Below, piece after piece: positions 1-64,000 of a stretch of DNA of 64,000 nt. Numbering within the stretch: position 1 is the stretch's first letter; the number at the start of each line of letters is the position of its first letter. The notes beneath the pieces were generated by a model. That model made no database searches and was not told where the DNA came from. It saw only the letters and a list, made by a program, of their open reading frames with translations. The stretch comes from Hypericibacter terrae. Lineage in GTDB: Bacteria > Pseudomonadota > Alphaproteobacteria > Dongiales > Dongiaceae. The translations under genes were made by a program, and so were the position numbers. The stretch covers positions 4,989,001-5,053,000 of the forward strand of contig NZ_CP042906.1 of assembly GCF_008728855.1 (NCBI RefSeq), given 5' to 3'.

Positions 1-34
1 CGCCCGTTTCGTTTCAGGCCCTTTTCAGACCGCG

Positions 35-1087
35 ATGACCAAAGCCTCCACATCCGCCGTTTCCTTCCGGCAGGTGAGCCGCCATTACGGCGAGGTTCGC
101 GCCGCCGACAATGTCAGCTTCGATATCGAGGACGGCGAATTCTTCGCCATGCTGGGCCCCTCGGGCTCGGGCAAGACCACCTGCCTGCGCCTGATCGCGG
201 GCTTCGAGCAGCCGACCTCGGGCGACATCCTGATCCACGGCAAATCGGTCGCGGGCGTGCCGCCTTATGAGCGCGACGTCAACACCGTGTTCCAGGATTA
301 CGCCCTCTTCCCGCATATGAATGTCGCGGACAATGTCGCCTACGGCCCGATGATCCGCGGCGAGCCCAAGGCGCAGCGGCTGCGCGAGGCCGAGGAAATG
401 CTGCGCATGGTGGCGCTCGAGGGATTGGGCGCGCGCAAGCCGAACCAGCTCTCGGGCGGCCAGCGCCAGCGCGTGGCGCTCGCGCGCGCGCTCATCAACA
501 AGCCGAGCCTGCTGCTGCTGGACGAGCCGCTGGGCGCGCTCGATCTCAAGCTGCGCGAGCAGATGCAGGTCGAGCTCAAGGCGATCCAGCGGCGCGTCGG
601 CATCACATTCATCTATGTGACCCACGACCAGGGCGAGGCGCTCGGCATGAGCGACCGCGTGGCCGTCTTCAACCGGGGCCGCATCGAGCAGATCGGCTCG
701 CCGGCCGACGTCTACGAGCATCCGGCCTCGGCCTTCGTCGCGGGTTTCGTCGGCGTCTCCAACATCCTCACCGGTGCGGCGGCCCGCTCGATCGCCGGCG
801 CGCCCGCGGCCTTCTCGATCCGGCCGGAGAAGATCACCCTGGTGGCGGGCGGCGAGGAAGCCCCGCCGCCGGGCGCCTGCGTCGCGCGCGGCAAGATCGA
901 CAGCCTGCTCTATCTGGGCTCTTCGACCCGGTTCAACGTGGCGCTCGAAGGCGGCGGCGAGCTCACCGTGATCGAGCAGAACCGCAGCGGCGGCGCCCGC
1001 GGCGGTGCCGAGATGCAGGGCCGGCCCGTGCTGCTCTGGTGGCGCCGGGACCACATGCAGGGCATGGTGGAGAGCTCCTCCGCATGA
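35..1087 (+). CDS. potA: PotA-type ABC transporter ATP-binding protein
   Basis: ATPase of an ABC importer of the spermidine/putrescine class, expected on the inner face of the cytoplasmic membrane. Walker A (GPSGSGKT) is at residues 41-48, the LSGGQ signature at 139-143, Walker B (LLLLDEP) at 159-165 and the switch His at 197. A C-terminal TOBE-like region (about 245-350) is typical of PotA/AfuC proteins and puts the length (350 aa) in the normal range. The stop overlaps the next permease start (ATGA). The periplasmic binding protein is not in the window and may lie upstream. The substrate (polyamine, Fe3+ or other) cannot be told from the ATPase. Confidence 0.9.
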   Translation: MTKASTSAVSFRQVSRHYGEVRAADNVSFDIEDGEFFAMLGPSGSGKTTCLRLIAGFEQPTSGDILIHGKSVAGVPPYERDVNTVFQDYALFPHMNVADNVAYGPMIRGEPKAQRLREAEEMLRMVALEGLGARKPNQLSGGQRQRVALARALINKPSLLLLDEPLGALDLKLREQMQVELKAIQRRVGITFIYVTHDQGEALGMSDRVAVFNRGRIEQIGSPADVYEHPASAFVAGFVGVSNILTGAAARSIAGAPAAFSIRPEKITLVAGGEEAPPPGACVARGKIDSLLYLGSSTRFNVALEGGGELTVIEQNRSGGARGGAEMQGRPVLLWWRRDHMQGMVESSSA

Positions 1088-2016
1088 GCCTCGACGTCAC
1101 CCTCTCCTCGCCGCTGACGCGCCTGTCCTCGTTCCTCTATCTGCGCCCACGCCTGGTGCTGACCCTGCTGCTGGTCCCGCCCCTGCTGTGGCTCGGCATC
1201 GTCTATCTGGGATCGCTCTTCGCGCTCCTGGCGCAGAGCATCTTCTATATCGACGACTTCAGCGGCCTGACCGTCTATGAGCCGACGCTTCGCACCTATG
1301 CGGAGCTCTTCACCCCGGCCAACCTCACCATCATCCTGCGAACGGTGGTGATGGCGGCGGCCGTCACCGTCGTCTGCGGCACGATCGCCTTCCCGCTCGC
1401 CTATTACATGGCGCGCTATGCCGGCATGAAGGCCAAGGCGATCTTCTATCTCGCCGTGATGCTGCCGCTCTGGTCGAACTATCTGGTGCGCGTCTATTCC
1501 TGGAAGCTGATCCTGGCCAAGGAGGGCGCCATCAGCTGGATCTTCGCACAGTTGCATCTGAGCTGGGTCCTCGACGGGATCCTCGCCATCCCCGTGATCG
1601 GCGGCCCCTCCCTGTCCTCTTCCTATCTCGGCACCGGCCTAGTCTTCACCTATATCTGGCTGCCCTACATGATCTTGCCGGTGGAAGCGGCGCTGGAGCG
1701 TGTGCCGCGCTCGCTGCTCGAGGCCTCGGCCGATCTGGGCGCGAGGCCCAAGGCCACCCTGCGCAAGGTCATCCTGCCGCTCGCGGTTCCCGGCATCGCC
1801 GCCGGCTCGATCTTCACCTTCTCGCTGACCTTGGGCGACTACATCATCCCCAACCTGGTCGGCTCCTCGCGGCCCTTCATCGGCCAGGTGGTCTACAGCC
1901 TGCAGGGCACGGCGGGCAATCTGCCGCTGGCCGCCGCCTTCGCCATGGTGCCGGTGCTGGTGATGGCGGGTTACATCACGCTCGCCAAGCGCTTCGGAGC
2001 CTTCGATGCCCTCTAA
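1084..2016 (+). CDS. potB: PotB-type ABC transporter permease
   Basis: Inner-membrane permease with about six hydrophobic segments. It carries the EAA-type cytoplasmic loop ([20 protein letters not shown]) that docks on the ATPase. I chose the ATG at 1084, which overlaps the stop of the ATPase gene as ATGA; an upstream in-frame ATG at 1039 lies inside that gene and adds a charged extension unlike the family. The 310 aa length fits PotB. The ATPase-PotB-PotC order with overlapping ends indicates one transcript. Confidence 0.88.
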
Positions 2017-2845
2017 GGCCGCCAGCAACAGCAGCCTGAGGATGGGCGAGCGGCCGAGCTTCAGCCTCAAGGCCGCGGCGACCTTCGGGCTCCTGTTCCT
2101 CAACCTGCCGCTGGCTTTCATCCTGCTCTACGCCTTCTCGACGGACGACCGGAGCTTCACCTTCCCGCCGCCGGGCCTGACCCTGAAATGGTTCGCGGTC
2201 GCCTGGGAGCGCGACGACATCTGGCAGGCGCTCTGGCTTTCGGTGCGCGTGGCTCTCACAGGAACGGCGATCGCGCTGGTGCTGGGCACGCTGGCCTCGG
2301 CCGCGATGTTCCGTTTCCGCTTCTTCGGCAAGGAAGCGATCACGCTCCTGATCCTGCTGCCGATCGCGCTGCCGGGCATCGTCACCGGCATCAGCCTGCG
2401 GTCGGCCTTCGGCTTCGTCGATATGCCCTTCAGCTACTGGACCATCGTGCTGGGCCACGCGACCTTCTGCATCGTCGTGGTTTACAACAATGTGATCGCC
2501 CGATTGCGCCGGTCCTCGCCGGCCCTGATCGAGGCCTCGATGGATCTGGGGGCCAACAGCTTCCAGACGTTCCGGCATGTCATCCTGCCCAATATCGCCA
2601 CGGCGCTGCTGGCGGGCGGGATGCTGGCCTTTGCCCTTTCTTTCGACGAGGTCATTGTCACGACCTTCACCGCCGGGCAGCAGCAGACGATTCCCATCTG
2701 GATCCTCGGCCAATTGTTACGGCCGCGCGAACGCCCTGTCACAAATGTCGTGGCGGTGTTTGTCATTCTGGTCACGATGCTGCCGATCCTGGGCGCCTAT
2801 TGGCTCACCCGCGATACGCATGATGCGAGCGGCAGCGGCAAATAG
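2006..2845 (+). CDS. potC: PotC-type ABC transporter permease
   Basis: Second permease of the PotABC-type importer, 279 aa, with about six membrane segments and an EAA loop ([20 protein letters not shown]). The start at 2006 overlaps the end of the potB-like gene by 11 bases, consistent with translational coupling. Together with the previous two genes it would form the membrane channel and motor; a binding protein must be encoded elsewhere. Confidence 0.88.
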
Positions 2846-3002
2846 CGGCGGTGGCATTTCGATGGCATCGGAAAACTCGCTTGCCAGCTCAAATCGCCCC
2901 TAGACAGAATATCCGGACGATCAAGGGTCCGGGCGCTGCCGCGTCGTCTGCTCATTAGAGCGTCCTGACAACGTTCCCCCCGAACCGCTGATTGACGGAC
3001 CA

Positions 3003-3026
3003 ACCGCGCTGCTCTTGCCGCGCGGT
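3003..3026 (+). promoter_or_regulatory. hairpin in the region upstream of the cold-shock gene
   Basis: ACCGCGC and GCGCGGT form a 7-bp stem with a 10-nt loop, followed by TTTCT, about 34 bases before the cold-shock start. It could be a leader structure of the cold-shock mRNA or a weak terminator of the upstream transcript. The sequence does not decide between these. Confidence 0.35.
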
Positions 3027-3059
3027 TTCTGACTTGCCCCTATGCCCAGGGAGACGTTT

Positions 3060-3269
3060 ATGGCTACCGGCACCGTGAAGTGGTTCAACCCGACCAAAGG
3101 CTATGGCTTCATCCGCCCCGATGGCGGCAACAAGGACGTGTTCGTGCATGTGACCGCCGTGCAGCGCGCCGGCTTGCAGACCCTGAAGGAGGGTCAGAAG
3201 ATCGGCTTCGAGATCCAGCACAGCAAGGACGGGCGCGAGTCCGCCGAAAACCTGGCCGTGGTCGACTGA
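3060..3269 (+). CDS. cspA: cold-shock protein (CspA family)
   Basis: Small single-domain OB-fold nucleic-acid-binding protein, 69 aa. The RNP1-type motif KGYGFI and RNP2-type VFVHV are both present. I place the start at 3060, where GGGAGA lies 8 bases upstream and the protein begins MATGTVKWFN as in the family; the in-frame ATG at 3042 would add six residues and put the ribosome site inside the gene. Such proteins bind RNA and single-stranded DNA and act as RNA chaperones. The gene stands alone and is followed by a strong palindrome. Confidence 0.95.
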   Translation: MATGTVKWFNPTKGYGFIRPDGGNKDVFVHVTAVQRAGLQTLKEGQKIGFEIQHSKDGRESAENLAVVD

Positions 3270-3313
3270 ACCGAGCGATCGAAGGGTTCCCGAACTCCCG
3301 CAGCGAAACCGTA

Positions 3314-3337
3314 GGGCCGGCGCCCGGGCGCCGGCCC
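3314..3337. terminator. 24-bp perfect palindrome between convergent genes
   Basis: GGGCCGGCGCCC is followed directly by its exact inverse, giving a 24-bp perfect GC palindrome between the cold-shock gene (+) and the reductase (-). The flank GATTTGTG is only mildly T-rich. It probably acts as a bidirectional terminator or transcript-stabilising hairpin. Confidence 0.6.
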
Positions 3338-3345
3338 GATTTGTG

Positions 3346-4278
3346 TCAGGCCTCTTTTCGCGCGGCGCGCCGGGCCTCGTAAACGGCGACGTGGCAGGCC
3401 GCGGCCTCGATCAGCGGCGTCGCAATTCCCAGGGCCCGCCCGCGCGCGACCATGTCGCCCAGGATATGGGCGCCTTCGGTCGCGCCGCCGCGCTCGAGAT
3501 CGCGCAACATCGACGCCTGCACCGCCGAGGCCGGATCGGTCAGCCGCTGCGCGGTCGCCTCGAGGACCTTGTCGCGGGCGGCATGGCCGCTGGCCGCCGC
3601 CACGGCGCTCGCTTCCTTCAGCATCGCCCGCGCGATGCCGGCCCCGCCGGCCCGCGCGATCTCGCCGACGCTCCCGCGCATCAGGCAGGTGAGCCCCGCC
3701 AGCGTGGCCAGCATGGTGAACTTCTCCCACATCTCCTGCAGGACATTCTCGCTCAACACCGACTTGAACTTGGCGGGCGCCAGATCGGCGGCGATCGCCC
3801 GCACCCGATCGCTGCCGCCGCCGGCGCGCTCGCCGAAGGTCAGGCGCGGCGGCAGGTCGAGATGGCGGATCTCGCCGTTGGGTCCGAGCGTCGCGGAGAT
3901 ATGGCAGACACCGCCCAGCACGCGCTCGGCGCCGAAGGCGAGCTCGAGCCGGTCGAGATGCAGGAGCCCGTTCAGCAGCGGCAGGATCGCCGTGGCGCTG
4001 CCGAGATAGGGCGCCACCGCCGCCATCGCACCGTCGAGGTCATAGGCCTTGCAGGTCAGGAGCAGCGTGTCGAAGGGCTGGGCCGCCGGCTCGCCCTGGA
4101 GCAGCAGCTTCGGCTGCAGCCGGGTCGCGCCGTCGGGGCTTTCGATGACCAGCCCCTGCTCGCGCAGCAGCCGCGCGCGAGCCGGACGCACCAGAAAGGT
4201 GACGTCGCCACCCGCCTCCTGCAGCCGGCCGCCGAAATAGCCGCCGACGCCGCCCGCTCCCAGGATCAACCAGCGCAT
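3346..4278 (-). CDS. panE: 2-dehydropantoate 2-reductase family (PanE/ApbA-like)
   Basis: NADPH-dependent reductase of the ketopantoate reductase fold, 310 aa. The N-terminus has the Rossmann motif GAGGVGGYFGG (residues 7-17), followed by the family segment LLLTCKAYDLDGAM with a conserved Lys. The C-terminal helical domain is complete. PanE makes pantoate for coenzyme A synthesis, but many bacteria carry paralogues of this family with other 2-oxoacid substrates, so the exact role is inferred. Neighbouring genes give no pathway context. Confidence 0.8.
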   Translation of the reverse strand: MRWLILGAGGVGGYFGGRLQEAGGDVTFLVRPARARLLREQGLVIESPDGATRLQPKLLLQGEPAAQPFDTLLLTCKAYDLDGAMAAVAPYLGSATAILPLLNGLLHLDRLELAFGAERVLGGVCHISATLGPNGEIRHLDLPPRLTFGERAGGGSDRVRAIAADLAPAKFKSVLSENVLQEMWEKFTMLATLAGLTCLMRGSVGEIARAGGAGIARAMLKEASAVAAASGHAARDKVLEATAQRLTDPASAVQASMLRDLERGGATEGAHILGDMVARGRALGIATPLIEAAACHVAVYEARRAARKEA

Positions 4279-4418
4279 CGCTCGAGGAACCTTCTGTTAA
4301 GGTAAATTCCCGGATCATAGGGCGGGCCCGGCGTCCTTGAAGGGCCCCAGTTGAAGGCAGGCGGCCCGATGGGCATAGTGGCGCCCGCCCAGCCCCCCAA
4401 TCAACCGAGGCTTCCAAG

Positions 4419-5849
4419 GTGCAGGAACTCCAGCGGCTGCTCGATAATGGCCGATTCTATCACCGTCAGGGTCGTCTGACCGAGGCGGCGGACATCTATC
4501 GCCAGGTGCGCCGCGCCGATCCCCAGAATCCGATGGCCCATCATCTCCTGGGCCTGGTGCTGCACCAGCAGGGCAAGCGCGACGAGGCATTGCAGGCGCT
4601 GGCGGAAGCCGTGCGGCTCGAGCCCGACAACGCAGCCTATCGCACCGGCTTCGCCGAGCTCCTGATTCTCGAGAACGACCCCGAGGCGGTGCGGATCCAA
4701 CTCGAGGCCGCCAGGACGCTGCAACCGCGCACGGCCGTGCTGCTGGTCCGCCAGGCGGTCATGTGGGGCCAGATCGGCGATCCCGATCTGGCGATCAAGA
4801 CGGCCGAGGAGGCCGTCGCGGTCGACAGCAATCACCCGCAAGGCCATCAGGTGCTGGGCATGCTCCTGCGCGAGCAGGGCGATCTCGGCCGCGCCGCAGA
4901 GCATCTGCTGGCGGCGCGCCGGGCCTCACCGGCGGCACCCGATCCCCAGACCACCTGCGCCCTGACGCTGTTCGCACTCGGCCGCCATGCCGAGATCGCA
5001 ACGCTGCCGCCGCCGGCCGATCAGCGCAACCTCTATCGCGAAGCGGTCCTGAGCGCGCTCGCCGTGTGGCAGCAGGGCGATCTGCCCCAGATCGAAGCGG
5101 CGCTGGCCAAATGCGATGAAATCGCGCAGGCCCGGGGCGGCCGCACCGAGGACGTCTATGCCGGCTATCACGGCCAGATGGCGCGGCTCGTCGATTCCCG
5201 CAAGCGTTCGGCCGATCTCTACAAGCAGAAGACCAAGAACGACGTCGCCGTCGTCGGCGACATGCAGTCGCTGTCGGCCGCCAATCTCACGGTCAAGCTG
5301 GGCGAGGATATCGTGCGCCTGCGTACCGCTTTCGTGCCGGGCTGCGTCGCGGTCAATCTCTTCAAGCGCGCCGCCAACTCCTGCCGCGCCGGTTTCGAGG
5401 CGGCGCTGGATCGCCAGCCCGCGGGCGGGCGCGTCATCGCCTCGGTCGGCGACATGGATTGCCGCTACACCATCGGCTTCATGGACCTGCTGCGCCGGCA
5501 TCCGGAGATGGAAGGCCGCAAGCTCGTCAGCGAGACGGTGCAACGCTATACCGACTGGGTCGTCGACGCCGCCAATCAGCGCAAGCTCGATCTCATCCTG
5601 ATGGGACCGCCCGCGCGCGCCGTGGCGCTGAACTTCGTCCCGCCGGCCGTCGCCCGGCAGTTCCTCGAGCTGGTCGAGTTCTTCAACAGCGAGCTGCGCG
5701 CCGCCGCCGGTCGCGCCGGGCTGATCTATGTCGATCTCTACGACGCGACGGTGGGTCCGCACCGGCGCGGCCGCGAGGACTGCTTCATCGACACCACCCA
5801 CGTGCAGCCGTCGGCCGTCGCTGCCGCGATCAAGGCCGCCGGCTTCTGA
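4419..5849 (+). CDS. TPR protein with SGNH-like C-terminal domain
   Basis: A 476-aa protein starting at GTG 4419. Residues about 10-190 are tetratricopeptide repeats (for example the segment with AHHLLGLVLHQQGKRDEA). The C-terminal half (about 265-476) shows a pattern like SGNH hydrolase-type domains: GDMQS near the start of the domain, GDMDCRY in the middle and DTTHVQP near the end, where SGNH proteins carry the Asp-x-x-His pair. The first block reads GDM rather than GDS, so the usual nucleophile is missing or shifted. It may be a glycan-related or protein-interaction protein; function is not established. A 57-aa membrane protein follows 10 bases later. Confidence 0.7.
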   Translation: MQELQRLLDNGRFYHRQGRLTEAADIYRQVRRADPQNPMAHHLLGLVLHQQGKRDEALQALAEAVRLEPDNAAYRTGFAELLILENDPEAVRIQLEAARTLQPRTAVLLVRQAVMWGQIGDPDLAIKTAEEAVAVDSNHPQGHQVLGMLLREQGDLGRAAEHLLAARRASPAAPDPQTTCALTLFALGRHAEIATLPPPADQRNLYREAVLSALAVWQQGDLPQIEAALAKCDEIAQARGGRTEDVYAGYHGQMARLVDSRKRSADLYKQKTKNDVAVVGDMQSLSAANLTVKLGEDIVRLRTAFVPGCVAVNLFKRAANSCRAGFEAALDRQPAGGRVIASVGDMDCRYTIGFMDLLRRHPEMEGRKLVSETVQRYTDWVVDAANQRKLDLILMGPPARAVALNFVPPAVARQFLELVEFFNSELRAAAGRAGLIYVDLYDATVGPHRRGREDCFIDTTHVQPSAVAAAIKAAGF

Positions 5850-5859
5850 GCGCATCTCG

Positions 5860-6033
5860 ATGAATGCGGTGCTGTCGCTCTATCTGCTTTGGGTCGTCCT
5901 GCCCGGGATCGCCGCCGCCGGCATCGGTGCGGCGATCCTGCGCAGCAACCGCCTCAAGGGCGGCTTGCTGGGCGCCGTTGCGGGCCTGGTGCTGGGGCAG
6001 CTGGCGCTGCTGCTGCTGAGCTCGCCGAGCTGA
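5860..6033 (+). CDS. small membrane protein, hypothetical
   Basis: A 57-aa product (MNAVLSLYLLWVVLPG...) with two hydrophobic stretches separated by a short RSNRLKGG loop. The ATG at 5860 lies 10 bases after the TPR gene stop. Longer in-frame starts lie inside the TPR gene and give a non-membrane N-terminus. I do not recognise the family; co-transcription with the TPR gene is likely. Confidence 0.6.
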   Translation: MNAVLSLYLLWVVLPGIAAAGIGAAILRSNRLKGGLLGAVAGLVLGQLALLLLSSPS

Positions 6034-6185
6034 AGGCCCGGACGGCCGCGAGCGAAACCGAGCGCTGATTGGCCGGGAAGGGTGCCGCGTCCGAATGGCG
6101 CTGGCGGGCCCAGATCAGCACCGAAGCCAGGCGCCCCGCCGAAAGACCCTTCCAGATCAGCATGTTAGATCGCCGCGAAAAATTC

Positions 6186-6202
6186 TTGCGAATGAGTTGC
6201 AA
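6186..6202 (+). promoter_or_regulatory. Fur-like palindrome upstream of bfd-bfr
   Basis: TTGCGAATGAGTTGCAA has matching outer arms (TTGC/GCAA) around an AT-rich centre, like the TGCGAAT-type iron boxes bound by Fur-family regulators. It lies about 75 bases before bfd, an iron-storage partner gene commonly under iron control. Assignment to Fur rather than Irr is inference. Confidence 0.5.
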
Positions 6203-6276
6203 TCGCACCGACTATCCCTTAATCAAGAACCGCTTGCAACAAACCTCGTGGCGCCTCGCCAGGGGACGGTCGGTCG

Positions 6277-6492
6277 ATGTATGTCTGCAATTGCAATGGC
6301 TTGAGTGAAGGGGCGGTGCGCAAGGAAATCGCGCAGCGCTCGCGCGCTTGCGGCGGTGCCGGTCCCGGTTCCGTCGGTCAATTGTTCGGTTGCTTCGGTT
6401 GCAAGCCGCAATGCGGGAAATGCGTTGCGGATATGAAGCAGCTCATCGACGAGCCCAATCGCATCGGGAGTCTCATGCTCGCGGCCGAATGA
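6277..6492 (+). CDS. bfd: bacterioferritin-associated ferredoxin
   Basis: A 71-aa [2Fe-2S] protein of the BFD family. It begins MYVCNCNG, giving the Cys-x-Cys pair, and has a second cluster region FGCFGCKPQCGKC; extra cysteines accompany the usual C-x2-C. Bfd donates electrons to bacterioferritin to release stored iron. The bfr gene begins 31 bases downstream, supporting a bfd-bfr operon, and an iron-box-like palindrome lies upstream. Confidence 0.9.
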   Translation: MYVCNCNGLSEGAVRKEIAQRSRACGGAGPGSVGQLFGCFGCKPQCGKCVADMKQLIDEPNRIGSLMLAAE

Positions 6493-6522
6493 CGCGTCGC
6501 TCGAAAGAGAGGGAAAGGCGTC

Positions 6523-7038
6523 ATGAAGGGCGACAAGCATGTCATCGAGCAGCTCAACCGCGTGCTGACCAACGAGCTGACGGCGGTCAATCAGTATTTC
6601 CTCCACGCCCGCATGTACGAGCATTGGGGACTGAAGCGGCTTGCCAAGCATGAGTACGAGGAATCGATCGAGGAGATGAAGCACGCGGACAAGCTCATCA
6701 AGCGCGTGCTGCTGCTCGAAGGCCTCCCCAACCTGCAGGATCTCCACAAGCTCAAGATCGGCGAGACGGTGCCCGAGGCGCTCGCGGCCGATCTCGATCT
6801 GGAGCGGCGCAGCCGCAAGACCCTGGTCGAGGCGATCGGCATCTGCGAGAAGACGCCCGACTATGTGAGCCGCGACATCTTCCGCCACATCCTCGACGAC
6901 ACCGAGCACCATATCAACCATCTCGAGACAGCTCGATCTGGCCGAGAAGACCGGCCTGCAGAACTATCTGCAGTCGCAGAAGATCGAGTGCTGACCTCTA
7001 ATCCCTTCCCCCAGGCGGGCTACGCCCGCGACTCTTAA
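6523..7038 (+). pseudogene. bfr: bacterioferritin, frameshifted near its C-terminus
   Basis: The first 136 residues are a clear bacterioferritin: E18, E51, the haem ligand M52, H54, E94 and H130 all fall at their E. coli positions. After LET (codons 6922-6930) the open frame continues with unrelated residues to 7038. In the +1 frame from 6929 to a TGA at 6992-6994 the sequence reads [20 protein letters not shown] plus one Cys, which is the normal bacterioferritin end. Two bases appear to be missing (or one added) near 6928, so the native gene would end at 6994 with 157 aa. Residue 127, usually Glu at the ferroxidase centre, is Thr, with Glu at 128. The shift may be a true mutation or an assembly error. 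Confidence 0.85.
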
Positions 7039-7156
7039 AAGCTTGCCAGCGAAGCTGGCGGGGCGGGGGAAGGTTAGGAAGGGGGTGCCACGCACCCGAT
7101 GCGTGTCGCAGCGGCACCCCTCCCCCTACCTCCTCCCGCAGGGGGAGGGGGCGTGA
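7002..7156. repeat. REP-like palindromic repeat cluster (copy 1)
   Basis: The interval between bfr and the next gene contains inverted C-rich/G-rich arms: a CTTCCCCC...GGGGGAAG pair (about 7006-7072) and the core CCCCTCCCCCTACC...GGGGGAGGGGGCG at 7117-7153. The core recurs at about 44.3, 46.9 and 61.3 kb. It can fold into a long GC hairpin and probably separates the convergent bfr and oxidoreductase transcripts. Confidence 0.75.
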
Positions 7157-7172
7157 TTTTCTTGAAGCGCTC

Positions 7173-8762
7173 TCACTTCCTTTTCCGAAAATCCTTTATC
7201 ACCCGGTGCGCGGCGTTGCGACCGGGGACCCCGGAGACGCCGCCGCCGGGATGGGCGCCGGAGCCGCAGAGATAGAGACCCGCGACCGGCGTGCGATACT
7301 GCGCGGCGTCGGGATGCGGCCTGAGGCTGAAGATCTGATCGAGGTCGTGCCGGCCATGGAAGATGTCGCCTTCGGTCAGGCCGAAGACGCGCTCCAGATC
7401 GAGCGGCGTCAGCAATTGCCGCCCGACGATCAGGGATCGCAGGCCCGGCATGTGACGTTCGATCTGGGTCAGGGCTTGCTCGGCCACATCCTTGCCGATG
7501 ACATCCCAGCTCCTCCCGTTCGCCAGCTTGTAGGGACAGTATTTCGCGATCAGGCTCATCACGTGATGGCCGCGCGGCGCCAGGCTGTCGTCCGAGGCCG
7601 AAGGAATCCGGATGTCGATATAGAATTCGTCCGGAATCTCGCCGAGGGTCGCTTTGCGATAGGCCGCCTCGATCGCCGCCCGCTCGGGAATGATGGTGAT
7701 GGAGGAGCCCAGCGCGATCGCAGCCTCCGCGCCCTCCAGTTCCGCAAAGCGCGGCGTGCCCGACAGCGCCAGGTTCATGCGGATGGTGGCGTGGCCGTAG
7801 CGCAGCGTGCCGATATCGCGCGCGAAGCCCTCGGGCAGATGCTCGGGGCCCACGAATTTGAGGAAGGTGCGCTTCGGATCGGCATTGGAGAGCACCATGC
7901 GGGCGCGGATCTCCTCGCCGCCCTCGAGCCGGACGCCGACGGCGCGCTTGTTCTCGACCATGATCCGCTCGACCGGCGCCGCGGTCCGGAACTCGACGCC
8001 ATGGGCGCGGCCGGCGCCGGCCATGGCTTGGGTGATGGCGCCCATGCCGCCCTTGGCCATGCCCCAGCCGCCGCGCTTGCCTTCGAACTCGCCCAGCGCG
8101 TGGTGGAAGAAGGGAATGGCCGAACCCGGCTGATCGAGGCTCGAGAAATTGCCGGAGACGCAATGCGCCGCATAGAGATTGCGGATCCGCTCGCTCTCGA
8201 ACCAGCGCTCGACGATGGCATTGGCCGAGCTGGTGAAGAGCTGCGCCAGCAGATGGCGGTCGGCCGGATCGAGCGCCTTGATCTGGCGCCCGGCCCCGAC
8301 CATCGAGAGCAGCTCCAGGAAACCGCCGCCCAGATGCGGCGGCTCCTTGAACCATTGCTCGCGGATGACGGCACCCACGCGCTGTACCGCCGCGCCGAAG
8401 CGTTCGATTGCCTCGTAATCGCGGTTGGAGAAGCGCCCGACAGCGGCGCGATCATGAGTCTCGTCGCCGGTCGACAGCAGCGGGCGACCGTCGGCGAAGA
8501 GATCGAGATGACCCTTGAGCGGGATGGTCTGGTAGCCATGGGCCGGCAGGTCGAGATCGGCCACGATTTCCGGGCGCAGCAGGCTGACCGTGTAGGACGC
8601 GACCGAATTGCGGTAGCCCGGATGGAACTCCTCGGTCACCGCCGCCCCGCCGAGCACGGCACGGCGCTCCACCACCAGGGTCTTCAGGCCGGCCTTGCCG
8701 AGATAGGCCGCCGCTGTCAGGCCGTTATGCCCGCCTCCCACCACGATCGCATCATAAACCAT
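7173..8762 (-). CDS. FAD-dependent oxidoreductase, phytoene desaturase/PYROXD2-like
   Basis: A 529-aa NAD(P)/FAD oxidoreductase. The N-terminus has the dinucleotide-binding motif VVGGGHNGLTAAAYLGKAG (residues 7-25) and the following E-R segment; the C-terminus has CGSGAHPGGGVSGVPG, the second FAD contact typical of phytoene-desaturase and PYROXD2-type proteins. Length matches that family (about 520-560 aa). No carotenoid genes are nearby, so a carotenoid role is not supported and the substrate is unknown. Confidence 0.85.
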   Translation of the reverse strand: MVYDAIVVGGGHNGLTAAAYLGKAGLKTLVVERRAVLGGAAVTEEFHPGYRNSVASYTVSLLRPEIVADLDLPAHGYQTIPLKGHLDLFADGRPLLSTGDETHDRAAVGRFSNRDYEAIERFGAAVQRVGAVIREQWFKEPPHLGGGFLELLSMVGAGRQIKALDPADRHLLAQLFTSSANAIVERWFESERIRNLYAAHCVSGNFSSLDQPGSAIPFFHHALGEFEGKRGGWGMAKGGMGAITQAMAGAGRAHGVEFRTAAPVERIMVENKRAVGVRLEGGEEIRARMVLSNADPKRTFLKFVGPEHLPEGFARDIGTLRYGHATIRMNLALSGTPRFAELEGAEAAIALGSSITIIPERAAIEAAYRKATLGEIPDEFYIDIRIPSASDDSLAPRGHHVMSLIAKYCPYKLANGRSWDVIGKDVAEQALTQIERHMPGLRSLIVGRQLLTPLDLERVFGLTEGDIFHGRHDLDQIFSLRPHPDAAQYRTPVAGLYLCGSGAHPGGGVSGVPGRNAAHRVIKDFRKRK

Positions 8763-8974
8763 TACGCCGTCCCCCTCGCTGTCGCGGCGGGCAGTCTAGG
8801 GAGGTCATTTCGACGCTGCCAGCCCCTTGCCGACCCTTGTCACCATGCCGGATCCGCGGTCCTGGCCCTGGTCAGGGGGTGCGGTGCACGATAGCCTTGG
8901 CCCCTCGATCGGGAGCGTGACCGCAGCCGCGCCGGCGATCCTTCTGACAGCAGGAAAAAGGGGCAAGGTCCAAT

Positions 8975-9166
8975 ATGGCAGCGATCATCCGACAGGTGCC
9001 GGGCGTCATCGGCGCCATTGCGGCGTACATCGTCCTCAAGCTGATGTGGTGGCTGTTCGGCCTGCAATCGATCGCGGGCGAGGTGCTGATCCTGGTGGTC
9101 GTCACCCTGGGGGTCGCGCTCCTGGCCGAGCGCGCCATGCGGAAATATCAGCAATCGACCTTGTGA
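8975..9166 (+). CDS. small two-helix membrane protein, hypothetical
   Basis: A 63-aa product with two hydrophobic stretches (about 8-30 and 34-52) and a basic C-terminal end (ERAMRKYQQ). A purine-rich stretch (AAAAAGGGGCAAGG) lies 9-20 bases upstream. It stands alone between the oxidoreductase and the DUF486 gene. I do not recognise the family. Confidence 0.6.
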   Translation: MAAIIRQVPGVIGAIAAYIVLKLMWWLFGLQSIAGEVLILVVVTLGVALLAERAMRKYQQSTL

Positions 9167-9293
9167 TGCCGGCCCCGCCGCTCCGGCGGGGGATCGCCTC
9201 ATACCGAACGCCGACGGCCGGTCGCAGGCGCCTCAAGCCGCGACGGTCCCGCTATGCGGCCCCGCCTCCATTTCCCCTGCAACGGAACTCGCC

Positions 9294-9620
9294 ATGTGGA
9301 CCATTCTGCTGCTGATCGGCTCCAACATCTTCATGACTTTCGCCTGGTACGGACATCTGAAATACACGAACTCGCCACTCTGGATGGCTATCCTCGCCAG
9401 CTGGGGGATCGCCTTCTTCGAGTATTGCCTGCAGGTGCCGGCCAACCGGCTGGGTTACGGCGAGTTTAACGGCGCCCAGCTCAAGACCATCCAGGAGATC
9501 ATCACGCTCGTGGTCTTCGCCGGATTCTCGGTGCTCTATCTGGGCGAAAGCTTGCGCTGGAACCACGCGGCCGGCTTCGTCTGCCTGGTGGCGGCCGCGT
9601 TCTTCATGTTCAAGGGCTGA
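9294..9620 (+). CDS. DUF486 / DMT-type small membrane protein
   Basis: A 108-aa protein with four hydrophobic helices, resembling the DUF486 family placed near the drug/metabolite transporter superfamily. Characteristic stretches are FMTFAWYGHLKY near the N-terminus and AANRLGYGEF-like PANRLGYGEFNGAQLKTIQE in the middle. Function is not known. It lies 77 bases before mgtA but no shared regulation is visible. Confidence 0.82.
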   Translation: MWTILLLIGSNIFMTFAWYGHLKYTNSPLWMAILASWGIAFFEYCLQVPANRLGYGEFNGAQLKTIQEIITLVVFAGFSVLYLGESLRWNHAAGFVCLVAAAFFMFKG

Positions 9621-9697
9621 TCCGCGGGACGGCGACCGAAGCGATTGCATAGGGGAGATCGGCGTCCGACTATGCGGCGCATCGTGGGGAGCCCGAA

Positions 9698-12295
9698 ATG
9701 ACATCGCCTGGCTGGGGCCGGCGGCCCTTCGAAAAGCCGCCGGTGCCCGAGGATTACTGGAATCTTGCGCCGGAGCGGGCGGCCGAAGCGCTGTCGGCCG
9801 GGCTCACCGGCCTCTCCGTCAGCGAAGCCGCAGCGAGGCTTGCCCGCTACGGCCCCAACGATGCCGCGCAGCGCCGCCATACGCCGCTCTGGCTTCAGTT
9901 TCTCGCCCGCTTCAAGAATCCCCTGGTCCTGATCCTGCTGGTCGCCAGCGCGGCCTCCGCCGCGACCGGCGAGATCACCAGCTTCGTCGTGATCACGGCC
10001 GTCATCCTGCTGTCGGTCACCCTCGACTTCGTTCAGGAAGTCCGGGCCGAGAGCGCCGTCGAGGCCCTGCGCCGGTCGGTTGCCCTCACGGCGCGCACTT
10101 GCCGCGGCGGAAACTGGATCGAATTGTCCGCCGACCAGCTCGTGCCCGGCGATCTGGTCGAGCTCAAGGCCGGCGATCTGATCCCGGCCGATGGGCTCCT
10201 GATCAAGGCCCGCGACCTCTTCATCACGCAGGCGATCCTGACTGGCGAGCCCTATCCCGTGGAGAAGCACGCCGCGCCGCTCAAAGCCCCGGCGGCGGGT
10301 CCCGCCGAGGCCGACAATGCCGGGTTTCTCGGCACCTCCGTCGTCAGCGGTGTGGGCCAGCTCCTGATTTGCCGCACCGGACGCGCGACCATTCTCGGCG
10401 GCGTGGCCAAGGCGCTGGGCGAACGGGCGCCGGTGACCGCGTTCGAGACCGGCATCCGCCATTTCGGCCTGCTGATCATGCGCCTGACGGCCCTGCTGGT
10501 GCTGTTCGTGCTGCTGGTCAACGGGCTGATGGGCCGGCCGCTCCTCGAAAGCTTCCTGTTCGCAATCGCCCTTGCCGTCGGTCTCACGCCGGAGCTGCTC
10601 CCGATGGTGACGACTGTCACGCTGGCGCATGGCGCGCTCCGGCTCGCCAAGCGGCGCGTGATCGTGAAGCATCTTCCCGCCCTTCACAATCTGGGCGCCA
10701 TGGATCTGCTCTGCACCGACAAGACCGGCACCTTGACCGAAGCCCAGGTGAAGGTGGATCGGGCCATCGATGCCGAAGGCCAGCCCAGCGACCGTGTCCT
10801 GGAGCTCGCCCGGCTCAACAGCCAATTCTGCACGGGCGTCAGGAGTCCGCTCGATTCGGCGATCCTCGCCTCGCCGGATCCCTCGGGCGCCGTCATCTGC
10901 ACCAAGCTCGACGAGGTCCCCTTCGATTTCGAGCGGCGGCGTGTGTCGATCCTGATCGAACGGGAGGGCCGGGCGCAGCTTCTGGTCAAGGGCGCGCCGG
11001 AGAACCTGCTGCGGCTCTCGAACCGGGTCGAAGGCAAGGACGGCGCGGCGCGACCGCTCGACGCGGCGCTGCGGGCTCAGCTCACGCAGGCCTTCGAGAA
11101 GCTCAGCCAGGAAGGTCTGCGTGCGCTGGCGGTGGCCTACAAGCCGATGCCGGCCGGGCCCCGGGCCATGGCGATCGCCGACGAATCCGATCTCATCTTC
11201 GTCGGTTTCGTCGCCTTCATCGATCCGCCCAAACAGGAGGCCGCCGTCGTCATCCGCGAGCTGGCGGACAGCCAGGTCGGGATCAAGATCCTGACGGGCG
11301 ACAATGAGCATGTCACCCAGCATCTCTGCCAGTCACTGGGTCTCGACGTCCGGGGAACCTTGACGGGCGACGAGCTGGCGAAGCTGACCGACGAGGCCTT
11401 GTTTTCCCGCGTCGCCGACACCGATCTGTTCTGCCGCCTGACGCCGCAACAAAAGACCCGGGTCGTCCTCGCGTTGCGGCGTGCCGGCCATGTGGTGGGA
11501 TTCCTCGGCGACGGCATCAACGATGCGCCCGCGCTGCATGCGGCCGACATCGGCATCTCGGTCGACAGCGCCGCGGATGTCGCCAAGGAAGCGGCCGATC
11601 TGATCCTGCTCGATCACGATCTCGAGCTGGTGCGGGCCGCCGTCGAAGAAGGAAGACGCAGCTTCGAGAACATCCTCAAATACATCCTGATGGGCACCAG
11701 CTCGAATTTCGGCAATATGTTCTCGATGGCCGGTGCGACGCTGTTTCTCCCCTTTCTTCCCATGCTGCCGGTCCAGGTGCTGGTCAACAATCTGCTCTAC
11801 GACCTGTCCGAGCTCGGCATTCCGTTCGACCGCGTGGACCGCGCAGCCCTCGCCCGGCCGCAGCGCTGGGACATGAGATTCGTGCAGCGCTTCATGTGGA
11901 CGCTGGGGCCGGTTTCATCGGTCTTCGATTTTCTCACCTTCTTCACCTTGCTGTATCTCTTCAAGGCCGGGGAGGCGGAGTTTCAGACCGGCTGGTTCGT
12001 CGAAAGCATGTTGACCCAGACCATGGTCGTCCTGCTGATTCGCACGCGCGGCAATCCCTTCGCCAATCTCCCCGACCGGGTGCTGGCGGCGACGGTTTTC
12101 GTCGCCGCAGGTCTTGCCGTGCTGTTGCCCTATACGGGACTGGGACGGTGGATCGGCATGGTGCCGCTGCCGCTGCCTTTGCTGGCGGCGATTGCGGGCC
12201 TCGCTGCCGGCTATTTCCTGCTGGTGGAGATCGCCAAGCGAATCCTCTGGCGCCATGCCGGCGCGCCCGGGCCGCGCCTGCAGCGGCGTTTCTAG
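9698..12295 (+). CDS. mgtA: magnesium-translocating P-type ATPase (MgtA/P3B)
   Basis: An 865-aa P-type ATPase of the P3B class, which imports Mg2+ across the inner membrane. Seen are the N-terminal cation-ATPase domain, the TGE loop (LTGEPYPVEK), the phosphorylation motif DKTGT with Asp341, and the hinge GDGINDAPAL. A cluster of C-terminal membrane segments holds NNLLYDLSELGIPFD, characteristic of MgtA. Length is close to the 898 aa of E. coli MgtA. The upstream gap is only 77 bases, too short for an mgtA-type leader riboswitch. Confidence 0.92.
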   Translation: MTSPGWGRRPFEKPPVPEDYWNLAPERAAEALSAGLTGLSVSEAAARLARYGPNDAAQRRHTPLWLQFLARFKNPLVLILLVASAASAATGEITSFVVITAVILLSVTLDFVQEVRAESAVEALRRSVALTARTCRGGNWIELSADQLVPGDLVELKAGDLIPADGLLIKARDLFITQAILTGEPYPVEKHAAPLKAPAAGPAEADNAGFLGTSVVSGVGQLLICRTGRATILGGVAKALGERAPVTAFETGIRHFGLLIMRLTALLVLFVLLVNGLMGRPLLESFLFAIALAVGLTPELLPMVTTVTLAHGALRLAKRRVIVKHLPALHNLGAMDLLCTDKTGTLTEAQVKVDRAIDAEGQPSDRVLELARLNSQFCTGVRSPLDSAILASPDPSGAVICTKLDEVPFDFERRRVSILIEREGRAQLLVKGAPENLLRLSNRVEGKDGAARPLDAALRAQLTQAFEKLSQEGLRALAVAYKPMPAGPRAMAIADESDLIFVGFVAFIDPPKQEAAVVIRELADSQVGIKILTGDNEHVTQHLCQSLGLDVRGTLTGDELAKLTDEALFSRVADTDLFCRLTPQQKTRVVLALRRAGHVVGFLGDGINDAPALHAADIGISVDSAADVAKEAADLILLDHDLELVRAAVEEGRRSFENILKYILMGTSSNFGNMFSMAGATLFLPFLPMLPVQVLVNNLLYDLSELGIPFDRVDRAALARPQRWDMRFVQRFMWTLGPVSSVFDFLTFFTLLYLFKAGEAEFQTGWFVESMLTQTMVVLLIRTRGNPFANLPDRVLAATVFVAAGLAVLLPYTGLGRWIGMVPLPLPLLAAIAGLAAGYFLLVEIAKRILWRHAGAPGPRLQRRF

Positions 12296-12577
12296 TGTTT
12301 CTGCCGCGAAACATTCGACATGGAGGGCCGTTGGCGACGAGCCCCGCGCCGAGAAAGACCTAAGGCATTTTTGCGGCGGGCCCAGCGCTGGAAGGGGGTC
12401 GATTCATTCCTTACAGCGCAGTAATTTGAAGCCCTTAGGAAAATAAGTGAGGCTCGCCCCTATTCACCCGCGCCTTGGAATTGCCGCTGTCGTGGAGCGA
12501 TGGTGCGGTGCTAGGACTTGAAAGTTCGGAGGACCGCGGACAGATCATCCGAGCGGTCAATTGGGGAGCTAACTCAA

Positions 12578-13291
12578 ATGCGAGTGTTCAAAGACAAGTC
12601 TGCAGGCGCGAGCTTGCAGTGGCGGACGCTGATGCTGTCCGGTGCCGTGATGCTGGGGATCGCGGCCGGAGCGAGCGTCGCCAGGGCCGACGCGCCGACG
12701 ATCGGCGGTGTGACCCAGGAACAATACAAGGGTGCGCTGGGCAAGGTCGCCGCCAGCGAGAACCCGCTGAAGTATCAGGATGCGGTGTACTCCCAGGAGC
12801 AGGTGACGACGCCACCCTGGGGAACCACGTCGCTCCAGTTCCTCGACGGCACCAAGCTCGAGGTCGGCCAGGCCTCGGACGTGACGCTGGACGAGTTCGT
12901 CTACGATCCGAACCAGACGCTCACCTCCGCCGCGATCAAGTTCAATCGCGGCGTGTTCCGCTTCATCACCGGCGAGAACACGAGGAAGGAAGGCGTCAGC
13001 CTGACGACGCCGGTCGCCACGCTCTCGATTCGCGGCACCGACCTGCTCATCAAGGTGGACTATGACGGCACCACCACGGTGAGCGTGCTGCGGGGTGCGA
13101 TCGCGGCGCTGGCCTGCGATCGTCCGGAACAGGTCGTTTCGGCAGGCAAGGTGCTCAAGATCCCGGTCAACTGCTCGGAGAAGAGCACCATCGGGCCCTA
13201 TACGCCGGCGGCACCGACCGGGCCCGCCGACACCTCGCCCGGGCCCGGGAACAACGACCACCAGCATGAAAGCCGCAGCACCAACGACTAG
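12578..13291 (+). CDS. exported FecR-domain protein
   Basis: A 237-aa protein beginning at ATG 12578 with GGGGAGCT 8-15 bases upstream. A hydrophobic stretch (about residues 16-38) ending ASVARA is a likely Sec signal peptide. The mature part has a FecR-type beta region: GTTSLQFLDGTKLEV, then FNRGVFRFITGEN and TTPVATLSIRGTDL. FecR domains usually act in sigma-factor signalling or as wall/exopolysaccharide proteins; here no sigma gene or TonB receptor is adjacent, so a signalling role is doubtful. The tail is Pro/Gly-rich. The preceding 280 bases (12296-12577) show no other gene. Confidence 0.75.
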   Translation: MRVFKDKSAGASLQWRTLMLSGAVMLGIAAGASVARADAPTIGGVTQEQYKGALGKVAASENPLKYQDAVYSQEQVTTPPWGTTSLQFLDGTKLEVGQASDVTLDEFVYDPNQTLTSAAIKFNRGVFRFITGENTRKEGVSLTTPVATLSIRGTDLLIKVDYDGTTTVSVLRGAIAALACDRPEQVVSAGKVLKIPVNCSEKSTIGPYTPAAPTGPADTSPGPGNNDHQHESRSTND

Positions 13292-13319
13292 CTCGCGGTC
13301 GGACAAGAATGACGATCTT

Positions 13320-13357
13320 AAGGGCGCTTCCGGCCAACCGCCGCGAGGCGCCCTTTT
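13320..13357 (+). terminator. rho-independent terminator after the FecR gene
   Basis: AAGGGCGC and GCGCCCTT form an 8-bp stem around a 20-nt loop, running into TTTTCTC. It lies about 30 bases after the FecR-domain gene stop. Confidence 0.6.
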
Positions 13358-13504
13358 CTCGTTCGCCCGGCGGCGATGCACCGGCGCATTGAGCGCGGGG
13401 GCGCCGGCCGCTACGTTGAAGCGGGGTTCGGGAGGGGCGATTCGGGGCTGCAGCGATAGCCGCGGCACGCCGCGTCCCCGGGGGATCGGCAGGGGGACAT
13501 CAGG

Positions 13505-14251
13505 GTGGAAGACCGGGGGATTCTCTATTTCGCGACCGGCGCGAAATATGTCGCGGAGGCCGTGGCGTCGGCCGAGTCCGCCAAGAAGCTGATGCCGGGG
13601 GTGCCGATCGCGCTCGTCACCGACGATGGCGAGGCGTCGCCTCCCTTCGACCGCACCGTCACCATTCCGGGCGGCGAGTATCCGCTGCTGGCGAAGGTCC
13701 GGTCGCTCGGGCTCACGCCTTTCCGGCGCACGGTGTTCCTCGATTCCGATACCTTCGTCGCGCGGCCGTTCGAGGAGCTGTTCGATCTGCTGGACGCCTT
13801 CGACATAGCCGCGGCCCACGCGCCCTTGCGCCTCTCGACCTTCCGCTTCAAGGAACAAGGGATCTTTCTCGGCGGGGTCCCGACCTGCTTTCCCGAATAC
13901 AACACCGGCGTCGTCGCCTACCGCGCCGATCCGGGCGTGCTTACGGCGCTCAAAGCCTGGGTCGATCTCTATCAGAAGCAGCTTGCGGGCCGGCTCAAGC
14001 CCTGGACCTGGGACCAGCTCTCCTTTCGCGAGACGATCTATAAGAGCGGCCTCAAGCTGGCGACGCTCTCCAACGAATATAACTACCGGCTGCCCTTCCC
14101 GCAGGTGACTTGCGGGCCGGTGAAGATCCTTCATGGCCGCAGCGCCGACATCGCCGGGATTCTGCAGCAGATCAACCAGCATCGCCGCTACCGGGTCACG
14201 GTGCCGGAGCGCTTCCGGTCGGTGGCGATGTTCATCGAGGATGCCGACTGA
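13505..14251 (+). CDS. glycosyltransferase-like protein (GT-A, GT8-type)
   Basis: A 248-aa cytoplasmic protein starting at GTG 13505. The DSDTFVARP segment (about residues 81-89) gives the DxD metal/nucleotide-sugar site of GT-A enzymes, and later segments (EYNTGVVAYR, WTWDQLSF) match nucleotide-diphospho-sugar transferases that read glycogenin-like substrates. The acceptor is unknown. It stands alone between the FecR gene and the TRAP binding protein. Confidence 0.7.
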   Translation: MEDRGILYFATGAKYVAEAVASAESAKKLMPGVPIALVTDDGEASPPFDRTVTIPGGEYPLLAKVRSLGLTPFRRTVFLDSDTFVARPFEELFDLLDAFDIAAAHAPLRLSTFRFKEQGIFLGGVPTCFPEYNTGVVAYRADPGVLTALKAWVDLYQKQLAGRLKPWTWDQLSFRETIYKSGLKLATLSNEYNYRLPFPQVTCGPVKILHGRSADIAGILQQINQHRRYRVTVPERFRSVAMFIEDAD

Positions 14252-14450
14252 GCCGGACCCGCTTCGATCGATCGCCGTCGGCTTCGGGCGTTGCCGCTCG
14301 GGAGGGCGGGCTGCTAGTGTCGGACGCACAAAAATGAGGCGCCGCCGCCCGCTCGATGGGCGCGCTCCGGACCTCGAAAAAACCAGCCGGCCTCGACACG
14401 GGCAACCACCACCGATCGAACCTCGCCGTCCATCAGGGAGACGAAACCAT

Positions 14451-15560
14451 ATGAAGCGTCGCAAATTCCTGACTTCTGCCGCCGTGGGCCTCGCCGCGGC
14501 CCCCGTCGCCGCCACCCAGATCGCGGCACCGGCCATCGCCGATACGGCGGCGCCCGAGATCAAATGGCGTCTGGCCTCCAGCTTTCCCAAGAGCCTCGAT
14601 ACCATCTACGGCGCGGCCGAAACGGTGGCGAACCGCGTCGCCGCGGTCACCGATGGCAAGTTCCAGATTCGCGTTTTTGCCGCGGGCGAGATCGTGCCGG
14701 GCTTCCAGGTGCTCGACGCGGTCCAGAACGGCACGGTCGAGATCGGGCATTCCGCCAGCTACTATTACGTGGGCAAGGATCCGACCTTCGCCTTCGATAC
14801 GGCGATCCCCTTCGGCCTCAATGCGCGCCAGCAGAACGCCTGGATGTATTACGGCGGCGGGCTCCAGCTGATGCGCGATTTCTTCAAGGACTACAGCATC
14901 TATCAGATCCCCTGCGGCAATACCGGCGCGCAGATGGGCGGCTGGTTCCGCAAGGAGATCAAGACCGTCGGGGATCTGAACGGCCTCAAATTCCGCGTCG
15001 GCGGATTCGCCGGCAAGGTGCTGACCAAGCTCGGCGTGGTGCCGCAGCAGATTCCCGGGGGCGACATCTACCCGGCGCTGGAGAAGGGCACCATCGACGC
15101 CGCCGAATGGGTCGGCCCCTATGACGACGAGAAGCTCGGCTTCAACAAGGTGGCGCAGTTCTATTATTACCCCGGCTGGTGGGAAGGTGGCCCGCAGCTC
15201 TCGGTCTATGTGAACCAGGCGCAGTGGGACAGCCTGCCCAAGACCTACCAGGCGCTCCTCGAATCCGCCTGCGCCGAGGCCAACGTCCTGATGCTGGCGA
15301 AGTACGACGCGCAGAACATGCCGGCCCTGCGCCGGCTGATCCAGGGCGGCACCAAGCTGAAGCCCTTCTCGAAGGAGATCATGGAAGCGGCCTACAAGGC
15401 CGCCTTCGAGGTCTATGACGAGACCGCCGCGACGAACGCAAAATTCAAGACGATCTACGAGGCCTGGAAGCCATTCCGCGAGGAGCAGTATCTCTGGTTC
15501 CGCGTGGCCGAGAACACCTTCGACAATTTCGTCTACACGAAGTCGGCGCAGAAGACCTGA
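14451..15560 (+). CDS. dctP: TRAP transporter solute-binding protein (DctP/TakP family)
   Basis: A 369-aa periplasmic binding protein. The start at ATG 14451 follows AGGGAGA; it begins MKRRKFLTSAAVG, a twin-arginine-like signal peptide ending near APAIA. The DctP-type region follows, with segments such as AGEIVPGFQVLDAVQNGTVE and DAAEWVGPYDD resembling TakP-like proteins that bind 2-oxo acids. It pairs in function with the DctQ and DctM genes, which lie next door but on the opposite strand, converging on it. Ligand identity is not proven. Confidence 0.88.
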   Translation: MKRRKFLTSAAVGLAAAPVAATQIAAPAIADTAAPEIKWRLASSFPKSLDTIYGAAETVANRVAAVTDGKFQIRVFAAGEIVPGFQVLDAVQNGTVEIGHSASYYYVGKDPTFAFDTAIPFGLNARQQNAWMYYGGGLQLMRDFFKDYSIYQIPCGNTGAQMGGWFRKEIKTVGDLNGLKFRVGGFAGKVLTKLGVVPQQIPGGDIYPALEKGTIDAAEWVGPYDDEKLGFNKVAQFYYYPGWWEGGPQLSVYVNQAQWDSLPKTYQALLESACAEANVLMLAKYDAQNMPALRRLIQGGTKLKPFSKEIMEAAYKAAFEVYDETAATNAKFKTIYEAWKPFREEQYLWFRVAENTFDNFVYTKSAQKT

Positions 15561-15630
15561 TCTGCGCCCCAAGGCCCGATCGAGCGCGGCCGTCGACCCG
15601 GCGAGGGACGATGGCCGTCCTCGTTCGAGC

Positions 15631-17082
15631 CTATTGAATGTCGATCGAGGGCGCTTCGCTGTCGGGCGCCGGCACGTCGATCTGGATGTTCATCTCGTCG
15701 CTGGTCGGCACATGGTGGATACGGCTCAGCACCATGTTCGGAAAGGCGATGACAAGGCTCACCATGACGATCTGGATGCAGACGAAGGGCACCGCGCCCC
15801 AATAGATCTGCCCGGTCGTCACCGGTGCGAGCTTGCGCCCGGTGATCTTGTCGATGAACGTCGAGGAAGGCGCCACGCTGCGCAGGAAGAACAGTGCGAA
15901 GCCGAAGGGCGGGTGCATGAAGGAGGTCTGCATATTGACCCCCAGCAGCACGCCGAACCAGATCAGGTCGATCCCGAGCTTGTCGGCCACGGGAGCCAGC
16001 AACGGCACCACGATGAAGGCCAGCTCGAAGAAGTCGAGGAAGAAGGCCAGGAAGAAGACCAGGATATTGACGACGATCAGGAAGCCCAGTTCGCCGCCGG
16101 GCACGCTGGTCAAGAGGCGATCGACCCAGAGATCGCCATCGACGCCGCGAAAGACCAGCGTGAAGACGGTCGAGCCGATCAGGATGAAGATCACGAAGGA
16201 GGAGAGCTTCGCGGTCGTGTCCATCGCCTGCTTCAGCAACGACCAGTTCAGCCGCCGATTTAGGAGCGCCAGGATCAGGGCGCCGGTGGCGCCCATGGCA
16301 CCGCCCTCGGTCGGGGTGGCGACGCCGATGAAGATCGTGCCCAGCACCAGGAAGATCAGGATCAGCGGCGGCATCAGCGAGACGATCACCCGGCGCAGCA
16401 GCGCCAGCCCATGCAGCGTCCGCGCCTCGCGCGGCAAGGCGGGCGCCCATTTCGGCAGGAACAGCGCCACACCCAGCACATAGAGCGCATAGAACGCGGT
16501 CAGGATCAGGCCAGGAACGATGGCGCCCTCATACATGTCGCCGACCGAGCGGCCGAGCTGGTCGGCCAGTACGATCAGGACCAGGCTGGGCGGGATGATC
16601 TGCGCCAGGGTCCCCGAGGCCGCGATCACGCCGCTGGCGAGCCGCCGGTCGTAGCCGTAGCGCAGCATGATCGGCAGCGAGATCAGCCCCATCGAGATCA
16701 CGGAGGCCGCGACCACACCCGTGGTGGCGGCCAGGAGCGCGCCCACAAAGATCGCGGCGAAAGCGAGACCGCCGCGCAAGGGGCCGAACAGCTGGCCGAT
16801 GGTGTCGAGCAGATCTTCGGCCATGCCGCTGCGTTCGAGGATCAATCCCATGAAGGTGAAGAACGGGATCGCCAGCAGCGTGTCGTTGCGCATGATGCCG
16901 AAGACGCGGTCCGGCAGGGCCTGCAGCAGCGCCGGCGTGAGCAGGCCGAGCTCGATCCCGATGAAGCCGAACAGCAATCCGTTGGCGGCCAAGGCGAAGG
17001 CGACCGGATAGCCCATCAGCAGCAGCACCACCAGCGCCAGAAACATCAGCGGCGCCAGGTTGGCGATCAGGAGCTCGGTCAT
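15631..17082 (-). CDS. dctM: TRAP transporter large permease (DctM)
   Basis: A 483-aa polytopic inner-membrane protein with about 12 hydrophobic segments, the ion-coupled permease of a TRAP transporter. Family segments are IPFFTFMGLILERSG and GVVAASVISMGLISLPIMLRYGYD. The 3' end runs to 15631 with a charged tail (residues about 455-483) longer than many DctM proteins. Its ATG overlaps the end of dctQ by four bases, so the two permease genes are one transcript. Confidence 0.9.
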   Translation of the reverse strand: MTELLIANLAPLMFLALVVLLLMGYPVAFALAANGLLFGFIGIELGLLTPALLQALPDRVFGIMRNDTLLAIPFFTFMGLILERSGMAEDLLDTIGQLFGPLRGGLAFAAIFVGALLAATTGVVAASVISMGLISLPIMLRYGYDRRLASGVIAASGTLAQIIPPSLVLIVLADQLGRSVGDMYEGAIVPGLILTAFYALYVLGVALFLPKWAPALPREARTLHGLALLRRVIVSLMPPLILIFLVLGTIFIGVATPTEGGAMGATGALILALLNRRLNWSLLKQAMDTTAKLSSFVIFILIGSTVFTLVFRGVDGDLWVDRLLTSVPGGELGFLIVVNILVFFLAFFLDFFELAFIVVPLLAPVADKLGIDLIWFGVLLGVNMQTSFMHPPFGFALFFLRSVAPSSTFIDKITGRKLAPVTTGQIYWGAVPFVCIQIVMVSLVIAFPNMVLSRIHHVPTSDEMNIQIDVPAPDSEAPSIDIQ

Positions 17083-17657
17083 GTCGGTCCGCCGGCGCGC
17101 CGGTTGCTGACGGCGGCGGCGGCATGGGCCGGGCGCTTCTCGGCGGGATCGGGAATGAGCCCCATCAGGAAGGCGATCCGCTTGATCAGTTCGGAGACGC
17201 CTTGCAGCGCCAGCAGGATGAAGCCGATCGGAATCAGGAGCTTCACCGGCCAGCGCAGCAGCCCGCCGGCATCGCCCGATATCTCATGGCGCAGATAGGA
17301 GTCCGATACCAGCGGCCAGGAGAGCCAGGCGATGATGATCGCCATCGGCAGCAGGAACAGCGCCGAGCCGACGATGTCGATCCAGGTCTGGGTTCGCTTC
17401 GACAGCCGGCCGGCGATCACATCGATGCGGACATGCTCGTTGCGCAGCAGGGTGTAGCCGGCGCAGAGCAGGAATACGGCCGAGAACAGATACCATTGGA
17501 TCTCGAGCCAGGCGTTCGAACTGGTGTCGAAAACATAGCGGACCATGGCGTTGCCGGCGCTGATCAGGACCGCGACCAGCACGCACCACGAAGCCAGCCT
17601 GCCGATATGCCCATTAAGCCAGTCGATCGCGCGGCTCAGGCCGAGCAATGCCTTCAC
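17079..17657 (-). CDS. dctQ: TRAP transporter small permease (DctQ)
   Basis: A 192-aa membrane protein with four hydrophobic helices, the small permease partner of DctM. The core motif region LEIQWYLFSAVFLLCAGYTL is the most conserved part of DctQ proteins. The C-terminus is a polar tail. Gene order dctQ then dctM, overlapping, is normal; only the binding protein is oriented against them. Confidence 0.88.
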   Translation of the reverse strand: MKALLGLSRAIDWLNGHIGRLASWCVLVAVLISAGNAMVRYVFDTSSNAWLEIQWYLFSAVFLLCAGYTLLRNEHVRIDVIAGRLSKRTQTWIDIVGSALFLLPMAIIIAWLSWPLVSDSYLRHEISGDAGGLLRWPVKLLIPIGFILLALQGVSELIKRIAFLMGLIPDPAEKRPAHAAAAVSNRRAGGPT

Positions 17658-17827
17658 GGAGTCTCCCCTGTCCCTGTCGTCGAGGACGCCTCTTGCCGGG
17701 CGCCTTCTGCCGCTTCCTCCTCTTCCTGGGAGGCGAGACGGTCATTGCCGATAATTTGCGCTCGGGTCCCGTCGCAGCTCAACCGAAAAATCCGGGGCGG
17801 GAGGGGCGGAGGCGGCGGGATCCCGCC

Positions 17828-19816
17828 TCAGTCGGAGGTTTCGACAACGGTGTCGAGCGTGTCGCGGATTCGCCTGGCGAGCTCGACCTTGCGATAGGGC
17901 TTGTGCAGCACCGTGATTCCGGACGGCAGCTGCCGTCGCGCCCGCAGATTGTCGAGCGCATAGCCGGATGTCAGCAGCACCTTCAGTCCCGGCCGGAGCT
18001 GCTGGGCGCGCTCGACGAGATCGATCCCGTTGATGCTCCCCGGCATGACGACGTCGGTGAAGAGGAGATCGACCGCGGCGCCCGAGGCCAGGCATCGCAT
18101 GGCATCGTCGCCGTCGACACTGGCAATCACCTGATATCCGAGGCCTTTGATGATGGACACGGCGTGGTCGCGCACGAAGGCATCGTCCTCCGCCACGAGC
18201 ACCGTCTCGCCGCCACCGGGCGCGAGCGTTTCCTCCGCCGCGGTCAGCGCCGCTTCGTGACTGTCATCGCCGCGGGCGACCGGAAGATAGATTCTGACCG
18301 TGGTTCCAAGCCCGACCTCGCTGTAGATGGCGACATGGCCGTTCGACTGCTTGACGAAGCCATAGACCATGCTGAGTCCCAGCCCGCTGCCCTTGCCCAC
18401 CTCCTTGGTCGTGAAGAAGGGCTCGAAGGCGCGCGCCAGCACCTCGGGCGGCATGCCGTCGCCATCGTCCGTGACCGCGACCATGATGTAATCGCCGGTC
18501 GGCACTTCGGGATGCGTGCTTCGATACTGCTCGTCCAGGCTGGCATTGGCCGTCGAGACCGTGATGCGGCCGCCGCTCGGCATGGCATCCTGGGCATTGA
18601 GGGCCAGGTTGAGGACGGCGGATTCGAGTTGCGCCGGATCGGCGAACGCAGACTTCAGCTCAGACTCGAGCGTGGTCGCGATATCGATGTCCTCCCGCAG
18701 GGTGCGGCGCAGCAGGCGGCCCATCTTGTCGACCAGCTGGTTGCAATCGATCTGGGAAGGTTTGAGTGTCTGGCGTCGGCTGAAGGCGAGCAGCCGCTGG
18801 GTCAGCTCGGCGCCGCGTTCGCCGGCGGCTATGATCGCCTCCGCGAGCTTGCGCAGGTCGGGCCGGGCCTTGAGGACGTCGCTCAGCGATTCCGCATTGC
18901 CGATGATGACGGTCAGGAGATTGTTGAAATCGTGGGCGATGCCGCCGGAGAGCTGGCCCACCGTCTCCATTTTCTGGGCCTGGAAGAGCTGCTCGCTGGT
19001 TCGCTTGCGCTCCGTCAGGTCATGGATGATGCCGACAAAGACCGGCCCGTCATCCTGCATGGCCTCACCCACGGAAAGATCCATGGGAAAGGTGGTGCCG
19101 TCCTTGCGCCGGCCGGAAACCTCGCGTCCGATGCCGATGATTTTCGGCACGCGGGTCGTCAGATAGTTCGACAGGTAACGATCATGCTCGCCACGGAAGC
19201 GCGCGGGCATGAGCATCTTCACGTTCCGGCCGATCACCTCGGCGGCGCCGTAGCCGAACAGCGCCTCGCAGGCCGGATTGAACATCATCACCTTGCCCCG
19301 GGCGTCGATGAGGATGACGCCGTCGACGGCGGTATCGACCACGGCCTTCAGTCTCTGGGCCGCCTCCCGGATCGCCTGTCCCGAGCGCTTGCGCTCGGTC
19401 AGGTCGTGGATGATGCCGACAAAGATCGATTCTCCGTCCTCCTTGGCCTCGCCGACCGACAAGTCCATCGGAAAGGTCGTGCCGTCCTTCCGCTGGCCCA
19501 CGACCTCGCGACCGATCCCGATGATCTTGGCGACGCCCGTACGATGATAGTTCGTGAGATAGCTGTCATGCTCGCCGCGAAAGGGCGCCGGCATCAGCAT
19601 CTTGACGTTCTGGCCGACGACTTCCGCGGCGGAGAATCCGAACAGCTTCTCGCAGGCTGGATTGAATTTCAGGACGGTACCGCGGGCATCGATCAGGATG
19701 ACCCCGTCGACCGCCGTATCGACGACGGCCTTCAACCGGGCTTCTTCGCGATCCACCGTCACTTCGCACCGCCCACAATCGGACAGAATCAGTTCTGGCC
19801 ACGGTCGTCGAAACAC
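17828..19816 (-). CDS. FixL-like hybrid sensor kinase with two PAS domains and a receiver
   Basis: A 662-aa protein with no membrane segment: PAS 1 (about 25-145), PAS 2 (about 155-275), phospho-acceptor domain with His295 (GGIAHDFNNLL), ATPase domain, and a C-terminal receiver (about 537-660) with Asp588 in FTDVVMP. The two PAS domains are nearly identical to each other and to FixL haem PAS. In PAS 1, His83 and Arg103 match B. japonicum FixL His200 (haem ligand) and Arg220; in PAS 2, His211 and Arg231 do so. This suggests an O2- or redox-sensing haem kinase. No FixJ-type regulator is adjacent. The true start may be a GTG a few codons in (before TVDREEARL). Confidence 0.88.
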   Translation of the reverse strand: MFRRPWPELILSDCGRCEVTVDREEARLKAVVDTAVDGVILIDARGTVLKFNPACEKLFGFSAAEVVGQNVKMLMPAPFRGEHDSYLTNYHRTGVAKIIGIGREVVGQRKDGTTFPMDLSVGEAKEDGESIFVGIIHDLTERKRSGQAIREAAQRLKAVVDTAVDGVILIDARGKVMMFNPACEALFGYGAAEVIGRNVKMLMPARFRGEHDRYLSNYLTTRVPKIIGIGREVSGRRKDGTTFPMDLSVGEAMQDDGPVFVGIIHDLTERKRTSEQLFQAQKMETVGQLSGGIAHDFNNLLTVIIGNAESLSDVLKARPDLRKLAEAIIAAGERGAELTQRLLAFSRRQTLKPSQIDCNQLVDKMGRLLRRTLREDIDIATTLESELKSAFADPAQLESAVLNLALNAQDAMPSGGRITVSTANASLDEQYRSTHPEVPTGDYIMVAVTDDGDGMPPEVLARAFEPFFTTKEVGKGSGLGLSMVYGFVKQSNGHVAIYSEVGLGTTVRIYLPVARGDDSHEAALTAAEETLAPGGGETVLVAEDDAFVRDHAVSIIKGLGYQVIASVDGDDAMRCLASGAAVDLLFTDVVMPGSINGIDLVERAQQLRPGLKVLLTSGYALDNLRARRQLPSGITVLHKPYRKVELARRIRDTLDTVVETSD

Positions 19817-19985
19817 ATCCCCGGACTGTTACTATCCGAAGTGCCGCAAGCGTCCGCAAGCCGACATTTGTTCGCCCCGGTGGAATGATGGCATCGATGG
19901 AGCCGCTCGCACCGCGCCGCCCGGTTCATGAGCCCGTGACAATCCGGTGACGGCCCGCCAGCGATTGGGCAAGGACCGCCGAGAG

Positions 19986-21041
19986 TCAGGCCGCGATGGC
20001 GATCCCGCCCCGGATGGCGCCGCGATCGACGCGGCCCCACAATACGGCATGGTCCTCGGGCAGGGCGCGGCTGTTGGGCATCGCGAACCAGAGCCGCAGC
20101 ATCGAGCGCACCCGGCCGGTGGCGGGGTCGTTCTCGAAGGCGGTGCGGGCGTGATAGATCACATGATTGTTGAGCAACTGGATCTCGCCAGGCGCCAGCA
20201 CCATCTCGAAGGCCAGCTCGGCGGCGACACTGTCGAGCAGAGCGAGCGCTTCTACCTGTTGGGGCGTCAGGCGCGGCGCCTGCGGCAGCTGCTGCGCATT
20301 TTCGATATAGGTGCGCGAATAATGGCTGGTGAGCCTGCCGTCGCGCTGACCGAAGATCGGCAGCAGGTAGATCGAGGTCTCGCCGCCCTTCTCCTCGCCA
20401 AAGCGCGTGCGCGGCACCGGCTGATAGAGAATTTCGAGCAGGTCGGGGCGGCGCTTCAGGATCTCGTTATGCACCGCGCCGGTGCTGCAGAGCTTGCTCA
20501 CGCCGCCCTCGGCGGCCTGGCCGATGCAGAACAGGCCGACCACGTCGCAACGGTCGGTATGGAAGCGCAAAGGGCCGTTGGTGAGCGTGCGCGCATAGGA
20601 GGAGAGGAAGGGCTTGCCGTTCTCATCGACGGTCACGCCGTGGCTGGCGGCCACGTCATAGCCCTCGTCCTGGATCGCCTTCATCAGCAGGCCGCTGTTG
20701 CTCTGCGAGACGATAGTGCCGAGATGATGGCCCAGCCCGAACCAGAGATGGCGCTGCGAGCGCGGATCGAGGCCGGCGAAATCGAGGCCGGTCAGCTTGG
20801 CCATGCCCGATCCGTTCTCCAGCTCCTCGCGCGCCTCGGCGCAGAGCTCGTCCAACCCCGGCACCTGGAATTGGTCGCGCGTGACCGCCGACCATTCGAT
20901 TCCCGCCTCCCGGGCGCGATCGGCGGCGGCGATCAGGGCGCGGCTGACGGCCCGATCCATCGGCCGGATCCAGCGGTTCGAAGCGGCAATCTCCGTCCCG
21001 CGCCATACGCAGGGACCGGCAATGGGGGCGATGAAGGCCAT
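19986..21041 (-). CDS. TauD/TfdA-family dioxygenase
   Basis: A 351-aa putative Fe(II)/2-oxoglutarate-dependent dioxygenase. The segment RFHTDRCDVVG gives the His-x-Asp metal pair; later NNHVIYHARTAFENDPATGR carries the distal His and the oxoglutarate-binding Arg region typical of TauD/TfdA-like proteins. I chose the ATG at 21041 (MAFIAPIAGP); the longer frame to 21317 adds 92 residues of arginine-rich, atypical sequence. Substrate unknown; not clearly taurine. It lies upstream of and divergent from the two-component pair. Confidence 0.82.
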   Translation of the reverse strand: MAFIAPIAGPCVWRGTEIAASNRWIRPMDRAVSRALIAAADRAREAGIEWSAVTRDQFQVPGLDELCAEAREELENGSGMAKLTGLDFAGLDPRSQRHLWFGLGHHLGTIVSQSNSGLLMKAIQDEGYDVAASHGVTVDENGKPFLSSYARTLTNGPLRFHTDRCDVVGLFCIGQAAEGGVSKLCSTGAVHNEILKRRPDLLEILYQPVPRTRFGEEKGGETSIYLLPIFGQRDGRLTSHYSRTYIENAQQLPQAPRLTPQQVEALALLDSVAAELAFEMVLAPGEIQLLNNHVIYHARTAFENDPATGRVRSMLRLWFAMPNSRALPEDHAVLWGRVDRGAIRGGIAIAA

Positions 21042-21477
21042 GGCGTTCGACAATCCTCGGGCAAAAGCGGCCGGTTGGAGGGCGCGCGGCGAAACTCGAA
21101 AAATGATCCCACGACGGGCGGGCGGCATCAAGCGGCCGTAAGACGGGTGGCCGGGCGGCTCCCCCATCTGTCGTAGCCGTAATCTTCCAGAAAGAGGGCC
21201 GGATCGGCTGGCACTCCCTGGACGTGCTGGCGGAACACGCCCTCGGCAGGGCAGGACGGCGTGGTAGCAGAGGCTTCGGAACCGCCCGCGTCGGCCCGCT
21301 GCCGCTGTGGGCCGCACCCGAGGCGGCCTGCAAGATCTGCAGCGCCTCGAGCCCGCTGTTCCACATCTTCAAGCTGAGCCAGGATCGGGCTCGCTTGCCG
21401 ACGCCCGGTCCGGCGTCGTAACACCCATCCCGTCTTCTCCGAGATCAACCCGGCGGGCGAGGTCGACACGATCGAGC
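21042..21477. other. 436-base intergenic region with a possible gene remnant
   Basis: No intact gene. On the plus strand a short frame (about 21224-21421) contains ACKICSASSPLFHIF, close to the CKICATASPLFD start of the zinc-ribbon gene at 25780; the 12 bases TGCAAGATCTGC are identical at 21329-21340 and 25837-25848. On the minus strand a frame ends with ADPALFLEDYGYDRWG, also protein-like. It probably holds remnants of rearranged genes plus the promoters of the flanking divergent genes. Confidence 0.35.
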
Positions 21478-22143
21478 ATGCGCGCACTTCTAATCGAAGA
21501 CGATGTGATGATCGGCCAGGGCCTGATTCGCGCGCTGGGCGATGCCGGCTGGTCGGTCGATTGGGTCCGGACCGGTGGCGATGGCGAGGAGGCGTTGCGC
21601 TCGGGCGGCCATGCGGTGGCCCTTCTCGACCTCGGACTGCCCGAGAAACTCGGCCTCGAGGTGCTGGCCTCGATCCGCAAGGCGGACATCCGCACACCCC
21701 TCATCATCGTGACGGCGCAAGACGATCTGGAGACGCGGCTGGCGGGGCTCGATCTCGGCGCCGACGATTATCTGGTGAAGCCCTTCGACAGCCGCGAACT
21801 GCTGGCCCGAATCCGCGCGGTGCTGCGCCGGCGGGTCGATCAGGCGGTCTCGTCCCTCAGCAGCGGCGAGGTGGAGCTCGACCTGACCTCCCATGCCGTG
21901 ACCTATCGCGAGACGACGCATGTCCTGCCGGCGCGGGAGTTCGCGCTGATGCAAGCCCTGGTCGAGCATCAAGGCGGCATCCTGTCCAAGGGCGTGCTCG
22001 AAGAGCGCCTCTATGGCTGGGGCGAGGAGGTGCAGAGCAATGCGGTCGAGGTGTTGATCCACTATATCCGGCGCAAGTTCGACAAGGACATCATCCGCAA
22101 CGTGCGGGGCGCCGGCTGGACCATTCCGAAGGCACCGCGATGA
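21478..22143 (+). CDS. OmpR-family response regulator (QseB/PmrA-like)
   Basis: A 221-aa response regulator. The receiver has the acidic pair E7-D8-D9 region, phospho-acceptor Asp51 (ALLDLGLP) and Lys (DDYLVKPFD); the C-terminal half is a winged helix of the OmpR class (NAVEVLIHYIRRKF...NVRGAGW). I chose the ATG at 21478; upstream in-frame starts give arginine-rich sequence. The stop overlaps the kinase start (ATGA), so the pair is translationally coupled. Likely target sites are CTAAGTCTCC direct repeats at 23477-23497. Confidence 0.93.
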   Translation: MRALLIEDDVMIGQGLIRALGDAGWSVDWVRTGGDGEEALRSGGHAVALLDLGLPEKLGLEVLASIRKADIRTPLIIVTAQDDLETRLAGLDLGADDYLVKPFDSRELLARIRAVLRRRVDQAVSSLSSGEVELDLTSHAVTYRETTHVLPAREFALMQALVEHQGGILSKGVLEERLYGWGEEVQSNAVEVLIHYIRRKFDKDIIRNVRGAGWTIPKAPR

Positions 22144-23450
22144 CCTCCTTGCGCCGTTCCGCCATGATCTGGCTGGGCGGAGTCCTGGCTGCCATTAGCC
22201 TGGTCAGTGCCGTCGGAACCTACTACTTCGTCGCGCAGGAAGCGGACGATGCGCTCGACCAGCAGCTGAAGCTGGTCGCCAGCTATGTCAGCGCCGACCC
22301 CGACGAGCCGGCCACGCTCAAGGGCCGCGCCTTTGCCGCCGATCCCGAGGACGAGTTGGTCCTGCAAGTCTGGCAGCCCGATGGCTCGCTGGCGGAGACC
22401 TCCCATCCCGAGATCGCGATTCCGAGACAAGCCGAGACCGGTTTCGCCGACCTCAGCGCGGCAGACGATTCCTGGCGGACCTTCGCCGTCATCGGAGCCG
22501 AGGGCACCATCCAGGTGTCGCAGCGCATGGTCGTGCGCCAGGAGCTGGCGGGTGCCTCGGCGCTTCGCTCCGCGATTCCGATCGGACTGCTGGTGCCGAT
22601 CGCCCTGCTGGCGCTGGGCTTCGCCATCGACCGCATCATGCGGCGGCTCGACCGGGTCGCCGGCGAGGTGGCCGGCCGCAGCCTCGAAGACCGCTCGCCG
22701 ATCCCGCTGCGGGATACGCCCGTCGAGGTCGCGCCGCTGCTGCAGGCGATGAACAGCCTGATGTCGCGCCTCAATCAGGAGATCGAGCGCCAGAAGCGGT
22801 TCGTCTCCGACGCCGCCCACGAGCTGCGCACGCCGCTGACGGCGCTGCAGATCCAGATCGGCAATCTGAAGCAGGCGGCCCAAGAGGGGCCGGCCCCGGA
22901 GCGCCTGGCCGAGCTCGAGGAGGGCGTCAGGCGTGGATCGGCGCTGGTGGCGCAGCTGTTGCGGCTGGCCCGCTACGAAGCGGGCGAGGCGAGTCTGCCG
23001 GCGGCCCGCTTCGATCTCTCCGCCTGTGTCGCGCAATGCGTGGCGCGGGCGACCTTGCTCGCGGACGGGCGACGCATCGATCTGGGTCTCGAACGGCTGG
23101 ACGCCGCCGATGCCGTAGGTTCGGCGGACGATATGGCGGTCCTGGTCGGCAATCTCCTGGACAATGCGATCCGATACACCGGCATCGGCGGCCAGGTCGA
23201 CGTCTCGCTGGCGGTCGAGGCGGATGTCGCCAGAATCGACGTGACCGATAACGGGCCGGGCGTGGATGACGCGGCCCTGCCCCGGCTGTTCGATCGGTTC
23301 TACCGGGCGCGTCCGCACGACAGCAGCGGAACCGGTCTCGGGCTCGCGATCGCGAAGCTGATCGCCGATCGCCACCATGCGCAGCTCGATCTCCGCAATC
23401 GCGGCGATGGCCGCGGCATGACCGCGAGCCTGATCGTCCCCCTGGCCTGA
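22140..23450 (+). CDS. membrane sensor histidine kinase (QseC/PmrB-like)
   Basis: A 436-aa kinase starting at the ATG that overlaps the regulator stop. TM1 is at about 8-31, a periplasmic sensor region of about 120 residues follows, then TM2 (about 145-165), HAMP, the H-box DAAHELRTP with His227, and an ATPase domain with the NLLDNAIRYT and GTGLGLAI boxes. The architecture matches QseC-type kinases. The periplasmic region holds no recognisable metal-binding motif, so the signal is unknown. Confidence 0.92.
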   Translation: MTSLRRSAMIWLGGVLAAISLVSAVGTYYFVAQEADDALDQQLKLVASYVSADPDEPATLKGRAFAADPEDELVLQVWQPDGSLAETSHPEIAIPRQAETGFADLSAADDSWRTFAVIGAEGTIQVSQRMVVRQELAGASALRSAIPIGLLVPIALLALGFAIDRIMRRLDRVAGEVAGRSLEDRSPIPLRDTPVEVAPLLQAMNSLMSRLNQEIERQKRFVSDAAHELRTPLTALQIQIGNLKQAAQEGPAPERLAELEEGVRRGSALVAQLLRLARYEAGEASLPAARFDLSACVAQCVARATLLADGRRIDLGLERLDAADAVGSADDMAVLVGNLLDNAIRYTGIGGQVDVSLAVEADVARIDVTDNGPGVDDAALPRLFDRFYRARPHDSSGTGLGLAIAKLIADRHHAQLDLRNRGDGRGMTASLIVPLA

Positions 23451-23476
23451 TGGGCGCCGGCCCAATCGGCCTCCCC

Positions 23477-23497
23477 CTAAGTCTCCTCTAAGTCTCC
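23477..23497 (+). promoter_or_regulatory. direct-repeat response-regulator box candidate
   Basis: CTAAGTCTCC occurs twice, at 23477-23486 and 23488-23497, an 11-base period that puts both half-sites on one DNA face. OmpR-class regulators bind such tandem repeats. It lies about 80 bases before the small periplasmic gene and just after the kinase gene. Confidence 0.5.
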
Positions 23498-23574
23498 CGC
23501 CGATAGCCTCGCGACCTGCCCGGCCCCCGAAGGCGGAGTCCAGGCGACCCGCTGTCAATCATGGAGACGAGGAC

Positions 23575-23832
23575 ATGTTTCAGAGACTCCTGCTCGCGGC
23601 TGCCCTGGCCGCCGCCCTGGCCTTGCCGGGCCTTGCCCATGCCGATGAGCCCGAAGCCTGCGAGCAGGTCCTCAAACGGCTCGACGATGCCCTAAAGACC
23701 GCGACCCTCTCCGACGAGCAGAAGGCGCAGGTGACAGGTTTGCGTAAGCAAGGCCTGGAAAAGTGCAAGCTCGAGAAGGATGCCGAGGCCGACGCCGATT
23801 TTCAGGCGGCGCTGAAGATTCTCGGTCAATAG
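23575..23832 (+). CDS. small periplasmic protein, hypothetical
   Basis: An 85-aa product with a signal peptide (hydrophobic about 4-19, cleavage near LAHA) and a mature helical, charged part of about 60 residues with two cysteines (C29 and C63). The mature segment LSDEQKAQVTGLRKQGLEKC is reminiscent of helical-hairpin periplasmic proteins, but I do not recognise a family. Position behind the kinase and the direct repeat suggests control by the two-component pair. Confidence 0.75.
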   Translation: MFQRLLLAAALAAALALPGLAHADEPEACEQVLKRLDDALKTATLSDEQKAQVTGLRKQGLEKCKLEKDAEADADFQAALKILGQ

Positions 23833-23854
23833 CGCCGCCCGGAGCGGGCGGCGC
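23832..23854 (+). terminator. perfect 9-bp hairpin after the periplasmic gene
   Basis: GCGCCGCCC and GGGCGGCGC pair perfectly around the GGAGC loop, beginning at the last base of the stop codon. There is no T-run, so it may be a partial terminator or an mRNA-end stabiliser before the SecDF-like gene. Confidence 0.45.
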
Positions 23855-23926
23855 CGGGCATCCCCAAAATTCCGGCGCAGCCTGCCTTTTTCCTCCTAAT
23901 TCCCCCGATTGCGGAGCCTGCCCCTC

Positions 23927-25783
23927 ATGACCCGCTCGAGAGCTCTCCTGGTCCTGGTGATCGTCCTGCTGTCCGCGATCATGGCGGCGACGTCACCCTA
24001 CTTGATTGCCCATACCAAGATCGGGCTCGAATTCAGGGGCGGCTATGAGCTGACCTTCACGGCGGATCCGCTGGCACCGGCCAGCGCCGTGACGCCCGAG
24101 GCCCTGACCAAGACGGCCGAGATCCTGTCGGAGCGGGCCAATGCGACCGGCGTCTCCGAGCCGCAGGTGAACATCCTGGGACAGAATCAGATTCGACTCA
24201 TCCTGGCCGGCGTCTCGCAGGGCGATCCCGTGCTCGCCGCGCTCCGCGATCCCGCAGGCCTTCCGGTCAAGCTCACCCAGACCTATTCGGAGACCGTGGG
24301 CGGCGTGCTTGGCGCCAGCGACCTCGCGGCAACGCTGCGCGCGGCAGGCCTGGCGGCGGCAATCCTCCTGGTCTTTCTCGTCCTGGTCTATCGCCTCCCG
24401 GGCCTCCTCGCCGGTTTCGGGCTGGCGGTCTTCGTCTGGACCCTTCTCGTCGCCTTCAATCTGCTGGGCGCCATCCTCTCGCTCTCCGCGATCGTCGCCT
24501 ATGTGCTGGGAATCGGCATCGCGGCCGGCACCTCGATCATCCAATATGAACGCATCCGCGACGAGCTGGGCTCGGCTGTCGGACTGCAGCAGGCGCTGCG
24601 CGAGGCGGGACGGCGCTCCTTGCGGACCGTCCTCGATGCGAACGCGACCGTCTTCATCTGCGCTGCCATCCTGCTGGTGGTCGGAATCGGCCCGATCCGG
24701 GGCTTCGCCCTCACCACGATGCTGGGCGTGGCGCTCAGCCTGATGGTCAATGTCTTCCTTGCGCGCTGGTTGTTGCAGCTCGCCTATGGCGACAGCGACA
24801 ACCCGGACGCGATCTTCGGCCGGCCGATCCTTGCGCGGCGCAGCGGAGACGGCGCGCGGTTCCGGTTCGACTTCATCCGCTGGGGACGCCCGATCGCCGT
24901 GGCCGCCGTGATCTTCATCACGGTCGGGCTCGTCGTCGCCGTTCGCGGACCGCTCAACTACGACATCGAGTTCAAATCCGGCACCGCGCTGGACATCCAG
25001 ATCGACAAGCCGATCACCCAGTCCGATGCGACCGACCTGATGTTCTCCGCCGGGGTCGCGCCAGCGACGGTCGCGATAGGGGGTGCGGGCAACAACATGA
25101 TCGCCGCGCGCTTCGACGATGTGCTGACGACGGCCGACGTGGATTCGATCATCGGGCGCTACAAGGAAACCTATGGCGAGAACGTGACCTTTGCCGAGAA
25201 CACCGCCGATCCTGCCGTGGCGCGCCATCTGGCGGTGCAATCGGCCGAGGTCATCCTCCTGGCCCTGGCCGGAACCTTCCTCTTCATCCTGCTGCGCTTC
25301 GGCTGGCGCTATGCGGTGGCATCGCTGGCGACGGTCTTCACCTCCGTCCTCTTCGTGATGGCCTGCTTCGCGCTCTTCTACCAGGAGATCGACATTACCT
25401 TCATCGCAGCCTTGCTCACCGTGATCGGATATTCGCTCAACGAAGCCGTCGTGGTGTTCGACCGTATCCGCGAGAATTTCGCCGAGGCCCCGCCCGGCGG
25501 CAGCCCGCGGACCATAGTCAATCGCAGCGTCGGCCAGGTCCTGCGCCGTTCCCTCTTCACCGTCTTCACGGTGATCGCCGGCGCGGTCTGTCTCTATCAA
25601 TATGGCGCGGAGCCGCTGCAGATGTTTGCGCTCGCGATCGGGCTCGGTCTCGCCTGCGGCAGCGTGGCGTCGCTCTTCATCGCGCCAAATCTGCTGCTCC
25701 TGCTGCAGCCGATGGCGACCAGCCTCGCGGATGTCGGCACGGTCGCGGAATCGCCGATCCTCCGGCAGGGGCGTTCATCGTGA
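23927..25783 (+). CDS. compact, divergent SecD-SecF fusion protein
   Basis: A 618-aa polytopic protein with SecD-like and SecF-like halves in one chain. The first half has the GLEFRGG periplasmic motif and the membrane block YERIRDELG; the second half has GYSLNEAVVVFDRIREN, the SecF signature. The periplasmic loop between TM1 and TM2 is only about 100 residues, so the usual SecD head domain is missing. The conserved Asp of the SecD TM4 motif (normally VDANVL) is Gly201 in AAGTSIIQYERI, and the SecF NDT is NEA (Glu506). It therefore looks like a paralogue rather than the housekeeping secretion factor. ATG 23927 was chosen over an upstream TTG at 23909. The stop overlaps the next gene (GTGA). 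Confidence 0.85.
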   Translation: MTRSRALLVLVIVLLSAIMAATSPYLIAHTKIGLEFRGGYELTFTADPLAPASAVTPEALTKTAEILSERANATGVSEPQVNILGQNQIRLILAGVSQGDPVLAALRDPAGLPVKLTQTYSETVGGVLGASDLAATLRAAGLAAAILLVFLVLVYRLPGLLAGFGLAVFVWTLLVAFNLLGAILSLSAIVAYVLGIGIAAGTSIIQYERIRDELGSAVGLQQALREAGRRSLRTVLDANATVFICAAILLVVGIGPIRGFALTTMLGVALSLMVNVFLARWLLQLAYGDSDNPDAIFGRPILARRSGDGARFRFDFIRWGRPIAVAAVIFITVGLVVAVRGPLNYDIEFKSGTALDIQIDKPITQSDATDLMFSAGVAPATVAIGGAGNNMIAARFDDVLTTADVDSIIGRYKETYGENVTFAENTADPAVARHLAVQSAEVILLALAGTFLFILLRFGWRYAVASLATVFTSVLFVMACFALFYQEIDITFIAALLTVIGYSLNEAVVVFDRIRENFAEAPPGGSPRTIVNRSVGQVLRRSLFTVFTVIAGAVCLYQYGAEPLQMFALAIGLGLACGSVASLFIAPNLLLLLQPMATSLADVGTVAESPILRQGRSS

Positions 25784-26622
25784 CGGCGTTCGTGACGGCA
25801 CGGCCGCTCACGCCCATTGTGGAGCGCACGACGCCCTGCAAGATCTGCGCCACCGCCAGTCCGCTGTTCGACGTGGTGGACTACCACGAGGACTGTTACG
25901 AGGATGACGGCCGTCGCATGGCCCTGTCCGGGATCCCGGTCTATTACTACCGCTGCCCCGGTTGCGGATTTCTTTTCACCCGCGCCTTCGACGATTGGGG
26001 GACGACGGATATGACGGGCCCGGTCACGACACTCGGGAATGCGGAGCCGCCGCTGGACGCAGCCGAACGGCACAACCACAATTTCGTCCCTCTCCTCAAG
26101 GAATGGTTCGGCGAAGGGCTGAGCTCGCTGCGCCTGCTCGATCTCGGCATGGACAGGCTGGCCGCCTCGCTGCGTCAAGCGGGCATTCCGGCCGACCCGT
26201 CGGAGCCGGCCCCCGGCAGCCCCGGGCCGGCATCGCCGATGGCGGCCGGACCCTATGACGTCGTCCTGGCCTTCAACATCTTCGAGCAGCTGACCGAACC
26301 CCTGGCCTTCATGAAGCGGATCGATCGGGCCATCGCGCCGGACGGGTTGCTGCTGGTCGCGACCCCGCTCAGCGACGGGGTCGATCCGGCCGCCGTCGGC
26401 ATCCGGCGCCGGCCCTTGCGCTACGTGTCGCCGCGCCGCGGGCAGTATTCGATTTTCAACGCCGCCAGCCTCGCTTTGGCGCTGGGCTCGGCCGGCTTCC
26501 GCCTCGCCGGCTTCCGGCAGGGCATCCATATCGGGCTGCGCAGGCTGCCCGCCTTCGCGGAGCGCCTGTTCGACCAGGGGGCGGGTTGGTTTACGGTCAA
26601 CTCGCTGTCAGGATCGCGGTGA
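25780..26622 (+). CDS. zinc-ribbon protein with degenerate methyltransferase domain
   Basis: A 280-aa protein starting at GTG 25780, overlapping the SecDF-like stop. The N-terminus has two Cys pairs (CKIC at 20-23 and CPGC in YYRCPGCGFLFTR), a probable zinc ribbon. The rest resembles class I SAM methyltransferases fused to such ribbons: YDVVLAFNIFEQLTEPLAFM and DGLLLVATPL are the usual later motifs. The SAM glycine motif is degenerate (LLDLGMDRLA in place of LDxGxGxG), so activity is doubtful. Coupling to the SecDF-like gene is unusual. Confidence 0.75.
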   Translation: MTAFVTARPLTPIVERTTPCKICATASPLFDVVDYHEDCYEDDGRRMALSGIPVYYYRCPGCGFLFTRAFDDWGTTDMTGPVTTLGNAEPPLDAAERHNHNFVPLLKEWFGEGLSSLRLLDLGMDRLAASLRQAGIPADPSEPAPGSPGPASPMAAGPYDVVLAFNIFEQLTEPLAFMKRIDRAIAPDGLLLVATPLSDGVDPAAVGIRRRPLRYVSPRRGQYSIFNAASLALALGSAGFRLAGFRQGIHIGLRRLPAFAERLFDQGAGWFTVNSLSGSR

Positions 26623-26629
26623 GACCGGC

Positions 26630-28354
26630 CTAGGTCGACGAGGATGCCGGAGGGGCCGGCAGCGGAGCTTCCGCCCGCAGGCTCTTTGCCGCCTCCCCTT
26701 CATCCATCATGCGGCTCGGCCTCAGGGCGCCGCCCTGGTCGAGGATCGGATAGGCGACCGACGCCAGATGCGCCGCAAGGCGCTTGAGATCGCGCAGGAT
26801 GTCGAGATGGAGTGCGCTGGTCTCGAGGCTCTCGGGCCGGCCGGCGCGCAGGCGCTGCAGATGGCTGTCCGTGGCCGCCTGCTCCAGCTCGCGGATGGCG
26901 ACCTTCTCGTTCAGGAGCCGGCGCGCCTCGCGGGGGTCGCCGGTCATGAAGACGCTGATCGCCAGCCCCAGCACCGCCATCAGCCGGTCCTGCATGGCCT
27001 CGATCTCGAGCGCGCCCTCGGCCGAGAAGCTCAGGCGGTATTTGATCTTCTTGGCGGCGATCTCGCGCAGGCTCTTGTCGAGGATGTCGCCGGCATGCTC
27101 GAGATTGATGGCGAAGGTCAGGATGTCCGAGCAGCGCCGGGCATCGGTCTCGTCGAGGCCCTCCTCGCGGCCGATCCGCGTCAGATAGAGCTTGATCGCC
27201 TTGTGCAGCCGGTCGAGCTGATCGTCGAGCTCGCCGATCTCGGCGGCCCGCTTGCGATCGTCGTGGCGCAGCGCCTCGGCCAGCGCGCGCAGCATCGCCT
27301 CCAGGATATCGGCCATGCGCAGGGTCTCGCGCGAGGCCTCGGCCAGTGCGATGGCCGGCGTGGCCAGCGCCGCCTCGTCGATATAGCGCGGGGCGCCGGG
27401 ATCGCTGACCGGGGCCGCCGGCAGCAGGCGGCGGCAGAGCCGCGCGAGCGGGCCCAGCAGGCCGATGAACAGGATCGCCAGCGCCAGATTGAACAGCAGG
27501 TGGAAATTGGCCGCGAGGCGCGCCGGCTCGGGCTCGACCGTGGCGAGCAGGGTCCCGATCCGCGGCAGCAAGGGCAGCACGAGCAGGCAGCCGGCACCGC
27601 GCACGATCAGGTTGCCCAGGGCCAGGCGACGCGCCGGGTTGCTTTTGCCGGCGCCCAGGAATTGCGGAATGACATTGCCGAGATTGGCGCCCAGCACCAG
27701 CGCCAGCGCCACGTCCGGCGTCACGATCTGTGCCGCCGCCAGGGACATGGCGAGCAGCACCACCGCCACGCTCGAATAGGCGGCCCAGGTCATGAGCGCC
27801 GCCAGCAGGATCGACAGCAGCGGATGGCCGGAGAGCACGGCGAAGAGGTCGCGCACCAGCCCCGCCTGCTCGACCGGCTGGACGGTAGCCAGGATGAGAT
27901 GCAGCGCGAGGAGAACGAGGCCGAGGCCGATGGCGACGCGGCCGAGATCGCGCACCCGCGTCTTGCCGCTTTGCTTGAAGGCGATCACCCCCGCCAGGAT
28001 CAGGATCGGCGCGACGGCCGAGACGTCGAAGGTCAGCAGCTGGACGATCAGCGTGGTGCCGATATTGGCGCCCAGCATGACCGCCAGCGCCGGCACCAGA
28101 TCGACCACGCCACTGGCGAGGAAGGACGCGGTCATCAGACCGGTGGCGGTGCTGCTCTGCAGCAGGGCGGTCACGCCGATGCCGGCCAGGAGCGCCTTCC
28201 CGCGGTTGGCGAGCCCGGCATTGAGCCAGCGGCGCAGGTCGGAGCCCAGCGCCCGCAGGATCCCGGAATGCACCATATGCAGGCCCCAAAGGAGCAGGGC
28301 CACGTTGCCGGCCAGATGCAGAATCGTAAGGCTACCCGACATGCGATCGTCCAT
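26630..28354 (-). CDS. Na/Pi cotransporter with PhoU-like C-terminal domain
   Basis: A 574-aa protein of the NptA/YjbB class. The N-terminal part is the Na+/phosphate cotransporter core with the paired GxxxTALLQSSTAT motif near residue 60 and a second QFLGAGKSN-type repeat region; about 8-9 hydrophobic segments follow to near 320. The C-terminal 230 residues are helical and PhoU-like (LEHAGDILDKSLREIAAKK). Such proteins move phosphate, often outward. It stands alone. Confidence 0.88.
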   Translation of the reverse strand: MDDRMSGSLTILHLAGNVALLLWGLHMVHSGILRALGSDLRRWLNAGLANRGKALLAGIGVTALLQSSTATGLMTASFLASGVVDLVPALAVMLGANIGTTLIVQLLTFDVSAVAPILILAGVIAFKQSGKTRVRDLGRVAIGLGLVLLALHLILATVQPVEQAGLVRDLFAVLSGHPLLSILLAALMTWAAYSSVAVVLLAMSLAAAQIVTPDVALALVLGANLGNVIPQFLGAGKSNPARRLALGNLIVRGAGCLLVLPLLPRIGTLLATVEPEPARLAANFHLLFNLALAILFIGLLGPLARLCRRLLPAAPVSDPGAPRYIDEAALATPAIALAEASRETLRMADILEAMLRALAEALRHDDRKRAAEIGELDDQLDRLHKAIKLYLTRIGREEGLDETDARRCSDILTFAINLEHAGDILDKSLREIAAKKIKYRLSFSAEGALEIEAMQDRLMAVLGLAISVFMTGDPREARRLLNEKVAIRELEQAATDSHLQRLRAGRPESLETSALHLDILRDLKRLAAHLASVAYPILDQGGALRPSRMMDEGEAAKSLRAEAPLPAPPASSST

Positions 28355-28565
28355 TCGTGGGAGGCGGATCCGCCATCGCCGCCGAGAAACGCGGCAGAAG
28401 GGAGCGGGATCCCCTGAGAAGCCACCATTCTCTACCCGGGCACAGACTCGATTGCCGTCAGAGCGCCGCTTATCATCGAATCGACGACGATCTCGCGCCC
28501 TGTCGAGGGCGCCTGGAATTTGCTACTGGAGACGACGCTCCCGCTCCCCCGAAGGATCACCGCCG

Positions 28566-29354
28566 ATGCTGACCGACAAACAGATCGACCAGGCCTCGAC
28601 CCTGCTGGTCGAGCATTGGCAGCAGGGCCGCCGCATGGCCCGCTTGCCGGAGGCGCTCCAGCCTCGGACCCGCGCCGAGGGCTATGCGATCCAGGCCCGG
28701 ATCGAGCGCCACAGCGTCAAGCCCGTCTTCGGCTGGAAGATCGCGGCCACCAGCAAAGCAGGCCAGGCCCATATCGGCGTCGACGGGCCCATGGCAGGCC
28801 GGCTCCTGGCCGAGCGCGTGCTGCCGGACGGCGGTTCCACGCCGCTGGGCGCCAATCACATGCGCGTGGCCGAGGTCGAGTTCGCCTTCCGCATGGGCCG
28901 GGACCTCGTGCCTCGCCCGGCGCCCTATTCCACCGACGAGGTCCTGGCCGCGGTCGACACGCTCCACCCCGCGATCGAGATCCCGGATTCGCGCTATGAC
29001 GATTTCGTCACCGTCGGCGCGCCCCATCTCATCGCCGACAATGCCTGCGCTCACCTCGTCGTGGTGGGGGCGCCCGCGAAGACCGACTGGCGCCGGCTCG
29101 ACCTCGCCGCGCACAAGGGCCGGGGCCGGAACGAGGGCAAGTTCGAGCGCGAGGGCAGCGGCGCGAACGTGCTGGGCGACCCGCGCATCGCGCTCGCCTG
29201 GCTCGCGAACGAGCTGCGCGGGCTCGGCCTGACGCTCTCGCGCGGCCAGACCGTGATCACCGGCACCTGCGTCAAGCCGATGGAGCTCGAGCCCGGCGAT
29301 CATATCCTGGCCGACCTGGGGAGCCTGGGCGGCCTCTCGATCCGGTTCACCTGA
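28566..29354 (+). CDS. fumarylacetoacetase-fold hydratase (2-keto-4-pentenoate hydratase-like)
   Basis: A 262-aa protein resembling MhpD-type hydratases. Seen are the metal-site region RVAEVEFAFRMGRDL (two Glu) and a C-terminal ITGTCVKPMELEPGDHI segment typical of 2-oxopent-4-enoate hydratases and related decarboxylases. I used the ATG at 28566; longer frames lie inside the upstream divergent gene. No other ring-cleavage genes are nearby, so pathway assignment is open. The YaiI gene follows after 5 bases. Confidence 0.82.
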   Translation: MLTDKQIDQASTLLVEHWQQGRRMARLPEALQPRTRAEGYAIQARIERHSVKPVFGWKIAATSKAGQAHIGVDGPMAGRLLAERVLPDGGSTPLGANHMRVAEVEFAFRMGRDLVPRPAPYSTDEVLAAVDTLHPAIEIPDSRYDDFVTVGAPHLIADNACAHLVVVGAPAKTDWRRLDLAAHKGRGRNEGKFEREGSGANVLGDPRIALAWLANELRGLGLTLSRGQTVITGTCVKPMELEPGDHILADLGSLGGLSIRFT

Positions 29355-29359
29355 CGCCG

Positions 29360-29830
29360 ATGCTCGAGATCTTCGTCGACGCCGATGCCTGTCCGGTGAA
29401 GGACGAGGTGATCCTCGTGGCCGAGCGCCACGGGCTCCCGGTCCATATGGTGGGCAACACATGGATGCGGCTTGGCGGATCGCAATCCGTCAATCGCGTG
29501 GTGGTGACCGACGGCTTCGACGCCGCCGACAACTGGATCGTCGAACATGTCGGCGCTGGCGACATCGCTATCACTGCCGACATCAGGCTCGCGGCCCGCT
29601 GCCTCGAGCGCGGCGCACGGGTGCTGGGGCCCACCGGCAAGCCCTTCACCGAGAGCGGCATCGGCATGGCGCTGGCGATGCGCGACCTCAACGAATTCCT
29701 GCGCGACAGCGGCGAGATCCGCGGCGGCGGTCCGAGCTTCGCCAAGAAGGACCGCTCGCGCTTCCTGGAGGCGCTGGAGCAGGCGATCCAAACCCTCAAG
29801 CGCGAGAAGCGGACGAGCGCCGGCTCGTAG
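29360..29830 (+). CDS. yaiI: YaiI/YqxD family protein (DUF188)
   Basis: A 156-aa member of the YaiI/YqxD family. The start IFVDADACPVKDEV and the later ITADIRLAARCLE are diagnostic; the fold is PIN-like and a nuclease role has been suggested but is not established. It follows the hydratase closely, so co-transcription is likely. The end is five bases from the convergent glyoxalase gene. Confidence 0.92.
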   Translation: MLEIFVDADACPVKDEVILVAERHGLPVHMVGNTWMRLGGSQSVNRVVVTDGFDAADNWIVEHVGAGDIAITADIRLAARCLERGARVLGPTGKPFTESGIGMALAMRDLNEFLRDSGEIRGGGPSFAKKDRSRFLEALEQAIQTLKREKRTSAGS

Positions 29831-29835
29831 CCCCG

Positions 29836-30198
29836 CTATTTGAGACAGACCGCCTCGATATTGTTGCCGTCGGGGTCGATCAGGAAGGCCGCGTAATAGG
29901 TCGGGCTGTAGTCGGGACGCGGCCCCGGCTTGCCATTGTCGCTTCCGCCGGCCTTCATCCCTTCCTTGTAGAAGCGATCGACCGCCGCGTGATCGGCTGC
30001 CGTAAAGGCGACATGCGTGCCGCCGCTCTTTGCGCCGTCGGCCCGCTGCAGCCACAAGGCGGGCGCCTTGGGCGGCCCGAAGCCGGCACCCGACTCATCT
30101 TGCGAGACGAGTCCGTATCCCAGCGGCGTCAGCGCCGCCTTGTAGAAACGGACGCTGGCTGCGACGTCCTTCACCTTCAAGCCGACATGGTCATACAT
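29836..30198 (-). CDS. VOC/glyoxalase-family protein
   Basis: A 120-aa single-domain vicinal-oxygen-chelate protein (MYDHVGLKVKDVAASVRFY...). The start at 30198 is preceded by GGAGG five bases upstream, which favours it over 30225. The C-terminal IDPDGNNIEAVC is the usual VOC metal region end. The AraC-type gene ends 23 bases upstream in the same direction, so the two are probably one operon. Substrate unknown; single-domain VOC proteins include antibiotic-resistance and isomerase activities. Confidence 0.85.
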   Translation of the reverse strand: MYDHVGLKVKDVAASVRFYKAALTPLGYGLVSQDESGAGFGPPKAPALWLQRADGAKSGGTHVAFTAADHAAVDRFYKEGMKAGGSDNGKPGPRPDYSPTYYAAFLIDPDGNNIEAVCLK

Positions 30199-30221
30199 GA
30201 TGTCCTCCATCGATGGATGGA

Positions 30222-31073
30222 TCATCCTAGAAGGCCCGCCGTCATGCGTTCTTGGAGAAACTTGCGATCGCCCTTTGCCGCCTTCCGGAACCGGCGCGGC
30301 GAGACGCCGGCCGCGCGATGGAAGCTGCGCACGAAGTTCGAAAGGTCGGCGAACCCGACCTCATAGGCGATCTCGGTGATCGAGCGCGTGTCGTCCACCA
30401 GCAGCCTGGCGGCGCGGCGCAGTCGCGACCGGACCAGATATTGATGCGGCGTCACGCCGAGCACGCGGCGGAACAGCCGCAGGAAATGGAACGCGCTCAA
30501 GCCTGCTTCGGCCGCCGCATCGTCGAGGTCGATGGCCTCGTGCGCATGGGCCTCGATCCAGAGCGCCGCCTCCACCGCGCGACGACGGTCGCGAGCGTTG
30601 GCCTGCGGGGTCGCAGGACTTTGCCCGGAGACGATCGCGGCCAGCCGACCCGCCAGCGCCATGCCCGCTTCGGCGAGGCCCAGATCGCTGCGGCCCTCGG
30701 CGGTCGCCTGCGCCAGCTCGCCCAGCAGCATCAGCTCGGGGAGCGGCGGCACGGCCCCGACATGCCAGAGCTCGGCATGGGCGGGCGCCATCGCCTCGAC
30801 CAGCGCCGGCGCCAGACCGAAGGCGAGGCATTCGTCGCCATGCACATGGTCATGGGTGCAGACATATTCCACGCCGGGCTTGCCGACCAGGATCGAGCCC
30901 GCGACCAGCTCATGCGAGCGGCCGCGCGCGCGATAGCCGAAGCTGCCTTTGCGCAAGTAAGCGATGCTGTAGCCGCCATGGCATTCGGCGAAAGGCCGAT
31001 CGCCCGGCCCCGCCGTGCAGCGATAGTCGGTGGCCGCGATCGTGGGGCCCTGGAACAGGGTTTTGATCAGCAT
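30222..31073 (-). CDS. AraC-family transcriptional regulator
   Basis: A 283-aa regulator with an N-terminal cupin-like sensing half and a C-terminal double helix-turn-helix (about 180-275; [19 protein letters not shown] and [20 protein letters not shown]). It lies upstream of and co-directional with the glyoxalase gene, which it may control. The N-terminal residues give no ligand. Confidence 0.9.
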
Positions 31074-31085
31074 GGCGAAGGAATT

Positions 31086-31667
31086 CTAGCGCCGCCGCAC
31101 GGGCCGCGCCATCGCCGGTAGGCTGTCGAAGAGGGTGGGCGTGCTGCCCAGTTGCGCGCCTTCGATGGTGAGCATGCGCAGCTTGGTCTCGACCCCGCCA
31201 TTGGCGGAGAAACCGCCGACCTTGCCGTTGGCGCCCATCACCCGATGGCAGGGCACGATAATGGCAAAGGGATTCTGGCCGAGCGCCTGCCCGACATCGC
31301 GCGCCAGCAAGCGGTCGCCGAGCTCGGTCGCGATCTCGCCATAGCTGCGGGTCCGGCCGGGCGGAATCCGGCGCGCGACCTCGTAGACCTGGCGGTTGAA
31401 ATCCGGCACGGCCCTCATGTCGAGCGCGATCCCGGCGAGGTCGTTCTTCTCACCCTCGAGCAGCGCCACGATCGCCGCGATCGCCTGAAGGATCTCGGGC
31501 GGGGCTGCCGCTGCTTCCTCGAGACCGGGATGGCGACGGCGGAGCCGGGCGCGGGTGGCGGCATCGTTCGCTTCGGGCAGCTGCAACGCCACCACGCCCT
31601 GCGCGCTCCAGGCGATGGCGCAGCGGCCGATGGCCGTGTCGAACAGGATATAGCTCTGCCTTGTCAT
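31086..31667 (-). CDS. ogt: methylated-DNA-protein-cysteine methyltransferase
   Basis: A 193-aa O6-alkylguanine-DNA alkyltransferase. The acceptor-cysteine motif IVPCHRVMGANG is intact near residue 135, preceded by the helix-turn-helix IPPGRTRSYGEIA. It removes alkyl groups from guanine O6 in one step. I chose the ATG at 31667; the longer frame to 31808 adds arginine-rich residues. It ends 12 bases before the AraC gene start, so it may share its transcript. Confidence 0.92.
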   Translation of the reverse strand: MTRQSYILFDTAIGRCAIAWSAQGVVALQLPEANDAATRARLRRRHPGLEEAAAAPPEILQAIAAIVALLEGEKNDLAGIALDMRAVPDFNRQVYEVARRIPPGRTRSYGEIATELGDRLLARDVGQALGQNPFAIIVPCHRVMGANGKVGGFSANGGVETKLRMLTIEGAQLGSTPTLFDSLPAMARPVRRR

Positions 31668-31717
31668 GATGGCCGTCAGTCTAGCGCCGGCGCCTTGTCC
31701 GGACTTGCCGAATCTTG

Positions 31718-32212
31718 CTAATCGGCCGCGGGCAACCGCAGGGCCAGGACGAAAGCCGCGAAGGCCGCAAGCGCCGCCACGGTGCGGACATGGTTCCAAT
31801 TCGTCCATTCGGCGACATAGCGCAGCCAGAGCGACGCGGCCTCGCCGCCGTTCGGATCGAGGCCGGCCAGCGCATCGTTGCGCGGCACGTTGAAGACCAT
31901 CGTCACCAGCACCGTGCCGACCAGATAGAAGAGCCCGCCGCCCAGCAGATAGACCGCCCGCGGCTCGCCCCAGCCCGCGATCGCGGCCACCCCGAGCGCC
32001 AGGCCGGCGAGGGCCGTGCCGAACATCGTGCCCATGAAGAGGGGATTGATCACGGCGACATTGATCGACTGCATCGCGGCGATCCCCTGCGCCGCCGGCA
32101 GCCTTGCCAGCGCCGTCATGACGAAGGTCGAGAAGGCGAAGAAGGTGCCGGCGACGAGGCCGGACCCGATCGCCGAGAGGAAGATCAGGCCCGTGATCAG
32201 CCGGTCGGTCAT
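31718..32212 (-). CDS. DUF1772 membrane protein
   Basis: A 164-aa membrane protein with four hydrophobic segments, matching DUF1772 (anthrone-oxygenase-like; characteristic VAGTFFAFSTFVM and FNVPRNDAL). I used the ATG at 32212 since the frame further upstream crosses the operator. It is divergent from a TetR gene with a nested palindrome between them, so it is probably the repressed target. Confidence 0.85.
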   Translation of the reverse strand: MTDRLITGLIFLSAIGSGLVAGTFFAFSTFVMTALARLPAAQGIAAMQSINVAVINPLFMGTMFGTALAGLALGVAAIAGWGEPRAVYLLGGGLFYLVGTVLVTMVFNVPRNDALAGLDPNGGEAASLWLRYVAEWTNWNHVRTVAALAAFAAFVLALRLPAAD

Positions 32213-32224
32213 CGGTATCTCCGG

Positions 32225-32268
32225 ATATGAGGAATCCTCACATTTACAAATGTGATAACTCCTCATAT
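32225..32268. promoter_or_regulatory. nested double palindrome (TetR operator candidate)
   Basis: Outer arms ATATGAGGA (32225-32233) and TCCTCATAT (32260-32268) enclose an inner 18-bp palindrome with arms TCACATTT and AAATGTGA (32238-32255). It lies 12 bases from the DUF1772 start and about 80-110 bases from the TetR start. Nested symmetry fits two repressor dimers or a repressor plus activator. Confidence 0.6.
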
Positions 32269-32349
32269 TCTGGGAGTCAAGGGGGCCGGCCTTACGCGTT
32301 CCCATAACCCGCACTCGGTCGTCACCCCGGCCCCCCGCGTCGGGCCGGG

Positions 32350-33009
32350 ATGACTAATGAAGGGGATCGAAAGATCCGCATGTCGTCTGCCGTTCCCGTC
32401 GCAGGACCCACCCCCCTCCGCCGCGCGCCCACGCAGCAGCGCAGTCGCGAACGGCTGGAGCGGATCCTCGCCGCCGCGACCGCGCTCATCGCGGCGCAGG
32501 GTAGCGACGCCATGCGCATGGGCGAGCTGGCCGAAAAGGCCGGCATCTCCATCGGCTCGCTTTATCAATATTTCCCGGACAAGGCCGCCATCATCCGGAC
32601 GCTGGCCGAACGCTATAACGCGCAAGGTCGTGCCTGCATCGAGGCGGCGCTGGCGGAGGTCCGCGATATCGCCAGCTTCCGCACCGCCTTCGGCGCGCTG
32701 ATCGACACCTACTACGCGATCTTCCTCGCCGAGCCGGTGATGCGCGACATCTGGTCGGGAACTCAGGCCGACAAGGGACTGCGCGACATCGAGCTCGCGG
32801 ACAGCCGCGCCAATGGCGCGGTCCTGGCGGCGACCTTGGCGCGGCTCGATCCCGACGCCGATCGCGAGCGGCTCGCCTCGAAGGCCTTCCTGATCATGCA
32901 GCTCGGCGAGGCGACCATGCGCCTCGCCATCTCCGTCGACCGCCGCGAAGGCGACCGGCTGGTGCAGGACTACAAGCGCATGGTCATGCGAGAACTCGCC
33001 CCGAGCTAA
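32350..33009 (+). CDS. TetR-family transcriptional regulator
   Basis: A 219-aa TetR-type repressor. The N-terminal helix-turn-helix is MRMGELAEKAGISIGSLYQYF (shortened here) around residues 55-75, with the following NAQGRACIEAALAEV ligand-domain region. The C-terminal half matches the TetR C-terminal domain class seen in many repressors of membrane proteins. Start may instead be the ATG at 32380. It is divergent from DUF1772 across the nested palindrome, which suggests autoregulation and control of the DUF1772 gene. Confidence 0.9.
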   Translation: MTNEGDRKIRMSSAVPVAGPTPLRRAPTQQRSRERLERILAAATALIAAQGSDAMRMGELAEKAGISIGSLYQYFPDKAAIIRTLAERYNAQGRACIEAALAEVRDIASFRTAFGALIDTYYAIFLAEPVMRDIWSGTQADKGLRDIELADSRANGAVLAATLARLDPDADRERLASKAFLIMQLGEATMRLAISVDRREGDRLVQDYKRMVMRELAPS

Positions 33010-33046
33010 GGGGCGAGTTCCGCAAGCTCATGGGGATCGAAGAAAA

Positions 33047-33967
33047 TCAGCGGCGAAAGAAGATTTCCTGATCGTCGCGAGCCCGTCCGCCGAGCGCCGC
33101 AGCGGCGGCGGCGATGAAGGCGCCGATCACCATCGAAAGCGCCGTCACGATCGCGAGCTGAGCCGCGCGCTTGCGCGCTTCGTCGGCGGCGGCCCGTGCC
33201 TTCTGCTCGGCCTCGTTCAGCTGCGTCACGATCTGATCGACGCGGGTCTCGGCATCCGCCTGCGTGCTGGCGGTGCGGGCCGCGACCATCTGCGCGATAT
33301 AGGTCCGGTCCTCGGGCGCCAGCGTGATGGTCCCGTCCTGGGTGCTGCGCTCGAGGATCCGCTTGGTCTCGGCGCGCGTATCGAGCTTGCTGACCTCGAC
33401 GACCGGATTGGTGGTGCGCAGCAGCAGATCGACGAAATAATCCTGCGGCCCGCCGGGGCCTCGCATACCGGCAGCGGGCGGCGCGGACGCGGACGCGATA
33501 GCGGCCGCATCGGCGGCGCCGCGAGCGGCACCGCCGACGCCATGCGCGGTCGCGAGCGCGAACAGCACGGCGCCCGCCACGGTCGCCAGCGACCAGGCGG
33601 CAAAACCATGGGCGGTGTCGCGGAAGAACACCTCATGCGTATGCAGGCGGATGAGCTTGGTGCGCAGGCGCCCCGCCAGGAAGCCGCCGAGGCCCGAGGA
33701 GAGCCACTGCACCACCACAACCCAGATCAGCGCCGAGACGCCGACGGTGGCAGCGGAGGCACCCATGCCGGCCCAGGGAGAGACCATCGTCAGCCCGAGC
33801 CCGGTTCCCAGCACCACCAGGATCACGGTGACCGCGGCCGCCGCGAGCGCACCCACGAAGATGGCGCCCCAGGACACGGCGCTCCTTGTCAGCTCGTCAC
33901 GAGCAAGGTCATCTTCGATAATGACGACAGCCGAATCGCGTCCGGCCAAATTGGAGGTCGAAACCAT
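33047..33967 (-). CDS. alphaproteobacterial multi-span membrane protein, hypothetical
   Basis: A 306-aa protein. The N-terminal third has about three hydrophobic segments (WGAIFVGALAAAAVTVILVV and following), and one more lies near the C-terminus. Between them is a cytoplasmic or periplasmic helical region rich in Ala, Glu and Arg (about 205-270). Similar proteins in alphaproteobacteria are unnamed or loosely called PhnA-like. The 25-aa peptide gene lies 11 bases upstream in the same direction. Confidence 0.72.
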   Translation of the reverse strand: MVSTSNLAGRDSAVVIIEDDLARDELTRSAVSWGAIFVGALAAAAVTVILVVLGTGLGLTMVSPWAGMGASAATVGVSALIWVVVVQWLSSGLGGFLAGRLRTKLIRLHTHEVFFRDTAHGFAAWSLATVAGAVLFALATAHGVGGAARGAADAAAIASASAPPAAGMRGPGGPQDYFVDLLLRTTNPVVEVSKLDTRAETKRILERSTQDGTITLAPEDRTYIAQMVAARTASTQADAETRVDQIVTQLNEAEQKARAAADEARKRAAQLAIVTALSMVIGAFIAAAAAALGGRARDDQEIFFRR

Positions 33968-33978
33968 GAATGGATCTC

Positions 33979-34056
33979 CTAATGCCAGAACAGCGCGAGC
34001 AGGATGATGATCGGGATCGGCACGCCTAGAAAGAACAGCAACAGAGAACGGCCCAT
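33979..34056 (-). CDS. 25-residue membrane peptide
   Basis: A tiny product, MGRSLLLFFLGVPIPIIILLALFWH in two parts (MGRSLLLFFLGVPIPI, then IILLALFWH), almost wholly hydrophobic with a Pro-x-Pro break. AAGGAA lies 8-13 bases upstream of the ATG at 34056. Peptides of this pattern recur in alphaproteobacteria, so this is likely a real gene, though too small for routine gene calling. It precedes the multi-span membrane protein in one direction. Confidence 0.6.
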   Translation of the reverse strand: MGRSLLLFFLGVPIPIIILLALFWH

Positions 34057-34218
34057 GGTCTGGTTCCTTGAATGGTGATCAGCTTGGCAACGTGAGGCCG
34101 GTCGAATCGTTCCGCAGATTCTCGCCGTCTGAGGTTTTACGGGTCGTTTCGAGGCACCCCGCACCGGAGAAAGGGCTTCTGATCGGCTTCAGGCCCGCCA
34201 AAGGACAAGCCCACGACC

Positions 34219-35001
34219 ATGTTCCCGCCTGAACGCATCGTCTGCCTGACCGAGGAGACCGTAGAGACGCTCTATCTCCTGGGCGAGCAGGACCGCATCG
34301 TCGGCATCTCCGGCTATGTCGTGCGCCCACCCGAGGCCAGGCGCGACAAGCCGCGCGTCTCGGCCTTCACCTCGGCGAGGATCGACAGGATCCTGGCGCT
34401 GAAGCCCGACCTGGTACTGACCTTCTCCGACCTCCAGGCCGAGATCGCGGCCGAACTCATCCGGCGCGGCATCGCGGTCCATGGCTTCAACCAGCGCAGC
34501 GTCGCCGAAATCCTCGCCATGATGCGCATGCTGGGCGCGATGGTGGGCGCCGGCGACAAGGCCAGCCGGCTGGCCGACGGGCTCGGCGAGCGGCTCGCGG
34601 CCATCCGACGCGAAAGCGAGCGCAATTCCTCGCGGCCGCGCGTCTATTTCGAGGAATGGGACGAGCCGATGATCGCGGGCATCGGCTGGGTCTCGGAGTT
34701 GATCGGCATCGCGGGCGGCATCGATATCTTCGCCGATCGCGCGCGGGCGGCGGGCGCCAAGGACCGCATCGTCGCCTCGGAGGCGGTCATCGCCGCCAGG
34801 CCCGACATCATCCTCGCCTCCTGGTGCGGCAAGAAGGTCTCGATGACGAAGATCCGGGCGCGGCCGGGCTGGGATGCGATCCCCGCGGTCGCCGCAAACC
34901 GGATCCACGAGATCAAATCCTCGATAATCCTGCAGCCGGGGCCCGCCGCCCTGACCGACGGCCTCGACGCGATCCTGGCCGCCCTCGAGGGCCATCCCTG
35001 A
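34219..35001 (+). CDS. BtuF-like cobalamin-binding protein without signal peptide
   Basis: A 260-aa protein of the BtuF/FecB substrate-binding fold (PPERIVCLTEETVETLYLL; later KPDLVLTFSDLQAEIA; IILASWCGKKV). It starts at ATG 34219 with no signal peptide or lipobox, so it may be cytoplasmic or need another start; no upstream in-frame start extends it. No permease or ATPase genes are nearby, unlike btuFCD operons. Vitamin B12 or a related corrinoid is a plausible ligand by family only. Confidence 0.75.
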   Translation: MFPPERIVCLTEETVETLYLLGEQDRIVGISGYVVRPPEARRDKPRVSAFTSARIDRILALKPDLVLTFSDLQAEIAAELIRRGIAVHGFNQRSVAEILAMMRMLGAMVGAGDKASRLADGLGERLAAIRRESERNSSRPRVYFEEWDEPMIAGIGWVSELIGIAGGIDIFADRARAAGAKDRIVASEAVIAARPDIILASWCGKKVSMTKIRARPGWDAIPAVAANRIHEIKSSIILQPGPAALTDGLDAILAALEGHP

Positions 35002-35073
35002 CCGGCGGCGGCATCGAAATCACTGCCGCTGGGGGACCCGGTCATAGTAGTCTTGCGGCAGGGGTTGCCTCTC

Positions 35074-35466
35074 ATGCGGGATATCGCGATGTCGGACATT
35101 TCCGCCGGCAGCGGCTGGCGTGGCGTCATGCTCGGATTGTGCCTGGCGGGTCTCGCCGTCGTCGGCGCCCGCGCCGACGACGCGGCGATCGATCAACAGA
35201 GCCAGCAGATTCAGCAGATCCTCGAGGGACGATGCCTCAAGCAGGGCCTGCTCGGGCAGACGCCGGAGCAGGTGAAGGCCAATTGCGGATGCCTCGCGAA
35301 AGTGGGCACGAAACATCTGCAGCCGGCCTGGCGCAAGGCGATGCTCGAGGGCAGCTCCGAGCAGGGCATCGGGCCGCCGATGGACGACCAGGTCCAGTTC
35401 CAGATCGACGCGCTTCAGACCTGTCCCGCGATCGCGCCTTACCAGCCGAACGCGTCGGGCCAGTAA
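35074..35466 (+). CDS. small exported protein with conserved cysteines, hypothetical
   Basis: A 130-aa protein from the ATG at 35074 with GGCAGGGG upstream. After a signal peptide (hydrophobic stretch LGLCLAGLAVVG, cleavage near AR-ADD) the mature part has Cys residues in GRCLKQG, NCGCLAKV and QTCPAIAPY, suggesting two disulfides. A TTG at 35053 is a less likely start. Family not recognised. Confidence 0.72.
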   Translation: MRDIAMSDISAGSGWRGVMLGLCLAGLAVVGARADDAAIDQQSQQIQQILEGRCLKQGLLGQTPEQVKANCGCLAKVGTKHLQPAWRKAMLEGSSEQGIGPPMDDQVQFQIDALQTCPAIAPYQPNASGQ

Positions 35467-35653
35467 GGTTCCGCGTCGGCCAACGGCTACGCCGTGAGGA
35501 AATTGACAGAGCCGCTTGATCTTGCGACTGAGCGAGGGTCGATTTGCACACCTGTCGTGAAAGCCGATCGAGAGGAAGGCCGGCCGATTGCACCCTTGCG
35601 CAAACCCTGCCTAGGATCGGGATAACGCAGGAAACCGAAGGACGAGAGCCGCC

Positions 35654-36145
35654 ATGTTGCAGACCAGGACGATCGCGCGCAGCAGCAAGCCGGAGTTTTA
35701 CCGGGATCTCTGCGAGCAGCTGACGGCGCTGCTCGAGGGAGAGCCCGACCGGATCGCCAATGCGGCGAATACGGCCGCCCTGCTGTTCGACGCGATGCCG
35801 GATGTCAACTGGGCCGGGTTCTATTTCCTGCAGGGCGACCGCGAGCTCGTGCTCGGGCCCTTCCAGGGCAAGCCGGCCTGCGTGCGCATCGCCGTGGGCA
35901 AGGGCGTCTGCGGAACGGCGGTCGCGCGGGCGCAGTCGGTGCTGGTGGAAGACGTCCATGAGTTCCCCGGCCATATCGCCTGCGACGCGGCTTCGCGCTC
36001 GGAGCTGGTGGTGCCCTTGTCGAGCAACGGCGTCATCCGCGGCGTGCTCGACATCGACAGCCCGCTGCCGGGGCGTTTCGACGCCGACGACAAGACCGGC
36101 GTGGAGCGCATCGCCGCGATCTACATGTCGGCCAGCGCCTGGTGA
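35654..36145 (+). CDS. msrC: free methionine-(R)-sulfoxide reductase (GAF-type fRMsr)
   Basis: A 163-aa single GAF domain of the fRMsr family, which reduces free methionine-R-sulfoxide. The catalytic cysteine pattern is preserved: ACVRIAVGKGVCGTAVA and HIACDAASRSE correspond to the three reactive cysteines of E. coli YebR/MsrC. Length is typical. The next gene starts 14 bases after its stop. Confidence 0.93.
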   Translation: MLQTRTIARSSKPEFYRDLCEQLTALLEGEPDRIANAANTAALLFDAMPDVNWAGFYFLQGDRELVLGPFQGKPACVRIAVGKGVCGTAVARAQSVLVEDVHEFPGHIACDAASRSELVVPLSSNGVIRGVLDIDSPLPGRFDADDKTGVERIAAIYMSASAW

Positions 36146-36158
36146 AGGTGCTTGCCGG

Positions 36159-36935
36159 ATGCATGTAGCGACCCTGCTGGCGAGCGAGATGTTCGAGGTC
36201 GAGATCGAGGGCCGCCCGGCTTCGATCGCCGAAGTCCTGCCGGACTGGAACCCCCATGATCGCTTCGGCCTCGTGATCGACGAATCTCTGGGCGGCGTCG
36301 GCGCGACCCACCTGCTGCAGATCGCGATCACCTCCTTCTACGACGTCAAGCCCAGCCGGCGCCGGGAGCTCAAGATCTATCCGGAGATCTATGCCTTCCA
36401 TGTCGGCAAGGGGCATGGCGCCCATGCGCCTTACGATTTCTGGCCGGCGCGGCGCGAGGTCATGCTGTCGACCGACCCTCGCGAGATCCTCGACGCGATC
36501 AACGATCGCGGCATCACGCGGCTGGCGGTTCCGGATCGTGCGCCCCGCGACATCCAGCATCGCCCGAAGGAAGAAGATGCGGCGCTCGACCGGGTCGTCT
36601 CGGCCTTCGCCTATCACCCTTCCGGACGCGTTACGGATCCGGATATCCGGATCGCGGGCAACGACAAGCGCACCGAATATAATCCGGGCCGCGCCCTGCG
36701 GCCGGTCTACGCCGCCACGCCGCGTCCTGCCGCCGCGCCGCCGAAGCGGCTCGTCAAGGAGACCGATCCCTCCTATGTCGACTGGCTGCGCGAACGCGAC
36801 AACGATGTCACCGAGGAAGAACGCGCGATCGCCGAACGGCGGCGCGAAAGCCTGAAGCATGATGGCCTCGTCACCGAATCCTATCGCCGCATCGCCGTTT
36901 CGGAGGCGCTGAAAAGGCTGGGATCGACGGACTGA
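36159..36935 (+). CDS. conserved hypothetical protein
   Basis: A 258-aa soluble protein from ATG 36159. The N-terminal half is compact and mixed (DWNPHDRFGLVIDESLGGVG and FYDVKPSRRRELKIYPEIYA); the C-terminal part is charged and Pro/Arg-rich with a helical end (DVTEEERAIAERRRES). I do not recognise a family. It lies 14 bases after msrC and is likely co-transcribed; that is the only clue to its role. Confidence 0.65.
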   Translation: MHVATLLASEMFEVEIEGRPASIAEVLPDWNPHDRFGLVIDESLGGVGATHLLQIAITSFYDVKPSRRRELKIYPEIYAFHVGKGHGAHAPYDFWPARREVMLSTDPREILDAINDRGITRLAVPDRAPRDIQHRPKEEDAALDRVVSAFAYHPSGRVTDPDIRIAGNDKRTEYNPGRALRPVYAATPRPAAAPPKRLVKETDPSYVDWLRERDNDVTEEERAIAERRRESLKHDGLVTESYRRIAVSEALKRLGSTD

Positions 36936-36977
36936 AGGAGATCGGGAGAAGCCGGCTCCGAGGCCAAATTGGCCGGC

Positions 36978-37064
36978 TGGTGCCCCCCGTCGGAATCGAA
37001 CCGACATGCCATTGCTGGCGCGGGATTTTGAGTCCCGTGCGTCTACCAGTTCCGCCAGAGGGGC
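36978..37064 (-). tRNA. tRNA-Leu(CAA)
   Basis: An 87-nt tRNA on the minus strand with a long variable arm as in leucine tRNAs. Acceptor arm GCCCCTC/GGGGGGC (one G-U), anticodon loop CTCAAAA with anticodon CAA, T-arm GTCGG-TTCGATT-CCGAC, and an encoded 3' CCA. It lies between the msrC gene pair and the DedA gene. Confidence 0.95.
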
Positions 37065-37227
37065 TTCACCGCTGCCGAACGGCGCGCATCATACCCAGGA
37101 CGGGCCCCAAGGCAACCTCCACCGCCTCCCCGTGACCATCCCCGGGCGGAATTTCCCTGCCTTGCCGGGGATTTGCGCCCCTGCTACAGGAGCGGTCACC
37201 TTTCCTCAGGCCCGGAATCCCCGCCCC

Positions 37228-37809
37228 ATGCTGCGCCGCCTCTATGACTGGACCATGGGGCTTGCCTCGCGGCCCAACGCCCTGCTGGCGCTGGCTGCGG
37301 TCTCGTTCGCCGAGAGCTCGTTCTTCCCCATTCCGCCCGACGCCATGATCGTGCCGATGGTGCTGGCGCGGCCCGACCGCGCCTGGCGGATCGCGCTCGT
37401 GGCCACGGTCGCCTCGGTCCTGGGCGGCGCCCTCGGCTACGCGATCGGCTATTACCTGTTCGAGACGCTGGGCCAGTCGCTGATCCAACTCTATGGCTAT
37501 CAGGCCAAGTTCGAGGCCTTCAAGCAGGCCTATAACGAATGGGGCCTGTGGATCATCCTGATCAAGGGGCTGACGCCGATACCCTACAAGCTGGTGACGA
37601 TCGCCAGCGGGGCCGCCGCCTTCGACTTCCCGATCTTCATGCTGGCCTCGATCGTCACGCGGGGCCTGCGCTTCTTCATCGTCGCGGCGCTGCTGCGCCG
37701 CTTCGGCGAGCCGATCCGCGATTTCGTCGAGCGCCGGCTCACGCTGGTCGCCACGGCTTTTCTCCTGGCGGTCGTGGGCGGTTTCCTGATCGTGCGCTAT
37801 GTCATCTGA
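37228..37809 (+). CDS. DedA/YqaA-family membrane protein
   Basis: A 193-aa membrane protein of the DedA/VTT family (YqaA type). Segments include AESSFFPIPPDAMIVPMVLA near the N-terminus and GLTPIPYKLVTIASGAAA in the middle, with about four hydrophobic segments. I chose the ATG at 37228. Members affect membrane homeostasis; some act as lipid flippases. Start upstream of 37228 would cross the tRNA. Confidence 0.88.
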   Translation: MLRRLYDWTMGLASRPNALLALAAVSFAESSFFPIPPDAMIVPMVLARPDRAWRIALVATVASVLGGALGYAIGYYLFETLGQSLIQLYGYQAKFEAFKQAYNEWGLWIILIKGLTPIPYKLVTIASGAAAFDFPIFMLASIVTRGLRFFIVAALLRRFGEPIRDFVERRLTLVATAFLLAVVGGFLIVRYVI

Positions 37810-37873
37810 CGAGAGTCGATTTCGGACGTGGGCCATGACGACGGCCCCCTGACGCCGTTCCGGAGGAGAAATC

Positions 37874-38302
37874 ATGCCCGCCAACGCCAGCCTGACCCTG
37901 AAGCGCCGGCTCAAGGCATCGCCCGCCAGGGTCTATCAGGCCTGGACCGACCCGAAGATGATGATCGATTGGTGGTCGCCGGCGGAGTTCGAGACACTTA
38001 TCACCGAGGCCGATCCGCGCGTGGGCGGCCGCTTCCGCGTCCTCATGCGCGGGCCCGACGGGGTCGAACATGACGTGAGCGGCGTCTATCGCGAGCTGGT
38101 TCGCGACGAGAAGCTGGTCTTCAGCTGGGCCTGGAAGACCACCCCCGACGAGGTGTCGCAAGTGACGGTCACGCTCAAGCGCGACGGCGACGGCACGCTC
38201 CTGACCTTGACCCACGACCAGTTCGTCGACGTTGCCACGCGCGACAGTCACAGCGGTGGCTGGAGCGGCGCGCTCGACAAGCTCGAGCGTCTCGTCGCCT
38301 GA
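37874..38302 (+). CDS. AHSA1/SRPBCC-family protein
   Basis: A 142-aa START-like/AHSA1 domain protein. The motif RVYQAWTDPKMMIDWWSP at the N-terminus and VGGRFRVLMRGPDG are typical. Family proteins bind hydrophobic ligands or act as Hsp90 co-chaperone homologues; role unknown here. GGAGGAGAAATC precedes the ATG at 37874 (3-14 bases upstream). Confidence 0.88.
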   Translation: MPANASLTLKRRLKASPARVYQAWTDPKMMIDWWSPAEFETLITEADPRVGGRFRVLMRGPDGVEHDVSGVYRELVRDEKLVFSWAWKTTPDEVSQVTVTLKRDGDGTLLTLTHDQFVDVATRDSHSGGWSGALDKLERLVA

Positions 38303-38462
38303 GGGAGAATGTTTTCCACAGCTCGAAAGTGAAAGTGCGGATAGAACGACGCCGCCTTGTCATAAAGCCGCGGCGTTCGGCGCATTCTCGCGGAATCGCC
38401 AAAGGATCCTGCGCCCAATTGCCTCTAGGCGGCCGGGACCGGGCCCGCTAGGCTCGCCGCCG

Positions 38463-38954
38463 ATGCTCAGTCTGCGCTCGCTCACCCCGGCCCGTGCCGC
38501 CACGCTCGTTCTCCTGGGCGCGCTGCTGCCCCTTCTCGTGGCGCTGGCCTCGCAATATTGGGGCGGCCTCTCGCCCTGCGAGCTCTGCCTCGATCAGCGC
38601 TGGGCGCTGGTGGCGGCGGGCATCCTGGCCATCCCTGGAATCTTCCTCGAGACCAAACCGCGCGCGGCGCGGCTGTTTCTCTATCTGGCGGGCGCGGCCG
38701 CGCTCGTCGGCGCGGGCATCGCCATCTTCCATGTCGGCGTCGAGCAGCATTGGTGGGAAGGCACATCCGCCTGCACCACCAAGATCAAGGCCGGCATGAG
38801 CGCCGCCGATTTCGAGGCGGCGATCCTCGCGGCCCCCGTCGTGCGCTGCGACGACATCGCCTGGTCGCTGTTCGGCATCTCGATGGCGGGCTACAATGTC
38901 CTCTATTCGGGCGCGCTCGGCGCCTTCTCCCTCTGGCAGGCCCGCCGTATCTGA
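38463..38954 (+). CDS. dsbB: disulfide bond formation protein B (DsbB)
   Basis: A 163-aa inner-membrane protein with four hydrophobic helices. The CELC motif (SPCELCLDQRW, residues 39-42) after the first helix is the DsbB quinone-reducing pair and a second pair comes from SACTTKIK and VVRCDD. It oxidises a periplasmic DsbA. No DsbA gene is in the window. The ATG at 38463 was chosen because the upstream frame is arginine-rich. Confidence 0.9.
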   Translation: MLSLRSLTPARAATLVLLGALLPLLVALASQYWGGLSPCELCLDQRWALVAAGILAIPGIFLETKPRAARLFLYLAGAAALVGAGIAIFHVGVEQHWWEGTSACTTKIKAGMSAADFEAAILAAPVVRCDDIAWSLFGISMAGYNVLYSGALGAFSLWQARRI

Positions 38955-38987
38955 ACGGCGCGACCTTTGCCTTCGCGAGTCTCGTCC

Positions 38988-39581
38988 ATGAGCATCGATC
39001 AACCCGATCGGCCCGGCGACCAGGAAGCGAGCGACGCCTATAGCGAGCCGCGCCGGCAGCGGCTGCCCGGCGATCTCGAGCCCGAGGCGCTGCTCGATCG
39101 CATCATCCGCGTCGACCAGGCCGGCGAATATGGCGCCAAGCGAATCTATGAAGGCCAGATGGCGGTGCTGGGGCCCGACCCGCAGCTGAAGCATATGGCC
39201 GAGCAGGAGCGCCGCCATCTGCAGCGCTTCGACGAGCTCATGGTCGAGCGCCGCGCGCGTCCCACGCTGTTGCAGCCGCTCTGGCATGTGGCGGGCTTCG
39301 CGCTGGGTGCCGCCACCGCCATGCTCGGCCGCGAGGCGGCGATGGCCTGCACCGTCGCGGTCGAGGAAGTGATCGACGAGCATTATCGCCAGCAGCTCGC
39401 CAAGCTGCCGCCGGAGGAAGCACCGCTCAAGGCGGATATCGAGAGCTTCCGCCAGGAAGAGCTCGAGCATCGCGCCACCGCCCTGGCGGAGGGAGCCGAG
39501 CGCGCGCCCGCCTATCCGGCGCTGACCGCCGCGGTGAAGACCGGCTCGCGCCTCGCGATCTGGCTGGCGGAGCGGATTTAG
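38988..39581 (+). CDS. coq7: ubiquinone hydroxylase Coq7
   Basis: A 197-aa di-iron hydroxylase (5-demethoxyubiquinone hydroxylase). Iron ligands are in VDQAGEYGAKRIYEGQMAVL, EQERRHL, VEEVIDEHY and EELEHRATAL, i.e. the paired Glu and ExxH motifs of the family. It acts in the inner membrane, late in ubiquinone synthesis. I use the ATG at 38988 although an ATG at 38967 is also in frame. It follows dsbB by 33 bases, both in quinone-linked chemistry. Confidence 0.93.
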   Translation: MSIDQPDRPGDQEASDAYSEPRRQRLPGDLEPEALLDRIIRVDQAGEYGAKRIYEGQMAVLGPDPQLKHMAEQERRHLQRFDELMVERRARPTLLQPLWHVAGFALGAATAMLGREAAMACTVAVEEVIDEHYRQQLAKLPPEEAPLKADIESFRQEELEHRATALAEGAERAPAYPALTAAVKTGSRLAIWLAERI

Positions 39582-39608
39582 CACGCGGCATCGGCCAACC
39601 CCACCGCT

Positions 39609-39690
39609 GTCATCCCCGCGAAAGCGGGGACCCATCCTTCAACCGACATCGCTGGATCGCCATGGACCCCCGCTTTTCGCGGGGGTGACG
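39609..39690. repeat. MITE-like palindromic repeat (copy 1)
   Basis: An 82-bp element whose ends are TGTCATCCCCGCG and CGCGGGGGTGACG, inverted, with an inner CCCCGCGAAAGCGGGG palindrome near the left end. A near copy lies at 52991-53074. It carries no reading frame. Confidence 0.7.
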
Positions 39691-39720
39691 CTGGAGCGCA
39701 CGGACGTGCGCCCCAGCGTC
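39687..39720. promoter_or_regulatory. 15-bp-stem hairpin upstream of the znuA promoter
   Basis: GACGCTGG-A-GCGCAC pairs with GTGCGC-C-CCAGCGTC around a GGAC loop, a long, nearly perfect stem. It ends two bases before TTGACA. No T-run follows. It might insulate coq7 transcription or act as a terminator, or be part of the repeat. Confidence 0.45.
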
Positions 39721-39722
39721 AC

Positions 39723-39744
39723 TTGACAGACGTTATGATATAAC
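39723..39744 (+). promoter_or_regulatory. znuA promoter -35 with Zur-like palindrome
   Basis: TTGACA at 39723-39728 is a good -35 box. GTTATGATATAAC at 39732-39744 is a 13-bp palindrome of the GTTAT/ATAAC type seen in alphaproteobacterial Zur boxes. The palindrome would overlap the promoter spacer, consistent with repression of znuACB by zinc-loaded Zur. A good -10 box is not obvious. Confidence 0.55.
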
Positions 39745-39797
39745 ATTACCGTCCTCGCTGCCCGGGGAATTCACGGGGGGCCGAGGAGATCCTGTCG

Positions 39798-40673
39798 ATG
39801 AGAAAATTCGCGCTGGCGCTGGCTGCGGCCGTCCTCGCCCTCTTCCCCGCCACGAGCTTCGGCGGCGCTTCGATCAAGGTTGTGGCGGCCGAGAACTTCT
39901 ATGCCGACATCGCCCAGCAGATCGGCGGGCCCGAGGTCGAGGTCGCCAGCATCCTGAACAATTCGAACCAGGATCCGCACGATTTCGAGGCGAGCCCTTC
40001 GACCGCGCGCCAGGTCGCCGATGCCGAGCTGGTCGTCTATAGCGGCGCCGACTACGACCCCTGGATGAAGTCGCTGCTGGCCGCCTCCCCCTCCGATCGC
40101 CGCAAGATCATCGTCGCGGCCAACCTGGTCCATCGCGTCTCCGGCGACAATCCGCATATCTGGTACGACCCGCAGACCATGCCGGCGGTGGCGGCGGCCC
40201 TGGCGGCCGAGTTCTCGAGCCGCAATCCCGCGCACAAGGCCGACTACGAAGCGCGTCTCGCCGCGTTCGAAACTTCGCTGGATCCGATGCTGCGGAAGAT
40301 CGCCGAGATGAAGCGGAAACATGCGGGCGACGCGGTCACCGCGACCGAGCCGGTCTATGGCTACATGATCGACGCGCTCGGCTATGACATGCGCAACCAG
40401 AGCTTCCAGCTTGCGGTCATGAACGACACCGAGCCCAGCGCCTCCGACCTCGCCGCCTTCCAGGACGATCTGAAGAACCGCAAGGTCAAGGCGCTGATCT
40501 ACAACAACCAGGTGACCGACGACATGACCGAGCGGCTGAAGGAGCTGGCGCAGCAGGCCGACATCCCCATCGTCGGCGTGACCGAGACCCTGCCGGCCAA
40601 CATGACCTATCAGAGCTGGATGATGGACGAGCTGACCCGCCTCGATAAGGCGCTGTCCGGACCGGCCTCATGA
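39798..40673 (+). CDS. znuA: zinc/manganese ABC transporter substrate-binding protein (ZnuA)
   Basis: A 291-aa periplasmic metal-binding protein with a signal peptide. Metal ligands by position are His in QDPHDFE, His in NPHIWYD and probably Asp late in the protein. Where zinc-type ZnuA has a third His (SHDAYGY), this protein has TEPVYGYM, a Glu as in PsaA/manganese-type proteins. The Zur-like palindrome upstream still argues for zinc. It starts a three-gene operon with the ATPase and permease. Confidence 0.88.
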   Translation: MRKFALALAAAVLALFPATSFGGASIKVVAAENFYADIAQQIGGPEVEVASILNNSNQDPHDFEASPSTARQVADAELVVYSGADYDPWMKSLLAASPSDRRKIIVAANLVHRVSGDNPHIWYDPQTMPAVAAALAAEFSSRNPAHKADYEARLAAFETSLDPMLRKIAEMKRKHAGDAVTATEPVYGYMIDALGYDMRNQSFQLAVMNDTEPSASDLAAFQDDLKNRKVKALIYNNQVTDDMTERLKELAQQADIPIVGVTETLPANMTYQSWMMDELTRLDKALSGPAS

Positions 40674-40686
40674 CGCGCTGAACCCC

Positions 40687-41487
40687 TTGAGCGCAATCCA
40701 TCTCGATCACGTCACGATCGGGCTCGGCGGACGCAAGATCCTCGCCGATATCAGCCTCTCGATCGGTCAGGGCGAATTCATCGGCTTGCTCGGCCCCAAC
40801 GGCGCCGGCAAGACGAGCCTGATGCGCGCGCTGCTGGGATTGATTCGTCCGACCCAAGGCACGATCCGCGTATTGGGCGAGCCCGCGCGGCGCGGCAATC
40901 CCGCCATCGGCTATCTCCCCCAGATGCATCGCGCCGTCGCGGGCTTGCGGCTCAGCGGCTGGAACTTCGTCGCGAGCGCCGTCGACGGCCATCGCTGGGG
41001 CCTGCCTTGGAGCGGCCCTGAGTTGCGGCGCGAAGTGGACTGGGCCTTGGATGCGGTGGGAGCCGCCGATCTCGCGCGGCGCGCGCTCGCCGACCTTTCC
41101 GGCGGCGAGCGCCAGCGCCTGCTGCTGGCGCAATGCCTCCTCGGCCGGCCGCGCCTGCTGCTGCTCGACGAACCCCTGATCAGTCTCGATCCGCATCACC
41201 AGCAGCATGTGCTGGAGCTGGTGCGCAAGCTGCAGCGCGAGCTCGACATCACCGTCCTCTTCAGCGCGCATGAGATCAACCCGCTTCTGGATGTGATCGA
41301 CCGCGTGCTCTATCTGGGCCAGGGCCATGCGGCGCTGGGCAGCGTGGAGAAGGTCATCACCGGCCCGGTCCTGTCGCGGCTCTACGGATCGGAGATCGAG
41401 GTGATCCGCCTCGGCAGCCGGATCTTCGTCATGGCCAACGGCCACGACCTCGAACATGCGGAGCATCGGCACGATGCTCACCTATGA
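40687..41487 (+). CDS. znuC: ZnuC-type ABC ATP-binding protein with His-rich tail
   Basis: A 266-aa ATPase starting at TTG 40687. Walker A GPNGAGKTS, signature LSGGERQR and Walker B LLLLDEP are intact. The last 15 residues (GHDLEHAEHRHDAHL) hold five histidines, so the C-terminus may bind metal and sense zinc. The gene overlaps znuB by 32 bases. Confidence 0.9.
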   Translation: MSAIHLDHVTIGLGGRKILADISLSIGQGEFIGLLGPNGAGKTSLMRALLGLIRPTQGTIRVLGEPARRGNPAIGYLPQMHRAVAGLRLSGWNFVASAVDGHRWGLPWSGPELRREVDWALDAVGAADLARRALADLSGGERQRLLLAQCLLGRPRLLLLDEPLISLDPHHQQHVLELVRKLQRELDITVLFSAHEINPLLDVIDRVLYLGQGHAALGSVEKVITGPVLSRLYGSEIEVIRLGSRIFVMANGHDLEHAEHRHDAHL

Positions 41488-42253
41488 TTTCATGCGCAAC
41501 GCCTTCGCCGCGAGCGGCATCGTCGCGCTCGTGGCGGGGACCGTGGGCTATTTCCTGGTGCTGCGCGGCCAGACCTTCGCCGGCCATGCGCTGTCGCATG
41601 TGGGTTTCGCAGGCGCCACCGGCGCCATCCTGATCGGCATCCCTGCCCTCTGGGGCATGGTCGGATTCACCATCGCCGCCGGGCTTGCCATGGGCATGCT
41701 GGGCGAGCGCCTGAGCGGGCGCGACGTCGCCATTGGCATCGTGCTCTCGTTGTCGATGGGCCTGGGGCTCCTGTTCCTCCATTACTACACCGCCTTCGCC
41801 ACGCAGGTGACGAACCTGCTGTTCGGCAATGTGCTGGGCGTCAGCCACGATACGCTCTGGGATCTGCTGGTGCTGGGGCTGATCAGCCTCGCCGCCCTGG
41901 CCGCGATCGCGCGGCCGCTGCTCTTCGCCAGCCTGCAGCCCGACATGGCCGAGGCCAAGGGCGTCTCGCTGCAACTGGTGTCGCTGCTCTTCCTCGGCAT
42001 CGTGGCCCTCACCGTCGCCGCCAGCACCCAGATCGTGGGCGTGCTGCTGGTCTTCTCGCTGATGGTGGGTCCGGCCGCGGCGGCGATGCGGCTGACGGTG
42101 CGGCTCAGGACCGGCGTGGCGCTGGCGGCCCTGCTGGCGCTGGCCGAGGCCTGGGGCGGCGTCGCGCTCGCCTATTACAGCGACTGGCCGGTCAGTTTCT
42201 GCATCACCGCCCTCAGCGCCGCGGTCTATTTCGCGTCGCTGCTGCGGCGTTAA
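41456..42253 (+). CDS. znuB: ZnuB-type ABC permease
   Basis: A 265-aa permease with about eight hydrophobic segments, family ABC-3 (zinc/manganese type). Typical segments are LRGQTFAGHALSHVGFAGATGA and LLVFSLMVGPAAAAMRLT. The start may be the ATG at 41456 or at 41474; both overlap znuC. With ZnuA and ZnuC it completes the uptake system. No zur gene is in the window. Confidence 0.9.
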   Translation: MRSIGTMLTYDFMRNAFAASGIVALVAGTVGYFLVLRGQTFAGHALSHVGFAGATGAILIGIPALWGMVGFTIAAGLAMGMLGERLSGRDVAIGIVLSLSMGLGLLFLHYYTAFATQVTNLLFGNVLGVSHDTLWDLLVLGLISLAALAAIARPLLFASLQPDMAEAKGVSLQLVSLLFLGIVALTVAASTQIVGVLLVFSLMVGPAAAAMRLTVRLRTGVALAALLALAEAWGGVALAYYSDWPVSFCITALSAAVYFASLLRR

Positions 42254-42364
42254 AGCGAGAGCCGGCGGCCCGATCCAGGATCGCGCCGCTCAGGAGCAAT
42301 CCGAACACGGTGATTAGGGCCGAAAGCGCGTGGCCCATCAGTCCGGAAGCGAACGGAGCGCAAC

Positions 42365-42670
42365 TCAGGCGTCGGCGGTGACGGTGATGCTGCAGCCGCA
42401 GAGCGGACAGACCACGACCTGCTGCGCGTCGGTCGGCTTGAGGCCGCCGGCGATCTCGCTCTTCAGCAGGGCCCGCGTATCGGCGATGAGTTGCAGATGA
42501 TCGATGCCCGGGGCCGCGGTCGGCTGACAGGCCAGCCCATAGGCCTTCGAGACCGGCGCCGTCATCGGCTCGATCGTGAAGGCCCGCGCGGCACGGCCCC
42601 CGAGGCCGAGGGCCACGCTGCCCAGCGCCACACCGGTCAGAAGCTGGCGGCGCGTCAATGTCGTTTTCAT
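42365..42670 (-). CDS. small Tat-type exported protein with C-terminal CPLCGC
   Basis: A 101-aa protein with a twin-arginine signal (TRRQLLTGVALGSVALGLG, residues 6-24). The mature part ends with VVCPLCGCSITVTADA, a Cys-x2-Cys-x-Cys cluster that could bind metal. It lies just beyond the znu operon, on the other strand. Family not recognised; association with metal handling is only positional. Confidence 0.65.
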   Translation of the reverse strand: MKTTLTRRQLLTGVALGSVALGLGGRAARAFTIEPMTAPVSKAYGLACQPTAAPGIDHLQLIADTRALLKSEIAGGLKPTDAQQVVVCPLCGCSITVTADA

Positions 42671-42788
42671 CGGCTGCACGGCTCCATCCCCGAACGGCGC
42701 CCCGAGTCCAGCGTTGCGATCACTCGGCCGCAAAGCCGGCGGAGATTAATAAGCCGCCATCCGAGACGCCATGCCCGCGAACCGGCGC

Positions 42789-43352
42789 TCAGGCCGGTTC
42801 CAGCTCGCTGTCCCAGTAGAGGAAGTCGCGCCAGCTATGGTGCAAATAATTGGGCGGGAAAGCCCGCCCATTTTCCTGCAGCTCGAAGGTGGTCGGCTGG
42901 TAGGGTCTGGTCACGGGGAACATGTCCGCCTGGTTCGGCAGGCGGTTCCCTTTCAGCAAATTGCAGTGCTGGCAGGCGGCGACGACATTGTCCCAGGTCG
43001 TGCGGCCGCCGCGCGAGCGCGGGATCACATGGTCGAAGGTCAGGTCGTGGGCCGCCTGATGCTGGCCGCAATATTGGCAGCTGAAACGGTCGCGCAGGAA
43101 CACGTTGAACCGCGTGAAGGCGGGCCGGCGCGCGAGAGGGATGAATTCCTTGAGCGAGATGACGCTCGGCAGCCGCATCTCGAAGCTCGGGCTGCGCACC
43201 ACCTGCTCATATTCGGAGATGATGTTGACGCGGTCGAGGAACACGGCCTTGACCGTTTCCTGCCAGGGCCAAAGCGACAACGGGAAGTAACTCAACGGCC
43301 TGAAGTCGGCGTTGAGAACCAGGGCCGGGCAACTGTCAGGCGATGCGAACAC
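42789..43352 (-). CDS. HNH endonuclease family protein
   Basis: A 187-aa protein from the GTG at 43352 (AAGGTGG about 5-11 bases upstream). The HNH region is the zinc-like CQYCGQHQAAHDLTFDHVIPRSRGG followed by CQHCNLLKGNR (shown in parts), typical of 5-methylcytosine-type McrA/HNH proteins common in alphaproteobacteria. The longer frame to 43427 is possible. Function may be DNA nicking; no partner gene is visible. Confidence 0.88.
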   Translation of the reverse strand: MFASPDSCPALVLNADFRPLSYFPLSLWPWQETVKAVFLDRVNIISEYEQVVRSPSFEMRLPSVISLKEFIPLARRPAFTRFNVFLRDRFSCQYCGQHQAAHDLTFDHVIPRSRGGRTTWDNVVAACQHCNLLKGNRLPNQADMFPVTRPYQPTTFELQENGRAFPPNYLHHSWRDFLYWDSELEPA

Positions 43353-43480
43353 CGAACCACCTTTGATCAGGCGCGCTTCAGGGAGGCGCCTACCACAAGA
43401 TGTAAGGGAGCAACGCAAAAAACTCAAGATGTAGCGTGGCTTGGGGCCTCAGCCTGTCATCCCGCTGTCATCCGGATGAC

Positions 43481-44191
43481 CTAAGCCTTTGCCGCGGCAG
43501 GCTGTCCCGAAAGGACCCGGGTGAGGAATGCGCCGCCCCTGGCCAATCCCTCCGGGTCGATCGCATGGGGCAGGCCCGGGCGCCGCTCGGTCTCGACCGG
43601 GACCTTGAGCGCGGTCAGGGCCGCGGCCGCCGCGGCCATGGAGGCGAAGGGCACCACCGGATCGCCGTCGCCATGGATCAGCAGCACCGGGGGCCGCGAC
43701 CGGATTTCGCGGCCGAGCTGCTCCGGCCCGATCAGGCGGCCGGAATAACCGACGATGCCGCCGATCGCCGTCTCGCGCCGCGGCGCCACATGCAGCGCCA
43801 TCATCGTGCCTTGCGAGAATCCGACCAGCGCCATCCGGTCCGCCGCCACGGAAAAATGGGCCAGGGCCACATCGAGGAAACGATCGAGGATGCCGGCCGC
43901 TTCCTGCACGCCCGCATAGATCTCGGCCTGGTCGCGGCCTTCGAACCCGAACCATTGCCGCCCATAGGGCGACGCCTCGCAAGGGAACGGCGCATGGGGC
44001 GACACGAAGGCCGCGTCCGGCAGCTGCCGCGCCCAATGCGGCGCCAGATCGATCAGGTCGTTGCCGTCGGCGCCATAACCATGCAGCAGCACCACGAGCT
44101 GTCGCGGCGCGCCACCGGAAACCGGCGCGACGACCGGACCGTCGAGATCCACGGGATTGTTCATGACGGGCGATGCTCCCTTGCGGTCCAT
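43481..44191 (-). CDS. phospholipase/carboxylesterase (alpha/beta hydrolase)
   Basis: A 236-aa alpha/beta hydrolase of the carboxylesterase/thioesterase class. The catalytic triad is visible: Ser in GFSQGT, Asp in HGDGDPVVPF and His in GLPHAIDPE; the oxyanion motif is LLHGYGADGND. Length matches the family (about 220 aa). Cytoplasmic. The gene is flanked by repeat DNA on its upstream side. Confidence 0.88.
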   Translation of the reverse strand: MDRKGASPVMNNPVDLDGPVVAPVSGGAPRQLVVLLHGYGADGNDLIDLAPHWARQLPDAAFVSPHAPFPCEASPYGRQWFGFEGRDQAEIYAGVQEAAGILDRFLDVALAHFSVAADRMALVGFSQGTMMALHVAPRRETAIGGIVGYSGRLIGPEQLGREIRSRPPVLLIHGDGDPVVPFASMAAAAAALTALKVPVETERRPGLPHAIDPEGLARGGAFLTRVLSGQPAAAKA

Positions 44192-44248
44192 GCGGAGCCG
44201 CCTTGGTAGCGCAATCGCGCGCCGCGGACCAGCGAGGGTGTGCGAAAG

Positions 44249-44361
44249 CCCCTCCCCCTACCCCCTAAGTTAATATGATCGCTTCGCTCTACTTCAAAGC
44301 TTCGAGCGAGATCTACGCCAACCACGCCCCCTCCCCTTGCGGGAGGGGGTAGGGGGAGGGG
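44249..44361. repeat. REP-like inverted pair (copy 2)
   Basis: A left arm CCCCTCCCCCTACCCCCT at 44249 and a right arm CCCCTCCCCTTGCGGGAGGG with GGTAGGGGGAGGGG to 44361 form an inverted pair, with an AT-richer middle (TAATATGATCG). The same unit occurs at 46865-46971 and, spread out, at 61256-61462. Confidence 0.8.
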
Positions 44362-44392
44362 TTGTTTCAGGATGAAGTTGTTTCAGGATGAA
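44361..44392 (+). repeat. 16-base exact tandem duplication
   Basis: GTTGTTTCAGGATGAA occurs twice in direct contact (44361-44376 and 44377-44392), at the edge of the REP-like repeat. It is a replication-slippage type duplication with no coding role. Confidence 0.8.
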
Positions 44393-44448
44393 CCTGTGAC
44401 AGCGCTCCTGGTCTGGCTCGAAGCTTAGAACCAGAGCGCAGCGATCAA

Positions 44449-45075
44449 TCAAAGAGGCGCCTTACGGTAATAATGCCAGAGGAACCGCGCGGCGACGGAG
44501 CGCCAGGGACGCCAGGGCTCGGCCAGTTCGAGCAGGTCGCGCGGCCGGGGCCGGGCCTTGAGCCGCTTCAGCCGCTGGGCCGCGACCAGGAGGGCCAGAT
44601 CGCCCGCCGGCATGATGTCGGGCCGGCCCAGCGCGAACAGCAGATAGACCTCCGCGGTCCAGGGCCCGATGCCGTCGACGGCGGTGAGGGCCGCCAGCGC
44701 CTCGTCATCCTCCATCGTCTCCAGCGCCTCCAGGTCGAGCGTCTTGCGCTTGACCGCCTCGGCGAGGGAGCGGGCGAACCGCATCTTCTGCCGGCTCAAC
44801 CCGACCTGGGCCATGTCATGGTCGGTCAGCCGCAGCAGCCGCCCGGGCGTGGGCTCCACCAGCCGGGCCTCGAGCCGGTCCCAGATGGCCCGGGCCGAGG
44901 CGACCGAGAGCTGCTGGCCCATAATGATGCGCAGCAACCCGGCAAAGCCCGCCTCGGACGAGCGCGAGGGGGGCGGGCCGATTTCGAGCAGGCTGCGGGC
45001 CAGGTCGGTGTCGGCGGAGGCCAGATGGGCCAGCGCGGTTTTGAGCTTTCGCCCCTTGATCTCGAATCCCGTCAT
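44449..45075 (-). CDS. alkA: DNA-3-methyladenine glycosylase II (AlkA-type)
   Basis: A 208-aa HhH-GPD glycosylase. The helix-hairpin-helix and active region read AVDGIGPWTAEVYLLFALG followed by the catalytic Asp in MPAGDLAL. It removes alkylated purines. Length is near 200 aa as in short AlkA forms. It lies divergent from gluQ with 125 bases between. Confidence 0.9.
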   Translation of the reverse strand: MTGFEIKGRKLKTALAHLASADTDLARSLLEIGPPPSRSSEAGFAGLLRIIMGQQLSVASARAIWDRLEARLVEPTPGRLLRLTDHDMAQVGLSRQKMRFARSLAEAVKRKTLDLEALETMEDDEALAALTAVDGIGPWTAEVYLLFALGRPDIMPAGDLALLVAAQRLKRLKARPRPRDLLELAEPWRPWRSVAARFLWHYYRKAPL

Positions 45076-45200
45076 CCCGACTTATAACCCCGTGCCGAGC
45101 GTGGTTTAGTGGGGGCTAGTCCAGCGCGCGCCTGACCCCCCAATGGATTGCGCCATCCTCTACGCTTCCAGGTCTTCCCGGAACAAGCGCATCCCCCTGC

Positions 45201-46079
45201 ATGTCCGATTCGGAAACGGTCACCCGCTTCGCCCCCAGCCCCACCGGACGGCTGCATCTGGGCCATGCCTTTTCCGCGCTGACCGCCTACGCCGCGGCAT
45301 GCCGGGCCAAGGGCCGGTTCCTGCTGCGGATCGAGGATATCGACCAGGGCCGCTGCCGGCCCGAGTTCGAGCAGGCGATTTATGACGATCTGGCCTGGCT
45401 GGGGCTCGACTGGAAGCGGCCGGTGCGCCGGCAGTCCGAGCATTTCGACTCCTATCGCGAGGCCCTCGACCGGCTCCGGGACATGGGGCTGGTCTATCCC
45501 TGCTTCTGCACGCGGAAAGATATCGCGGCCGAGATCGCCGCGGCCGGCAGCGCCCCGCACGGCCCCGACGGGCCGCTCTATCCCGGCACCTGCCGCCATC
45601 TGTCGGCAGCCGAATGTCAGCAGCGCCTGGCGAGCGGTGCCCCCTTCGCCTTGCGGCTCGATGCGGCGACTGCGGCGGCGAAAGCCGGACCGCTGCGCTG
45701 GGTCGAGCAGGGCAAGGGCGAGATCGCAGTCGACGCCCTCCTCCATGGCGATGTCGTGATCGCGCGCAAGGATGTTCCGACCAGCTACCACCTCGCGGTC
45801 ACGCTCGACGATGCGGTCCAGGGCGTGACCCTCGTCACGCGCGGCGAGGACCTGCTGCCGGCCACCCATATCCATCGCCTGCTGCAGGCGGTGCTGGGCC
45901 TGCCGGTGCCCGAATATCGCCACCACAAGCTCCTGACCGATGCGACCGGCAAGCGCCTCGCGAAACGCGATGGCGCCGAAGGCCTCGCCAGCCTGCGCCA
46001 GAAGGGCGCCGACCCCGCCGCGATCCGCGCCCGGCTCGGTTTCGGCGACCTGGCTGTCGCCGCTCCAACGCTTACTTAA
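45201..46079 (+). CDS. gluQ: glutamyl-Q tRNA(Asp) synthetase (GluQ-RS)
   Basis: A 292-aa truncated glutamyl-tRNA synthetase paralogue. HLGH (residues 19-22) is the class I signature and a KRLAKRDG-type KMSKS stretch is near 250. The zinc site is CFC...YPGTC (about 102-134). It lacks the anticodon-binding domain and attaches glutamate to queuosine of tRNA-Asp. Length fits GluQ proteins. TerC follows 74 bases downstream. Confidence 0.93.
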   Translation: MSDSETVTRFAPSPTGRLHLGHAFSALTAYAAACRAKGRFLLRIEDIDQGRCRPEFEQAIYDDLAWLGLDWKRPVRRQSEHFDSYREALDRLRDMGLVYPCFCTRKDIAAEIAAAGSAPHGPDGPLYPGTCRHLSAAECQQRLASGAPFALRLDAATAAAKAGPLRWVEQGKGEIAVDALLHGDVVIARKDVPTSYHLAVTLDDAVQGVTLVTRGEDLLPATHIHRLLQAVLGLPVPEYRHHKLLTDATGKRLAKRDGAEGLASLRQKGADPAAIRARLGFGDLAVAAPTLT

Positions 46080-46153
46080 CCCGCCATCCCGCAGACTCCG
46101 GAGATCGCCATGCGCCCCGCCTCGACCCCCGCCCCGTTCCGGATGGCTCCCTG

Positions 46154-46846
46154 ATGGATTTCACGATCACGCTCTCCGAGGTCACCGCCTTCCTCCAGGT
46201 CATCATGGTCGACCTGGTGCTGGCGGGCGACAACGCCATCGTCGTCGGCGTGGTCGCGGCCTCGCTGCCCAGGGAGCAACGTGCGCGCGTGATCTTCCTC
46301 GGCATCGCGGCGGCGACCGTGATGCGCGTCGGCTTCGCGGTCATCACGACGCAGCTGCTGCAGATCATCGGCCTGACGCTCGCGGGCGGGCTTCTGCTGC
46401 TCTGGGTCTGCTGGAAGCTCTGGCGCGAGGTCGAGGCCCAGCGCAAGGAGCGCAAGGCGGAGGCAGCCCTCGCCGCCGCTGCCGCCGCCGGTGGAACCGT
46501 GACAATCGAGCATGCGCACGGCCACGGACATGGGCTCAACAAGCCGCCGCCCAAGACCATGGGCCAGGCGGTGATGCAGATCGTGCTCGCCGATCTGTCG
46601 ATGTCGCTGGACAATGTGCTCGCGGTCGCCGGCATCGCGCGCGACCATGCCTGGGTGCTGGTGTTCGGCCTGGTGCTGTCGGTCGCGCTGATGGGCGCCG
46701 CCGCGACCCTCATCGCCAACTTCCTGCGCCGCTGGCCCTGGCTCGTCTATATCGGACTCGCCATCATCCTCTATGTCGCCTGCCACATGATCTTCGACGG
46801 CACGATGAAGGTCTATGACGCGGCGCAGTTATCGGCGCTGTTCTAG
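46154..46846 (+). CDS. TerC-family membrane protein with His-rich loop
   Basis: A 230-aa membrane protein with about seven hydrophobic segments. The acidic repeats DLVLAGDNAIVV and DLSMSLDNVLAV are the TerC/Alx family ion-binding motifs. A cytoplasmic loop holds HAHGHGHG and may bind metal. Family members export manganese or give tellurite resistance. The 74-base gap after gluQ is too short for a manganese riboswitch. Start is ATG 46154. Confidence 0.88.
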   Translation: MDFTITLSEVTAFLQVIMVDLVLAGDNAIVVGVVAASLPREQRARVIFLGIAAATVMRVGFAVITTQLLQIIGLTLAGGLLLLWVCWKLWREVEAQRKERKAEAALAAAAAAGGTVTIEHAHGHGHGLNKPPPKTMGQAVMQIVLADLSMSLDNVLAVAGIARDHAWVLVFGLVLSVALMGAAATLIANFLRRWPWLVYIGLAIILYVACHMIFDGTMKVYDAAQLSALF

Positions 46847-46864
46847 CAATCGACGAGTCTGTAG

Positions 46865-46971
46865 CCCCCTCCCCCTACCCCCTCCCGCTCGCCGGCTTCG
46901 CCGTCGGAGGAGGGGGCGAGATCTATAAAAATCTCGCCCCCTCCCCTTGCGGGAGGGGGTAGGGGGAGGGG
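46865..46971. repeat. REP-like inverted pair (copy 3), overlapping the nudix 3' end
   Basis: The same repeat unit as at 44.3 kb. It can fold into one long hairpin: CCCCCTCCCCCTACCC at the left and GTAGGGGGAGGGG to 46971. The right end lies inside the Nudix reading frame and contributes residues PSPYPLPQGEG to its C-terminus. It probably ends transcription of both TerC and Nudix genes. Confidence 0.8.
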
Positions 46972-47843
46972 CCTTCGCTACGCGCGAGGAAGTGATCCCG
47001 TATCCGCATGTTCAGCACGATCTCCGGATAGGTCGGGTCCTCCGGCGCGACGAAGCCGTGGCGCACGAGGAAGTCGATGATCACCATCGCGACGTTGAAC
47101 TTGAACTCCTCGGTCGTCGCCAGGACCTCGATCACGCGCTCGATCGGCCAGAGATAGAATTCCTCGATCTCGCCATCGGTGTTCACCGGCGTGAAATCCT
47201 CCGCCAGCGCGATGTCGTAGCAGAACAGCACGTCGTTGCGGATGCCCTCGTGGTTCTGGATCAGATAAGAGGTGAATCCGACGGGCCGCGACTGGCGCGC
47301 GAGGTCTGCGCTCATCGCCGCTTCCTCCGCGCATTCCTTGATCAGGTTTTCCATCAGCGACAGCCCGATCGGCTGGCCGCCGGCGACGATGTGATCGAGC
47401 TTCAGGGGACCCGTCGCCTTGTTCCGCGAACGCCGTCCGATCCACATCTTCATGTCGCGGCCCTGCCCGACATAGCCGTTGAGATGGACGCCATAGGCCA
47501 GGGTCCCGAAGGACGGCACGGCCGAGCGTTCCAGCCCCAGGAGCGGCTTGTCGTAGAAGGATTTTGCGACCGGATAGCGCTCGTTGCGGAATTTAGGGAG
47601 GCCGCCTTCGCGGGCGAGCGCGTCGACGACGCCGGCGAGCGCCTCGCTGCGGCGCTCATAGCTGTCGAAGCGATCCTTGAGCCGGACCGCATCGGCGCCG
47701 GCCTCGAACACCGCCGGGAACTTCGCCAGGCGCTCCGCGAAGGCCGGCAGGATCCAGCCCAGCCGCTGGCCCTCGATCACGAAGGGCCGAAGCGTCGAGA
47801 GATCGGGTCGGCGGAACAGGCGGATGCGATCGACCAGGCTCAT
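46923..47843 (-). CDS. Nudix hydrolase with DUF4743-like N-terminus
   Basis: A 306-aa protein from ATG 47843. The N-terminal half (about 1-115) is a DUF4743/thiamine pyrophosphokinase-associated region; the C-terminal half holds the Nudix box region around GGQPIGLSLMENLIKECAEE. It resembles enzymes that hydrolyse thiamine-pyrophosphate or dinucleotide derivatives. The last 20 or so residues (SPYPLPQGEGA) come from the inserted palindromic repeat, so the ancestral stop was probably about 20 codons earlier. Confidence 0.85.
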   Translation of the reverse strand: MSLVDRIRLFRRPDLSTLRPFVIEGQRLGWILPAFAERLAKFPAVFEAGADAVRLKDRFDSYERRSEALAGVVDALAREGGLPKFRNERYPVAKSFYDKPLLGLERSAVPSFGTLAYGVHLNGYVGQGRDMKMWIGRRSRNKATGPLKLDHIVAGGQPIGLSLMENLIKECAEEAAMSADLARQSRPVGFTSYLIQNHEGIRNDVLFCYDIALAEDFTPVNTDGEIEEFYLWPIERVIEVLATTEEFKFNVAMVIIDFLVRHGFVAPEDPTYPEIVLNMRIRDHFLARSEGPSPYPLPQGEGARFL

Positions 47844-47934
47844 GCGCGCGTCTCCAGCAGCGAGATTCCTTCGATCATACATCGAAGGCCCCGACCGCGA
47901 AGCGGCGAGCGTGCGCCCCGTCCCCAGAGAGCGA

Positions 47935-48297
47935 TCAGGCGCTGCGCTCGAAGCGCCGTTGCTCGTCCGTGACGCAGGTCAGCACGCTGGCGACGAAGAC
48001 GAGCTGGCGCAGCGAGCGCGCGATATGTTCCGCCTCGTCCGGGGTCAGCCCGGTGACCTGGAGATCGATCAGCAGCTCTTCGCGCTCGGGCTCGGTCACG
48101 ACCGCATGGCAGCGGCTCGGGACGAGATCGCGCTTGGCGAAGAGTCCCAGCACGCGCGGCAGCAGGCCGGGATCGGAAGCGGCCTGGACCGAAAAGCAAT
48201 AGGTGGGACCGGCCCCGGTCGCCCTGTCGGCGACAGGTCGCGCGCTCGGGCGCGGGGCGGTGGTTCGGTGGCTAGGCGATGAGGGAGAGGACGGCAT
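47935..48297 (-). CDS. ACT-domain protein
   Basis: A 120-aa single-domain protein. The ACT pattern begins YCFSVQAASDPGLLPRVLGL and continues CHAVVTEPEREELLID; ACT domains bind amino acids or regulate enzymes. The start at 48297 (MPSSPSSPS) gives a Ser/Pro-rich, probably flexible first 30 residues. Its partner enzyme is not adjacent. Confidence 0.7.
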   Translation of the reverse strand: MPSSPSSPSHRTTAPRPSARPVADRATGAGPTYCFSVQAASDPGLLPRVLGLFAKRDLVPSRCHAVVTEPEREELLIDLQVTGLTPDEAEHIARSLRQLVFVASVLTCVTDEQRRFERSA

Positions 48298-48656
48298 GGC
48301 AATGAGACTCCGGGCGGACGGGAAGAATGGCAGGCGCGACGACGACCGAACGCCCAACGGGCGCCCGGAGGCTAATTCGCGCGGCCATAATTCGCCCGCT
48401 GATGGGGAGCTCATTGCTCATGGAGACGAGGCTATCGGCCGGAGCCCCGCCCCGTCAATGCAAACCGACTGAAAAGCCAGTCCGCGCGAGGCGTTAGGGC
48501 CGATCGGGTGGTTTCATTGCGGGAAATGGCCGCAACAGGAACGATTGCTTTCGCAAGCCCCGGCGATTCATAGTCCCGCCCAGCGATTCGTGGTTAAGGC
48601 CGGCCACGGGGGAAACGATCGCGGCACCCGCCGATGGCCCGCGAGACGGAGAGGGG
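48298..48656. other. 359-base intergenic region
   Basis: Separates the divergent ACT-domain gene and the aspartic protease gene. A run of GTG/ATG frames exists but no frame has coding character that beats its neighbours. No hairpin, palindrome or repeat stands out; it should hold two promoters. Confidence 0.5.
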
Positions 48657-49361
48657 ATGCGCCGATTCTGGCTGCTTTATCTGGTCGGCGCCGTCGGGGT
48701 GGCGCTTCTGGTCTTCGGCCTCTCGCAACGCTTTCCCGGTGCACTGGCGCAGCAGAACAACCTGCCCCTGCTGGCCAGCATGCTGGGCTGGCTGGCGCTG
48801 GTCGGCGCCGGCGGCGTCGCGATGGTCCGCCAGAAGCCGCGCAAGGCGATCCTGCAGATGGGCGCCTGGGTTGCCATCATTTTGCTTCTGGTGTTGGGCT
48901 ACAGCTTCCAGCCTGAATTCTCCGCCATGATGACAGTCGTGAAAGCCAGGCTGACCGGCGCGCTCATTCCCGGCCAGGCGCAGGAACAGCAGGACGGCAG
49001 CGTCGTCTTCGCCCGGGCCAATGACGGTCATTTCCATGTGGAGGCGCTGGTCGACGGCATCCGCATCAACTTCCTGGTGGATACCGGTGCCTCGGGGATC
49101 ATGCTGTCGCCCGCCGACGCGCGCCGGCTGGGTTTCGACCCCGCCCGGCTCGATTACAGCATCGGCACCTCGACCGCGAACGGCAACGGACGCGCCGCCA
49201 GGGTCAGCCTGAGCTCGATCGCGATCGGCCCGATCCAGCGCGCCGCGATGACGGCCCTGGTCAATCAGGCGGATATGGACGGCTCGCTGCTCGGCATGAC
49301 CTTCCTCAACAGCCTGGGCAGCTTCACCGTGGAAGGCGACAAGCTGGTGTTGCACCAATGA
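48657..49361 (+). CDS. retropepsin-like aspartic protease (TIGR02281-type)
   Basis: A 234-aa membrane-anchored protein. Two or three N-terminal hydrophobic segments (to about residue 85) precede a soluble domain with the single aspartic-protease motif FLVDTGASGIML, then TFLNSLGSFTVEGD. A DTGAS motif once per chain implies a homodimer, as in retropepsins. The substrate is unknown. The CHAP-lipoprotein gene starts at the stop (ATGA). Confidence 0.85.
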   Translation: MRRFWLLYLVGAVGVALLVFGLSQRFPGALAQQNNLPLLASMLGWLALVGAGGVAMVRQKPRKAILQMGAWVAIILLLVLGYSFQPEFSAMMTVVKARLTGALIPGQAQEQQDGSVVFARANDGHFHVEALVDGIRINFLVDTGASGIMLSPADARRLGFDPARLDYSIGTSTANGNGRAARVSLSSIAIGPIQRAAMTALVNQADMDGSLLGMTFLNSLGSFTVEGDKLVLHQ

Positions 49362-49951
49362 CCCGCGCCCGCGACCCCAAGGGCATGGTGCTCATGACCT
49401 TCACGGGCGTGATGCTGCTGGGATCGTTCCTGGCGGCCTGCGAGCCGAAGCCCGCACCCGTCACCGTGTCGACCACGCCGACACCGACGATCTCGGCGCC
49501 CGTCTCCGCCCATTTCCAGCCTCCGGCACCGCCGCCCGACAGCGCGCGGATGCAATGCGTCACCTATGCCCGCGCGGTCACCGGCCTCGATCTCAAGGGC
49601 GATGCCTGGAGCTGGTGGGAGGCGGCCGGCGGGCGCTATGGGCGCGGCGCCGAGCCCTCGGTTTATTCGGTGCTGGTGCTGTCGCAGGGCGTGCGGCTCT
49701 CCCGCGGCCATGTCGCCGTGGTGCGCGAGGTGCTGGATTCCCGGCGCATCCGGGTCGATCACGCCAACTGGAACAACGACCGGCGCATCGTGAAGGACAT
49801 GATGGTGGTCGATGTCTCGGCCGCCAACGACTGGAGCGAGGTCAAGTTCTGGAACGAGAAGGCCAACAGCTGGGGCAACGTCTATCTCGCCTACGGATTC
49901 ATCTATCCCCCCGGCACGGAACCCGACCGATCGGCGGCTCTGGCGCCCTGA
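49358..49951 (+). CDS. lipoprotein with CHAP-type amidase domain
   Basis: A 197-aa protein. A lipobox-like stretch LAAC (residues 25-28) suggests an anchored lipoprotein. The C-terminal part has CHAP features: MQCVTYARAVTG with the reactive Cys, GHVAVVREV with His, and HANWNN. CHAP amidases cut peptidoglycan peptides. It overlaps the protease gene by the ATGA, so the two may act together at the envelope. Confidence 0.8.
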   Translation: MTRARDPKGMVLMTFTGVMLLGSFLAACEPKPAPVTVSTTPTPTISAPVSAHFQPPAPPPDSARMQCVTYARAVTGLDLKGDAWSWWEAAGGRYGRGAEPSVYSVLVLSQGVRLSRGHVAVVREVLDSRRIRVDHANWNNDRRIVKDMMVVDVSAANDWSEVKFWNEKANSWGNVYLAYGFIYPPGTEPDRSAALAP

Positions 49952-50253
49952 ATTCGCGCCGGTCGGCATCTGCCGCCATCGCTTGATTTCCGGTTGGTAA
50001 CGAACCCAGCGGAAATATTCTCGATCCGATCGGCACCCGCGCGTCACATCGACCCTTGCCGATCGTCGATGGGGTGCTTATGTCAGCGAAAACCCGTCTT
50101 CGTCCGGCCCGCGCAGGGATGGCCGGGCGTTTCAAATGAAACCAAGCGATGTTTGATTGTCGCCGCTCCGATCCGGTTCAATGAATCCGATGGATCGCGG
50201 CGTCGCGTGGAACCTCCTTGGTTCCCCGCCCTTTATCTCGAGGGAGAGCCTGA
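49952..50253. other. 302-base intergenic region before iorAB
   Basis: No gene. It contains a small inverted repeat GGAACC-TCCTT-GGTTCC (50209-50225) about 30 bases before iorA and the iorA ribosome site GAGGGAGAG. No promoter boxes are strong enough to name. Confidence 0.4.
50209..50225 (+). promoter_or_regulatory. 17-bp inverted repeat upstream of iorA
   Basis: GGAACC and GGTTCC flank TCCTT. As DNA it could be a regulator site, or as RNA a small leader hairpin. No regulator gene lies nearby. Confidence 0.3.
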
Positions 50254-50709
50254 ATGATCACACTCAAGGTCAATGGCGAGACGCATAGCGTCGACGTCGA
50301 CCCGCAGACGCCCCTGTTGTGGGTGCTGCGCGACACGGTCGGCCTGACCGGAACCAAGTATGGCTGCGGCATCGCCGCCTGCGGCGCCTGCACGGTCCAT
50401 CTCGACGGCCAGGCGACGCGTTCCTGCTCGGTCGCGGTCGCCGATGTCGGCAACAGCGCCATCACCACCATCGAGGCGATCCAGGGCAAGACCGCCCAGG
50501 CGGTGCAGACGGCCTGGCAGAACCTCGACGTGGTCCAGTGCGGCTACTGCCAGTCGGGCCAGATCATGGCCGCGACAGCCTTGCTGACGGAGAATGCGCG
50601 GCCGACCGATGCGGATATCGACGCCGCCATGACCAATATCTGTCGCTGCGCCACCTATCAACGCATCAGGGCCGCCATCCATGAAGCGGCCCGGCAGATG
50701 GAGATCTGA
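50254..50709 (+). CDS. iorA: isoquinoline 1-oxidoreductase-type [2Fe-2S] subunit (IorA family)
   Basis: A 151-aa small subunit of a molybdenum hydroxylase. Two cluster-binding regions are visible: [15 protein letters not shown] with CSV after it (plant-type ferredoxin fold) and [10 protein letters not shown] plus CRCATYQR (C-terminal helical cluster). It transfers electrons from the molybdopterin subunit encoded just downstream (stop 4 bases before the next ATG). Confidence 0.92.
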
Positions 50710-50712
50710 ACC

Positions 50713-52929
50713 ATGCTGCCCTTCGATCGCTTCGCACTCCGCCCGCACCGGGCTCCCGCCGCCTTCGCTCCCACCAGCCGTCGCGGCTTCCTCAAGGCCG
50801 GCGCGCTCACCGGCGCCGGCCTCGTCATCGGCGCGCTGCTCCCCGGCGGGCGCATCACCGCGGCCCATGCGGCCGACGCCGACAGCCCCTTCGAGGGCTA
50901 TATCGTCATCAATCCCGACAACAGCGTGACCGTGCTCTCGGCGCATTTCGAGATGGGCCAGGGCTCCTATACCGGTATTGCGACGCTGGTGGCCGAAGAG
51001 CTCGATGCCGACTGGTCGCAGATGCGGGTCGAGGGCGCCGCCGGCAATCCCAAGCTCTACGGCAATCTGGCGCTCGGCGGCACATTCCAGGTGACCGGCG
51101 GATCGACCGCCATGGCGAGCTCGTGGGACCGTTATCGCAAGGCCGGCGCCATGGCGCGGGCCATGCTGGTCGCGGCGGCGGCACAGAGCTGGAACGTCCC
51201 GGCCGGCGAGATCAAGGTTGAGAAGGGCGTGCTCTCGCATAACGGCGGGCAGCAGGCCAATTTCGGCGCCATGGCCGAGAAGGCGGCGACGATGACCCCG
51301 CCGGGCGATGTCGGGTTCAAGGACGCCAAGGATTGGCGGCTGATCGGCGACGAGACGCTGCATCGGATCGACCATGTGTCGAAGACCAACGGCAGCGCGC
51401 AGTTCCCGCTCGATGTGAAGCTGGACGGCATGCTCTATGCGGTCGTGGCCCATCCGCCTTTGTTCGGCGCCACCGTGAAGACTTTCGATGCGACGGCGTC
51501 CAAGGCGGTCAAAGGCGTGGTCGATGTGGTGCAGATCCCGCGCGGCGTCGCCGTGGTGGCGGACAGCACCTGGTCGGCGATGAAGGGCCGCGAGGCCCTC
51601 GCGGTCGAATGGGACAACAGCCAGGCCGAGACCCGCGGCAGCGCCGAGATCATGGCCGACTACAAGAAGCTCGCCGAAGGCACCGACGCGAAAGTCGCGC
51701 GTTCGGATGGCGACACGGCCAAGGCGCTGACCGAGGCGACGAAAGTGATCGAGGCCGCCTACGAGTTCCCCTATCTCGCCCATGCGGCGATGGAGCCGCT
51801 CGATGCGGTCGCCTGGAAACATGACGATGTGATCGAGGTCTGGGGCGGCCATCAGATGCCCGACACCTATCAGGCGATCACCGCCCAGATCGCGGAGCTG
51901 CCGCCGGAGAAGGTCAAGCTGCATGTGATGATGTCGGGCGGCAGCTTCGGCCGGCGCGCGGTCGCCGATGGCGACGTGGTGGCCGAGGCGGTCTCGACCG
52001 CCAAGGCGATCGGCTGGAAGGCGCCGGTGAAGCTGGTCTGGACCCGCGAGGACGACATGACCGGCGGGCGCTACCGGCCGATGTATTATCACACGATGAA
52101 GGCGGGGCTGGACGCGCAGGGCAAGCTCGTCGCCTGGCAGCATCGCATCGTCGGCCAGTCGATCCTGGGCGACACGCCGTTCAACGCCTGGGTCAAGGAC
52201 GGGATCGATCCGACCTCGGTCGAGGGCGCGGCCAACCTGCCCTACGCCATTCCCAATCTGACGGTCGATCTGGTGACCGCCAAGGCCGGCGTGCCGGTGC
52301 TGTGGTGGCGCTCGGTAGGGAGCACCCACACGGCTTATTCGTCGGAGGTCTTCATCGACGAGCTGGCGCATGAGGCGGGCAAGGATCCGATCGAGTTCCG
52401 CCTCGACCTGCTCGAGGCGCATCCGCGCCATCGCGCCGTGCTGGAGAAGGTGCGGGACGCTTCGGGCTGGGGCAACGAGCTCGGCAACGGCAAAGGCCGC
52501 GGCGTGGCGGTGGCCGAGTCCTTCGGCAGCTTCGTCGCGCAAGTGGCCGAGATCAGCATCCAGAACGGGACGATCAAGGTCGAGCGCGTGGTCTGCGCCG
52601 TCGATTGCGGCACCGCCATCAACCCCGACGTGATCAAGGCGCAGATGGAGGGCGGCATTGGCTTCGGCCTCGGCGCCATCCTCAAGGGCGAGATCACGCT
52701 CGAGGGCGGCAAGGTGCAGCAGACCAACTTCGACGGCTACGAGGTGCTGCATATGGAAGAGATGCCGCAGATCGACGTGCATATCATCGCCTCGACCGAG
52801 AAGCCCACCGGCGTGGGCGAACCCGGCGTCCCGCCGATCGGCCCCGCCATCGCCAACGCGGTCTTCTCCGTCACCGGCAAACGCATCCGCGTGCTGCCGG
52901 TGAGCAGGACGGACCTGAGCGCGACGTGA
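50713..52929 (+). CDS. iorB: isoquinoline 1-oxidoreductase-type molybdopterin subunit (IorB family)
   Basis: A 738-aa large subunit of the xanthine-oxidase fold. It begins with a twin-arginine-type signal (SRRGFLKAGALTGAGLVIG), so the enzyme is probably exported folded. Cofactor-region signatures include FEMGQGSYTGIATLVAEELD, GGSFGRRAVADGDVV and ...GVGEPGVPPIGPAIANA. The substrate may be an aldehyde or N-heterocycle; no accessory gene (for example CoxI/XdhC) is nearby. Confidence 0.92.
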   Translation: MLPFDRFALRPHRAPAAFAPTSRRGFLKAGALTGAGLVIGALLPGGRITAAHAADADSPFEGYIVINPDNSVTVLSAHFEMGQGSYTGIATLVAEELDADWSQMRVEGAAGNPKLYGNLALGGTFQVTGGSTAMASSWDRYRKAGAMARAMLVAAAAQSWNVPAGEIKVEKGVLSHNGGQQANFGAMAEKAATMTPPGDVGFKDAKDWRLIGDETLHRIDHVSKTNGSAQFPLDVKLDGMLYAVVAHPPLFGATVKTFDATASKAVKGVVDVVQIPRGVAVVADSTWSAMKGREALAVEWDNSQAETRGSAEIMADYKKLAEGTDAKVARSDGDTAKALTEATKVIEAAYEFPYLAHAAMEPLDAVAWKHDDVIEVWGGHQMPDTYQAITAQIAELPPEKVKLHVMMSGGSFGRRAVADGDVVAEAVSTAKAIGWKAPVKLVWTREDDMTGGRYRPMYYHTMKAGLDAQGKLVAWQHRIVGQSILGDTPFNAWVKDGIDPTSVEGAANLPYAIPNLTVDLVTAKAGVPVLWWRSVGSTHTAYSSEVFIDELAHEAGKDPIEFRLDLLEAHPRHRAVLEKVRDASGWGNELGNGKGRGVAVAESFGSFVAQVAEISIQNGTIKVERVVCAVDCGTAINPDVIKAQMEGGIGFGLGAILKGEITLEGGKVQQTNFDGYEVLHMEEMPQIDVHIIASTEKPTGVGEPGVPPIGPAIANAVFSVTGKRIRVLPVSRTDLSAT

Positions 52930-52990
52930 CGAGAAGGCCGTTCCGCCTCTCCCCACACGGTGGGGAGAGGCACCTCGTCACGACGTCTTC

Positions 52991-53074
52991 TCGTCATCCC
53001 CGCGGATGCGGGGATCCATCCTGATCCAGCGACGCAAGCTTGACGTTGGGTCCCCGCTTTCGCGGGGATGACGA
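52991..53074. repeat. MITE-like palindromic repeat (copy 2)
   Basis: An 84-bp element with 14-bp terminal inverted repeats TCGTCATCCCCGCG and CGCGGGGATGACGA. Similar to the element at 39.6 kb. The middle (ATCCAGCGACGCAAGCTTG) differs. It sits between iorB and a convergent GFA-family gene. Confidence 0.75.
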
Positions 53075-53111
53075 TGGGGGGAGCGCTGCATGGGGGGAGA
53101 TGAAAGAGAAG

Positions 53112-53522
53112 TCAAAACGCCGGATTGTTCTCCGGATGGCTCTCGAGCGTCATCGCGAGCTTCACCCAGGGGAGCTTCACCGAGGCCCAGCCCTCGGCGG
53201 TCGGCGTGAAGCGTTCGGGTTCGTCGAGGCTGCCGATCGAGACGCCGACGAGATCTGGAGTGGGACCACCGACCATCGCCATCTGCGACCCGCAGTTGCC
53301 GCAGAAACAGCGCGTCGAGTCTTTCGAGGATCGATAGGCTGCGGGCTTGCCCTGGGTCCAGTGGAAGCCGGCATAAGGCACGGCGATCCAGGCGATGAAG
53401 GGCGCGCCGGCGCTCTTGCGGCACATGGCGCAATGGCAGATGTCGGCGAGCGCCGGCTCCTGCTCGATGCGATAGCGCACCGCACCGCAGAGACAGCCGC
53501 CTTCCGCCGGACGAAATGCCAT
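53112..53522 (-). CDS. GFA-family (CENP-V/GFA) zinc protein
   Basis: A 136-aa protein of the glutathione-dependent formaldehyde-activating (GFA) family. The cysteine motifs GGCLCGAVRY, CHCAMCRKS and FCGNCGS are all present. The family is named for S-hydroxymethylglutathione formation but most members are uncharacterised. It lies 13 bases after the ethylmalonyl-CoA mutase gene in the same direction, so they may be co-transcribed. Confidence 0.88.
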   Translation of the reverse strand: MAFRPAEGGCLCGAVRYRIEQEPALADICHCAMCRKSAGAPFIAWIAVPYAGFHWTQGKPAAYRSSKDSTRCFCGNCGSQMAMVGGPTPDLVGVSIGSLDEPERFTPTAEGWASVKLPWVKLAMTLESHPENNPAF

Positions 53523-53535
53523 GAGCTCCGTTCCT

Positions 53536-55566
53536 TCAGGCCGCTTCCTTGAAGACGCGGTCCACCAGCTCGACGATGTCGGCCATGATCGCGTTCAGGT
53601 CGTAATGCTTGGGCGTATAGACGCGCGCCACGCCCGCGGCCTTGAGCTTGGCCTCGTCCTCGGGCGGAATGATGCCGCCGACCACGACCGGCAGCTCGCC
53701 GAGGCCCAGCGCCTTGAGGCGCGCCATCACCTCGCCGACCAGCGCGACATGGCCGCCCGACAGGATCGACAGGCCGACCACATGCACGCCCTCTTCGAGC
53801 GCGGCATTGGCGATCTGAGCCGGCGTCAGGCGGATGCCCTCATAAACCACCTCGAACCCCGCATCGCGCGCCCGCACCGCGATCTGCTCGGCGCCGTTCG
53901 AATGGCCGTCGAGGCCGGGCTTGCCGACCAGCATCTTGAGACGGCGGCCCAGCCGTGACGACACCTGCTCGACGCGGCCGCGCACCTGTTTCAGCGCCTC
54001 GCCGCCCGCGGCACTGACCGCACGGCCGACGCCCGTCGGCGCCCGGTACTCGCCATAGACCTCGCGCAGCGCCTGGCCCCATTCGCCGGTGGTGACGCCG
54101 GCATGGGCGCAGGCGATCGAGGGCTCCATCACGTTGCGGCCTTCCTTGGCCGCGCGCTTGAGCTCCTCGAGGGCCGCTTGCGCTTTCTTCCCGTCGCGCG
54201 CGGCGCGCCAGGCCTGGAGCCGTTCGATCTGTTCCGTCTCGGCGCTGTCCTCGACCGCGAGGAATCCGGCGCCGTCGCCCGCCACCAGCGGCGAGGGCGC
54301 GCTGTCGGCGAAGCGGTTGACGCCGACCACGGTCTGCTCGCCCGCCTCGATCGCGGCCAGGCGGCGGCTGTTCGATTCCACCAGCCGCTGCTTCATGTAG
54401 CTCGCTTCCACCGCGGCGATGGCGCCGCCGAGCGCGTCGATGCGCGCGAGCTCGGCCAGGGCCTCGGCTTTCAGCGCCTCGACCTTGGCGTCGATCACCG
54501 GCGAGCCGTCGAAGATGTCGCCGAACTCGAGGATGTCGGTCTCGTAGGCCACGATCTGCTGCAGCCGGATCGACCATTGCTGGTCCCAGGGGCGCGGCAG
54601 GCCCAGGGCCTCGTTCCAGGCCGGCAGCTGCACCGCGCGGGCGCGCGCCTTCTTCGACAGCACCACCGCCAGCATCTCGATCAGGATCCGATAGACATTG
54701 TTCTCGGGCTGCTGCTCGGTCAGGCCCAGCGAATTGACCTGCACGCCGTAGCGGAAGCGCCGGAACTTCTCGTCGGTCACGCCATAGCGCGTCCGCGTGA
54801 TCTCGTCCCAGAGATCCACGAAGGCCCGCATCTTGCAGATCTCCGTGATCATGCGGATGCCGGCGTTGACGAAGAAGGAGACGCGGCCGACCACCTGCGG
54901 AAACTCCGCGGCCGGCACTTGCCCCGAGGCCTTCACCGCGTCCAGCACCGCGATCGCAGTCGCCAGCGCGAAGGCCAGCTCCTGCACCGGCGTCGCCCCG
55001 GCCTCCTGCAGATGGTAGGAGCAGACATTGGTCGGATTCCATTTCGGCACGTCGCGATAGGCGAAGGAAATCACGTCGGTGGCGAGCTTCAGGCTCGGCG
55101 CCGGCGGATAGATATAGGTGCCGCGCGAGAGATATTCCTTGATGATGTCGTTCTGCACCGTGCCCTGGAGCGACGCGCGCGGCAGGTTCTGGGTTTCGGC
55201 CAGCGCGATATAGAGCGCCAGCAGCCAGGGTGCCGTCGCATTGATCGTCATGGAGGTGTTCATGCGATCGAGCGGCAGTCCGTCGAAGAGCGTGCGCATG
55301 TCGCCCAGATGGCCGACCGGCACGCCGACCTTGCCGACCTCGCCCTTGGCCAGCGGATGGTCGCCGTCATAACCGGTCTGGGTCGGCAGATCGAAGGCGA
55401 CCGAGAGTCCCGTCTGGCCGCGCGCCAGGTTCTGGCGATAGAGCGCGTTCGAGGCCGCGGCCGAGCTATGGCCGGAATAGGTGCGGATCAGCCAGGGCTC
55501 CTCGCGGGCGTTCTTTGCGCCGCCGCCCTTGCCGCCCCTGCCCTTCCCCGCCTCGCCTTTGCTCAT
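53536..55566 (-). CDS. ecm: ethylmalonyl-CoA mutase
   Basis: A 676-aa B12-dependent mutase. The CoA/TIM-barrel part has the signature RTYSGHSSAAASNALY and GLSVAFDLPTQTGYDGDH; the C-terminal B12 domain has GLDGHSNGAEQ (DxHxxG). Single-chain length and these motifs fit Ecm of the ethylmalonyl-CoA pathway better than the methylmalonyl-CoA mutase pair. The N-terminal 20 residues are Gly/Lys-rich and atypical. No other pathway genes (Ccr, Mcd) are nearby. Confidence 0.92.
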   Translation of the reverse strand: MSKGEAGKGRGGKGGGAKNAREEPWLIRTYSGHSSAAASNALYRQNLARGQTGLSVAFDLPTQTGYDGDHPLAKGEVGKVGVPVGHLGDMRTLFDGLPLDRMNTSMTINATAPWLLALYIALAETQNLPRASLQGTVQNDIIKEYLSRGTYIYPPAPSLKLATDVISFAYRDVPKWNPTNVCSYHLQEAGATPVQELAFALATAIAVLDAVKASGQVPAAEFPQVVGRVSFFVNAGIRMITEICKMRAFVDLWDEITRTRYGVTDEKFRRFRYGVQVNSLGLTEQQPENNVYRILIEMLAVVLSKKARARAVQLPAWNEALGLPRPWDQQWSIRLQQIVAYETDILEFGDIFDGSPVIDAKVEALKAEALAELARIDALGGAIAAVEASYMKQRLVESNSRRLAAIEAGEQTVVGVNRFADSAPSPLVAGDGAGFLAVEDSAETEQIERLQAWRAARDGKKAQAALEELKRAAKEGRNVMEPSIACAHAGVTTGEWGQALREVYGEYRAPTGVGRAVSAAGGEALKQVRGRVEQVSSRLGRRLKMLVGKPGLDGHSNGAEQIAVRARDAGFEVVYEGIRLTPAQIANAALEEGVHVVGLSILSGGHVALVGEVMARLKALGLGELPVVVGGIIPPEDEAKLKAAGVARVYTPKHYDLNAIMADIVELVDRVFKEAA

Positions 55567-55615
55567 GGTCCGTCCGGCCCCGTTCTCACCCCGGCAAAGA
55601 CCTTAGAGCCAGTCG

Positions 55616-55630
55616 ATTGTGCAGTGCAAT
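55616..55630 (-). promoter_or_regulatory. palindrome near the ecm start
   Basis: ATTGTGCAGTGCAAT has matching outer arms ATTG/CAAT around a less regular centre, about 50 bases upstream of the mutase start. It could be an operator; it also resembles the TTTGCAAA-type motif of short-chain acyl-CoA regulators only loosely. Confidence 0.25.
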
Positions 55631-55741
55631 AGAACCCTGGACCGGTGCGGAAAGAGCCGGCATCCGGACCGAGCGATTGTCGCGAAAGAAGGTTAAGCTG
55701 TTTCTTGCCAAGGTTGTGGGGTCAATCGGGGGAAATCGATC

Positions 55742-56578
55742 ATGTCGGTCCAGGTCGAAGCCGTTCCGCGGGCGAAGCTGCCTGTCTTCGAAACGATCAT
55801 GGAGGGATTGGAAACATTGCGCTCGAACTGGGCGATCATTGCGCTGCAGGTTCTCACCCTTCTCAGCCTGGCCGCCGCACTCGATCTCCTGCCAGCCCTG
55901 GCCTTTGGCATGAGCAGCTTCATGTGGCTTCAAACAGCCTCCGCGGACGCGCCAGTCGCCATACGGATCATTGTCTGGATGCTGCGGGTCGCGATCATGC
56001 TGTTTCTTTCGTTCAGTCTCATGTTCGGCATCGCGCGGGCTGCACTGTGGGAGGTGCGACCTTCGATGACCAGCCTGCTCAGCCGTGGCCCGAGGCACAT
56101 GCAGGAGATCTGCGCGTCGCTCGTGATCCTTTTTGGCGCCGGTATGACTCATGGCCTCATTGTGGCATTGCCCGGTTCAGACTGGTCCTTGGCCTCCTGG
56201 GGTAGCCTGATCGCGAATCCTCTCAGGGCCGCCTTTGTGATAGCCGTGGCCCAATGGCTTCTCCTGGCCATTCCGGCCGTCGCCATCAACAGCAACATTT
56301 TCACGATCCCGCGGCTGGCCGAGGGCAATGCCCTTCGCCTCATCGCGTTGACTCTGTGCTACTCCGTTGCGATGTTCGGAATCTTCGCTCCCATGAGGTG
56401 GCTCGCGACGCTGGCCAGCGGGGAATCGCCGGAGGCCGCGGCAGTTTCCCATCTCGTCGACCTGATTGCCGCGATGACGTCTTTGACTTTCTTCTCTGCC
56501 ATCGGCGCCGCGGCCTATCGGCGCCTGATCGCCATGAAGCCGAACTCGGAGTCGGCGGCATCAACCGACCAGGTATGA
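55742..56578 (+). CDS. membrane protein, first of a tandem paralogous pair
   Basis: A 278-aa protein with about six hydrophobic segments. It begins with a short soluble region KLPVFETIMEGLETLRSNW before TM1. The next gene encodes a protein with the same opening pattern (KLPVLRTIEEGLAALRPVW), so the two are likely paralogues from a duplication. No recognised family. GGGGGAAATC precedes the ATG at 55742. Confidence 0.72.
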   Translation: MSVQVEAVPRAKLPVFETIMEGLETLRSNWAIIALQVLTLLSLAAALDLLPALAFGMSSFMWLQTASADAPVAIRIIVWMLRVAIMLFLSFSLMFGIARAALWEVRPSMTSLLSRGPRHMQEICASLVILFGAGMTHGLIVALPGSDWSLASWGSLIANPLRAAFVIAVAQWLLLAIPAVAINSNIFTIPRLAEGNALRLIALTLCYSVAMFGIFAPMRWLATLASGESPEAAAVSHLVDLIAAMTSLTFFSAIGAAAYRRLIAMKPNSESAASTDQV

Positions 56579-56611
56579 ATGCGCCGACGTGACTGCCGCC
56601 GGAGGGCTTGT

Positions 56612-57454
56612 TTGAACAGCGACGCCAGTTCTGCCCCAGCATCGAAACTGCCCGTCCTCAGAACGATCGAAGAAGGTCTCGCCGCCCTGCGCCCGGTCTG
56701 GCGGCGGGTCGCTTCGCAACTCTTCCTGTTTCTGCTGGTCGAAATCGTGGCCGGCATCCTTGCGGTCGCGATCTCGGGAAACGCCGAACATTTCCTGCTC
56801 GGCAGGGATCGCTCGGAATCCAGCAGTTTCACTTACGCCCTCATCCTGATTGCCAACGGGCTGGTCGCCCTCGTCATCTACATCAATCTCTCGCTGGGAA
56901 CGACGAGGCTGGTGCTGGCCGAGGAGCCGCCCACCCTGGCCGGGCTGTTCCGCTGGGACCGCCGGCAATGGCGGTTGCTCGGCAATCTTCTCCTGGTCGG
57001 CCTGGCGGCGGCCATGCCCGCGGTCGTCGGCGCTTTCATGACGCCGTCGCTGGGGCCGCTTCTCGCCACGCCCCTGGCCGTGGTCGCGGTTCAGGCGATC
57101 TACGGTCTCTGCTGGGTCTGGGCGGCCGGGTGGCTGCAGCTGCTGCCCTCGATCGTGGCGAGCGACGGCAAGGGCAGCGCCCTCGACCTCGCCTGGAAAG
57201 TCTCGGCTGGCAACCGCCTGCGGCTGATGGGGCTGGCGATCTGCGCCTTCGCCGCCCACCTGCTGCTCACCGGAACGGGAATGCTCGCGTCCAGCGTCCT
57301 CGCGGTCGAACTGCTGCCGATCCGCATCGCCGGCCATCTGCTGGGCACGCTCGCCGGCAGCGCGATCTATGTCGTCTTCGCGGCCAGCGCCGCCGTCGCC
57401 TATCGGCGGCTGACAGGCCCTGGCGCGCCGGGCGACATACTAGGCGCCCCATAG
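56612..57454 (+). CDS. membrane protein, second of a tandem paralogous pair
   Basis: A 280-aa protein from the TTG at 56612, preceded by GGAGG six bases upstream; an upstream in-frame start (56579) adds an arginine-rich stub. About six hydrophobic segments. It starts 33 bases after the preceding gene's stop and resembles it, implying co-transcription and a hetero-oligomer or redundant pair. Role unknown. Confidence 0.72.
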   Translation: MNSDASSAPASKLPVLRTIEEGLAALRPVWRRVASQLFLFLLVEIVAGILAVAISGNAEHFLLGRDRSESSSFTYALILIANGLVALVIYINLSLGTTRLVLAEEPPTLAGLFRWDRRQWRLLGNLLLVGLAAAMPAVVGAFMTPSLGPLLATPLAVVAVQAIYGLCWVWAAGWLQLLPSIVASDGKGSALDLAWKVSAGNRLRLMGLAICAFAAHLLLTGTGMLASSVLAVELLPIRIAGHLLGTLAGSAIYVVFAASAAVAYRRLTGPGAPGDILGAP

Positions 57455-57493
57455 GTCACTCACAGTACCAGCAATCGCCCCGCAAACTCGCCG

Positions 57494-58414
57494 TCACCTG
57501 CTCCCAATCAGATCGATATCGAACGGCGCGGTCTGGTAGATCTCGTTGATCCAGTTGGCGAACAGCAGATGGGCGTGAGACCGCCAGCGATTCTGCGGCG
57601 GCTGCGACGTGTCGTCATTCCGGAAATAATTGACGGGCAGCTTGATCGGAACCTCGGCCTTGAGGTCCCGGAAATACTCGTCCGCGAGCGACCCGGAATC
57701 ATATTCGAGATGATCGAGCACATAGAGGCGCCGGAACCGGCTGTCCTCCGCCATGCAGACGCCCTTCTCGTCGGAATGCGCCAGCAGCGTCAGCTCCGGG
57801 CGGGCGGCGACGTCCGCGGCCCTGATCTCGGCCCAGCGCGAGATCGGAATCAGGAAATTGTCGGAGAAGCCGTGAAGATAGGGCGACGAGGGCGCCATGA
57901 TCTTCTGTCGGTAGACGCCGAACGCCTTCTCCGCCAGATGATGCTTCGGCACGCCGTGGAAATGATGGAGGGCCGCCATGGCGCCCCAGCAGACATTCAT
58001 GGTCGAATGGACGTTCGTCTGCGTCCAGTCGAAGATCTGCCGCATCTCCGGCCAATAGGTGACCTCGTCATAGGGGATCGTCTCGAGCGGCGTGCCGGTG
58101 ATGATGAAACCGTCGAACTTCCGGTCCTTCGCGTCTTCCCAGGTCTGATAGAAGGCGAGCAGGTGGTCTTCCGAGGTGTTCTTGGTCTTGTGCTTGCCGA
58201 TCCGGACGAACGAAAGCTCGACCTGGAGCGGCGAGGCGCCGAGAAGGCGCGCCATCTGCAGCTCGGTCTTGATCTTGTTCGGCATCAGGTTAAGCAGGCC
58301 GATCTGAAGCGGACGGATGTCCTGGCGGATCGCCGCCGTCTCGGTCATCACCCGCACGCCCTCGTTCACCAGGGTGTCGAAGGCGGGCAGCTTATCGGGA
58401 ATCTTGATCGGCAT
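57494..58414 (-). CDS. metA: homoserine O-acyltransferase (MetA family, acetyl-type by residue)
   Basis: A 306-aa MetA-family enzyme. The catalytic Cys lies in MNVCWGA; a His is in VYRQKI region and Glu in [12 protein letters not shown]. The substrate-choice position in [13 protein letters not shown] has Glu, as in acetyl-CoA-using family members, where succinyl-CoA enzymes have Gly. I chose the ATG at 58414 ([10 protein letters not shown]) over a GTG nine bases upstream. It lies 75 bases after metZ in the same direction, and the riboswitch upstream of metZ probably controls both. Confidence 0.9.
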
Positions 58415-58498
58415 CGGGGTCACCAGAAACAGACAATCTTTCGCCGCAGGCGCGGGGGGGCGCTCCTGCAGCCGGGAATCGGCATCGGCGCCGGCGCG

Positions 58499-59788
58499 CT
58501 AGACCGCCTTCAGCGCCTGCGCCAGATCGGCCTCGAGATCCTCGGCGGCCTCGAGTCCGACCGAGAGCCGCACGGTGCCGTCGAGGATACCCTGCTGCTT
58601 GCGCAGCTCGGGGCCCAGGCGCTGATGCGTCGTCGTCGCGGGATGCGTCGTCAGGCTCTTCGAATCGCCGAGATTGTTCGAGATCAGGATCAGCTTCAGC
58701 GCGTTGAGGAAGCGGAAGGCGCCGCCCTTGCCGCCCTTGAGATCGAAGGTGACGAGCGTGCCGCCGCTCTTCATCTGGCGCATCGCCAGCGCATGCTGCG
58801 GATGGCTCTTGAGCCCCGGATAGAGCACCGTCTCGACCTTCTTCTGGCCCGAGAGGAATTCGGCGATGCGCGCGGCAGTCGCGCATTGGCGCTGCAGGCG
58901 CAGATCGAGCGTCTCGAGGCCCTTGAGCAGCAGCCAGGCATTCATCGGTGAGAGCGACGGGCCGGTATGGCGCAGGAAAGGCTGCAGCTTGTCGTTGATG
59001 AACGCGCGGCTGCCCAGCACGATGCCGCCGAGCGCGCGGCCCTGGCCGTCGATATGCTTGGTCGCGGAATAGACCACCACGTCGGCGCCATAGTCGAAGG
59101 GCTTCTGCAGCAGCGGGGTCGCGAACACATTGTCGACGATGACGCAGGCCCCCGCCTTGTGCGCGAGATCGCAGACCGCCTTGAGATCGACGATGCGCAG
59201 GCCCGGGTTGGAAGGCGATTCCAGAAACACCGCCTGGGTCGGTTTCGACAGGGCCTTGCGCCAGGCGCCGAGATCGCGCCCGTCCACCAGCACGGTCTCG
59301 ATCCCGTATTTCGGCAGGATCTCGGCCAGGACGTATTGGCAGGAACCGAACAGCGCATCGGAGGAGACCACGCGGTCGCCGGCCTTGAGCTGGCAGGCGA
59401 GGCTCGCGAACACGGCGGCCATGCCGCTCGCGGTCGCGCGCGAATCCTCGGCCCCCTCGAGCAGCGCCATGCGGCTCTCGAACATCTGCACGGTCGGATT
59501 GGAGAAGCGCGAATAGACGAAGCGCGGCTTGGTGTTGGCGAAGGCCGCTTCCGCCTCTTCCGCCGTGCTGTAGACGAAGCCCGAGGTCATGTAGATCGCC
59601 TCGGCCGTCTCCTTGAAGTCGGAGCGCAGCACGCCGCCATGGATCATGCGGGTATCGGGATGCCAGCTCGCCGGATCGGTGCCCGGCCCGGTCAGTCCCG
59701 GTGCGGGCGCAATGCCGGCGGCCTTCGCCGCGGCGGGGGAAGGACGCGTCTTCGAGCCCGAAAATCGCGGGCTCCTTCTCTGGGCCAT
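58499..59788 (-). CDS. metZ: O-acylhomoserine sulfhydrylase (MetZ)
   Basis: A 429-aa PLP enzyme of the cystathionine-gamma-synthase fold. The PLP lysine is in SATKHIDGQG; other marks are FVYSRFSNPTVQMFE and VDNVFATPLLQ. It makes homocysteine directly from an O-acylhomoserine and sulfide. I use the ATG at 59788 with GGAGA upstream; residues before about 60 are Pro/Ala-rich. The SAM-II riboswitch and terminator lie in its leader. Confidence 0.92.
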   Translation of the reverse strand: MAQRRSPRFSGSKTRPSPAAAKAAGIAPAPGLTGPGTDPASWHPDTRMIHGGVLRSDFKETAEAIYMTSGFVYSTAEEAEAAFANTKPRFVYSRFSNPTVQMFESRMALLEGAEDSRATASGMAAVFASLACQLKAGDRVVSSDALFGSCQYVLAEILPKYGIETVLVDGRDLGAWRKALSKPTQAVFLESPSNPGLRIVDLKAVCDLAHKAGACVIVDNVFATPLLQKPFDYGADVVVYSATKHIDGQGRALGGIVLGSRAFINDKLQPFLRHTGPSLSPMNAWLLLKGLETLDLRLQRQCATAARIAEFLSGQKKVETVLYPGLKSHPQHALAMRQMKSGGTLVTFDLKGGKGGAFRFLNALKLILISNNLGDSKSLTTHPATTTHQRLGPELRKQQGILDGTVRLSVGLEAAEDLEADLAQALKAV

Positions 59789-59825
59789 TGGACGTCTCCG
59801 CAAGGCCGGCAGGATCTGCCGGGCC

Positions 59826-59856
59826 AAAAAAAACCTCGACCGTAAAGGCCGAGGTT
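59826..59856 (-). terminator. rho-independent terminator downstream of the SAM-II aptamer
   Basis: Read on the minus strand the RNA is AACCUCGGCC-UUUAC-GGUCGAGGUU followed by UUUUUU, a 10-bp stem (one G-U pair) and T-run. It sits between the aptamer and metZ, so it is the likely off-state output when SAM is bound. Confidence 0.8.
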
Positions 59857-59865
59857 CAAAGCGTC

Positions 59866-59925
59866 CCTGGGCCTTTTAGCTGCTTATTTAACGTGGCCGC
59901 AAGCCGGCACAAATGACCACGGAGC
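59866..59925 (-). ncRNA. SAM-II (SAM-alpha) riboswitch aptamer
   Basis: On the minus strand the leader contains the conserved blocks CATTTGTGCCGGCTTGCGG, then CCACGTTAAATAAGCAGC and TAAAAGG, in the order of the SAM-II pseudoknot aptamer known upstream of metA/metZ/metX genes in alphaproteobacteria. About 80 bases separate it from metZ, with a terminator between. It should switch off metZ and metA when S-adenosylmethionine is plentiful. Confidence 0.88.
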
Positions 59926-59940
59926 CTTGGCTCCCGAGGG

Positions 59941-60207
59941 CGCCAAGATCGGCGGCAAGTATGGCCAGGAGCGCGCGAAAGTCAATCCCGGCGCAACGGT
60001 GCGAGGGGCGCCGGCGGCCGTTCGACGCGCATGGGGAGACGCCGGTCGAACGCGATTGTTACAGGATTCCAAACGATTCTTTCGACGGCACCCTCGCCAG
60101 CGCCATCGCTCCCAGGCATTCTGGCGCCGGTGGTGGCCGGCGTCCGCACATGCGGGTATGCAACGACCCTCGGCCGATGCCGGCGCAATGATGGGAGAAG
60201 GATCGCG
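59941..60207. other. region between the SAM-II leader and the exported-protein gene
   Basis: Holds the divergent promoters for the met leader and the exported protein. No gene or strong palindrome is seen, only frames that are shadows of neighbours. Confidence 0.5.
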
Positions 60208-61107
60208 ATGTTGAAGTTTTGCGCAAGCGCCTGGCTTGCGGCGATGTTGCTGGCCGTCGGCGCCGGGTCGCCGGCCGCGGCCGCCGGCCCCGGTCCCGGC
60301 AAGGCGGACGGCACTCTGCGGCTCGACAAGGCGCCCACGAGCCTGACCCAGGCCTATGCGCTCGAGGTGGTCGAAATTCCGGAAATGCGCATGCCGAACT
60401 CGCCCGAGCGCACGATCACGCTGATCCTCACCGACCGTCCGCTGCCGGGGCGCGTCGACGATATGAGCGCCATGGAGCAGGCCTATAACGGCCAGCTGCG
60501 CGGCCTCGTGATCGAGATCGACCCCGCCGCCAAGACGGTCGTGAGCGGCCGCACCCTGATCCCGCAGGACGAGCTGCCGCAATTCTTCAGCATGAGCGGC
60601 GATTCCTCGGGGGTGGAACTCGCCGGCTTCACCGAAGACAAGGCCAAGGGCACGATCACCGGCAAGATCAAGACCACCGCGCCGATGGAGGTGGTGAATT
60701 TCGACAACAAGCCGGGCCCGAAGACCTTCAGCTTCAATGTCGTCTTCAACGCGGCGTTGCTGCCGGCGCCCAAGCTCACCTCCACCATCGAAGGCGACCA
60801 GGCCAAGGCCAGCGAGCAGGGCCAGACGCTGAAGCGCTTCCTCCAGGCCGTCTCCGACGGCAATCCCGACGCGCTCAAGGCCGTCGTCACCAAGGATCAT
60901 CCGGCGCTGTCGATGCTCAATCCCGAGGGCATGGGACAGATCAAGGAGATGATCTTTGCCGACGGCAACAATGTGGAGGGGATCTACGGCCTGCTGACGA
61001 AGATCTACGTCTATGGCCAGACCGCCACCGCGCTCCTGCGCCATCCCGACGGCTGGAGCAGCTATCCCCTCGCGCTCGAGGACGGGAAATGGAAGATGGG
61101 GTTCTGA
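60208..61107 (+). CDS. exported protein, hypothetical
   Basis: A 299-aa protein from ATG 60208 with GGGAGAAGGATCGCG upstream. The signal peptide ends near SPAAAAG. The mature protein has a beta-like middle (IKTTAPMEVVNFDNKPGPK region) and a helical domain near the end (TLKRFLQAVSDGNPDALKAV). I do not recognise the family. It stands alone before the repeat-filled gap. Confidence 0.7.
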   Translation: MLKFCASAWLAAMLLAVGAGSPAAAAGPGPGKADGTLRLDKAPTSLTQAYALEVVEIPEMRMPNSPERTITLILTDRPLPGRVDDMSAMEQAYNGQLRGLVIEIDPAAKTVVSGRTLIPQDELPQFFSMSGDSSGVELAGFTEDKAKGTITGKIKTTAPMEVVNFDNKPGPKTFSFNVVFNAALLPAPKLTSTIEGDQAKASEQGQTLKRFLQAVSDGNPDALKAVVTKDHPALSMLNPEGMGQIKEMIFADGNNVEGIYGLLTKIYVYGQTATALLRHPDGWSSYPLALEDGKWKMGF

Positions 61108-61255
61108 GGGGAACTGCTCGACGTTAACCAGTTCGCGTATTCCCTTGCCCTCGATGGGGAGGGCACGTTTGCTTATGGAATCGCGTGTCAGCTGCCCCCA
61201 GTCGTCACCCCGGCCTTCGAGCTTGTGAAGAAATCGAATGATTCAGAAATACTCT

Positions 61256-61462
61256 CGCCCCCTCCCCTTGTGGGAGGGGGTAGGGGGAGGGGTGATGCCG
61301 TAAGAGGTCACGGTAAATGGTGTCGAGTCTGGCCTACTCGTGCTGGCCCGTCCGCAACTTAGCCCGCGCCTGCTGCTTTCAGAGCGTTGATCGATCGTGA
61401 GCATGGCCGTCATCGCGCCATGTCACCCCTCCCCCTACCCCCTCCCGCAAGGGGAGGGGGCG
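61256..61462. repeat. REP-like inverted pair spread over about 200 bases (copy 4)
   Basis: Two arms in opposite orientation: 61256-61292 (CCCCCTCCCC...GGTAGGGGGAGGGG) and 61426-61462 (CCCCTCCCCCTACCCCC...GGGGAGGGGG). The 130 bases between hold no gene. The whole 504-base gap (61108-61611) has no convincing coding frame; the right arm in one frame spells PSPYPLPQGEG. Confidence 0.75.
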
Positions 61463-61611
61463 TGGAGTTTCTGTGCTTCGCTCGATTCCTTCACACGCTC
61501 CTTCGCCGGCATGACGAAACAGGGGCGCCGCCTCTCCGCACCCGCGCATGACAAGCGACCGGAAGGCTGCTCTAATCCTGTCACCACAACCATCCGCTGC
61601 AGGGGGAAGAC

Positions 61612-62778
61612 ATGGCGGACGTGCCGATGGCGGGGGGACCGGCGGTGCCGGCCGCGGCGACTCAGCGACTGGTCTATGACGGCACGCTGTTCCAGCTCTA
61701 CGAGATCTATCTGCTGAATCTCGTCCTCAGCGTCATCACGCTGGGCATCTTCCGCTTCTGGGCCAAGACCCGGATCCGCCGCTATGTCTGGTCACATGTG
61801 AGCTTCCAGGGCGACCGGCTCGAATATACCGGCACGGGCGGCGAATTGTTCAAGGGCTTCCTGATCGTGCTGGGCTTCCTCGTCGCCTTCGGCGTGCTCC
61901 AGGTGGTGCTGCAGTTCGCCTTGGGTCCGGATTCGCCGGTCGCGCTCATCACGCAGTTCGCCTTCCTCTTCTTCATCGTCTATCTGTCGCTGGTCGCCCA
62001 TTACACCGCGCAGAATTATCGCCTGACCCGCACCTATTGGCGCGGCGTGCGCGGCGGGATGACGGGCTCGGGCTGGAGCTATGGCCTCAAGGCGCTGGGC
62101 CTGTCGCTGCTGCTGCCCCTGACGCTGGGACTGGCGCGGCCCTGGGTCACCTCGAAGCTGATGAACTGGCGCGCCAATGCGAGCTGGTTCGGCAGCGAGC
62201 GCCTGCAGCTCGATCTGCGCGCCGGGCCGCTCTACGCCGCCTTCTTCGTCAGCCTGGTGCTGACTCTCCTGCTCACCACGATCTTCGTCGGCGGGATCCT
62301 CGGCATCGCCTATGGCGCCGGCTGGCTCGATATCCAGGGCCTCCAGGATTACATCCAGCAGCAGGAGATCTATAAGACCGAGCCGGACGAGGCGCAGATC
62401 CAGCTCATCATCCGCCTCATCGTCGTCGGCTATCTCGCCGCCATCGCCGGCCTGGGCCTCTCCTACATCATCGGCTGGGCGTTCTATTTCGCCACCCTCT
62501 ACCGGGCGACGGCCGCGGCCGCCCGGTTCGCCACGCTTCGCTTCGCCAGCGCCGCCACGACCGGCAGCCTGATCGGACTCTGGGTCGGCAATGCCGCGAT
62601 CTATATCGTGACCCTGGGCTTCGGCTTCCCGATCCTGATCCAGCGCACGATGCATTTCATCGCCCGGAATCTCGAGATCCAGGGCGAGCTCGACGGGGCG
62701 GCGCTGACCCAGTCGACCATCGCCCGGCCGCGCTTCGGCGAGGGGCTGTTGGAAGCCTTCGATCCAGGTATGTTCTAG
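61612..62778 (+). CDS. YjgN-family membrane protein (DUF898)
   Basis: A 388-aa membrane protein with about six to eight hydrophobic segments. It begins YDGTLFQLYEIYLLNLVLSVITLGIF (in parts) and has RTYWRGVRGGMTGSG and WRANASWFG blocks, the DUF898/YjgN pattern. Function is unknown. The M48 protease gene follows 34 bases downstream in the same direction, a common neighbour for this family. Confidence 0.87.
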   Translation: MADVPMAGGPAVPAAATQRLVYDGTLFQLYEIYLLNLVLSVITLGIFRFWAKTRIRRYVWSHVSFQGDRLEYTGTGGELFKGFLIVLGFLVAFGVLQVVLQFALGPDSPVALITQFAFLFFIVYLSLVAHYTAQNYRLTRTYWRGVRGGMTGSGWSYGLKALGLSLLLPLTLGLARPWVTSKLMNWRANASWFGSERLQLDLRAGPLYAAFFVSLVLTLLLTTIFVGGILGIAYGAGWLDIQGLQDYIQQQEIYKTEPDEAQIQLIIRLIVVGYLAAIAGLGLSYIIGWAFYFATLYRATAAAARFATLRFASAATTGSLIGLWVGNAAIYIVTLGFGFPILIQRTMHFIARNLEIQGELDGAALTQSTIARPRFGEGLLEAFDPGMF

Positions 62779-62812
62779 TTCGATCGAATTCCGAGCAAGG
62801 GCGGCAGGAACG

Positions 62813-64000
62813 GTGACGAACCAGGGCCCATCCGCATCCAAAGCCAAGGCCGGCGAAGCGCCCGACCGCTATTATGATGGGCGCAACGCGGTCGCCCACC
62901 CGGTGCGCGTCAATGTCACCGGCAGCAAGCTGAAGATCGTCGGCGTCGGGGCCCAGCTCCTGGCGGAGTGGCCGCTGGCGCAGATCGCAACCGTCGACCG
63001 GCGCGCGAGCGACGGCGCCATGACTTTCACGCTGGCGAACGCCTTGCGGAAGGGCGACGGCGCCAGGCTGATCCTGGCCGACAGCGGCGCCCGCAATCTG
63101 TTGCTGACGATGCGTCCCGAACTGGCGCAATGGAAGCGGCAGGGAGGCTATCGCGGCTTGAAGCGGGCCGTGGTCTGGGGCGGCATCGTCGCGGGCCTGC
63201 TCGCCGGATTCTATTTCGGCTTTCCTTTCGCCGCCGCCGAGCTGGCGCAGACCATGCCGCGGCGCTGGGAGATGCCCTTCGGCCAGGCGATGCGCAACGC
63301 CTTCGTCTCGCTGGCGCCCACCTGCCATGGCGAGGCCGGCATCGCGGCGCTGGAAGGCCTTATCACCCGCCTGGCGCCCGACGAGATCGAGGACCCGCCA
63401 CTGACGCTCGACGTCATCGACGGCAAGATGGTCAACGCCTTCGCGCTCCCCGGCAATCACATCGTCGTGTTCCGCGGCCTGATCGACAAGGCGGGGTCGG
63501 GCGACGAGGTCGCGGGCGTGCTCGCCCATGAGCTGGCCCATCTCGATCTGCGCCATCCGATGCAGAACGCGATCCAGCAGGTTGGCGTCGGCGCCGTGCT
63601 CACCATGCTGCTGGGGGGCGGCGATATGAGCAGCGTCGGCCAGGTGCTGGTGGGCCTCACCTATACGCGGCAGATGGAGGCGGATGCCGACAGCCGCGGC
63701 GTCGCTCTGCTCGAAGCCGCGGGCCTGCGCGCCGACGGCCTCGCCGGATTTTTCCGCCGGCTGGGACCGGAGGAGAGCGAGGGGATTCTGCCGGATTGGC
63801 TCGCGAGCCATCCGGGCCTCGCCGACCGCATCGCCGCGACCGACCGGCCGTCCAGCGGCGACGACGCCTTCGACGCCCGGCAATGGGCGGCGGTCAAAGC
63901 CGTCTGCAGCAGCGCCGGCGCGGACAGCGAGAGCGTCGACAGCGCGACGGATAGCGCGGGCCCGGCCGACAGCGGCGCCGCGCCGGACAGCAACGCCGGA
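62813..64000 (+). CDS. M48-family zinc metalloprotease, partial (window edge)
   Basis: A peptidase starting at GTG 62813 and running off the window end. The HELAH zinc motif (AHELAHLDLRH, about residue 241) and a later EADADSRG carrying the third ligand Glu are present, so it is a complete M48 catalytic domain. One membrane segment (VVWGGIVAGLLAGFYFGF, about 122-139) precedes it. The visible end is acidic and Ser/Asp/Ala-rich (SESVDSATDSAGPADSG), probably a flexible tail. Confidence 0.88.
   Translation, partial: MTNQGPSASKAKAGEAPDRYYDGRNAVAHPVRVNVTGSKLKIVGVGAQLLAEWPLAQIATVDRRASDGAMTFTLANALRKGDGARLILADSGARNLLLTMRPELAQWKRQGGYRGLKRAVVWGGIVAGLLAGFYFGFPFAAAELAQTMPRRWEMPFGQAMRNAFVSLAPTCHGEAGIAALEGLITRLAPDEIEDPPLTLDVIDGKMVNAFALPGNHIVVFRGLIDKAGSGDEVAGVLAHELAHLDLRHPMQNAIQQVGVGAVLTMLLGGGDMSSVGQVLVGLTYTRQMEADADSRGVALLEAAGLRADGLAGFFRRLGPEESEGILPDWLASHPGLADRIAATDRPSSGDDAFDARQWAAVKAVCSSAGADSESVDSATDSAGPADSGAAPDSNAG

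Follow-up and report, generated by a model that had tools for sequence, protein, structure and literature searches.

A headless SecDF-like paralogue without the central proton-wire aspartate in an accessory cassette of Hypericibacter terrae

In addition to intact canonical secD and secF genes, Hypericibacter terrae carries a fused SecDF-like gene whose product has lost both the periplasmic P1 head and the aspartate of SecD transmembrane helix 4 (TM4). The gene lies in a stretch of 64,000 nucleotides, hereafter called the window (assembly GCF_008728855.1, contig NZ_CP042906.1, positions 4,989,001 to 5,053,000, forward strand), and positions below are those of the window. We infer, with a probability of roughly 0.45, that it encodes a transferred SecDF variant that is not proton-coupled and works, when induced, as a passive factor associated with Sec. 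The gene and the sites discussed below are:

23927..25783, + strand: fused SecDF-like paralogue of 618 aa (from the ATG at 23927 to a stop that ends at 25783; TTG at 23909 is an alternative in-frame start)
24041..24298, + strand: P1 base only, beta-alpha-beta-beta-alpha-beta, residues 39-124 (AlphaFold2 model)
24212..24259, + strand: site of the missing P1 head, a 16-aa spacer, residues about 96-111 (116-161 aa in 62 other rows)
24527..24529, + strand: Gly201 codon, SecD TM4, opposite residue 340 of Thermus thermophilus SecDF (Asp in 62/62 other SecD rows)
24980..25207, + strand: SecF P4 domain, beta-alpha-beta-beta-alpha-beta, residues 352-427 (AlphaFold2 model)
25343..25345, + strand: Ser473 codon, SecF transmembrane site (Asp in 59/63 other SecF rows)
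25442..25444, + strand: Glu506 codon, in NEA, at the position of residue 637 of T. thermophilus SecDF (phmmer and SecF alignment)
25547..25549, + strand: Arg541 codon, the retained proton-wire Arg, at the position of residue 671 of T. thermophilus SecDF (SecF alignment)

The 618-codon open frame reads as a fused SecD- and SecF-like product, the compact fusion that the earlier note had described. Pfam matched SecD_SecF_C (PF02355) twice, and the protein passed the NCBIfam SecF model TIGR00966 (255.5 bits; cutoff 160) and failed the SecD model TIGR01129 (206.1 bits; cutoff 244.4). Modelling the fold, a check proposed in that note, returned SecDF with a P1 base and no head: AlphaFold2, run on an 11-row alignment (mean pLDDT 79.1, pTM 0.74), predicted TM helices of the SecDF type, the P1 elements E39-47, H57-73, E77-84, E88-94, H101-106 and E115-124, and the P4 elements E352-358, H365-374, E381-385, E391-396, H402-416 and E421-427. 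Without its head, the predicted P1 is the base alone and has the same order of elements as P4. SecDF of T. thermophilus (3aqp) was the top fold match with Foldseek (TM-score 0.78 by query length) as well as with VIA-align (Z 50.1, 567 residues, rmsd 4.5), and RND pumps ranked next. The input alignment contained canonical rows, so the prediction cannot count as independent evidence of the SecDF fold. Pfam, AlphaFold2 and the 3aqp match together give the SecDF hallmark of two pseudo-repeats that contain SecD_SecF_C domains and make up twelve TM helices. As predicted, the protein is a pared-down, pseudo-symmetric form of SecDF, with two six-helix halves that each carry one small periplasmic domain.

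For the individual residues we used an alignment of 64 SecD and 66 SecF rows from fetched loci (62 and 63 of them other than headless), which were picked by similarity to the query and are not a random sample of SecDF. Two headless relatives were included: L009, from a Rhodospirillales metagenome-assembled genome, and L010, a partial relative ending at a contig edge, of which only the SecF half was compared. In a phmmer alignment with T. thermophilus SecDF (3aqp), residues 201, 506 and 541 counted from the ATG (207, 512 and 547 of P0001) stood opposite residues 340, 637 and 671, which we take to be the residues published as coupling sites in T. thermophilus. The TM4 site is Asp in all 62 other SecD rows and Gly in the window protein and L009 alone. 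The same two proteins have the 16-aa P1 spacer. At the second site of the SecF NDT motif, the window protein and L009 have Glu and L010 has Gly (others: Asp 60, Asn 2, Ala 1; n=63). These observations bear out the earlier note, which had named Gly201, the change from NDT to NEA and the absent head. A further loss, missing from it, was found at SecF residue 473, which is Ser, Ser and Ala in the window protein, L009 and L010 (others: Asp 59, Asn 3, Val 1; n=63).

As described in the accessible text of PMC8669966, SecD D519 and SecF R247, the Escherichia coli counterparts of the sites at Gly201 and Arg541, are located centrally in the proton channel, mutation of either one locks the protein in the I form, and SecD D519N strongly inhibits the maturation of outer-membrane proteins. 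The substrate-binding pocket of SecDF is placed in the P1 head in the accessible text of PMC11470409. With both the central proton-wire Asp and the P1 head gone, proton-driven pulling of the type known from these sources is unlikely for the window protein.

Canonical secD (525 aa, GMAIDANVLI) and secF (319 aa, SVNDTVV) are both intact at 2.91 Mb of the single contig (5.89 Mb), 2.1 Mb from the window gene at 5.01 Mb, which is thus a paralogue and not the sole copy; the lack of canonical genes that would have refuted the earlier note did not arise. The earlier note had supposed a dedicated paralogue, perhaps for one exported partner; the paralogy held, but nothing that we found ties the gene to a partner. 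The two further genomes that hold a headless-type gene gave canonical-type SecDF matches as well: one has its SecD and SecF matches apart, on different contigs (L043, L042), and the other has a fused match (L040).

The window protein, L009 and L010 grouped together with full support (FastTree 1.0; IQ-TREE UFBoot 100). This trio was placed beside Paenibacillus SecDF, then three Bacilli-type sequences (FastTree 0.97; IQ-TREE LG+G4, UFBoot 100), and a 34-row mixture-model tree agreed (SH-aLRT 97). An AU test rejected a grouping of the headless proteins with alphaproteobacterial SecDF1 and SecDF2 (p 1.2e-43), this group having been named after the tree had been inspected. The trees and the AU test reject the idea that the gene arose as a duplicate of SecDF2 or of the SecDF native to the host. 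Judged from these sequences, the headless gene is not derived from the host's own SecDF and is of Bacillota-type ancestry. The trees covered Bacillota, Actinomycetota and Pseudomonadota, and the Bacillota rows were picked by query similarity (row L030, genome G012, is from the window's own family and not from Bacillota); with this sampling and the long headless stem, the exact donor is not fixed. This Bacillota (Paenibacillus) ancestry, as opposed to descent from the host's SecDF, was absent from the picture drawn in the earlier note.

By the searches made, the headless gene is very sporadic and found in few alphaproteobacteria. With the window protein as query at E 1e-75, a threshold below which a diverged headless copy could fall, headless matches occurred in 1/17 genomes of the window's family, 2/385 genomes of its class (the second, G355, corresponds in size and coordinates to the genome of L010), 1/398 genomes drawn from the phylum and 1/82 genomes of the order of L009; these genome sets overlap. 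Scanning a collection of 84,980 species genomes with exact peptides yielded 59 pattern matches, with seven relatives confirmed, namely two of the headless type (L009 and L010), four from Niameybacter/Epulopiscium, of which the three aligned are canonical SecDF (L014 is outside the alignment), and one short mycobacterial match. Headless copies were also sought in Bacilli: of 299 genomes, 12 cleared the threshold of E 1e-84, and in each of these the best frame has GMAVDAN (these loci are additional to the 64 and 66 rows above). One IMG/VR scan for viral relatives gave 39 pattern matches and no confirmed one; 20 phage records matched, all with less than 60% identity and, among the matches listed, mostly without annotation. 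In titles and abstract openings of literature on SecDF paralogues, protons, P1 and horizontal transfer, from which subscription papers were mostly absent, no headless or Asp-less SecDF was mentioned.

The gene is part of an accessory cassette with the following members:

21046..26688, + strand: accessory block, missing from the syntenic site in G001, a genome of the same genus that has 366 bp in its place
21478..22143, + strand: OmpR-family response regulator, PmrA/QseB-like, below equivalog cutoffs (profile matches)
22140..23450, + strand: sensor histidine kinase, QseC-like, overlapping the regulator by 4 bases
23575..23832, + strand: 85-aa small protein with a signal-peptide-like N-terminus (ORF without Pfam or NCBIfam family match)
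25780..26622, + strand: CxxC...CxxC and SAM methyltransferase (Methyltransf_23), overlapping the SecDF-like stop by 4 bases

G001 shares the flanking blocks, with TauD-like and Na/Pi-cotransporter genes, at 83% and 81% DNA identity. Between them lie 5,643 bp in the window and 366 bp in G001; in the latter, no gene was recognised and one of six frames is open throughout. With two genomes compared, the window genome may have gained the block or G001 may have lost it. Marks of a mobile element were sought: no direct repeat of at least 9 bases was found between the compared block-edge stretches, and no tRNA gene at window positions 15000-32000. The Na/Pi cotransporter-PhoU gene at 26630-28354 has a second similar copy at G000:C1:4119489-4121085.

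The cassette raises an alternative that we consider improbable but deserving of weight: the protein may have left the Sec pathway, and its RND fold may now serve as a small transporter or, in the membrane, as co-sensor to the linked histidine kinase. Two-component genes adjoin the SecDF-like gene both in the window, where they are co-directional, and in L009, where they are divergent and of the CopR/CusR type; the methyltransferase gene overlaps the stop codon, and RND pumps come next among the fold matches. However, the two systems belong to different subfamilies with 32% and 28% identity and are not orthologous, so that the linkage may be coincidental. Moreover, the sequence is clearly that of a SecDF and not of another RND protein, and P4 and the P1 base have the SecDF form.

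Several charged residues have been kept. SecF Arg541, the proton-wire Arg, is Arg in 66/66 rows, window included, SecD TM5 Asp237 is present in the window protein, in L009 and in 62/62 other rows, and position 506 is acidic in the window protein and L009. A residual ion path is thus possible, which counts against a purely passive reading. It is nevertheless unlikely, in our view, that the protein is still an ion-driven SecDF in which Glu506, Arg541 and Asp237 form a displaced wire that may serve another cation, and the stroke comes from the small pair of P1 base and P4. PMC6028853 mentions, in its accessible text, a SecDF paralogue for which the use of Na+ has been suggested, but L010 has Gly at 506, the Asp at 473 is absent in all three proteins, and without the head nothing is known that would grip the substrate. 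A scan for gained charges listed no acid gained in the TM helices, and a compensating TM acid was therefore rejected; the gained charge nearest the wire is Arg540, beside Arg541. In three full-length Bacillota SecDF proteins (L060, L068 and L077), the SecF coupling Asp is naturally replaced (NAT, NNT and NNT) and the SecD Asp is kept, which suggests that SecDF can do without the SecF acid more readily than without the SecD acid. This natural variation also weakens the change at 506 as an argument for a passive protein.

The 85-aa protein, which is helical with two Cys, is the sole candidate partner of the SecDF-like protein; no such neighbour is found beside the L009 gene. Relatives occurred in 4/60 other genomes, in loci (about 3.2 kb read) where no match to another cassette protein was found, and in three of the four a nearby ORF is presumably a DNA methyltransferase, judging from its sequence. 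It is very improbable that this protein acts as a secretion monitor of the VemP/ApdP kind, controlling the SecDF-like gene through arrest of its own translation. The position of the ORF, its signal-peptide-like start and its length fit the screening criteria in the accessible text of PMC10987492, and a histidine kinase, response regulator, secreted protein and secDF are listed together for Streptomyces coelicolor in that of PMC6629963. Yet the C-terminus (...ALKILGQ) has no RAPP-like motif, the relatives have no adjacent SecDF, and folding of the mRNA junction was little or no better than that of shuffled sequences (z -1.40, -0.45 and +0.85). On these grounds arrest-peptide control was rejected. 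Just downstream of the headless gene of L010, at 943-2112, lies a 390-aa protein that is outer-membrane-like to the eye and had no Pfam or NCBIfam match.

The headless gene, on these comparisons, is maintained and diverges no faster than canonical SecDF. Among the three genomes, identities were 55-62% for headless SecF (canonical SecF of the same genomes: 46-61%) and 52% for headless SecD (canonical SecD: 53-55%), and the window and L009 genes differed at 211, 166 and 362 first, second and third codon positions over 602 codons. A decaying nonfunctional copy, which the loss of several invariant residues might suggest, is hardly credible given the open frame, this divergence, the third-position bias and the occurrence in three genomes.

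Taken together, we favour the transferred, uncoupled factor. On this reading, the gene came from a Bacillota-type SecDF and occurs in a few alphaproteobacteria, in the window as part of a cassette that brings a two-component system along. The protein has lost the parts of a puller, namely the substrate-binding P1 head, the TM4 Asp at the wire centre and the SecF TM Asp at 473, and in L010 the second SecF acid as well. The remaining passive membrane factor may dock on SecYEG/YidC or on an exported client without proton coupling, be switched on by the neighbouring two-component system, and leave proton-driven work to canonical SecD and SecF. The fuller proposal of a naturally proton-uncoupled SecDF scaffold, without head or central wire and under dedicated two-component control, is offered tentatively. 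The linkage may be coincidental, and just two full-length members (window and L009) are known. If the protein is proton-uncoupled, selection has kept a headless, wire-less scaffold, and the bare P1 base, P4 and TM part must do some SecDF work independently of the proton-motive force. The protein bears on the question of what SecDF does beyond proton-driven pulling: a natural, conserved gene combines loss of the proton-wire Asp with loss of the P1 head, and its product could help to tell a scaffold role of SecDF apart from the motor role and inform on reuse of the RND scaffold without ion coupling.

Among known systems, the S. coelicolor module of SecDF (SCO6160), secreted protein (SCO6161), response regulator (SCO6162) and histidine kinase (SCO6163), as given in the accessible text of PMC6629963, resembles the window cassette in having these genes side by side, a likeness by kind of gene. 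The fused SecDF of Streptomyces clavuligerus (L093), aligned instead of SCO6160, has the TM4 Asp and a 161-aa spacer, unlike the window protein. Alphaproteobacterial SecDF2/ApdP (L090, L092 and L094) is alike in being a second SecDF with a small secreted protein encoded upstream. In these three loci, the upstream frames carry RAPP near the C-terminus, as expected of ApdP arrest peptides; this motif is absent from the 85-aa ORF of the window. SecDF2 keeps the TM4 Asp and a 139-152-aa spacer and belongs to the alphaproteobacterial clade, outside which the window protein falls by the AU test. The nearest relatives in the trees, Paenibacillus SecD/SecF (L036; 40% and 33% identity to the window protein, respectively) and other Bacilli SecDF, keep the full head and the TM4 Asp, both of which the window protein lacks. 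The closest systems for comparison are canonical SecDF of T. thermophilus (3AQP/5YHF) and Deinococcus (5XAN/5XAP) and SecD and SecF of E. coli. With these, the window protein shares the 12-TM RND fold, the P1 base, P4, the SecF Arg and the TM5 Asp; it differs from them in the absence of the TM4 Asp, the P1 head and the SecF Asp at 473, and in the replacement of the SecF coupling Asp by Glu (Gly in L010).
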